Origin: an uncultured Schlesneria sp.
GTDB taxonomy: Bacteria; Planctomycetota; Planctomycetia; Planctomycetales; Planctomycetaceae
Direction of reading: 5' to 3'
Assembly (NCBI GenBank): GCA_903858935.1
Contig: CAIOKO010000227.1
Span: forward strand, 1-34,340
Length of the DNA stretch: 34,340 nucleotides
Shown: in pieces, positions 1 through 34,340 of the stretch
Numbering within the stretch: the first letter of the stretch is position 1
Layout of the letters: every line of letters starts with the position of its first letter
Notes under the pieces: model-generated
Database searches by the model: none
The model's input: the letters and a program-made list of their open reading frames with translations, nothing else
What the model was told of the DNA's origin: nothing
Program-made: the position numbers and the translations under genes

Positions 1-55
1 CGATATCAGAGAAGAATCGGACGGCTTCGATTAGACTGGTTGGCGTGTTGCACAT
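1..55 (-). CDS. IS1595-family transposase, N-terminal fragment (cut by window edge)
   Basis: The ATG at 55-53 opens a frame reading MCNTPTSLIEAVRFFSDI and running off the left edge. The pattern xPTSLxEAVRxFsD is how many IS1595-family DDE transposases begin, just before their N-terminal zinc-ribbon. That is a family-level recognition from 18 residues only. A near-consensus promoter lies 36 bp upstream and a GAGAA stretch sits just before the ATG. Nothing can be said about the catalytic domain, so whether the gene is intact is unknown. Confidence 0.55.
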   Translation of the reverse strand, partial: MCNTPTSLIEAVRFFSDI

Positions 56-90
56 GATTCGGTTTCTCGGTTGACGTTCGTGACAACCGA

Positions 91-119
91 ATTATAACCG
101 GATAGCCGTGGTGAGTCAA
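91..119 (-). promoter_or_regulatory. Sigma-70 type promoter of the insertion-sequence transposase
   Basis: On the minus strand TTGACT (119-114) is followed after exactly 17 bp by a perfect TATAAT (96-91), reading towards the transposase ATG at 55. The -35 box sits at the junction with the GH92 gene, so part of it may come from the target. This is a common way for insertion sequences to gain expression. Confidence 0.6.
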
Positions 120-1843
120 GTATATCGTTCCCAATCGATATATGTCAACATTTCCGGTTCAAACGCCTCGGAAAAAGCCTTATTTGAGTCGCGTGGCTGA
201 AAAAACTGAGTTTCAGGATTCCAGAGATTGAGATAGAACCGGCCATGTTTTTGAAAAACTTGTGCCTCTTCGGAGTGCCCCAGAGCTTCGGCCAGTCGTG
301 CGATTGCCTGATCGGCATAACAGTATTCAATCGTGCTTGCGACCGACTTCTTCATCAGGTCCGCTGGACAGTATCCGTGCTTTAAATAATGCTCGACCCC
401 GACCCGTCCTGAAAACGGCGAGCCCGGCGTGACGGGGCCAAGAGCGGTTTTTCGCATGAACTGGTAGGCCGCTTCGGCATCAAATCCGCGAAGACCTTTC
501 AAATAGGACTCCGTGATGACAATGTCAGCCGGCGTTCCAAACATCGAACCCGTATATCCGCCACCCGCTGGCCATCGAGGCAGATATCCCCCCTGCTCTG
601 CCATCTTCAATAGAGACTTGAGCATATCCGTCTGTTCGCGCGGAGCGATCAAATTCAACAGCGGATGCACAGTCCGAAAGGTGTCCCACAGCGACATGTC
701 GGTGTAGTAATCAAACCCTTCGGCCTTGTGAATCTGGCGATCGAAACCGAGGTAGTCCCCATTCACATCGTTGAAAACCGTTGGCATCTGGAGTGAATGA
801 TAAAGCGCTGTACGAAAAATGACTCGTTGTCGATCAGTCCCGCCTGCCACCTGAACCCGAGCGAATTTCTCTTCCCATTCGGCAACGGCTTTTTCCAGGA
901 CTTGATCGAAATCAAAATTTCCTGCTTCCTGTTCCAGGTTGACACGAGCGTTCGCGATGCTGACATAAGAAATCGCCAGTTTCAGCTCCAGCGTCTGACG
1001 TTTGTTATCAGGCTTGAACCCCAGATCAACACCGACATCTTCTCCGCTGGCGGCATTGTTTCCCTTAGAAACCGTCTCGCTCTCCCATGTCGAGAATTCA
1101 GCGATCGGTTCGTTAAATTTCGCAACAAAATAAACTTTCAGTCCGCCGTATCGCTTGGAAAACGTCCCAAAAGTCTGAACCGACCCTTCCACCTCATTCG
1201 ACTCTGGCAAAATTCGTACGTCACCCGATTTACTCGAACCTTTGCCGAGTACGCTCGTCACGTGAATCAGTATGTGCGGCGTCTGGTCTGCCGAAAACGT
1301 GTAGCGGTGGATCCCCACGCGGCGGGTTGCTGTCAATTCGGCCAAAATCCCTATCTTTGAAATGCCTACTCCATAATAACCCGGAAACGCCAGTTCATCG
1401 GCATGTGAATATGGGACATTGAGTCCCTTGCGGAACGATTTTGCCGATTCGGCAACGCAAGGAATCACCAGAAAATTCCCCCCGTCGGTGGCTCCCGTCC
1501 CCGCCAGCCGCGTATGGCTGAAACCCAGGATGCGCGGATCAGAATAAAAGTAACCTGATGAGTTCGTCGCACGTTGACCCAGGCTGGACATCGTATCGGG
1601 ACTCAGTCGGACCATCCCAAACGGCAGGGTCGCACCCGGAAAGTTATTGCCGCACAGATACGAGATCCCTCCTGTTCCAATAAAGGGATTCACATCACGC
1701 CCCAATTGACCGCCCGGGACTGCGGGACTCGGCTTCCAGGATTCACCAGAAAAAGTATAGGAGTTCACACCGCCCTGTACGATCGCCAGGAAAAGGATCA
1801 CTAACCCGAATCGTCGATCCTGATGCGCGATTGAAAAAGTCAT
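116..1843 (-). pseudogene. GH92 family glycosidase (alpha-mannosidase type), C-terminus lost to an insertion
   Basis: The 575-residue product begins with an export-type N-terminus (hydrophobic about residues 12-27). It then shows the GH92 hallmarks GATLPFGMVRLSPDT (about 69-83) and DMSLWDTFRTVHPLL (about 380-394), with the TPADIVITESYLKG region after that. GH92 enzymes are exo-acting, calcium-dependent mannosidases, usually around 700-780 residues. Here the frame stops right after DWERYT, where relatives continue with a YVEG-type motif, and an IS1595-like end begins at that point. The missing C-terminal part normally carries the general-base aspartates, so the product should be inactive. The rest of the gene is expected beyond the left edge, on the other side of the insertion. 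The ATG at 1843 has only a weak GGA upstream. Confidence 0.85.
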
Positions 1844-1904
1844 GTGAAGTATCCGATTCCGTTAGAAGCAAGGCACCAGCCTGTCCGAATCTCGCAGGGT
1901 GGGT

Positions 1905-2310
1905 CGAGTTCTCGAGCTTAATCAAATCCACCGTTCAAATCCTCAAACGGAAGTTGGCCAAGTTGGGCAACTTCCGTTTTTTCAGGCATTTTATCACGCT
2001 TGAAGTTGGCCAACATCATAACCGTTGAAACACAACTTCATTTGCAAATTATTTAAAACAAATAACAGAACGACCCATAATTACACATCGCTCCTGAGCT
2101 GAAGGACAGTTCTGACGATACCCTGCCTGAATGCGCACTTTCTTCTCTTCGTTAACTTTGAGTCCTTCTGTTCAAAATCTTGTCTTCCGTTCGACTGTCG
2201 GCGTGGTTCCGTGAATTTTGGTGTCAAAGTTCGATCAACTTCGACCATTCTTCGTAAATCATAGGGTTTTTCGCGACTGTGTCCTCTTTTTTTGGAGGTG
2301 TTCGAGTTCG
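1905..2310 (+). repeat. Diverged direct repeat, copy 1
   Basis: Matches copy 2 (2698-3200) in order and orientation. Shared words include TTCAAATCCTCAAA, TTTTTCAGGCATTT, GAAGTTGGCCAAC, ACAGTTCTGAC, CTTCGTTAAC, CTTCCGTTCG and TGTCAAAGTTCG. The spacing to copy 2 grows from about 793 to about 877 bp because copy 2 holds extra sequence around 2825-2945. No reading frame is conserved between the copies, so it looks like a non-coding duplication that has decayed. Confidence 0.65.
1945..1982 (+). terminator. Intrinsic-terminator-like hairpin inside repeat copy 1
   Basis: CGGAAGTTG (1948-1956) and CAACTTCCG (1968-1976) form a perfect 9-bp stem, extended to 12 bp by flanking AAA/TTT, with an 11-nt loop. 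Six T residues follow (1977-1982). The form is that of a Rho-independent terminator on the plus strand, but no plus-strand gene ends upstream within the window. Copy 2 keeps a degenerate version at about 2743-2776. Confidence 0.5.
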
Positions 2311-2350
2311 ATCAAGTTCGACGCAGTTCGACCGACTTCGATCACGTTCA
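2306..2350. repeat. Short tandem decamer repeat, GTTCGAnnnn type
   Basis: GTTCG recurs at 2306, 2316 and 2326, followed by CTTCG at 2336 and GTTCA at 2346, an exact 10-bp period over 4.5 units. Related GTTCGA/CTTCGA words flank it at about 2229-2250 and in repeat copy 2 near 3106-3200. A one-helical-turn spacing could stack protein sites or favour curvature; that is inference. Confidence 0.55.
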
Positions 2351-2697
2351 AATCTCATCACTCCTCCCAGGCGAGTCGAGGATGTTAGTCCTCGAATTCT
2401 TCTCCCCCAGACGCGGGTCAGAAAAAATGGCTTACATGACGAAAGAGTTGGTGTACATGTCCAAAAATCCTTGGGCAACAATAGGATTTCTCGGGCAACA
2501 TTGGTGATTGACAGACCTTGTTCAACATTTCCGTCGTGGGAAAGTTTGAGCAACTCTGGTAGGCAACATTACCAAAAAAGGGGAACCAAGGATGGGAAAC
2601 ATTGGCGGCGGTCGGGCAACTATCGAATCAGATTGAAAATTGATGGACGAAGTCTGCCGTAAAACGCGGCGATCACATCTGGCGACGCAGCGTCTAT

Positions 2698-3200
2698 TCG
2701 AGTCTTCAAATCTAATCAAATCCTCCATTCAAATCCTCAAAAATGTTTGGCCAACTTGGCCAAGTTCCGATTTTTCAGGCATTTCATCACGTTTGAAGTT
2801 GGCCAACTTTACCCGTTCTTGCTTCGTCGCCGGGAGAGCGAGTTTCACCCGAGCCGTCGTTTTCGTTCGAGTCTTGGAGGCCCAACCTACCAGGAAAAAC
2901 GCAAGAATCGGGAAATACAAAGACGTTTGAATAGAAGTTAATGAAGGAATTCCGAATGAAGCATTTACCCCGAGCGGTCAGAACAGTTCTGACCGCATCC
3001 TGGCTGGATGCGCGTTTTCTTCCCTTCGTTAACATTGTGTCATTCTGTTCACAATCTTCACTTCCGTTCGGCTGTCATCCCGCACCAGAAAATTGGATGT
3101 CAAAGTTCGCGCGACTTCGCCCATTCCTCGTATTTCATTGGGCATTCAAAGTCAATTTCCATTTTTTCGTAGTAAAAAAAGTTCGCGTGAGTTCGAATTT
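2698..3200 (+). repeat. Diverged direct repeat, copy 2
   Basis: Second copy of the sequence at 1905-2310, with an internal extra segment of roughly 90-120 bp (about 2825-2945). It ends in sequence resembling the GTTCGA-rich part of copy 1. No conserved frame is seen. Confidence 0.6.
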
Positions 3201-3885
3201 ATCCGTTCCCGGTATGAGAGTCATACCCAGATTCGGCATAGACTCGACGCCACCCACAATGCAAGCAACGAGCCGCTACCGATCGCCTGCCGAAAACAAC
3301 GATTGCCGCTCGGTCCGTAAGAGATACGGGGCTCCGTTGTGTCAAAGGTCAAGTGTCGACGTCAAGTTTTGGTCTCGGAAATCCAGGCGAGCCAGGCCGA
3401 TTCGGCCAGAAAGCTGACGAAGCGCATGTGATACGTAGACCAGCCTGAGAAACGAAAGCGATGTCTTGAACTTTCTACGTATTACTCTTTCATGACCACT
3501 TTCAAGTCGCTTCGGCTCGGCCTTCGCGAATCACTTCGACTGCTCTCACAAACAGCGACATGATATTACAAAGATAGGTGTCGCTTGTCAATAAGAGCGA
3601 TAACTGTTGTCTTAACAATTCAAGGTACTCATGAGAGTTTTCGCTGGTTGTTGGAGGTGCACTCCGCTCCGCACGCGGCCACGTGACCATGCCATCGCCA
3701 AACGCGTCACCCTTATCCTGTTTTGGCTTCAGAAAAAGGGTTCAGAAAGCTCTCGACCCGAAGTCGTCACACCGTACTTTGAAAGGTCCGTGTCACCAGA
3801 GGCATTCCGTACACGGAATGGTTCAGTATCACCATTGCATTTTGTTGTTTGGTCGAAAAAGATATGACAGCAAAAGCGGGTTGTC

Positions 3886-4054
3886 CAAAGTCGCCATCAT
3901 CGCTCCACGTGAGGAGTATTGTTAGACAACCCACCGGATTTCAATCCGCATTCTCTCAAATCAGAAATTCAAACGGAATATCTGTCCCAATGCCTCGGCA
4001 ACATTTAAATTGTTTCCGACGGATGCTCATCACGCGGTGTGATAATGGCCTCTG
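3886..4054 (+). repeat. MITE-like element, copy A (about 169 bp, inverted-repeat ends)
   Basis: The left end starts CAAAGTCGCCATCATCGC and the right end is its imperfect inverse, ending GGTGTGATAATGGCC. The interior (AATTCAAACGGAATAT then CGGCAACATTTAAATTG) aligns with the copies at 18078-18250 (same orientation) and 13991-14161 (opposite orientation). There is no coding capacity. It ends 133 bp before the GTG start of the next gene, so it may lie in that gene's leader or promoter region. Confidence 0.75.
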
Positions 4055-4186
4055 ATCAGGTCAACGCGTGCGATTGAGAGTTGATTCGAAATTGCTTATA
4101 AGGCAGTTGGAACGGAGCCCCGCGAATCTGCGGGCGTGTGCAGCCTGAACCAAACTTGACGTTCCGTCATCGGGGAATCGACCGGG

Positions 4187-5845
4187 GTGGTGGCCAACGT
4201 GAGCCTTGGATCAATTATTCGGTTTGTTGTCATCAGCGGCGCGGTCGTTTTCTTCTTGGCAGCGATCGGATCGGTTGTCTTGTGCATCTTTGGAATCGAT
4301 CCGTCCCGTTCGCTGGCAAGTTCCGCCATCGATGATAAGGTTACAACTGTGCAAGCTCAGGAATTCTGTGGTGCGTGCCACAGCACTCCTCAACCTGACC
4401 TCATGCCTCGCAATGCGTGGGCGGACGAAATTGACAAGGGATACCGTCGTTATCAAGAGTCAGGTCGGCACGACTTAAAGGTGCCGGACAAGGTGGTCAT
4501 CACCGAGTATTATTCTCGTCTTGCCAGCAGCTCGGTATACGTTCCGAACGCTCCGGAAAGCTCAAAAAGTCCTGTCGAGTTTCTCGCAGAAGAGATCGAT
4601 CTTCCCGAGGAATTCGACGCGCCCGCCGTCTCATTCCTGAACGTCACGCATTCCCGCTCAGGCCCAAGCAATCCGGCGTCGGAGCTATTGCTCTGCGACA
4701 TGCTGTCGGGGTCGGTCAATCGCTTTGCATGGAACGACGGAAAGATGTCGAATTCGCAGATTGGAAAGCTGAAACACCCCGCTCACATCGTCGCCTGCAG
4801 TTTCAATGGCGGAGTCGATTTGGATTATCTTGTCGCGGATCTGGGTGTTTTGACGCCGTCTGATGTAAGGCAAGGCTCAGTTACACTGTTCCGTCGGTCA
4901 GCAGATCAGCAGTCATTGACTCCGACCACGATTATCGATGGCCTGGGGCGTGTTGCCGATGCTGAACTCGCGGACCTGGACGGCGACGGTGACAACGATT
5001 TCGTCGTGGCGGAATTTGGCCATCAGCGTTTCGGTCGATTACTTTGGCTCGAAACGGTGTCGACCACAGCGGGACGTCCCGAGACCAAATTGCATGTGAT
5101 CGATGATCGCCACGGTTCAATCCACGCACCTGTTGTCGACCTCGATGGAGATGGAGATCTGGATCTGGTGGTCTTGATCAGCCAGGAACATGAGACGATC
5201 GTGGCGTACTTGAATGACGGTCACGGGCAATTCAAGCCGCGCACATTGTTTGAGGCCGACAATCCCTCGTTTGGCTGTTCGGGACTGGAGTTGGCCGATC
5301 TCGATCAGGACGGCGATCTCGACATTCTTTTCACCAACGGCGACACGCTGGATACGATGCTGATCCAGCCGTTTCACGGGGTGAACTGGCTCGAAAACAC
5401 CGGCTCCTTCAAATACGAATTTCATCAGTTGGCCCCCCTGCCAGGTGCGGTGCGGGCTGTCGCAGGAGACTTTGATGGCGATGGCGATCTGGATATCGCT
5501 GCCGTCGCCTTCTGCCCCGGGCTGTTACACTTTCAAATGCGTCCTGGTCTTCTCGACACGATCATTTTGCTGGAACAGAAAGCCCCCGGTCAATTCGAAC
5601 GACATTCGCTGGAACGATCAAAGCTTGGGCACGTCGCGACCGCGGCCGGACACATGGCAATCGCGGCGGGAGATTTCGATGGTGACCACGATCTCGACCT
5701 TGCCGTCGGAGAATTTTCAGGACCCAACGATCACCAGCAGCACGCGTCAGGAAAACGTCGGAAGCACCGCTGGCTGACGATCCACTGGAACCAGACGAAA
5801 GCAAACGATCCACGGAATACGAAGGCAAACGACGCCAGCAACTGA
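4187..5845 (+). CDS. Membrane-anchored heme-binding FG-GAP/VCBS repeat protein
   Basis: The 552-residue product has one N-terminal membrane segment (about 11-35) and a single c-type heme motif, CGACH at residues 61-65. At least five calcium-binding FG-GAP/VCBS turns follow, such as DLDGDGDNDFVV, DLDGDGDLDLVV, DLDQDGDLDILF and DFDGDGDLDIAA, which suggest a beta-propeller outside the cytoplasmic membrane. Such proteins are common in planctomycetes; no substrate is known to me. The start is GTG at 4187 (GTG at 4190 also possible) with only a weak GGGGAA upstream. It converges with the TPR/ASPIC protein, leaving 34 bp between stops, and the shared fold type hints at related roles. The C-terminus is low-complexity, with a near-repeated KANDxxN unit. 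Confidence 0.85.
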   Translation: MVANVSLGSIIRFVVISGAVVFFLAAIGSVVLCIFGIDPSRSLASSAIDDKVTTVQAQEFCGACHSTPQPDLMPRNAWADEIDKGYRRYQESGRHDLKVPDKVVITEYYSRLASSSVYVPNAPESSKSPVEFLAEEIDLPEEFDAPAVSFLNVTHSRSGPSNPASELLLCDMLSGSVNRFAWNDGKMSNSQIGKLKHPAHIVACSFNGGVDLDYLVADLGVLTPSDVRQGSVTLFRRSADQQSLTPTTIIDGLGRVADAELADLDGDGDNDFVVAEFGHQRFGRLLWLETVSTTAGRPETKLHVIDDRHGSIHAPVVDLDGDGDLDLVVLISQEHETIVAYLNDGHGQFKPRTLFEADNPSFGCSGLELADLDQDGDLDILFTNGDTLDTMLIQPFHGVNWLENTGSFKYEFHQLAPLPGAVRAVAGDFDGDGDLDIAAVAFCPGLLHFQMRPGLLDTIILLEQKAPGQFERHSLERSKLGHVATAAGHMAIAAGDFDGDHDLDLAVGEFSGPNDHQQHASGKRRKHRWLTIHWNQTKANDPRNTKANDASN

Positions 5846-5879
5846 CCGCTGGTATTGAACATCGAGAAATCCAGCTGAA

Positions 5880-8852
5880 TCATTCGATTCGGCGAATCCA
5901 GTCTCGTTTTCCTTCAATCGCGATCCAGTCGCCGCTCAAGATGACGTCACTCGTCACCGAGACGTTTCCTGAAGGCCACCGGATTTCCACGCGACTGACG
6001 CGTTCGACAGCCCCCAGACAGATTTCCAGAACACGCTCGTTGCTCGATTCATAGCCGTCACCAGCAGTCAGCTGGTAAACGCGTTCATCACCGGATTGTT
6101 CGGCAATTGTCACTTTGGCACCAATGGCATCGCGACTGCTTTGTGTACCGACGAGTCTCAGGCGGAGTGATTGAAACGGCGATTCTGTTTGATTGACAGC
6201 CAGTAATACGGGCCCCTCCAGGTCGGTCGCAATAACGTCGGTTCGGCCGTCACGATTCCAGTCCAATAATGCCGTTCCCCGTCCCAGGCGTGGCACGTCG
6301 AACAGTTCCCCTGCGTCTCTGGCAAACAGCTCCGTGAAACGCCCATCCGGACGCCCTCGGAAGAATTGAGCCTTCATTTGAAACTGCTCACCTTCGAATT
6401 CGTCAATGTGACCATTCAGGACGACGATGTCATACCAGCCATCACGGTCGGCATCGAGAAACTGTGTACCAAAACCAAGTTGATCGTGACTCGGCTCTCG
6501 CAGTCCGGCGAACTGAGTTGCATCACGATAGAACCCACCGGGCTGCGACAGGTAAAGAGTATTGGATTCCCTGGCAAAGTTGGTGATAAACAGGTCCGGT
6601 TGACGATCCCGGTTGACGTCGGCGCAGGCAACACCCATACAGGCTTGCGCAAGTCCGAATTCGTCGAACGCAACGGCTCGTAAAAGAGCCTCGTCGACAA
6701 ACTGAACGGGTTGTCCCTTGGCAGATTGCTGATTGATCAGCAGATAGTTCGCCGTCATGTCATTGGCCACAAAAATGTCCGGCCGCCCGTCGCCATTGAA
6801 ATCGGCGACCACCAGGCCAAGTCCCATTCCCAGCGGCAGGTCCAATCCGGCTTCCGACTGTCTCTCAAGAAAATTCCCATCGCCAAGATTGTCGGAGACG
6901 GTGTCGGGTACCGGATCGAAAAATGTCGGCCGGCAAACCTTGTGGTGTCCTTTGGAGTCGGGGCAGGTACGTGTCAGCAAGTCTTTGCCTTGAGCGTAGT
7001 TCACATCAAACAACTCGGGCATTCCGTCACCATTAAGATCTGCGATGGCGCAACTGACAGTCCAGAAACTCTGCTTCAGTCCGGCTTCGTCGGTGGCATC
7101 CGTGAATGATCCGTCTCCATTATTCCGGTAAAGCCTGTTTCGTCCAAAGTTGGCGACGTAAACATCCGGAAATCCATCGTTATTGTAATCACCTGCAGCA
7201 GCCCCCTGGGAATAGGACGTCTCATGAATTCTTGTGAACTGCGTGACATCTTCAAATCGGTTCCCGCTCTGGTTGCGATAGAGCGCATCCGACGGCCCTT
7301 GTGGCGTACCCGCTGGCGACGTACTTCCCTGCGCAAAGAACAGATCGGGCCAGCCGTCCATGTCGAAATCGAGGACTGCGACTCCAGCCCCCATCGTTTC
7401 AAAGATTTTTCGACCGCTGCCGGGTGTATAGGAATTGACATACCGAAAGCCGAGTCCGACCCGCTGGGCCTGATCTTCAAAGTGGATTTCTGATTGATGT
7501 TTATTGACGATTTCGGAAGATTTGCGATCCGGAGAATTTTGCAAGGACCAGTCTGGCAAAGGAAATCGCTCCCACGAAAAGTCGCTGCCCGGCAGGCTAC
7601 CAGGTTTCGTACGAGGAAGATCCGCAGTTAATAAAGGTTTGATTCTTTTTCGGCAAGCGACGACGGAGGGGTTGTTGGGTGGGAACGTCAATTCGTGAAT
7701 GTCACACCAACCCCAAGCCTCCCATAATCGCCCGACCGCTTCGAGTTCTTCAATCATCGGCAAAATCGATTCGGCGGCGCGTGGTTCAACAAGACGCTCG
7801 TTCAGATCAACGATCCTCTGCATTCGGCGACCGCGTTCGGTAAAGGCGTTGCCAAGTTCTGATTCGTCGAGCGTTTTCAACAGTTGCCCGAGCAGAACCG
7901 TGGTCGACAGTTGCTCTGGCTCACGGATCAGGGCCTCATGTAAACAGCGGATCGCCGATGCCGTTTTACCGCACGTAGATAACCATTTGCCTCGCGCGGA
8001 CCAGATGCGTGCATCGTCGACCGCTTCCGGATTTACATGAGAGATCCAATCAAGAAACTTTTCGGGCAAGAACCGGGCATACAGTTCGGCGAGGGCACCT
8101 TGTGCTTCAATATCGTCAGGATGGGCCGTGGTGATCTGTGTGAGAAGCCGCTCTGCGACCTCAATGTGTTTCAAGTACAGCTTATCCAGCGTTTTGGCCA
8201 ATAAGGGCGATTTGTCTGTCGGATCGGCTTGGAGAATCGCATCCAGGCGATTTTTGTCGACAAGTCGTGGAACAAGCGCCGTCAGCAGGATCAAATCCCC
8301 CCGGGTGAATTCGTCCCGTTTCACCAGTTCAAGAATACACCGGGCCGTCTCGCGAGAATGGCCGGTTACGGCCGCAATCTGCTCTTGCATCTGTAACGAG
8401 AACCGCACTCGAACGGACAGATTTTCCGAGATTCTGAATGCGCTTTTCGCAGGGCGGACGAAATTTTGTCTCATCCAGAGACTGCCAAGCTTGATACAGA
8501 GCTCACCTGCATCTGCAGGGTTAAGTCGTGAGAATTCCTCCAATGCGGCAAGTGAGCGATCAAATTGGCCACTTTGCCCAGTCGCCTCAGCGAGTAGCTT
8601 CCAGGCGGATGAAGACTTTTGCGACTGACCGATGGCAGATTCCGCAGACTTTATAGCAAGGGAGAAGTCGCGATGTGACAGCGCCACTCTGCCTGTTTCG
8701 ACAAGCTTTTCCGCAGCCGTTGTCGTAAAAAAAAACCAATACAGAAACCCCGCGATCGAAGTGAAACCCCCGATCAACATCAGTTCGCGAACCCAACCAC
8801 GACGTTGCGATGGCTGTGTATTGCTTGTCATCGCGATCACACACCTTGGCAT
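5880..8852 (-). CDS. TPR, FG-GAP and ASPIC/UnbV domain protein (CRTAC1-like)
   Basis: The 990-residue product has an N-terminal membrane segment (about 27-46) and a TPR-like helical region (about 48-340). A seven-unit FG-GAP propeller spans roughly 485-860, with turns such as DFDMDGWPDLFF, DYNNDGFPDVYV, DLNGDGMPELFD, DFNGDGRPDIFV and DWNRDGRTDVIA. A C-terminal ASPIC/UnbV domain (about 895-975) includes GDGYESSNERVLEICLG and the VEIRWPSG motif. This architecture is widespread in planctomycetes and acidobacteria; its biochemical role is not established. An internal ATG at 8831 is an alternative start and would begin just before the basic stretch preceding the membrane anchor. It is convergent with the heme FG-GAP gene. 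Confidence 0.88.
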   Translation of the reverse strand: MPRCVIAMTSNTQPSQRRGWVRELMLIGGFTSIAGFLYWFFFTTTAAEKLVETGRVALSHRDFSLAIKSAESAIGQSQKSSSAWKLLAEATGQSGQFDRSLAALEEFSRLNPADAGELCIKLGSLWMRQNFVRPAKSAFRISENLSVRVRFSLQMQEQIAAVTGHSRETARCILELVKRDEFTRGDLILLTALVPRLVDKNRLDAILQADPTDKSPLLAKTLDKLYLKHIEVAERLLTQITTAHPDDIEAQGALAELYARFLPEKFLDWISHVNPEAVDDARIWSARGKWLSTCGKTASAIRCLHEALIREPEQLSTTVLLGQLLKTLDESELGNAFTERGRRMQRIVDLNERLVEPRAAESILPMIEELEAVGRLWEAWGWCDIHELTFPPNNPSVVACRKRIKPLLTADLPRTKPGSLPGSDFSWERFPLPDWSLQNSPDRKSSEIVNKHQSEIHFEDQAQRVGLGFRYVNSYTPGSGRKIFETMGAGVAVLDFDMDGWPDLFFAQGSTSPAGTPQGPSDALYRNQSGNRFEDVTQFTRIHETSYSQGAAAGDYNNDGFPDVYVANFGRNRLYRNNGDGSFTDATDEAGLKQSFWTVSCAIADLNGDGMPELFDVNYAQGKDLLTRTCPDSKGHHKVCRPTFFDPVPDTVSDNLGDGNFLERQSEAGLDLPLGMGLGLVVADFNGDGRPDIFVANDMTANYLLINQQSAKGQPVQFVDEALLRAVAFDEFGLAQACMGVACADVNRDRQPDLFITNFARESNTLYLSQPGGFYRDATQFAGLREPSHDQLGFGTQFLDADRDGWYDIVVLNGHIDEFEGEQFQMKAQFFRGRPDGRFTELFARDAGELFDVPRLGRGTALLDWNRDGRTDVIATDLEGPVLLAVNQTESPFQSLRLRLVGTQSSRDAIGAKVTIAEQSGDERVYQLTAGDGYESSNERVLEICLGAVERVSRVEIRWPSGNVSVTSDVILSGDWIAIEGKRDWIRRIE

Positions 8853-8917
8853 GCCACGACGCGATCGGTTTCACCGCAAGCGGAAATCATAATCTTCGCC
8901 GCGGATGAGATAGAAAC

Positions 8918-8950
8918 GAGGCCGCAGTGAGCAATCCCCACTGCGACCTC
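8918..8950 (-). terminator. Stem-loop after the DUF1559 gene
   Basis: GAGG-CGCAGTG (8918-8921, 8923-8929) pairs with CACTGCG-CCTC (8939-8945, 8947-8950) around a 9-nt loop with one internal mismatch. On the minus strand the stem is followed by GTTTCTAT, a weak T-rich tail. It lies 63 bp past the DUF1559 stop and probably ends that transcript. Confidence 0.55.
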
Positions 8951-9012
8951 TCAAAAGTGATCGTTCATCGATCCTAAGTTATTGTCGGCACCCACGCCAC
9001 AACGGGTCTCGC

Positions 9013-10011
9013 TTAGAAATCGCCTAATACGGCACCGTCTGCAATGTATGCCAGACTGTTCACAGTCACGAGACTCATATTCTCGCTGATGAAGCGAACG
9101 GAACCGTCGGCCAGCAGGATCTGCAGCCCGCCCGTATGCATACTCGACGGACTCGCCCAACTGATCACCCTTCCAGGCTTCCCGGCACTTGGTGCCTCAC
9201 CGCCCCACGCTTGCCACGAGGCAGGTGCATACCAGTCATTGAGCTTTCCATTGCCCGAGGTACCTCCATTATAGAAGTAGACCATGCCACCACCGACCCA
9301 CTCTGCACAGGACCACGTCTGAGGATCTCCGTTATAAACGGTGAGACAAGTTTCCGCAGCGGCAACCGTGTTGCTTGAGCCATCCGAAATGTCACGAAGG
9401 CCGGCGTTCGAGTCGGAACCGAACAAGGGTCTGGCTCGGATATTTTTGGTGGCATAAGTGTTCGTGTCGACGCCACCGGCGGCGTAGTAATCTCCGGGTT
9501 GCTGGTCGACACTGAGTCCATAACTGGTCAAGTATGATTGGCCTGACTGGTCGCACCCATAGTTAACGTTATCGCTAAGAAAAGGGTTTCCGTTATCGGT
9601 GGGACAAAGGAGTGAGGGCAACTTGGTGCGACTTGCCGCAATATTTGCTGCAGACGGAGGACCGGGGGTCGCGATTGGCGTGTTCGTGTTGTTGTTCCAT
9701 TTTCCCATCGGCAAGCTGAAGTTCAACGTATTGTACAATGGCCCCTGATCAAAGTATGGCAGCAACATACTGATACCGGTTGTGTTTTTGTATCCCGGTT
9801 GACTCCATCCAAACGGAAATCGATTGTAGTTGTCGTGGTAATTGTGAAGCGAAAGGCCAAGTTGCTTCAGGTTGTTCTTACACTGGGTTCTTCGAGCAGC
9901 CTCTCGCGCCTGTTGGACGGCCGGCAAGAGCAAAGCAATTAATACCGCGATGATCGCAATGACCACCAGCAATTCGATCAACGTAAAGGCTCGCCTCTTT
10001 ACAATCGTCAT
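9013..10011 (-). CDS. DUF1559 domain protein with prepilin-type N-terminus
   Basis: The 332-residue product starts with a short basic leader and the type IV pilin/pseudopilin signature RRAFTLIELLVVIAII (about 6-21), then QQAREAARR and KNNLKQLGLSLHNYHD, the classic start of the DUF1559 family. The C-terminal part carries LLADGSVRFISENMS, also typical. The family is greatly expanded in planctomycetes and is thought to be processed by prepilin peptidase and exposed outside the inner membrane; its function is unproven. The start is strongly supported by GGGAGGT (10024-10018) 6 nt before the ATG. It follows the lipoprotein gene by 78 bp on the same strand, a recurrent pair in this phylum, and a stem-loop follows its stop. 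Confidence 0.93.
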   Translation of the reverse strand: MTIVKRRAFTLIELLVVIAIIAVLIALLLPAVQQAREAARRTQCKNNLKQLGLSLHNYHDNYNRFPFGWSQPGYKNTTGISMLLPYFDQGPLYNTLNFSLPMGKWNNNTNTPIATPGPPSAANIAASRTKLPSLLCPTDNGNPFLSDNVNYGCDQSGQSYLTSYGLSVDQQPGDYYAAGGVDTNTYATKNIRARPLFGSDSNAGLRDISDGSSNTVAAAETCLTVYNGDPQTWSCAEWVGGGMVYFYNGGTSGNGKLNDWYAPASWQAWGGEAPSAGKPGRVISWASPSSMHTGGLQILLADGSVRFISENMSLVTVNSLAYIADGAVLGDF

Positions 10012-10089
10012 TACTTTACCTCCCTAACAGTTATAGAAATACGCGTCCGGACAATAAGGACGCACTGAAACACGTTTGGAGATGAGACA

Positions 10090-10557
10090 TCAGTTTGCGG
10101 TAACCTTGAAACTTAAATCTTTTACGCCACCATCTGGAATCATGATTTTGTTATGTTTCCCGGCTTTTGACGGATCGCTCCACTTGGCCGGAATCTTCTC
10201 TTTGACGGTGATCCCCGGTATTGGCCTGCCATCATCGGTCATTTGGGCATTACCTTCGTTCGCATTCAAGGAAAACGTGACGATGTACTCGCCGACCGGC
10301 ACTCCACCACGATTCATGTAGTTCCTCATACGAAACTCACCCGTATCATCCGTAACGGCACTGCCACCATGACTCTTGGCATCTTTGGTGGGTGTAAAGT
10401 GGACCTGGATACCGGCTTCGGGTTTCCCGTTGATCAACACGATCCCTTCTGCGGGAACAAGGGTTTCGACAGGCTTACTTGCTGCCCCCCCGCACCCGGT
10501 GAACGTGACAACGCCGAACACACAAATCGTGGACAGAGCAAAAAATGAACGACGCAC
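10090..10557 (-). CDS. Small lipoprotein with carboxypeptidase-regulatory-like fold
   Basis: The 155-residue product has a lipoprotein signal ending VTFTGCGG, with the lipidated cysteine at residue 22. One transthyretin-like/carboxypeptidase regulatory-like domain follows (GIVLINGKPEAGIQVHF, then TDDTGEFRM and GEYIVTF). The GTG at 10557 is chosen because GAGGAG lies 8 nt upstream; a TTG at 10575 would extend the frame but put the Shine-Dalgarno inside the gene. It is the first gene of a two-gene unit with the DUF1559 gene. Lipoproteins of this type next to DUF1559 genes are common in planctomycetes; a cell-surface or periplasmic partner role is inference. Confidence 0.85.
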   Translation of the reverse strand: MRRSFFALSTICVFGVVTFTGCGGAASKPVETLVPAEGIVLINGKPEAGIQVHFTPTKDAKSHGGSAVTDDTGEFRMRNYMNRGGVPVGEYIVTFSLNANEGNAQMTDDGRPIPGITVKEKIPAKWSDPSKAGKHNKIMIPDGGVKDLSFKVTAN

Positions 10558-10654
10558 GAATCTTGCTCCTCGCAATATTTAGAGGATGTAATTTAAAATT
10601 CGAAACCGCTCTAGGAGACGCATCAGTGATATGAACATTATGCTGCGTAAATCA

Positions 10655-10683
10655 TTAATAATCTTTGAACTTGTACATTTCAA
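10655..10683 (-). promoter_or_regulatory. Possible promoter of the lipoprotein-DUF1559 pair
   Basis: On the minus strand TTGAAA (10683-10678) is followed after 17 bp by TATTAA (10660-10655), about 100 bp before the GTG start, in an AT-rich patch. Each box matches consensus at only four positions, so this is a weak call. Confidence 0.3.
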
Positions 10684-10827
10684 GGAAAAAGCTCAGGAAT
10701 TCGAAACTGAATTCGCGAATCCGAAATTGACACGCTACAGATTTCCGTGCCGATTGTCTCCGCCTGACGACCCGTCGCTCCCGACACCCAGAACCAGGCA
10801 AATACAAAACAGCGTATTTTCAACACC

Positions 10828-10920
10828 GAAATTCGAAAAAAGAATTTGATCCGACGGCGAGGCAGCGCTTGAATTGTTTCTGACACATGCTCATCACGCG
10901 GTGCACTGATGGTGACTTTG
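10828..10920 (+). repeat. MITE-like element, decayed partial copy D
   Basis: GAAATTCGAAAAAAG, then GGCAGCGCTTGAATTG, then TGCTCATCACGCGG and a right end ATGGTGACTTTG align with the right half of copies A and C. The left half is not clearly recognisable. A further fragment, GTGATGAGCATGCATCGG (about 10935-10952), matches the left arm of copy B at 17 of 18 positions, suggesting nested or rearranged copies. Confidence 0.6.
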
Positions 10921-10927
10921 ATCGAGA

Positions 10928-10971
10928 CGCTCTGTGTGATGAGCATGCATCGGTCGTGGGGACACAGAGCG
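10928..10971. other. Perfect 10-bp inverted repeat (stem-loop)
   Basis: CGCTCTGTGT (10928-10937) and ACACAGAGCG (10962-10971) are exact inverses around a 24-nt loop, followed by GTTTACCC. It lies just after repeat copy D, and its loop contains the fragment of the element's left arm. A terminator or a transposition scar are both possible. Confidence 0.5.
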
Positions 10972-11093
10972 TTTACCCTTCAATTTCGCAGGGGCCGCTA
11001 CGAAACTAAAGAGGGCCTTCGCGATTCCTCAGTTAAGATTTGTGCTGATAACGATTTGACTCTTTGCTCGCCGCAAATCTTGTTTCTGCGGGA

Positions 11094-11191
11094 GGGCGAG
11101 GCTTCCGCACGGGCCGCGAAATAGGTACGCGCATCTACTCAGTGGCGTGACGGGAGCCGCGGGCTCCCACTCGGTTGCGGGCACCGCCCGC
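11094..11191. repeat. GC-rich intergenic repeat block with two hairpins
   Basis: GGGCGAGGCTTCCGC (11094-11108) occurs again, inverted, at 14294-14308. Downstream GGGAGCC/GGCTCCC (11152-11168, 3-nt loop) and GCGGGC/GCCCGC (11177-11191, 3-nt loop) form two perfect hairpins in tandem. Nothing here codes. The pattern resembles dispersed intergenic palindromes; it lies 113 bp before the Ig-like gene. Confidence 0.55.
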
Positions 11192-11303
11192 GCTGTGATA
11201 TTCACGGCGTCCCAACCCCGGCGTACATTATGCGTGGAGGATGGAAGCTCAGGCTGCAAAAACTGAACTGGGTTCGAAATGTGACAATCGATTGGAGGAA
11301 ATC

Positions 11304-12134
11304 ATGAATTATCGTCCGCAACGACATTCATTCGGTTGGTTAAATGGAATCGCCATCGTTGCAGCTGCCATCCTGCTTTTGCCGATATCCCCGGGTTCGA
11401 TCATCAGACTGCCTGTTTAAGTCGCTGCGGAAGAATCGGGGAGGAAACCCGAATCGATTTTGCAGAAGACCGAATATCCTGCGATCGTCAAAACCGTCCC
11501 TGAAATCGGTGCGACCGACGTCAGTGACGATCTGAAAGAAATCAAGGTGACGTTTGACAGGAAGATGCAAACGGGGATGAGCTGGACCGGTGGGCCGCCC
11601 GAATTTCCACCGATGGATGACTCACGTAAAGCTCAATGGGTCGATGACCAGACCTGTATCTTGCCTGTAAAACTGGCTAAGGGGTCTTTTTACCGGCTCG
11701 GTTTGAATTCCAAAAGTTATCGAAACTTCAAAAGCGCCGACGGAATTCCTTTACCGCCGATGGCACTCTATTTCGTCACCGTTGGAGCGTCAAAGGAATT
11801 GACTGACAAGGTGCGCGTGCCGAAAGCGGTCAAATTCGAGCCTGCAAACGGAGCCGACTCGGTCGACTCGGCGACAACCGAAATCAGCATCACATTCGAC
11901 ATCCCGATGGGAGCTGGAATGTCCTGGGTCGGCAGCGGTGCGGAATTTCCAACGTTGGTCAAAGGAAAAAAGGGAACGTGGTCAACCGACAAATTGACAT
12001 GCACCTTACCCGTAACATTGGAACCCATTCACAACTACACCATCGGTGTAAACAGCCTGGACCACAACAATTTCCAGAGTGAAAGCGGCGTACAAGTCGC
12101 GCCCGTGGTCTATAACTTTAAAACGGGGAAGTAA
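11304..12134 (+). pseudogene. Exported two-domain Ig-like (SbsA/Big_5 type) protein with an in-frame stop after the signal peptide
   Basis: The best start is the ATG at 11304, preceded by GGAGGA (11294-11299). It gives a signal-peptide-like N-terminus (basic start, hydrophobic core about residues 16-29) and then meets TAA at 11418-11420. The same frame continues without further stops as VAAEESGRKPE into the mature protein, ending at 12134. The mature part has two similar Ig-like repeats, each with an ATDVS/ADSVD start, a FDxxM motif, a GMSW motif and a Y-x-x-G-x-NS motif near the end. A TTG at 11460 would give a 224-residue product without an export signal, which is unlikely for such a protein. 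One nonsense mutation (for example CAA to TAA), a sequencing error or stop readthrough would each explain it. Confidence 0.75.
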
Positions 12135-12313
12135 TCGTTATTCACCAATGCAAATGCGAGAAGGGCGCGTCGAGGATCGCCCGACGTACACGTTCTGGCA
12201 GTGCGATTTAGATTGAATGCGCTTCCCTCGAGATCAAACAAAAAGAAATGGTGTTAGCGCAAAGGCGTGAAGCCTGCTCGACAACACCACCCGCGTCAAT
12301 GTTTTGCCGTTCT

Positions 12314-12784
12314 TTAGCGGCTTCTGCGAATCGGTCGGTTCGCTTCGTAAGCCAGGTAAACGATTAACGCCGTAACGCCGGAAAAATAAACAATATTCAT
12401 CCAGAAGAAGAATGAAACACAACCTGGTCGAGCTTGATCTTTCAATCGACTTGTCGGGTATTCACCCGGAATGTACTCAATCAAAGCGGTCGCACCGGGG
12501 AGATTTTGATGTCGTGGAATTGTCACCGTATTCATTCGAGCAATTCCCGAGACCGGATCATGAAAGTGATACCGGACAAGCTTTGAGCACTTGGGTCCTG
12601 CACCAATCACTTCTGTTCTGGCTTGAAGTTCGATTCCGTGTTTACGAAATCGGGTTTCTGTGTAGCACAGGCCCGCCATAACGAGATAAAGCAGCACAAG
12701 TCGGCAGACGACCTTTGACCACGAGTGGCGACCGAAGTAATTTGAACTGCAGTCGCAAAGAGTATCTGCCCATCCGCCCAACAT
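12314..12784 (-). CDS. DUF3592-like membrane protein
   Basis: The 156-residue product has two membrane segments (about 25-42 and 122-146) around a soluble part. That part has a small beta-rich look (ARTEVIGAGPKCSKLVRYHF, then TVTIPRHQNLPGATALIEYI), where DUF3592 proteins carry the conversion-of-units style beta-domain. The starting ATG at 12784 gives a rather cysteine-rich N-terminus and no clear Shine-Dalgarno. It stands alone between the Ig-like gene (convergent) and the PEP-CTERM terminator. The family call rests on overall pattern, not on a strong motif, and the function is unknown. Confidence 0.6.
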   Translation of the reverse strand: MLGGWADTLCDCSSNYFGRHSWSKVVCRLVLLYLVMAGLCYTETRFRKHGIELQARTEVIGAGPKCSKLVRYHFHDPVSGIARMNTVTIPRHQNLPGATALIEYIPGEYPTSRLKDQARPGCVSFFFWMNIVYFSGVTALIVYLAYEANRPIRRSR

Positions 12785-12942
12785 GCCGAATTCTCATTCA
12801 CGAAGGCGTCACACCTAATTCCGATTTCAAACGCAATCTAGGCTGCATCGGATCACGGAAAAGATGATGTGGCACTGAAATTGGCCTGGCCCCGATATTT
12901 GTCTGTCATTGTCGATTCGTCATTTTTAGAAAACGACGCTGC

Positions 12943-12994
12943 GAAAAAAAGAAAGCTGTCAGGAACCGAAATTCATTCGGCTCCTGACAGCTTT
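12943..12994 (-). terminator. Strong Rho-independent terminator of the PEP-CTERM gene
   Basis: AAAGCTGTCAGGA (12952-12964) pairs with TCCTGACAGCTTT (12982-12994), and an inner CCGAA/TTCGG stem continues it. On the minus strand the stem is followed by C and then seven T residues (complement of 12943-12949). It starts 28 bp past the PEP-CTERM stop. Confidence 0.9.
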
Positions 12995-13021
12995 GAGATC
13001 ATCGAAAAAAACCAGCGAAGA

Positions 13022-13669
13022 TTAAGCCTTGCGTCGGAATCGACGGCCGACGCCGAGGAGAGCCAGCGAACAGAGCGACAAGGCCAACGTGCTCGGTTCG
13101 GGGACTACAGTGCCGTTTACGCTGAAACCCAAAGGGGAAGCCGAGGGGGTAAAACTCGAGAGGTACGGGTTCGTAACATTTGTATTAGGACTGTTTGAGA
13201 ATGAGGCACCCGCAAAGGTCCCAGCCCCGTTCGTCGTGCCTCCACCCACCGACCAGCGAACATTCACGTCGCCGGTCGTATCGGTGTTAAAAAGTACTAT
13301 CGCGTAAGCATGACCGCCATCGAGTGACAGTCCGCTGAACAGACTGACCGGCGTGAAGTCGGCTGCGCTGGCAAAGTTGCCAACAGTCACCCCCGCATTG
13401 GTGGCGATTACGTTCGTCGGAACATCTTCGAGCAAATAAGCGTCAACGGTTTCGGCACTCCCGTCAACACTCCCGATCAAGGCCGTAATGGACGCATTGA
13501 TGGCGTTCGTGGTTTGGCTCCAGGTCACCGCTTCGACTTGGCTGTTCGCGCCGCCAATCCGGAACGAAGTGCTCGTTGCAGGGCCGTTGTCGACGATGAG
13601 ATCCGCAGAAGAAATTGTGGCCAACGCATGAATCAAAGCGATTGCCAAAACTGAAGTGAAACGACGCAT
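13022..13669 (-). CDS. PEP-CTERM sorting domain protein
   Basis: The 215-residue product starts with a cleavable signal (MRRFTSVLAIALIHALATISSA). The middle is rich in Thr, Asn, Ser and Gly with a beta-sandwich look, and the tail is a standard PEP-CTERM signal: VPEPST at about 188-193, a hydrophobic helix, then RRFRRKA. PEP-CTERM proteins are exported, anchored and processed by exosortase; many act in exopolysaccharide or biofilm matrix. No exosortase gene is in the window. The ORF begins with ATG at 13669 with an AGGAG (13678-13682 on the opposite strand) upstream, and a strong terminator follows. The specific role of this protein is unknown. Confidence 0.9.
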   Translation of the reverse strand: MRRFTSVLAIALIHALATISSADLIVDNGPATSTSFRIGGANSQVEAVTWSQTTNAINASITALIGSVDGSAETVDAYLLEDVPTNVIATNAGVTVGNFASAADFTPVSLFSGLSLDGGHAYAIVLFNTDTTGDVNVRWSVGGGTTNGAGTFAGASFSNSPNTNVTNPYLSSFTPSASPLGFSVNGTVVPEPSTLALSLCSLALLGVGRRFRRKA

Positions 13670-13990
13670 TAAATAAGGCTCCTTTGGTAAACGACATATC
13701 CCAAATGCAGTGCTGATCGAAGCCCACAGAATTGGATTGCATCCCCGATCGACGCGGTAGTTTTAACAAACCGTCAACAGAAGCGTCAAGGAACCGCCTG
13801 TTTCATGTCGTGAACGTTTCGCGAGTTTTTGCGGCCCTGATGCAACAACCGCTTAGTGGTAATACCGCCGTACAGACGGTTATCAGCGACAATCTCTTCC
13901 GTACAACATTCGACATAACGCAGGGTGGCACGGTCTTGGACTTCCTCGTTTGAGGAAATTGACTTTTGAGTCAAGTTTCAGAATTTCCTT

Positions 13991-14161
13991 CAAAGTAGCC
14001 ATCATCGCTCCGCGTGATGAGCATGCGTCGGAAACGATTGAAACGTTGCCTGCGCGTTGGGACAAAGACTTAGTTTGATTTCCTGATTTAAAAATCTGCG
14101 GATAGTACTATGACGGGTTTTCGAACAATGCTCATCATGCGGAGCGATGATGGCTACGTTG
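13991..14161 (-). repeat. MITE-like element, copy B (inverted orientation)
   Basis: The cleanest copy, 171 bp. Its ends CAAAGTAGCCATCATCGC and, inverted, CAACGTAGCCATCATCGC run on in parallel through GATGAGCAT to TCGGAAAC/TCGAAAAC, giving terminal inverted repeats of about 45 bp with few mismatches. The interior aligns with copies A and C only after reverse-complementing. Within each arm GCCATCATCGC and GCGTGATGAGC can pair (with G-U pairs) around TCC as a small hairpin. Confidence 0.8.
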
Positions 14162-14162
14162 T

Positions 14163-14189
14163 TCAGAGGCGAAGCCTCTCTGATTTTTC
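14163..14189 (+). terminator. Small hairpin with T-run next to element B
   Basis: AGAGGC and GCCTCT (14165-14179) pair around GAA, extended by TCA/TGA across a one-base bulge, and five T residues follow. It has the form of a weak plus-strand terminator, but no plus-strand gene precedes it. Confidence 0.3.
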
Positions 14190-14293
14190 TGATTAGCGAA
14201 ATTTAGTGCTGATTAGTGTTCTAATCTTACTTTTCTTCGCCTTCTGTTATCGGCACTCCATTTGATCCATGCATGTACGTGCAACACGGCTCG

Positions 14294-14308
14294 GCGGAAG
14301 CCTCGCCC
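14294..14308 (-). repeat. Inverted copy of the 15-bp block at 11094-11108
   Basis: The complement reads GGGCGAGGCTTCCGC, identical to 11094-11108. It is flanked here by GGCTCGGC and a run of C, and lies in non-coding sequence, so it is probably part of a short dispersed intergenic repeat. Confidence 0.5.
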
Positions 14309-14390
14309 CCCCCAATCAACGCGCGAACGATCACCCTATTCTGAACCCATCGTGCGACGCGCATTAACCGGCTGTGCCGGGCTGGACCGG

Positions 14391-14687
14391 TTAGACTCGT
14401 GCCATTTCGCACTGTCCGCTGCGTCCCTGATCGTCGACCCAGTAGCCTTGCCAGGGGTAGAACATGTAGGTTTGCTGGTAATAGCGGATCATGAAAGATG
14501 AGCCGACGACGCAGATGAATGTTCCGACCATGTTGCTTGTCTGATCAATAACACTACCAATCTGGACAGGTGAGTTGCCGCTATAGCCATTGAAGTTCTG
14601 ACAACCAATCTGGAATGGTGGGCGTATGCCGTCGGAAATCTGGTAGTATGCCATGCTAATGTCACTTTCAATGAGATATTGTTTCAA
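14391..14687 (-). CDS. Unrecognised ORF, possibly a 3' gene remnant
   Basis: The frame is open for about 110 codons and ends at 14391. Its product is rich in Tyr, Gln, Asn and Gly with a short hydrophobic stretch (NMVGTFICVVGSSFM) and four cysteines. The first possible start is TTG at 14687, with no Shine-Dalgarno seen, and the frame stays open 11 codons upstream of it. A truncated gene is therefore as likely as a small intact one. I recognise no family. It sits among repeat sequence with no partner gene nearby. Confidence 0.3.
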   Translation of the reverse strand: MKQYLIESDISMAYYQISDGIRPPFQIGCQNFNGYSGNSPVQIGSVIDQTSNMVGTFICVVGSSFMIRYYQQTYMFYPWQGYWVDDQGRSGQCEMARV

Positions 14688-15271
14688 AGCGTGCGCGTCG
14701 AGGTCTGACGAGTTTTGTGATCAAGTGAGACAAACTTAATCCTGATCGACGAAGATTCGTCGTGTTCGGCATGAATATATCACTGGAGACAAATGCCAGA
14801 CAACGGAACACGCCAAAACTGTCGTTAACAATTACAAACGCGATCTCAAGGCCATGACCGAGTGATGAAGGTTCAGCGTGGCCTCGCTCAGCTGCCGGGA
14901 CACGGCAGTCCATTCAAATTCGTTTTGACCACGAAGCTTTCGACTTGTACGGCGCGAGCACTTCCCGCAACCCAATGCGAAGTCCAAGCAGGTACACACC
15001 TCGACCGAACAGATTGAAGAGTTTCCTAAACGAAGATAAGAAGGATTGGAACACTCATCTGTACTCAACTTCGCTAATCAGAAAAGACAAAAGCACTTTT
15101 AGTTCCTGCTGATCATCATTCGTGAAATGCGATTAAATCCCGTGAAAGTGGATTGTTTTGACAAAGAACAAACCCCATGCAACGATACAAAGGATCTTCG
15201 AAATTCATGACGACCGTTTCAAACGGTCACAATTCATGGGTTTCTGTGTTCTCAAGACTTCGTGGAAACTC
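14688..15271. other. Gene-free stretch before the sugar-isomerase gene
   Basis: Short frames exist on both strands (for example a cysteine-rich minus frame at 14832-15068), but none shows a ribosome-binding site or a family resemblance. The upstream in-frame codons of the next gene (from 15158) lack the look of coding sequence. No clear promoter is seen. Confidence 0.5.
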
Positions 15272-16222
15272 ATGAAACCACCACTCACACGACGTGCATT
15301 CTGCCACTCAGTCGCCTGTGGCGTTGCAGTGACTGCGATCAGCAACGGGTTCGCACAAGCTCCAAAAAATCCACCACAGGGATTAACATTGGCCATCGGC
15401 AATTACGGCATGCAGTCGTACAAGACCGAAGAGGCGATCCGGTTGATTGCTGGCCTGAAGTTTGACGCCCTTGAATTGACCGTCATGCCGGAATGGGATT
15501 CGTCGCCGGAAAAACTGAAGGGGGAACGACGCGGCACAGTGCATCGCTTTCTGGCGGATACCGGACTGACTTTAACGTCACTCATGGAAAATCTGCCTCC
15601 CTCAGCGAACGACGCCGAACATCAGAAATCGCTCGAACGACTGAAACTGGCAGCAGGGTTGGGACATGATCTTGCACCTGACTCGCCCCCGCTGATCCAG
15701 ACCGTTCTTGGCGGAGGTGATTGGAGCGAAAAGAAAGAGCTTTATCGTGACCGGCTGGGTGATTGGCGGAGGATTGCCGAATCGACAAAAACAATCATTG
15801 CGATCAAACCTCATCGCAGCGGTGCGATGTCGAATCCGGAACAGGCGACGTGGTTGCTGGAGCAACTGGGGTCGTCTCCCTGGCTGGGAATGATTTATGA
15901 CTACAGCCACTATGCGATGCGAGATCTCTCGGTCACCGAGACGGTCAAAACAGCCTTTCCGACAACGGTTCAGATTGTGGCGAAAGACGTAGCGAAAAAC
16001 GGGGAGCAGTTCGAGTTTGCTTTGCCTGGAGAGGCGAACACGTTTGACCACGCGGAAATCCTGACCGCCTTTTACACGGCTGGATTCCGTCGCAATGTCT
16101 GCTGCGAAGTCAGCTCCCAGGTCTTTCGACGACCTGGCTATGATGCTGCTGCGGCAGCCAAGGTCTGTTACGACTTTATGAGCCGGGCCTTCGAGAAAGC
16201 GGGCATTCCGCGTCGGAAATAG
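15272..16222 (+). CDS. Tat-exported sugar phosphate isomerase/epimerase-like protein (AP endonuclease 2 fold)
   Basis: From the ATG at 15272 the product is 316 residues. It starts with a twin-arginine-type leader (LTRRAFCHSV, hydrophobic core, then GFAQA) and continues as a xylose-isomerase-like TIM barrel: LAIGNYGMQSYKTEEAI, FDALELTVMPEWD, TIIAIKPHRSG and LGMIYDYSHYAM, the last holding Asp and His of the usual metal site. Planctomycetes carry many such exported barrels, probably acting on sugars or cyclitols; the substrate is unknown. A GTG/TTG-type upstream start (15158) would add 38 residues before the Tat motif and is less likely. A 23-codon fragment downstream (16400-16471) repeats the C-terminus of this gene. 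Confidence 0.82.
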   Translation: MKPPLTRRAFCHSVACGVAVTAISNGFAQAPKNPPQGLTLAIGNYGMQSYKTEEAIRLIAGLKFDALELTVMPEWDSSPEKLKGERRGTVHRFLADTGLTLTSLMENLPPSANDAEHQKSLERLKLAAGLGHDLAPDSPPLIQTVLGGGDWSEKKELYRDRLGDWRRIAESTKTIIAIKPHRSGAMSNPEQATWLLEQLGSSPWLGMIYDYSHYAMRDLSVTETVKTAFPTTVQIVAKDVAKNGEQFEFALPGEANTFDHAEILTAFYTAGFRRNVCCEVSSQVFRRPGYDAAAAAKVCYDFMSRAFEKAGIPRRK

Positions 16223-16310
16223 CCGAGGTGCGCGGGGCTTCGCGAACCAGAGAATTACAAACGGCTCGCCTCGAACGACTGAGCGCTGGCTGTTCTGGGG
16301 TCGGGCGTTG

Positions 16311-16379
16311 CAATTTCAAAATTGGGCGGGTGAACAACACAACCGCAGTCACTCGATCGACTTGCCAATTTTGAAATTG
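16311..16379. repeat. 15-bp perfect inverted repeat
   Basis: CAATTTCAAAATTGG (16311-16325) and CCAATTTTGAAATTG (16365-16379) are exact inverses separated by 39 bp, and each arm is itself nearly palindromic. It lies between the sugar-isomerase gene and the remnant of its paralogue. Possible roles are a paired operator-like site, a terminator, or inverted-repeat ends of something small; none can be chosen here. Confidence 0.5.
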
Positions 16380-16399
16380 GAACACAGGCCCATCTCTTC

Positions 16400-16471
16400 A
16401 TGAGCGTTGTTTTTGAAAAAGCGGGAATTCCTCGACGTCGACAGAGACAACGCTCACTGCATCTGGAGTAA
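16400..16471 (+). pseudogene. C-terminal remnant of a second sugar-isomerase paralogue
   Basis: This frame reads MSVVFEKAGIPRRRQRQRSL and three more residues to a TAA at 16469. It closely matches the last residues of the complete gene just upstream (MSRAFEKAGIPRRK), at both protein and DNA level, with a slightly longer basic tail. The rest of the second copy is absent, so a tandem duplicate was probably deleted down to its tail. Confidence 0.6.
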
Positions 16472-16491
16472 TAGGTTTTGTCGATAACAAT

Positions 16492-17295
16492 TTATAGTGA
16501 TTTCCAAAGCGTCATGCGGGCTTCTTCTTCGTCTGGATTTGGCAAACCCGGAAAGACATTATCGTTAACCGCAGCACTGAAGATTCCGCGTCCTGCTCGC
16601 CATTCGTGTGCACTCCCTTCTGGATCGGCCAATGCGATTTGAAGCCCCCTGACGAAATCGATTGGCCGACTTTCAAGGTGTTGTGAATAGCTGGCAGCGG
16701 CGAGTCCTTCGGTTACACGTCCCGCCAGTACATATTGTGCGAGATTAACGGGTGTCGCGGCTTTTAATGAAGGATCAGCCAGATCGGCATCGCACACATT
16801 GCGGTCAAGACTGTTCCAACCTCGACACGAGACAGGCCGAACCGGGTAAATTTCACACCGACATTCATTCAAAAGCGGGCAGGCAGGTCGAATACTGCGC
16901 CGTGCTTCGGCATCGAGATTATCGGTTTGCTCGAGATGTCGAATGATTCGTTGCTGAATTTCAGCGAGTTTCTCGAAGGGTATGATTTGACGCAGGTAAT
17001 CAGCAGCAGCGAGGACTTCCATGGGATGGGCCACGACGTGAAGGTGACAGCAGGCGCTGCATCCTTCCGCACAGGCCGGTCGACGATCCTTCGGTCCATA
17101 TTCGACCGTCTCGCGAATGATCGAGTCTGTCAATTGCTGTGCCTGCATGACCAGCTGGCTGATTTGTGTTCCTGAAGGATCCTTTTGAAGATCCCGTTTC
17201 GCGGCCATTCCGACCGAGCGAAAGACCTGGTCTGACGCTTTGCGAATCCAGTCGTTTGAATCAGGGACACTCATTGGGCTTGTGATGTCATTCAA
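16492..17295 (-). CDS. YkgJ-family cysteine-cluster protein
   Basis: The 267-residue product carries the YkgJ/UPF0153 signature: C75-x3-C79-x2-C82-C83 (CAEGCSACC), then a second group at C139, C145, C147, C157 and C168 within ACPLLNECRCEIYPVRPVSC. These cysteines are thought to bind a zinc or iron-sulfur centre; the family's biochemical role is not established. A helical stretch separates the two groups. No signal peptide is seen, so it should be cytoplasmic. It is last of three minus-strand genes (17986 to 16492), 30 bp after the small membrane protein gene. Confidence 0.85.
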   Translation of the reverse strand: MNDITSPMSVPDSNDWIRKASDQVFRSVGMAAKRDLQKDPSGTQISQLVMQAQQLTDSIIRETVEYGPKDRRPACAEGCSACCHLHVVAHPMEVLAAADYLRQIIPFEKLAEIQQRIIRHLEQTDNLDAEARRSIRPACPLLNECRCEIYPVRPVSCRGWNSLDRNVCDADLADPSLKAATPVNLAQYVLAGRVTEGLAAASYSQHLESRPIDFVRGLQIALADPEGSAHEWRAGRGIFSAAVNDNVFPGLPNPDEEEARMTLWKSL

Positions 17296-17325
17296 AAGGG
17301 ACTTGTTTTGGAATTGGGGACGTGA

Positions 17326-17526
17326 TCACGAAGCGGATAGGATTACCGCACCAACCAGGGCATTGACCAGTCCAAACACTACGTGAAATTTCACGGCGGT
17401 CGCACTTCCGAAGAGCCGCTCCGATCGCTTGAAGTGAGGCAGCCGCTGGTACAGACGAGAACCGCTGATCGCACCAACAATCTGCAGAATTCCGAATAAC
17501 AGAAACACGATGCCGACAATTTGCAT
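17326..17526 (-). CDS. Small two-helix membrane protein
   Basis: The 66-residue product has two hydrophobic segments (about 2-20 and 47-64) joined by a basic loop (RLYQRLPHFKRSERLFG), with an AxxVKFHVVFGLVNALVGAVIL second helix. This composition would be unusual by chance, and the frame fits between two same-strand genes (30 bp and 64 bp gaps), which supports it. The ATG at 17526 has a GGA about 12 nt upstream, a weak site. I recognise no family. Confidence 0.65.
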   Translation of the reverse strand: MQIVGIVFLLFGILQIVGAISGSRLYQRLPHFKRSERLFGSATAVKFHVVFGLVNALVGAVILSAS

Positions 17527-17590
17527 TGAGGTCAGATTCCTTTTTGATTTGGTGGTCTATTAAAACGACGGTGCTTCAACAGCAACTGGC

Positions 17591-17986
17591 CTATTGTTCG
17601 ACACAGCGCCGAACTGACTCTATGTCGTCGATCGAGAAGGGGCCGAATTCTGAAGATCTGGCGGCGACCGAGTCGTACCCCCAGAGGAATAATTGTCCGC
17701 GTAGACTTTTTCTTGAATCGGGAAATCCTTGAAACTTGCGACCATCTTTGAGTAACACTTCGACCTCGGCCGTTTCTTCGATCCCCAGACTTTCGTGAAC
17801 CAGTTCGGGAAATCGGGCCCAGGCCCAGGCCCAAAGCGTTTTGTTGGGATCGACCTTGCCGGCGATATCAACCCAGTCAGGTTCCGCTTTGATGAGGTCC
17901 CCCCGACCTGCCTGTTGACACCAGGGCTTAAGGACTTCGCTTAACCAGCTTTTTCGGGAGGCTATCAGATCTTCGAATGAAGTCAT
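17591..17986 (-). CDS. Conserved-looking cytoplasmic protein of unknown function
   Basis: From the ATG at 17986 the product is 131 residues (a TTG at 18001 would add five). It has an amphipathic N-terminus (SFEDLIASRKSWLSEVL), a Trp-rich helix (KTLWAWAWARFPELVHESL) and a beta-rich C-terminal half (AEVEVLLKDGRKFQGF, then QLFLWGYDSVAARSSEFGPF), with no export signal. The VLLKDGRKFQG strand pair recalls an SH3-like barrel, but that is only an impression. It is the first gene of a probable three-gene unit with the small membrane protein and the YkgJ-type gene. Confidence 0.65.
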   Translation of the reverse strand: MTSFEDLIASRKSWLSEVLKPWCQQAGRGDLIKAEPDWVDIAGKVDPNKTLWAWAWARFPELVHESLGIEETAEVEVLLKDGRKFQGFPDSRKSLRGQLFLWGYDSVAARSSEFGPFSIDDIESVRRCVEQ

Positions 17987-18077
17987 CACTTCTGCTTTCA
18001 AGGGATAAATCGACAGGTGTATTATTTCGGCGGTGCTGTTTACTCGCGAAGAAGTCCAGAGAGGAATTGCCTCAGAC

Positions 18078-18250
18078 CAAAGTAGCCATCATTGCTCCAC
18101 GAGATGAGGATTGTTCGAGAACTCGTCATACTTACTGTCCGCACGTTTTTTAAACCAGGAATTCAAACGAAGTATTTGTCTCGAGGCTGAGGCAACATTT
18201 GAACCGTTTTCGACACCTGCTCATCACGCGGAGCGATGATGGCTACGTTG
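18078..18250 (+). repeat. MITE-like element, copy C (about 173 bp)
   Basis: The left end CAAAGTAGCCATCATTGC and right end GCGATGATGGCTACGTTG are inverse to each other. The interior (ATTGTTCGAGAACTCGTCAT, then GGCAACATTTGAACCG) aligns with copy A directly and with copy B after reverse-complementing. It lies 207 bp before the NHL protein gene and 92 bp upstream of the three-gene minus unit, so it separates two divergent transcription units. Confidence 0.78.
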
Positions 18251-18339
18251 AATGAAACCCTGAATCTTGAATCAATGAGTCGAGTTTCACACTCGAAGAA
18301 TCCTTATGTCGCCCGACTCGCCTGGAATACCTCTGACTT

Positions 18340-18361
18340 CGATTGCCCCGAAGGGCAATCG
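18340..18361. other. Perfect 9-bp hairpin with CGAA tetraloop
   Basis: CGATTGCCC (18340-18348) and GGGCAATCG (18353-18361) are exact inverses around CGAA. It lies about 95 nt before the NHL protein start. There is no T-run after it, so a leader structure is as likely as a terminator. Confidence 0.45.
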
Positions 18362-18456
18362 TGGATATCGTGCCATGAGCTGATCGTTTCCGCCATTCTC
18401 CTCGGCAACGGTTCGTCGCCGGTATGTTCTCCCCTCTTCGTTCTCAAGGGATCGCC

Positions 18457-19614
18457 ATGGCCGCTCGTCGTCAAGAACCCAACTCCAATCAGTCGAAGAA
18501 ACCGGGCTCAACCAGACGGGATTTTTTGCAAGTTGCTGGCGTCGCTGCAGCGGCCAGTGTCAGTCCGCTGATCCTTCGTGCCACAGACAAATCGGGTTCG
18601 AAGAATACGATCCTGGGTGAAGGAGCGTATCAATACGAAGTCGTTTCGCAAAGTTGGGGTGAACTCCCCAGCAATTTGCCGTGGGGTGAAACGCACGGCG
18701 TCGCCGTCGATGAAGCGGGATTGGTCTATATTAAACACCGCTCGCATTTGCCTGAACCGGTCGACGCGATCGCCGTCTTCGACCCCCAGGGAAAATTTGT
18801 CCGTTCGTTCGGAAAGGAATATCACACCGGCGGGCACGGCATCGACATTCGCAAAGAGGGGGGCGAAGAATTCCTTTATCTCTGTGCGACTCGGACTGGA
18901 TTGATCACCAAGACGACTCTGAAGGGCGAGATCGTCTGGAAAAAGGAGCGACTCGTTGAAACGGGAAAGTATGATGATCCGAAAACCCCTTACAGCCCGA
19001 CCAATATCGCGTTTGCACCCGATGGAGGCTTTTATGTTGCCGATGGTTATGGTTCGCACTGGATTCACCAATTTGACGCAAATGCGAAATGGGTGAGGAC
19101 TTTCGGCGGGGAAGGATCAAATCCGGGCCAGTTCAAGACGCCGCACGGACTTTGGCTTGATGATCGGCCTGGCCGCGAGCCGGCGCTCGTCGTCGCTGAT
19201 CGAGCGAACGCTCGCCTTCAATATATGACGCTTGAGGGAAAGCACGCCGGATTTCTGAACCAAAATACTAAAGGTGAGCCGGGAATGACGTCTGACGTGG
19301 CTAATTTGAATTCGCCGGTCAGCTTTCCGGCCCATTTTGACATTCGAGGCGATGTCTTGCTGGTTCCCGATCTGCATGCACGAGTGACTCTTTTCGATAA
19401 GAACAATAAAGTGATTACTCATTTGGGGTACGATCCCGAATGGACGAAGCAAGTTCTGGGGGAAGGGAAGTTTCCGGTTCGTGTTGATCGGTCATTGTGG
19501 CAAGCGGGGCGGTTCATCCATCCGCACGATGCGTGTTTTGATCATTCAGGAAACCTGTTTGTGGTCGAATGGGTCCCGACGGGGCGGGTAAACTTTTTGC
19601 GTCACGTCAGCTGA
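18457..19614 (+). CDS. Tat-exported NHL-repeat beta-propeller protein
   Basis: From the ATG at 18457 (AAGGGA upstream) the product is 385 residues. It begins with a Tat leader (STRRDFLQVAG then an Ala-rich core) and continues as a six-bladed NHL-type propeller. Blades are marked by THGVAVDEAGLVYI, DAIAVFDPQGKFVRSFG, PTNIAFAPDGGFYVADG, QFKTPHGLWLDD and IHPHDACFDHSGNLFVVEW. The closest general families are NHL/SMP-30-like proteins and peptidyl-alpha-hydroxyglycine amidating-lyase-like propellers. Enzyme activity cannot be assumed. A frame extending to 18424 is possible but would place extra residues before the Tat signal. It stands alone, with element C upstream. Confidence 0.82.
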   Translation: MAARRQEPNSNQSKKPGSTRRDFLQVAGVAAAASVSPLILRATDKSGSKNTILGEGAYQYEVVSQSWGELPSNLPWGETHGVAVDEAGLVYIKHRSHLPEPVDAIAVFDPQGKFVRSFGKEYHTGGHGIDIRKEGGEEFLYLCATRTGLITKTTLKGEIVWKKERLVETGKYDDPKTPYSPTNIAFAPDGGFYVADGYGSHWIHQFDANAKWVRTFGGEGSNPGQFKTPHGLWLDDRPGREPALVVADRANARLQYMTLEGKHAGFLNQNTKGEPGMTSDVANLNSPVSFPAHFDIRGDVLLVPDLHARVTLFDKNNKVITHLGYDPEWTKQVLGEGKFPVRVDRSLWQAGRFIHPHDACFDHSGNLFVVEWVPTGRVNFLRHVS

Positions 19615-19626
19615 ACAGCGGGAGCA

Positions 19627-19788
19627 TCACGCTGGCATGACGAAACAATCCGATGAGTGGGATGATTGAGTTGTCAGGGATGAAGTGTTTTTTAAACATA
19701 AATCCGCAATTATGGCTGCCGCGGTTTTAACGACTTCGGTAAAGCCGTGCTCTTCGGACTCGTTGTCGAACCATAAAGCCCCGGCCAT
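19627..19788 (-). CDS. Possible 53-residue small protein
   Basis: The ATG at 19788 has GGAG 8 nt upstream and opens a frame that ends with TGA at 19627. The first 33 residues (MAGALWFDNESEEHGFTEVV then KTAAAIIADLCLK) look like a real acidic, amphipathic peptide; the remainder is Ser/Thr-rich. It reads convergently towards the NHL gene (12 bp apart). I know no family for it, and without homologues it could be chance. Confidence 0.4.
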   Translation of the reverse strand: MAGALWFDNESEEHGFTEVVKTAAAIIADLCLKNTSSLTTQSSHSSDCFVMPA

Positions 19789-19981
19789 GTCGGAGACTCC
19801 AAAACCGTGGCACCGCGTGTTTTGGCGGTCGGTCCACCCGGAAGGCGCAACACTTCATTGATGGACCCGTTTGGCTTTTTCATCAGTTCAGTGTTGCGCT
19901 TCCTGCAATTGGGGGCCAATCCCGCGCTGGCCGCCACCTCGTTTCAAAAATGCGAAAGCCGAAAAGGGAGCGTTGACCGTG

Positions 19982-20010
19982 TTGCTGGCAGGGCGCGTCG
20001 CTCCTATAAT
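19982..20010 (+). promoter_or_regulatory. Promoter of the PAS-GAF-receiver gene
   Basis: TTGCTG (19982-19987), 17-bp spacer, perfect TATAAT (20005-20010). Transcription would begin near 20017, just before the GGGAG (20037-20041) and GTG (20053), which argues against the longer frame opening at 19807. Confidence 0.5.
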
Positions 20011-20052
20011 CCATTCTGGTTTTATGTGAGTGAGCAGGGAGAGCTACGCCTC

Positions 20053-21768
20053 GTGTGCACGACTCCTCGGATTTTGGTGCTCGGCGCGAAAGAAGATGTC
20101 GGCCGTCTGGTGTGGGAGTCCGTGCGGACATCTGATTCCCTCATTTGGGCTGATGACGACGCTGCCTGGCTCACAAAATCTCATCAGACGGATTACGCCG
20201 CAGTCATTGTGCTGGGTGAACCGCTCCAGCATCTCCCGACTTTGCTTGCACTCGAGAGTGTGGTCAAGCATCTTCCAGAGGGGATCGCGGTTCTCGATGT
20301 TGAACTCAAAATCGAATGGTGCAACGATCGGTTTACGGAATTAACGGGACGAGCGACCGAGGGTCTTTCCGCCCTTCGCGGCTTAAGTTTTGACGAAGCG
20401 TTTGCCAACCCGCAGATCGTGGGGCCTGATTTTGCACCGTTTCACACGGCGCTCGGGTCTGGCATGACCTCCCGAACCAAGTATCGCACGGGAGAATCCA
20501 CCTACATCGATGTCGTCGCCGCTCCAGTGTATGCCTCGGGGGGTGAGTATCCTTCGCTGGTGGTGGTGACGGTCCGTGACGTTTCGATCGAACATCAACA
20601 GGGTGAAAAGCTGACGGCGATCCATGAGGCAGGTCAGGATCTGGGGGATATTGCTCCTGAAGATCTGGTGACGATGTCAGTCGATGCTCGAAAAATGTTG
20701 CTTCGCGAGAAGATCATTCTGTACACGAAAGACGTTCTGAATTTCGAGACGATCGAAGTTCGACTGCTCAACGAGAAAACAAATCGGCTTGAACCGTTGT
20801 TGAACGTGGGGATGATGTCCGAAGCGGCAGAACGGGAATTGGCCGCTTCACCGACGGGAAACGGCGTCACGGGATACGTCGCAGCGACGGGAAACAGTTA
20901 CCTTTGCCGTGATACGTCGAACGATCCCTTATATTTGATGGGTGTCATGGGGGCGCGAAGTTCATTGACTGTTCCCATCAAGCGTCACGAACGTGTGCTG
21001 GGGACGTTCAATGTTGAGAGCACTCACGTCAATGCGTTTTCGGAGCAGGATCAGCAGTTTTTGGAACTGTTTTGCCGTGATCTGGCCGTTGCGCTCAACA
21101 CGCTGGAACTGCTGGTGTTCGAACGGGCGACGGTCGCTTCTGAAAGTGCGACCGTCTTGCTGCGTGAAGCAGCTCGACCTGTGGACGAGATCTTAAACGA
21201 TATTGCGTGGCTGAAAAATAAATTTGTCGGATTCGACCCTCAGGCGACTGAGAGACTGCAACGCATGTTGATGCAAACTCGTACGATTCGCCAACTGATT
21301 TTCGGAATCGGCGAAAAGGTTGCTCCACAAGTCTCGGCCCCGATGGCCGCACATTTCCCGTCCAATCCCAAGCTTCGTGGCAAACGGGTTCTGATTGCCG
21401 ACGGAGACGAATCCGTGCGAGCGGCGGGTCACGAGTTACTGGCCCGGTTCGGATGCGAGGTCGAGACGGCCCATACGGGTGAAGAAGCGATCCTGATGAT
21501 CCGCAGTTTTCATTATGACGTCGTCCTTTACGATGCGGAAATGACGGATATTCACCTGATTGACGCATTGGGAATGATTCGAGCGATCAATCTGGAAATT
21601 CCGGTTATCCTGATGAAAGGATTTGGGTACGACGGTGCTCACCGGATGGTGAAAGCCCGCCAGATGGGATTCAAACTGGCCCTCTATAAACCATTTCGCC
21701 TGGATCTGTTGTTAACGGAATTGGACAAGGCATTCACGCCACCGGGCGAAACGCCCTCTCCGATTTAA
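20053..21768 (+). CDS. PAS-GAF-receiver signalling protein without a kinase domain
   Basis: From the GTG at 20053 the product is 571 residues. An N-terminal Rossmann-like stretch (TPRILVLGAKEDVGRLVW) comes first, then PAS (about 65-190: LPEGIAVLDVELKIEWCNDRF), GAF (about 215-360: LTVPIKRHERVLGTFNVES) and a C-terminal receiver (about 440-560). The receiver keeps the acidic pocket (ADGDE), the likely phospho-acceptor D494 in VVLYDAEM, and the conserved lysine K546 in LYKPF. Between GAF and receiver is a helical stretch like a dimerisation domain, but I see no histidine-kinase H-box or ATPase motifs. It is probably a sensor/adaptor phosphorylated by a separate kinase. A longer frame runs back to 19807 but precedes the promoter and looks non-coding. 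Confidence 0.78.
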   Translation: MCTTPRILVLGAKEDVGRLVWESVRTSDSLIWADDDAAWLTKSHQTDYAAVIVLGEPLQHLPTLLALESVVKHLPEGIAVLDVELKIEWCNDRFTELTGRATEGLSALRGLSFDEAFANPQIVGPDFAPFHTALGSGMTSRTKYRTGESTYIDVVAAPVYASGGEYPSLVVVTVRDVSIEHQQGEKLTAIHEAGQDLGDIAPEDLVTMSVDARKMLLREKIILYTKDVLNFETIEVRLLNEKTNRLEPLLNVGMMSEAAERELAASPTGNGVTGYVAATGNSYLCRDTSNDPLYLMGVMGARSSLTVPIKRHERVLGTFNVESTHVNAFSEQDQQFLELFCRDLAVALNTLELLVFERATVASESATVLLREAARPVDEILNDIAWLKNKFVGFDPQATERLQRMLMQTRTIRQLIFGIGEKVAPQVSAPMAAHFPSNPKLRGKRVLIADGDESVRAAGHELLARFGCEVETAHTGEEAILMIRSFHYDVVLYDAEMTDIHLIDALGMIRAINLEIPVILMKGFGYDGAHRMVKARQMGFKLALYKPFRLDLLLTELDKAFTPPGETPSPI

Positions 21769-21822
21769 TTTGCTCCGTTCCGCCGCGAAGTAGCTTTGCA
21801 CAGTTGCGTCGCCGGGTTAATT

Positions 21823-21868
21823 CGTTCAATTTAAATCGGATTTCCGAAAAAGTATTTCAAATTGAACG
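21823..21868. repeat. Inverted repeat between the signalling gene and citrate synthase
   Basis: CGTTCAATTT (21823-21832) and AAATTGAACG (21859-21868) are exact inverses, extendable by AAT/ATT across one mismatch. An inner TCGG/CCGA pair sits within the loop. It starts 55 bp after the signalling gene's stop and about 40 bp before the citrate synthase promoter, so it may end one transcript or be an operator for the other. Confidence 0.45.
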
Positions 21869-21907
21869 CGAAAATCCTTAAGGCTCGTTCAGATGTGAAA
21901 CCGTTTG

Positions 21908-21935
21908 TTGAACTGTTGAGAACGAGTGATATACT
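21908..21935 (+). promoter_or_regulatory. Probable promoter of citrate synthase
   Basis: TTGAAC (21908-21913), 16-bp spacer, TATACT (21930-21935). The start would lie near 21942, giving a leader of about 125 nt before the ATG at 22067. Confidence 0.45.
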
Positions 21936-22066
21936 TGGGTTGTGGAGCCGAAAATATCTTCAGAGGAAGCGTTTTCGCCGAGGAAACTTGACTGAGCAGC
22001 TTTTGTCAGGCTGCGTCCCCGCCACATGACTTTCAGCACCTGGTCGCTTTGCGAGTGAGACCGTCA

Positions 22067-23242
22067 ATGACTGCCGCTGTATCTGCTTCTACTTCTGCCT
22101 CGGACAAAGAAGCCTCCGCCGACAAAACGGCGGCACGTGGACTCAAGGGTATCATCGCTGCCGACACCAAGATCTGCGATGTGGACGGCGATCTTGGTAA
22201 GCTCATTTATCGTGGGTACAACATCCACGATCTCGCCAAAAACAGCTCGTTTGAAGAAACGGCCTATTTGCTGTTCAAAGGGGAATTGCCCAGTTCAAGT
22301 GAATTGGCTGAATTCAACAAAGTTCTGATCCATCATCGCGAAATCGAACCACCGGTTCTTGCCTTTTTGAAGACTCTTCCACGGACGACGCCCCCCATGA
22401 CCGCGTTGCGGTCAGCGGTCTCGATGTCAGGCGTTTACGATCCGATTGCGGAAGACGATTCACCCGAAGCCAACTTTGAAAAATCGATTCGGTTGACTGC
22501 CGAGATGACGACGATTGTTGCGGCCATTCAACGAATTCAGGCAGGGCTTGAGCCGATCGCTCCTCGTCAGGACCTGAGCCATGCTGCCAACTTCATGTAT
22601 ATGCTGAATGATAAGGTTCCATCGAAAGACGCCGAAAAGGCGATGGATCTGATCCTGATTCTGCATGCGGAACATGCGTTGAACGCCAGTACGTTCGCGG
22701 CTCGAGTGATTGCCGCGACACTTTCCGACATTTATTCGGCCGTAACAGGCGCCATTGGTGCTCTGAAAGGGCCTCTGCATGGTGGTGCCAATACCGAAGT
22801 TTTGAAAACCTTGATCGAAGTTGCCGAAGTCAAGAACGTCGTCCCTTGGGTTGAGGCTGTCCGAGCCAAGAAGGGAAAATTCATGGGGTTTGGCCATGCG
22901 GTCTACAAGGTCGAAGACCCTCGCGCTATTCACCTGAAGGATCTTTCGCGTCGGTTAGGTCTCGAAGCGGGCGACACCAAGCTTTATGATATTTCGCTCG
23001 CCATGGAACAGGCTGTCATCTCGACCATCCATAAGAACTGCAACGTCGATTTCTATTCGGCCAGCTTGCAGCACTATATGGGGATTCCAGGCGACATGTT
23101 CACATGTGTGTTTGCCGCAAGCCGTATTGTCGGCTGGTGTGCTCATATTCTCGAACAACTGAGCGACAACAAGATCATTCGGCCGTCGTCAAACTACGTC
23201 GGCCCTGCCGAACGACCTTATCTTGCCGTCGAAAAACGCTAA
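22067..23242 (+). CDS. gltA: Citrate synthase
   Basis: The 391-residue product condenses acetyl-CoA and oxaloacetate to citrate, the entry step of the TCA cycle. Recognised by its length and by the family motifs with catalytic residues: His in LHAEHALNAS, His in GPLHGGANTEV, FGHAVYKVEDPRA, and Asp in NCNVDFYSAS. It is the shorter bacterial type lacking the N-terminal domain of the E. coli enzyme, so a 2-methylcitrate synthase side activity cannot be excluded. The ATG at 22067 has GAGTGAG 7 nt upstream; a TTG at 22049 would add six residues. The N-terminus is Ala/Ser-rich and probably disordered (about 1-25). It has its own promoter and a clear terminator. Confidence 0.95.
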   Translation: MTAAVSASTSASDKEASADKTAARGLKGIIAADTKICDVDGDLGKLIYRGYNIHDLAKNSSFEETAYLLFKGELPSSSELAEFNKVLIHHREIEPPVLAFLKTLPRTTPPMTALRSAVSMSGVYDPIAEDDSPEANFEKSIRLTAEMTTIVAAIQRIQAGLEPIAPRQDLSHAANFMYMLNDKVPSKDAEKAMDLILILHAEHALNASTFAARVIAATLSDIYSAVTGAIGALKGPLHGGANTEVLKTLIEVAEVKNVVPWVEAVRAKKGKFMGFGHAVYKVEDPRAIHLKDLSRRLGLEAGDTKLYDISLAMEQAVISTIHKNCNVDFYSASLQHYMGIPGDMFTCVFAASRIVGWCAHILEQLSDNKIIRPSSNYVGPAERPYLAVEKR

Positions 23243-23272
23243 TGTTTTGACCTGGCTCGTCATTCCCCGTGC

Positions 23273-23310
23273 CACTGTATGACCGTCTTCGGTCATACAG
23301 TGCTCTTTTA
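23273..23310 (+). terminator. Rho-independent terminator of citrate synthase
   Basis: CACTGTATGACCG (23273-23285) and CGGTCATACAGTG (23290-23302) form a perfect 13-bp stem with a TCTT loop, followed by CTCTTTTAT. It begins 30 bp after the stop codon. Confidence 0.9.
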
Positions 23311-23385
23311 TCTGACCTGAAAAATCCACTGCGTCTGCGAAGACACCGATGCATTGGCGCAAATTCCAATTGAAAAAGAAACTTC

Positions 23386-23943
23386 ATGAGTGACCGCCAG
23401 CGATTGATCGAACTGTTTCTTGCTCGTGCTTTGAAGTTTGGCGACTTCACTCTTGCTTCTGGTAAAAAATCGACTTACTACCTGGATGGAAAGCAGATTT
23501 CCCTGCATTCGACGGGTCTGCGCCTGGTCAGTCAGGGACTGTACGACCTGTTGAGTGATGTCGATTACTCTGCCATCGGCGGCATGACAATTGGAGCCGA
23601 CCCGATTATCGGTGGCGTCCTCGTTGTTGCCGGGGAAAAGGGACGTTCACTGGACGGGTTCCTGGTGCGGAAAGAGCCGAAGGGACACGGGACGCAGCGT
23701 TACATCGAAGGTCCGGTTGTCCCTGGTGCGAAAGTTGTCGTGATTGACGACGTGGTGACAACGGGCGGTAGCGCGCTGCAGGCGATCGAACGAATCGAGG
23801 AATTCGGTTGCCAGGTTGTCTGTGTCGTGGGGATTGTCGACAGAAAAGAAGGTGGTGCCGCCAACTTTGCGGCCAAGGGAGTCCCCTTCCGATCACTGCT
23901 GACAATCGAGGATTTCGGTATCACGGCCCCAGTTGGCCATTAG
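23386..23943 (+). CDS. pyrE: Orotate phosphoribosyltransferase
   Basis: The 185-residue product joins orotate to PRPP to give OMP, the fifth step of de novo pyrimidine synthesis. The PRPP-binding loop VVVIDDVVTTGGSAL lies at about residues 117-131. The typical N-terminal half is present (FGDFTLASGKKSTYYLDGK, then GGMTIGADPI and FLVRKEPKGHGTQ), so length and order fit the family. The ATG at 23386 has a weak AAAGAAA upstream. It follows the citrate synthase terminator and precedes the flavoprotein gene by 51 bp, so those two may share a transcript. Confidence 0.95.
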   Translation: MSDRQRLIELFLARALKFGDFTLASGKKSTYYLDGKQISLHSTGLRLVSQGLYDLLSDVDYSAIGGMTIGADPIIGGVLVVAGEKGRSLDGFLVRKEPKGHGTQRYIEGPVVPGAKVVVIDDVVTTGGSALQAIERIEEFGCQVVCVVGIVDRKEGGAANFAAKGVPFRSLLTIEDFGITAPVGH

Positions 23944-23994
23944 AAATCGTGAAGCTCCTGTCGTACTCGAGCGATTAACACTCAAGGGGGACGA

Positions 23995-25413
23995 TTGGCA
24001 AATTCTGTCGACCCCCTTGATGATGCGGACAAGTCGGCGGCTGATAACAGGTCCCGACCTGATTGTTCTTTGCCTGATTCGATATTGATTGACGGAGATC
24101 TGGATCAGGTCCCTTTTGCCGATATCGACTTGAATTCCGCCGAGTTCGCTGAACATGTTATCCACAGCGCGGATCGATCCAGAGGCCGATCGTCCCGCGG
24201 GTATTCGTCGGAGAATGTTCTCGAAAGTCGGCCGCCAGCTTCGACCCATCAACGTATCTCCTCGCCGATTCGTTCGAGGCAACTGGTCTTGGTTGGCGCC
24301 GGTGAGACTCATCTGCAGATTCTGAAATGGTGGCGACTTAATCCGATACGGCAAGTCAACCTGACACTCATTTCGGCATTTAATCACGTCGTATTCCCTG
24401 GAATGCTGCCCGGTATCCTGGCCGGTTTGTATCGTCCCGAAGAAACAAGAATCGATCTGGTAAAATTGTGTCAGCAGTGTGGCGTTCGACTGATTGTTGA
24501 TCGAGCGAATTCGCTCGATCCGATCACGCGAGAGATCGAGTTCGCGCACCAGCCCATGCTTCGATTTGATCTCGCTTCGATCAACATCGGTTCGGTGCCC
24601 TCCGCCGAACCGTTGTGGCAATCTCATCGCATGATGATCAGCGTTAAGCCCACCTCAACATTCCTGGATCGATTCCGTGCACGATTTCAGGAACTCGTCG
24701 ATCAATGGAATCGCGCGCCTGGACCGGAAATGCTGCAAGTTGCCGTTGTAGGGGCCGGGGCGAACGGTGTCGAATTGGCATTCAGCCTTGAACAATGCCG
24801 GTTTGATCTTGAACTTCCGATCGATGTTCGTGTGATCGATGGGAATTCGGAGATCCTGCCCAAGTTTTCACGTGCGACAGTCCGCTGCGTCAAGCGATTG
24901 TTTAAAAAGCGGGGAATTGAAACGAGCCTCGGCTCACGGGTGGTGGACGCAGGCGACTCGGGCCCATCAATACTGGTCCTGGAGAATGGTCAAACGATCC
25001 GAGCCGACCTTGTGGTCTGGGCCACGGACGCATCTCCGCCAACGTCACTTGCGGGGTTCCGACTTCCGAAATCCACTCAAGGCTTTTTGAAAACACGTCC
25101 GACATTTCAATCAACGGACGAAGTGCCGGTCTTTACTGTCGGTGATGTCGCCGATGTTGCAGGACAGACTGTTCCAAAAGGGGAATCGGCAGCGGTCGGG
25201 CGAGCCGACGCATTGCAGGAAAACCTTGTTCGCTGGTTCGACGACCAACCGTTGGTGGAATACCACCCCCGGAAATCAGCCGTGACGATTCTAAGCTGTG
25301 GGGATCAGACGGCAATCCTCACTTATCGTGGTTTTTGCCTGCATGGGGGGTGGGTCTGGTGGCTGAAAGATACGATCGACCGACGCTGGGTGCGACAGTT
25401 TCAAGTCAGTTGA
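23995..25413 (+). CDS. Pyridine nucleotide-disulfide oxidoreductase, type found as N-terminal half of SelD fusions
   Basis: The 472-residue product resembles NDH-2-like flavoproteins. It has a first dinucleotide fold (LVLVGAGETHLQILKWW, about 97-113), then FNHVVFPGMLPGILAGLYRP, a second fold for NAD(P)H (VAVVGAGANGVELAFSL, about 249), and a C-terminal FAD contact (FTVGDVADVAGQ, about 380). The GAGxTHLxxL and SGMLPG-like pattern matches the family (TIGR03169) that in many bacteria is fused to selenide, water dikinase. Here it stands alone and no selD is in the window. The start is TTG at 23995, backed by AAGGGGG 4 nt upstream. The first about 95 residues are low-complexity, Asp/Ser/Arg-rich and not part of the family, an odd extension. 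It may be co-transcribed with pyrE. Confidence 0.82.
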   Translation: MANSVDPLDDADKSAADNRSRPDCSLPDSILIDGDLDQVPFADIDLNSAEFAEHVIHSADRSRGRSSRGYSSENVLESRPPASTHQRISSPIRSRQLVLVGAGETHLQILKWWRLNPIRQVNLTLISAFNHVVFPGMLPGILAGLYRPEETRIDLVKLCQQCGVRLIVDRANSLDPITREIEFAHQPMLRFDLASINIGSVPSAEPLWQSHRMMISVKPTSTFLDRFRARFQELVDQWNRAPGPEMLQVAVVGAGANGVELAFSLEQCRFDLELPIDVRVIDGNSEILPKFSRATVRCVKRLFKKRGIETSLGSRVVDAGDSGPSILVLENGQTIRADLVVWATDASPPTSLAGFRLPKSTQGFLKTRPTFQSTDEVPVFTVGDVADVAGQTVPKGESAAVGRADALQENLVRWFDDQPLVEYHPRKSAVTILSCGDQTAILTYRGFCLHGGWVWWLKDTIDRRWVRQFQVS

Positions 25414-25590
25414 TGGACGAAATGCAATTCGCCAATCGTGTGAAATACCGAAAAAACGCCTTCTGTTCCGCTTCCGAGAGGATGCGTGAATATCAGCCCG
25501 CAGCAAAGAATGGTTACACTTGCATCGGCTGACCGGCAAAAAAAGCTGTTTGGCGGAACAACCCGAACATTCATCGACTGAGGATGTCAA

Positions 25591-28500
25591 ATGGCACGGC
25601 GATTCGTTACGGAAACTGTACTGTCGAAGATCATCTCCATTGGTCTCGTTTTCGCCATCGCAATTCTCATCGCTCATTCGGTGATCGCGGCAGAGTCAAC
25701 TTCGGGCGGGGCTGCTCGCATGACGGTTTTTCCAGACGGCAAATTGCCAGCCTTCACGACATCACGTGTCGTTGGCTCGCCCGAACCCCCGTTGCCGTAT
25801 ACGTCCCAGCGGGTATATCCGAATCTGAAGCTGAACAATCCAGTGGTGATTGCCCATCAACCGGGAAGTGACCGACTTTGGACAATCACCGTCGATGGCC
25901 CCAAGGGTACCACGAACATTCGACGTTTTGTCGACACGGCAGACGTCTCGGAAACGGAGTTGTTACTTCCGGCAGATGATCGTGTCGCGACCGACCTTCT
26001 GTTTCATCCGAATTTTCCGCAGAACGGATTTGTTTACCTCGGTCACAATCGACCGATCAGTCCCGGCGGCGAGAAATACTCACGCATCTCGCGGTTCAAA
26101 GTGAATCCGCAACCCCCTTATGAATTTGATCCGAAATCAGAAACGACAGTCATCGACTGGGCGTCGGATGGACATAACGGAGTGGCCATGGCATTTGGCC
26201 TGGACGGAATGTTCTACGTCACGACCGGCGATGGGACGTCCGACAGTGACACAAATCTGCGTGGCCAGGAAATGTCGCTTCTCACCGCAAAAGTGTTGCG
26301 GATCGACCTCGAACATCCTACGGCGGACAAACCATATTCTGTCCCGGTCGATAATCCATTTGTGGGACGTGAAAAAATCGCGCCCGAGACCTGGGCGTTT
26401 GGACTTCGCAATCCCTGGCGTATGACGACCGACCGCCAGACGGGCCATATCTGGATAGGCAACAACGGACAGGATCTATGGGAACAGGTCTATTTCCTGC
26501 GCAAGGGAGATAACTATGGATGGTCTGTCTATGAGGGGAGTCATCCGTTTTATCTGAACCGAGAACTGGGCCCGGCACCGCATACGAAGCCGACGCTGGA
26601 ACATCATCATTCCGAGGCGCGATCGCTGACCGGTGGAATCGTCCTGTACGGCAACAGGCTTCCAGAACTGAGGGGCGTTTACGTCTACGGCGACCATTCC
26701 ACGGGAAAGATCTGGGGCGCCCGGCATGACGGCACGAACGTCACCTGGCATCGTGAGCTTGCTGACACACCGTTTCATATCAGTGGGTTTGGGACAGACT
26801 CGCATGGCGAATTGTTGATTGCCGATTATGTCGGCAACGAGGAAGGGGCTTTTTACACATTGGTCCCCTCGCCGCCGCAAACAGAGACTGCATCATTTCC
26901 ACGCAAACTCAGCGAAACCGGACTGTTTAAGTCTGTGAAAGGGCATGTCATTGAACCGGCTTTAATTCCCTACGACGTGAATGCTCCACTCTGGTCTGAC
27001 GGAGCCGCGAAAGTACGCTACGTCGGAATTCCCGGAGATGCCCCCAACATCAAAGTCACCAATAATCGGGGTTGGACGTTTCCCAACGAAACGGTCACGG
27101 TCAAGTCGTTTTCACTGGAAATGACCGAGGGTGACGCTGGTTCAAAACGCTGGATTGAAACACGGCTGATGACGAAACAGCAGAACGAGTGGATCGGGTA
27201 CACGTACCGTTGGAACGAGGAACAGACCGACGCAACTCTGGTGGAAAAAGAAGGAGCCGACGTCGATTATACAATTCGGACACCCGAGGGGACTCGCCAG
27301 CAGACTTGGCATTATCCCAGCCGAGCGGAATGTATGGTCTGTCACAGTCGAGCGGCGGGGTTCGTGCTGGGGCTGAGCACCGGCCAGATGAATCGGTCTT
27401 CAGTCGATGTCCCCGGTGGCGCACAGGTTGACGGTGGACAATCGAATGCCACATTTACGACGCCCAAGGACAATCGAGTCCAAACGGAAAACCAATTGGC
27501 CATGCTTCAACGACTTGGCCTGCTGAAACTGGAAAAGACGCCAGAAGAACTCGAGCGATTATCTAATCCGTACGATCCTAACGCGAACCTGGAAGCCAGA
27601 GCAAAGTCCTATTTGCATGCGAACTGTGCCATTTGCCATATCGATGCAGGTGGAGGCAACTCTCAGATGCAGCTCGAATACGCCACCGCGTTGGACAAGA
27701 TGAAATTGATCGACGCGATTCCAGTTCATGACAAGTTCGGTATCACCGATGCCCGCTTGATTGCACCGGGACATCCTGAACGCTCGGTCCTGCTTAACCG
27801 CATGGCGAAGCGAGGCCGAGGGCAGATGCCGCAACTTGCGACGGCGATGATCGACGAACCTGCGGTCAGCATGTTAACCGAATGGATCGAGGAGTTGGGG
27901 ACGAGGCCGAAGCCAACAGACTTCCGGCGATTCCTGTTCGATGGGAAGACCTTAAATGGATGGACCGTTGAAAACGACTGTGAAGTGGATGTTGTAGATG
28001 GATGCATCAGACTGAAGTCAGGTCTCGGCTGGCTGCGAAACGATTACCGGTTACGAGATTTCGAACTTCACGTCGAATGGAAGGCGTTGATGCCAGCAAA
28101 CTACGACGCCGGAATCTACATTCGAGCATCAAATACTGGAAAACCGTTTCCTGACTCCGGCTATCAGGTGAATCTCCTGGACGGAAAAGAAGGAAATATT
28201 CCGAATATTGCCGGCGCGGAAAGCAAAGGCCTGATCAAGCCGTCGGGTGAATGGAACGTGTTTGATTTGCGAGTTATCGGCGAAACAGTCTCACTCAAGA
28301 TCAACGGTCAACCCGCGTGGAACGCTTCAGGGCTGAAGGAACTTGATGGATGGCTTGGGTTTCAGGTGGAGGTCCCGAATGGTGGCCAGTTCCTGCTCAA
28401 GAACATTGAAGTCACAGAGATCGGTTACAAGCCTTTGTTTAATGGGCACGATCTGACTGGCTGGGAAGGGGTTGGAGGTGCGGCAGACGAATGCTGGTCG

Positions 28501-29013
28501 GTCATCGATCACGTCTTGACATGCTCGGGCAAGAAGGGGCCGTGGTTGAGATCTGCAGTCGAATACGACGACTTTAATTTCCGGCTGGAATATCTCGTTT
28601 CAAAAGGGGGAAACAGCGGTGTCTACGTTCGTGTTCCACCGGACGGTAACCATCATCGTGAGAACGAGACTCAGTCGATTGCCGGGTTTGAAGTACAGAT
28701 CCTCGACGATACCGCTCCTGAACATGCAAAGTTGAAAGACTTTCAGTATTCCGCCTCGATCTATGATTTTGCTGGAGCCAATCCACGCAATGCACGGCCG
28801 CTCGGCGAGTGGAATTCTCTGGAAATCAATTGTCTCGGCCAGCAGATTACCACTTGGCATAACGGCGTTCGTGTCACGAACATCACTGATAAGGAGTTTC
28901 CATCGCTGGCGTTGCGGTCGGTTAAAGGGTTCTTAGGCCTGCAGAATCACAGCACGGTCGTAGGACTCCGCAATATCCGACTGGGGCCGCCCGTGCATTT
29001 ACCTCAGAAATAA
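25591..29013 (+). CDS. Four-module exported protein: PQQ sugar dehydrogenase-like, di-heme region, two DUF1080 domains
   Basis: The 1140-residue product begins with a signal peptide (about 1-33). Residues about 45-425 form a glucose/sorbosone dehydrogenase-like propeller (FGLDGMFYVTTGDGTSDSD, WAFGLRNPWRMTTD, YGWSVYEG). Residues about 440-770 match the TIGR03806-type heme region (PYDVNAPLWSDGA) with heme motifs CMVCH at 581-585 and CAICH at 679-683. Two 3-keto-disaccharide hydrolase (DUF1080) domains follow (about 778-940, FDGKTLNGW; about 946-1135, FNGHDLTGW). This links sugar oxidation, electron transfer and glycan binding or hydrolysis in one periplasmic chain. GAGGA (25579-25584 area) precedes the ATG. 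No stop or frameshift interrupts it. The substrate is unknown. Confidence 0.9.
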   Translation: MARRFVTETVLSKIISIGLVFAIAILIAHSVIAAESTSGGAARMTVFPDGKLPAFTTSRVVGSPEPPLPYTSQRVYPNLKLNNPVVIAHQPGSDRLWTITVDGPKGTTNIRRFVDTADVSETELLLPADDRVATDLLFHPNFPQNGFVYLGHNRPISPGGEKYSRISRFKVNPQPPYEFDPKSETTVIDWASDGHNGVAMAFGLDGMFYVTTGDGTSDSDTNLRGQEMSLLTAKVLRIDLEHPTADKPYSVPVDNPFVGREKIAPETWAFGLRNPWRMTTDRQTGHIWIGNNGQDLWEQVYFLRKGDNYGWSVYEGSHPFYLNRELGPAPHTKPTLEHHHSEARSLTGGIVLYGNRLPELRGVYVYGDHSTGKIWGARHDGTNVTWHRELADTPFHISGFGTDSHGELLIADYVGNEEGAFYTLVPSPPQTETASFPRKLSETGLFKSVKGHVIEPALIPYDVNAPLWSDGAAKVRYVGIPGDAPNIKVTNNRGWTFPNETVTVKSFSLEMTEGDAGSKRWIETRLMTKQQNEWIGYTYRWNEEQTDATLVEKEGADVDYTIRTPEGTRQQTWHYPSRAECMVCHSRAAGFVLGLSTGQMNRSSVDVPGGAQVDGGQSNATFTTPKDNRVQTENQLAMLQRLGLLKLEKTPEELERLSNPYDPNANLEARAKSYLHANCAICHIDAGGGNSQMQLEYATALDKMKLIDAIPVHDKFGITDARLIAPGHPERSVLLNRMAKRGRGQMPQLATAMIDEPAVSMLTEWIEELGTRPKPTDFRRFLFDGKTLNGWTVENDCEVDVVDGCIRLKSGLGWLRNDYRLRDFELHVEWKALMPANYDAGIYIRASNTGKPFPDSGYQVNLLDGKEGNIPNIAGAESKGLIKPSGEWNVFDLRVIGETVSLKINGQPAWNASGLKELDGWLGFQVEVPNGGQFLLKNIEVTEIGYKPLFNGHDLTGWEGVGGAADECWSVIDHVLTCSGKKGPWLRSAVEYDDFNFRLEYLVSKGGNSGVYVRVPPDGNHHRENETQSIAGFEVQILDDTAPEHAKLKDFQYSASIYDFAGANPRNARPLGEWNSLEINCLGQQITTWHNGVRVTNITDKEFPSLALRSVKGFLGLQNHSTVVGLRNIRLGPPVHLPQK

Positions 29014-29468
29014 TTCATAACGAAGCGAAAAAAAGGAGAAGTTTCAAGCGGATACCTGACTGGGATTAAGACAAACGAAATTTTCAGCCTGAAGGGCTGG
29101 TGATTATCAACCCTTCAGGCAAGCTCGTCTTCGAGCGCTGCCCTGGGGTTGCAGTTGAGGGGATCGTGTGTGCTCCGAAGGGGCACGAGAAATTTCGAGT
29201 CAAAAAATCAAATAAAATCAGTGGCCGTTACCACGGGAGAAATCCGTTTCTCTCACGCTCGATCATCATCGCGGAACGGATATAACAATTTCCATTGCCC
29301 TTACAGAGCAAGACAAGTTGACATCGCCTGACCCAGGGTGGCGCTCGAGGACGAGCTTGCACTGGTCTGATTTCCACTGCCCCCCCTCGGGACAAATACC
29401 AAATCGCGCGTGTTCGTTTTCGGATTTAAAACGTGCTCACCGACTCATCAACAAAGAGAGCGCAAATC
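29014..29468. other. Gene-free stretch between the fusion gene and the amidotransferase-like gene
   Basis: No convincing frame is present. It contains the hairpin at 29087-29120 and short GC-rich words related to it (CCCTGGGG, CGAAGGGGC). The GTG-initiated frame from 29433 merely extends the next gene. Confidence 0.5.
29087..29120 (+). terminator. Perfect 10-bp stem-loop downstream of the fusion gene
   Basis: GCCTGAAGGG (29087-29096) and CCCTTCAGGC (29111-29120) are exact inverses with a 14-nt loop, 73 bp past the stop. A T-run is missing, so it may stabilise the 3' end or be a dispersed palindrome rather than a true intrinsic terminator. Confidence 0.45.
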
Positions 29469-30248
29469 ATGAATGGTTCGATTCTTTATTGCGGAGATAC
29501 GGAGCTCAACGGAGCGGCGTCGTATCTGGCGGGACTCATGACCGGCTGGGGCTGGTCGTTCCACTACATCCCCAGCCATCAGGCGATTAAACAGACAGAC
29601 ATCGAAAAACCATGGTCTTTACTGATCATCAGCGACTATCCGGAATATCAATTCAACGCAACTTGCCAGAAGCTGGCTCTTTCGCATCTCGAAAAGGGTG
29701 GTGGACTGCTGATGATCGGTGGCTGGGAATCGTTTCATGGACATGGCGGGAACTGGGACCAGACACTGCTCGGTTCGGCCTTGCCGGTGGAGATCCAACG
29801 GAGTGATGACCGAGTCAACTTCGATCAGTCCGCCTGGCTTTCACCGGTTGTGAACCACCCGATTACAGCGGGTCTGCCATGGCACTCGCATCCCCCAGCG
29901 ATTGGCGGCATGAATCGCGTTGTTGCGAAAGCCAATGCAAGCACGTTGCTGAGCGCCAATTCATTCTCGATCACGGCCGCAAGTCCCGAAACTGGAGCGG
30001 GCACACCGACATGGTCATTTTCGCCATCAGAGACCTTTCCGGCTCTTGTCGTAGGCGAACATGGACAGGGACGAACAGCGGCGTTTCTCAGCGATGTGGC
30101 TCCGCACTGGGTCGGGGGATTTGTCGACTGGGGCACTCCCCGCGTGACAGCAGAGGCCGTAGGTAGCCAGCCAATCGAAGTTGGCAGTCATTACGCGCAA
30201 TTCTGGAAACAACTGCTGGAATGGACGGGCCGACTTTCGCACGTATGA
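29469..30248 (+). CDS. Glutamine-amidotransferase-like protein (class I fold, PF07090 type)
   Basis: From the ATG at 29469 the product is 259 residues. It starts with a flavodoxin-like stretch ([20 protein letters not shown]) and has [30 protein letters not shown], and a later [22 protein letters not shown]. This pattern fits the putative glutamine amidotransferase family PF07090, related to ThuA-like trehalose-utilisation proteins. I see no nucleophilic cysteine in the expected elbow (GGWES instead), so amidotransferase activity is doubtful. No signal peptide is present. AAGAGAG upstream is a moderate ribosome-binding site; a GTG at 29433 is an alternative start. It precedes kdsA by 70 bp on the same strand. 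Confidence 0.72.
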
Positions 30249-30318
30249 GTCGCATGAGATTCACTCAGGCGATAACATACGGGTACAGAGGAGTCTTATC
30301 GCAATAGAAGGAGCTATC

Positions 30319-31164
30319 GTGGCAAATAATCCCGTTCAAGTGGGGCAATGGAAATGCGGCCGAGGTTTGCCGCTGCTGTTTATCGCCGGTCCGTGCGTCA
30401 TCGAAAGCGAAGAGCTGGTCTTGCAGGTGGCAGGTCGGCTGGCTGAAATCTCGCAGTCCAAAGGGGTTCAGATCGTCTTTAAGTCGAGTTTCGACAAAGC
30501 GAATCGAACCAGCGGCGACAGTTTTCGCGGACCGGGCCTGGAACGAGGCCTCGAAATCCTTGCCAAGGTTCGCGAGGTGACCGGTTTGCCTGTCACAACC
30601 GATATTCACGAAACCTCGCAGGCGGAGGCGGCTGCCAAAGTCTGCAAGATTCTGCAAATCCCTGCCTTCCTGGCTCGACAGACAGACCTCGTCGAAGCGG
30701 TCGCGGCGGCCACCGCTAAAAGCGGCGGAATTATCAACGTCAAGAAGCCGCAATTCATCGCACCGGAAGACATGGTTCATGTCGTGAAGAAATGCGAAGC
30801 GTTTGGTAATCCGAACGTGTTGCTGACCGAGCGAGGAACGATGTTCGGCTATGGTCGACTCGTTAATGATTTCCGCTGCATTCCCGTGATGCAATCCTTC
30901 GGCCCGCCTGTGATCTTTGATGCCACACACAGCGTGCAGATGCCAGGAGGTGCCACAACAGGCGGCCGTCGAGAACTCGTGCCGTTCCTGGCACGAGCCG
31001 CCGTCGCCTGCGGCTGTGACGGCGTCTTTTTCGAAACTCATCCAAACCCGGACAAAGCATTGAGTGACGGTCCCAATATGGTCCCATTGGCCGAACTGCC
31101 TCGGCTGATCGATCAATTAGTTCAACTGAGGTCAATGGTTCAGGGTTTTGAACGGGACAATTAG
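30319..31164 (+). CDS. kdsA: 3-deoxy-8-phosphooctulonate synthase (KDO-8-P synthase)
   Basis: The 281-residue product condenses PEP with arabinose 5-phosphate to KDO-8-P for the lipid A-core of the outer membrane. Family motifs are present: IAGPCVIES (about 22-30), [40 protein letters not shown] and [16 protein letters not shown]. Cys26 in AGPC takes the place of the Asn of the E. coli enzyme and, with the His, Glu and Asp in the later motifs, marks the metal-dependent class (Aquifex type). The GTG at 30319 is chosen because GAAGGAG (30307-30313) precedes it and the length is then exactly the family's; a frame back to 30181 exists but is not typical. It converges with the GT2 gene, 14 bp apart. 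Confidence 0.95.
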
Positions 31165-31178
31165 ACGCCGATCTGACT

Positions 31179-32051
31179 TCAATAGAAATTTCGGCTCAGT
31201 CGTCCCAGAAGGTATGCCGCCGTACCGATCAAATCCGAACAGAACAGCCAGATCGCTCGTGTCGGGGTCGAATCAGGCTGAGACATCATGGCGGACTGAA
31301 CGCTTAATCGTTGGCGAAACGACAGTGGACGCGTGCCGGAGTCGGGGCTGTAAACTCCATAACTTCTCGCGTAAATCCACAGCTTCGAAAACCATTTATA
31401 GGATCTGTCGATTTCCCAGTGCCTGACCTGCATTTCTGGAACGAAACGCACGGCATCACATCCGTACTTCGCAATAACGCGACTGCTGAAGATGACGTCC
31501 GCACCACGCATGATCGTTTCAAATGGTCCGCACGTATCGAATGCCGAACGTCTGACCGCAAGATTGTTCGTATACACATAATAATACTGCGGATTATTCT
31601 GGTCACAGATATACTGAAACTTTTCATTTTCGTAATCAGCTCGTGTCCGCAGGAAGAAAGATTCATCGGCGAATCGATTGGCACCCAGGATCATGACAAC
31701 CTGAGCATCTTCGAAGGCGTTGACGACACAATGCAGCCAGTTCGCATCCGCCTCGCAGTCCCCGTCAGTAAAGACCAGGATACTGCCGCTCGTCTGTCGC
31801 AATGCTGTATTTCGGGCGGCAAAGCCCCCTCGTTGCAATTCTTGAATCAGTCGAACCCGATCAAACCCTCTCGCGATTTCGACCGAGCGGTCAATTGAAC
31901 CGTTGTCAGCGAGAAAGATTTCGAAGTCTTCGGCCGGATAAGTTTGATTGATCAGGGACGTGAGACACCGAGAGATCGTCGCTTCCTGATTGTAACACGG
32001 AACAACAACGGAAACGGTCACTCGAGTTGTTAAAGTGGCACTTTCTGACAC
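31179..32051 (-). CDS. Glycosyltransferase family 2
   Basis: The GTG at 32051 gives 290 residues. The start of a GT-A fold is clear (VTVSVVVPCYNQEATISRCL), followed by FEIFLADNGSIDRSVE, RGGFAARNTALRQTSG and the metal-binding FTDGDCEADANW. The later ADVIFSSRVIAKYGCDAVRFVPEMQVRH resembles the acceptor side of GT2 enzymes. It should transfer a sugar from a nucleotide donor in polysaccharide or LPS synthesis; donor and acceptor are unknown. The GTG lies 4 bp past the methyltransferase stop, suggesting translational coupling; a TTG at 32114 would overlap that gene by 59 bp. No membrane helices are evident except perhaps near the C-terminus (about 263-280). Confidence 0.82.
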   Translation of the reverse strand: MSESATLTTRVTVSVVVPCYNQEATISRCLTSLINQTYPAEDFEIFLADNGSIDRSVEIARGFDRVRLIQELQRGGFAARNTALRQTSGSILVFTDGDCEADANWLHCVVNAFEDAQVVMILGANRFADESFFLRTRADYENEKFQYICDQNNPQYYYVYTNNLAVRRSAFDTCGPFETIMRGADVIFSSRVIAKYGCDAVRFVPEMQVRHWEIDRSYKWFSKLWIYARSYGVYSPDSGTRPLSFRQRLSVQSAMMSQPDSTPTRAIWLFCSDLIGTAAYLLGRLSRNFY

Positions 32052-32055
32052 GGTA

Positions 32056-32721
32056 TTAGATTCCAAGGCAATTACGATCAGGTCGGTAAAATATCGTTGT
32101 CCGGTAGCTATCAAAATGCGTTGGCTTCAGGCCGTCGAAATCGAGAGAGCGAAAGCGATTGGTGTGGGCGTATTCGAACGCTTCTCGATATTTATCGCGA
32201 TGGGAATCATCGAGAAGCAACACGCCTGTCTCAGACAAGGCCGAAAGGCTTTGTTTCAGGCAATTTACGCGATCACGGCCATCAATGATAATCAGATCGA
32301 ACTTCTGACCAGAGGCATTAACCGTTCGACAGTAATGTCCGTCCGAATCCTGCGGCTGGTAAATCAACCGAACGTTGTCGGGGACCCGTTTTTTGACGAT
32401 CTCAAACCACTTTTCGTCATATTCAACTGAGGTGACATGATTGACCCGCTTCGCGAAAAACGTCGTCGAGTATCCACTGCCGAACTCAAAAAGCATCAGA
32501 TCCTTTGAAAGTCGAGGGGAGAGAAAATGGATCACTGGATAATTCATCCAGGGGAGGTCACGTCCTTCGCTGTCGACAGGGATCTCTTCGGCCAGACTCC
32601 GAATCCAGCCGGTGGTGTGAAGATACGAATTCTTGTCCAGGATCAGCAATGTGAACGCCCTGTAATAAGCGTACGATCGCGGAGCCAGATTGACGACAAT
32701 ACGTCGCAGAAACGGTGGCAT
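32056..32721 (-). CDS. Class I SAM-dependent methyltransferase-like protein
   Basis: The 221-residue product has a Rossmann-type SAM-binding pattern: MLFEFGSGYSTTFFAKRV (motif I, about 76-93), VTSVEYDEKWFEIV with the acidic residue after strand 2, and FDLIIIDGRDRVNC (about 142-155). It probably modifies a sugar, given the glycosyltransferase gene directly downstream. The ATG at 32721 lacks a Shine-Dalgarno. Another frame upstream (ATG 32791, MKLGNLFPFYRKLTASLAKK) would join in-frame if an A6 run at about 32732-32737 were one base shorter, so the true N-terminus may be longer. It forms a two-gene unit with the GT2. Confidence 0.72.
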   Translation of the reverse strand: MPPFLRRIVVNLAPRSYAYYRAFTLLILDKNSYLHTTGWIRSLAEEIPVDSEGRDLPWMNYPVIHFLSPRLSKDLMLFEFGSGYSTTFFAKRVNHVTSVEYDEKWFEIVKKRVPDNVRLIYQPQDSDGHYCRTVNASGQKFDLIIIDGRDRVNCLKQSLSALSETGVLLLDDSHRDKYREAFEYAHTNRFRSLDFDGLKPTHFDSYRTTIFYRPDRNCLGI

Positions 32722-33100
32722 GGGAACGGACTTTTTTAGCGAGCGAGGCGGTCAGCTTGCGATAAAAGGGAAACAGATTGCCCAATTTCATCCTGACAAG
32801 CAAGTTCAGGTTCCACCAAATTACAACAAAATCGATACATACCAGTTCAATACCCGGTATTTGCGACAAGTGATTGATGAAGAATGGATAAGATTTCATT
32901 TACGAATATTGCTTCTGAATCATGCTTCGTGTCAAATCTTATGGCTGGGTCCATCAGTGGATGCGAGTCAGAAAGTGGTGCTTCGGGACGATTCAGGCAA
33001 TGCCGTCACGGTCAGGGCAACAAATAATGCTCGCGGGATTCTGTTGAGAAGACGCCGTAAGCTATTGTTTAAAAATACTTTAAAAACATAGAGGCTGATT
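32722..33100. other. Divergent intergenic stretch between the methyltransferase and the plus-strand GT2
   Basis: No gene can be supported. A 133-codon plus frame (32690-33091) and a minus frame from 32899 overlap here, both without Shine-Dalgarno and without family resemblance. The stretch probably holds divergent promoters, but no clear -35/-10 pair stood out. Confidence 0.45.
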
Positions 33101-34015
33101 GTGAGTCGAAGGGAATGCGGTCTTTCAATCATCATTCCGACATATGCGCGACCCCGTCAGATCGCTGGATGCCTCGAATCCCTGACGAAGCTTGTGCCTC
33201 CTCAATCTGGTTTTGAAGTGATCGTGGTCGATGACGGCAGTCCGGAACCACTGGACACCATTGTTGCGCCATTTCGGGAAACGCTGAAGATCACACTCCT
33301 GCGGCAGGTAAACAGTGGCCCAGCGAAGGCACGCAACGCCGGCGCAGCGACCGCGAGCGGACGGTTTCTGGCGTTTACGGATGACGATTGCCGCCCGGAA
33401 CCTGAGTGGCTCTGTGCGATCGAACGGGCCTTGGAAGCGAACCCCACTTGCATGGTGGGTGGCGTCACGAAGAACTTATTACCCAACGAGCTTTTTGCGT
33501 CGACGAGCCATGTCATCCACGCGATGGTTTATTCATTTTTCAATCACAATCATGAAAATGCCCTGCTTCTGGCTTCCAATAATATGGCGGTCCCCGCCGA
33601 GATTTTTCATCGGCTGGGTGGTTTTGATGCGGAAAATTTCCGCAAATCCGCGGCTGAGGACCGTGATTTATGCTTTCGGTACCGTGAACTTGGGTATTCG
33701 CTGAAATTGGTACCCGATGCGGTCATCGGACACGCGCACAGCATGACCCTGTACAAATTCTGCCGACAGCATTTCTGGTATGGGCAAGGCGCTTTCCATT
33801 ACCACCGAAAGCAATCGTGCGTCGTCGCGCAAAGCCTGAAAAACGATACGCGATTGCATACCCAATTCTATCGGTGGTTGCCCGGTGCATTGGGAACGAT
33901 CCCGTTCAGGATGAGGATTCCCGTCCTTCCGATGCTGATTGTCTGGCAATTGGCCAATGCGGCTGGATTTTTTTACGAATCGTACCATGGGCAAAAATTG
34001 CACGACGTCCGCTGA
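33101..34015 (+). CDS. Glycosyltransferase family 2
   Basis: The 304-residue product starts with the GT-A pattern (LSIIIPTYARPRQIAGCLESL), then FEVIVVDDGSPEPLDTI, NSGPAKARNAGAATASG, the DxD-like metal site AFTDDDCRPEPEWL, and DRDLCFRYRELGYSLKLVPDA. A final hydrophobic stretch lies at about 271-288. It should add a sugar in envelope polysaccharide or LPS synthesis; donor and acceptor are unknown. The start is GTG at 33101 with AGAGG about 6 nt upstream. It is divergent from the methyltransferase-GT2 pair, which suggests a small glycan cluster now cut by the IS630-type element on the right. Confidence 0.88.
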   Translation: MSRRECGLSIIIPTYARPRQIAGCLESLTKLVPPQSGFEVIVVDDGSPEPLDTIVAPFRETLKITLLRQVNSGPAKARNAGAATASGRFLAFTDDDCRPEPEWLCAIERALEANPTCMVGGVTKNLLPNELFASTSHVIHAMVYSFFNHNHENALLLASNNMAVPAEIFHRLGGFDAENFRKSAAEDRDLCFRYRELGYSLKLVPDAVIGHAHSMTLYKFCRQHFWYGQGAFHYHRKQSCVVAQSLKNDTRLHTQFYRWLPGALGTIPFRMRIPVLPMLIVWQLANAAGFFYESYHGQKLHDVR

Positions 34016-34046
34016 CTAAGGCGGATTATTACACCATTTCGGCAAC

Positions 34047-34148
34047 ATGAATTCTGATGCGACTGAATTGCTTTGGAAACCATTACCGATTTTCCGCAGA
34101 AACCAGGATTTGTTGCTTTTTACGCGATTCAGTACATGTCTTTCTTAA
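34047..34148 (+). other. Short ORF after the GT2, possibly a truncated downstream gene
   Basis: The ATG at 34047 opens 33 codons (MNSDATELLWKPLPIFRRNQ and 13 more) to a TAA at 34146. No Shine-Dalgarno is visible. The start looks protein-like and might be the remains of the next gene in the glycan cluster, but the evidence is thin. Confidence 0.2.
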
Positions 34149-34210
34149 TTCTGCATTCAGGAGCTACGGCGCGGATTGACAACCCCTCATGGCCCTGTTG
34201 AGATGGCATC

Positions 34211-34340
34211 TAGTGTAGTGACTCAGAATTACGGGAACTTATTCGATTCGCTGGCGTCTGATCTTCAGTATAAGGAGGATCAGTGTCATGCGAGTAGCGA
34301 AGACGATCATATTGACGGACGAAGAGCGAGTCACGTTGAC
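34211..34340 (+). mobile_element. Left end of an IS630-family insertion sequence (runs off the right edge)
   Basis: A transposase with an IS630-like N-terminus starts at 34288, 77 bp inside. The likely element end is TA at 34211-34212 followed by GTGTAGTGACTCAGAATTAC; IS630/Tc1-type elements duplicate a TA target, so the boundary is a reasonable guess. The other end is outside the window, so the inverted repeat cannot be checked. Confidence 0.55.
34288..34340 (+). CDS. IS630-family transposase, N-terminal fragment (cut by window edge)
   Basis: The ATG at 34288 gives MRVAKTIILTDEERVTL, running off the edge. A basic start followed by xIxLTDEERxxL is typical of IS630-family transposases, just ahead of their helix-turn-helix. 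A strong AAGGAGGA (34272-34279) lies 8 nt upstream of the start, supporting a real gene. The catalytic DDE domain is beyond the window. Confidence 0.65.
   Translation, partial: MRVAKTIILTDEERVTL

Follow-up and report, generated by a model that had tools for sequence, protein, structure and literature searches.

Insertion sequences of the IS200/IS605 family (IS608, ISDra2) have subterminal hairpins, no terminal inverted repeat, a left-border motif that resembles the right-end motif, and an HUH Y1 enzyme. Among the short bacterial repeats, GTAG REPs in planctomycetes, REP doublets located in palindromes and RAYTs flanked by their own REPs are known from the accessible portions of four papers (PMC3733652, PMC3116915, PMC8266576, PMC6006769). 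Unlinked target palindromes number in the hundreds for T. roseum GTAG-23, and none are given for A. variabilis GTAG-15 and H. neapolitanus CGTC-1 in the available text (PMC3733652). With respect to movement, the available parts of Bertels and Rainey (PMC3116915) contain three single excision reads and 200 reads for one excised GII doublet, as well as 18 insertions that the authors do not vouch for. The repeat family described here belongs to a known kind of element, but its nesting is unusual.

The window, i.e., the whole stretch of 34,340 nucleotides from an uncultured Schlesneria sp. that was analysed, carries three near-complete copies of the repeat (A, B and C) and a decayed fourth (D), as a preliminary description of this DNA had claimed. 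Copies A, B and C are 75–83% identical in mutual alignment. The features are:

3841..3867, + strand: decayed RAYT gene, in-frame 3′ end (FVVWSKKI and stop); weak similarity from 3721
3886..4054, + strand: copy A, REPIN core; arms at 3890–3916 and 4025–4050, right outer part gone
10816..10920 (start approximate), + strand: copy D, decayed right half of a core; right arm at ~10889–10916, 73% identical to B over 105 bp (blastn)
13938..14181, − strand: copy B, full unit of 244 bp with a hairpin at the left end, a pair of inverted REP arms, a spacer and hairpins at the right end; ends in AAGTCC
13995..14022, − strand: copy B, right REP arm; inverted, exact match
14130..14157, − strand: copy B, left REP arm, GTAG-tagged
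18058..18303, + strand: copy C, complete 246-bp unit
18082..18109, − strand: copy C, left REP arm; 4 mismatches, poor fold
18219..18246, + strand: copy C, right REP arm; exact match

The 171-bp core consists of two inverted hairpins of the GTAG REP type and is thus a REPIN. The preliminary description was right in suggesting a REP-like repeat. It could name no described family that matches, but a known class does fit, the GTAG REP doublets or REPINs with a RAYT. Rfam gives no match to positions 3000–19000 of the window at E values up to 1.

The repeat is abundant in its own genome (G000; 7.93 Mb in 280 contigs). A 211-bp query around copy B has at least 120 matches there, the best of them mostly near full length with 80–87% identity; 40 of the 165 first-look candidates from this search were scored. 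Allowing up to three mismatches, the 25-bp arm is matched 119 + 111 = 230 times, and the reversed-pattern control 0 + 0 times; as a complete copy has two arms, the arm count is not the copy count. Five loci with parts of the core are present in an unbiased 590-kb sample of this genome. The preliminary description had considered that a genome search might find only the window copies, with no conservation at the edges; it finds many copies, and their edges are conserved. Thirteen of 59 genomes (own included) have matches to the repeat query, which are near full length in the own genome and in three relatives, G001, G004 and G005. The first 100 bases of contigs C38, C45, C55 and C147 of the own genome are, among the matches listed, inside or beside a copy, and because these contigs start at copies the family seems to break the assembly.

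The arrangement of the arms is uniform. Of 75 neighbouring arm pairs less than 400 bp apart in own and relatives' loci, 67 are in inverted orientation with starts 133–137 bp apart. Each arm had been described as able to fold by itself. When the four arms of B and C were folded as single-stranded DNA, each against shuffles, this held for three (z −2.1 to −2.9) and failed for the decayed left arm of C (z 0.16). As single-stranded DNA the complete units fold far better than shuffles (z −9.0 for B and −4.75 for C), and in the best fold of both the two arms pair with each other, not each alone. The end hairpins of the unit, described below, are visible in the fold of copy B. Two other arrangements of the arms were seen. 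At L116 (5171–5620, contig C83) a row of cores seemingly with common arms forms a local REPIN array, and in relative G028 (L143/L154, contig C221, ~1465–1665) a tandem 35-bp unit built from the same REP arm is present in at least five copies.

The copies are largely intergenic: 5 of 62 own copies have an overlap exceeding 100 nt with an open reading frame of 120 aa or longer, the other 57 being clear. With open reading frames of this size called by a simple script, 43 of the 62 copies have one on each side; 16 of these 43 are between convergent frames, vs 55 of 376 background pairs (p 8e-4).

The repeat had been drawn too small. Thirty aligned loci show that similarity extends well past the ends CAAAGTAGCC/GGCTACTTTG given in the preliminary description, ~20 bp on the left and ~54 bp on the right, to reach a unit of 245 bp. 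Pairing of left and right ends in the own-genome loci examined yields 36 units, 32 of which are 244–247 bp in length, the others being 233, 234, 240 and 253 bp. The unit starts with AGnGAGG and ends in AAGTCC in 30 of 42 right ends; the left flank ends in TCC in 29 of 58 cases. A small hairpin, AGnGAGGCTTTGCCTC, is present at the left end, and a longer one, TGAAACTTGACTC...GAGTCAAGTTTCA, terminating in GAAGAAGTCC, at the right end. What had been taken for terminal inverted repeats of about 45 bp are actually the internal REP hairpins. The extreme ends of the 36 paired units (AGnGAGG and, inward from the right, GGACTTC) have no common inverted repeat. At one own locus (L127, 1045–1208, contig C79), the same arms enclose another spacer and a possible 5-bp direct repeat, GAGCG, is found at the arms; here the core has perhaps moved without the end modules.

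The unit is often located within a second, outer repeat, GTGCCACTGC...GCAGTGGCAC, which is frequently a double hairpin. Both halves of the outer hairpin are recognised at 22 of the 36 units. Window units B and C are not within it, and three units (L008, L051 and L129) directly adjoin the apparent right end of another unit. The outer hairpin is abundant where the unit is abundant. On both strands, the exact pattern is found 67 times in the own genome and 247, 137 and 388 times in G001, G004 and G005, respectively, vs 2, 2, 11 and 3 times in G002, G007, G011 and G012, which have no match to the repeat query; in these counts perfect palindromes score on both strands, and reversed controls give 0–2 per genome. 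A strict stem score across the insertion gives a weak signal (8 of 36 units score at least 7, vs 9% with swapped flanks and 2% with letter shuffles). The variable base of the outer stem is complementary in 13 of 15 readable units (8 T-A and 5 G-C, with exceptions A-C and G-A; Fisher p 0.003 on 14 units, the A-C case left out). Outer GTGCCAC hairpins are also present just upstream of two Y1_Tnp genes other than the candidate described below (L034, 1257–1352, and L035, 1328–1414), and from this position it may be that another RAYT has the outer repeat as its REP.

Two own regions, L115 and L123, are syntenic with the sister species G001, G004 and G005 at ~76–91% identity. Eleven own copies were looked at, and four sites (copies 3, a, b and c) were resolved; the other seven include window copy C, which is shared with G001. 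In the 12 combinations of four sites and three sisters, there are nine bare outer hairpins, two cases with no outer repeat, one with another REPIN and none with the same unit. Copy 3 (234 bp in the own genome) is in the loop of a hairpin that is bare in G001, CTTCGGA^GTCTTCGGAG; the same hairpin is bare in G005, which has a unit in the partner hairpin in the opposite orientation, and G004 has neither hairpin nor unit. At copy a, the hairpin is bare in G004 and G005, and G001 has the same end modules around a different REPIN. The copy b hairpin is bare in all three sisters. At copy c there is a bare double hairpin in G001 and G005 and no repeat in G004. One locus thus displays three states: no repeat, hairpin, and hairpin with unit. 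Judged from sequence comparison, the bare orthologous sites argue for mobility of the 245-bp unit that bears the doublet; they concern the whole unit, not the core alone. Empty sites in relatives had been proposed as a check, and with bare outer hairpins in sister species at four own sites, the proposal of a non-autonomous mobile family has proved correct.

Comparison of window copies A, B and C with the sisters revealed no clean empty site. At copy A, synteny with G004 ends at 4175. At copy B, it breaks inside the element (14019–14130) and G004 has the element at both broken ends, so that recombination between copies is likely. Some of the repeats coincide with contig ends and with one synteny break. 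For copy C, G001 has an orthologue at the corresponding position in a more decayed state, which indicates that some copies are old. Elsewhere, copy 2 of L115 corresponds to one bare hairpin in G004, and copy 4 of L115 is absent from G001 and G004, with ragged borders.

It might be argued that the repeats are not mobile now: hairpins already in place would have acquired copies through gene conversion or recombination, and the copies would serve in termination or as structures at mRNA ends. The excess between convergent genes and the strong folds are in keeping with this, as are the synteny break inside copy B with the element at both ends and the sharing of copy C with G001. We consider it improbable, however, as at four sites bare hairpins are seen in sisters, and in the own genome the unit interrupts the hairpin at one and the same point.

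A candidate gene for the movement of the REPINs is found on contig C272 (L006, 826–1482, 218 aa) between copies of the core. It surfaced only via a scan for inverted arms far enough apart to leave room for a gene. Its best NCBIfam match is the REP-associated tyrosine transposase (E 6.5e-14, 52 bits, cut-off 80), which is likewise the best match, below the cut-off, in five of five RAYTs tested. The Pfam Y1_Tnp score is 20.4 (cut-off 23), compared with 13.3 for the G001 protein and values above the cut-off for those of G008 and G028. The predicted structure (pLDDT 76.6) has as its top Foldseek match 4er8, a RAYT bound to a REP hairpin (E 1.2e-5, TM 0.38). An exact arm is situated 25 bp past the stop codon, and a decayed arm (6 of 25 mismatches) just before the start. 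A gene 94% identical to it, on contig C27 of G001, is flanked on either side by an exact adjacent arm and by a core, with two mismatches in one outer arm. From this sequence context, the C272 RAYT is probably the cognate enzyme gene of the core REPIN.

The motif PNHxH is present in eight of nine aligned RAYTs, the exception being the G001 C27 protein (L319), and Y196, N200 and P201 are invariant. The C27 protein has HVQ at this place, the other eight aligned homologues having HVH in seven cases and HAH in one; because HVQ replaces HVH it may be inactive. RAYT matches are found in 22 of 59 genomes (own included). In G004 and G005, which are rich in units, the closest RAYTs found are 42% and 59% identical.

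The window has its own trace of such a gene. The preliminary description saw no coding capacity, but copy A has coding remains: in a tblastn comparison with the C272 RAYT, query residues 174–218 are matched at 37.5% identity (E 0.004) and the last seven, VVWSKKI, are identical. The order, RAYT tail and then arm, is as at locus L318. As it is fused to the in-frame tail of this RAYT, copy A is read as the remnant of a RAYT-bearing locus.

Other candidates were set aside. The 13 own-genome loci with other Y1_Tnp genes have no core arm in flanks of up to 1.5 kb. The open reading frame between wide inverted arms at L116 encodes an acyltransferase. In G010 (L250), an arm ~365 bp past a RAYT was taken as incidental, as that RAYT has different inverted repeats of its own. 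Among 75 loci around RAYT relatives, the only matches to the repeat profile are L167 and L169 of a Schlesneria MAG, and these are to the outer-hairpin part.

Seven further RAYTs have GTAG hairpins on one or both sides (G001 contig C153, G002, G005, G008, G022, G028 and G051 contig C21). They are 46–61% identical to the C272 protein where aligned; G002 is outside that alignment and is 58% identical in the homologue search. The G028 stem is common to the C272 family, and the remaining six have other, compensated stems. In a set of 11 REPs, five of eight stem pairs are changed on both sides and 96.5% of cells are paired, a percentage favoured by the way the set was chosen, as hairpins picked by eye; 10 of the 11 are next to a RAYT. 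The covariation is matched by 0 of 500 shuffles, and on the two measures counting pairs and types by 15 and 91 of 500. Slid controls are far lower. At G051 contig C91 (58%) and beside more distant RAYTs, the inverted repeats are different, or none were recognised.

These stems bear on whether the family consists of classic MITEs. Such elements arise by deletion from a DDE transposon, carry terminal inverted repeats and move by double-strand cut-and-paste, and a short target duplication accompanies them. Like the MITEs ERIC, NEMIS, RUP and Nezha, as presented in the available text of PMC3733652, the unit is small, non-coding and intergenic with inverted repeats, which here are long and lie inside the unit. 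Its length is strict and its empty sites are clean. TCC is present at both borders of copy 3 and could represent a target duplication; TCC also belongs to the element's own right end. The described MITEs, however, resemble degenerate insertion sequences with terminal inverted repeats (PMC3733652, same portions), whereas the repeats here are internal REPs and the extreme ends of the unit share no inverted repeat. The inverted arms, moreover, are GTAG hairpins with compensated stems that are tied to RAYTs in several genomes, and the three wide inverted arm pairs in the loci examined span a RAYT gene, an acyltransferase gene and an array of cores, one each. A MITE origin thus appears very unlikely.

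The reading we favour, with a probability of roughly 0.85, is that the family represents a REPIN population with its RAYT, carried in a 245-bp unit that is often nested in an outer hairpin. It draws on what was observed computationally: the arm structure with compensated stems, the RAYT between repeat copies, the unit borders, the empty sites in sisters and the persistence of copy C. In the proposed mechanism, two inverted GTAG REP hairpins with ~107 bp between them would be propagated in trans by the RAYT, a Y1/HUH single-strand transposase that would recognise the REP hairpins. The REPIN would travel within the 245-bp unit, which adds the left-end and right-end hairpins, and the unit would insert after a GACTCC-like sequence; in many cases this site would be in the loop of another, older hairpin repeat. 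The result would be Russian-doll composites of ~345 bp. We infer that the RAYT acts on the unit as single-stranded DNA, cutting and joining it, and that the entire 245-bp unit is moved by it, not just the core. The insertion borders do not coincide with the REP ends, being ~20 bp (left) and 54 bp (right) outside the core, and the unit could therefore be moved by another enzyme. Further points against the favoured reading are the low identity of the closest RAYTs found in the unit-rich G004 and G005, HVQ in the G001 protein, Pfam scores below the cut-off for the C272 and G001 proteins, the mismatches in the upstream arm at C272, the choice by eye of the REP set, the pairing of the arms with each other in the best folds of B and C, the possible target duplication TCC, the recognition of both outer-hairpin halves at no more than 22 of 36 units, and the different or unrecognised repeats at G051 contig C91 and more distant RAYTs.

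A related possibility, which keeps the REPIN and RAYT part in common with the favoured reading, is that there are two movers: a separate IS200/IS605-like element, X, made of the end hairpins, would move the 245-bp unit, and RAYT-driven REPINs would be passengers inserted in X. At the copy a hairpin of G001, the same X flanks surround another REPIN that is 76% identical (133 and 115 bp) to those beside the second G001 RAYT. X-like flanks around REP doublets with other spacers are found in G008 (L137, L159), and the upstream core at C272 is without the left X module. On the other hand, no X module adjoins any Y1_Tnp locus in the scan, which covered 13 own loci, 30 from the relatives' 86 matches and 75 elsewhere, and we regard two movers as possible but doubtful. 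The copy a site of G001 can be explained in two ways: REPINs of two types arrived in one hairpin, each within the same modules, or one REPIN took the place of another once the insertion had occurred. Since this site has the same end modules around the REPIN of another RAYT, we speculate that X might be a reusable socket, in which REPINs of different RAYTs are swapped at a fixed place, the filled socket targeting the hairpin loops of a second REP-like system. If this tentative idea is true, the socket would represent a two-tier, interlocking REP ecology in one genome, with hairpin loops as preferred landing sites.

Returning to the favoured reading of a REPIN population in a 245-bp carrier, several RAYT/REP pairs with different stems are available across planctomycetes. 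Given these pairs, the filled and bare sites and the three-state locus, target choice and enzyme–hairpin specificity are testable. Among the matches listed in a literature search whose scope excludes most subscription papers, no title or start of an abstract concerned the repeat family, the genus or nested REPINs with empty sites at orthologous positions.

The family has features of several known systems. With IS200/IS605 elements it shares the lack of a terminal inverted repeat and the HUH Y1 fold, and perhaps also the end hairpins and the TCC-type left border with an AAGTCC right end, where TCC could equally be a target duplication; it differs in that there is no gene inside and the end hairpins are only candidate recognition sites. 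As far as the available text goes, it is like the REP dimers in palindromes of A. variabilis (GTAG-15), H. neapolitanus (CGTC-1) and T. roseum (GTAG-23) in having REPs in mid-palindrome (PMC3733652); here, the bare palindrome is itself abundant, and which repeat inserted first can be read from the orthologous bare sites. The closest likeness is to GTAG REPs/REPINs and their RAYTs (Bertels and Rainey, 2011, PMC3116915; Di Nocera, 2013, PMC3733652), which in the accessible portions of both papers have GTAG with a short hairpin, inverted doublets, high intergenic copy number, a RAYT flanked by its own REP and species-specific stems. The spacing differs, with ~107 bp between arms (starts ~135 bp apart) vs 71 bp between the first residues of the 16-mers in SBW25 GI doublets (PMC3116915; PMC3733652, same portions). 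Another difference from known REPINs is the 245-bp carrier, which adds end hairpins to the doublet and in many cases is itself located in a second hairpin repeat. The text available from PMC3116915 contains few direct signs that REPINs move, and here filled and bare orthologous sites with exact borders are present in related planctomycetes.
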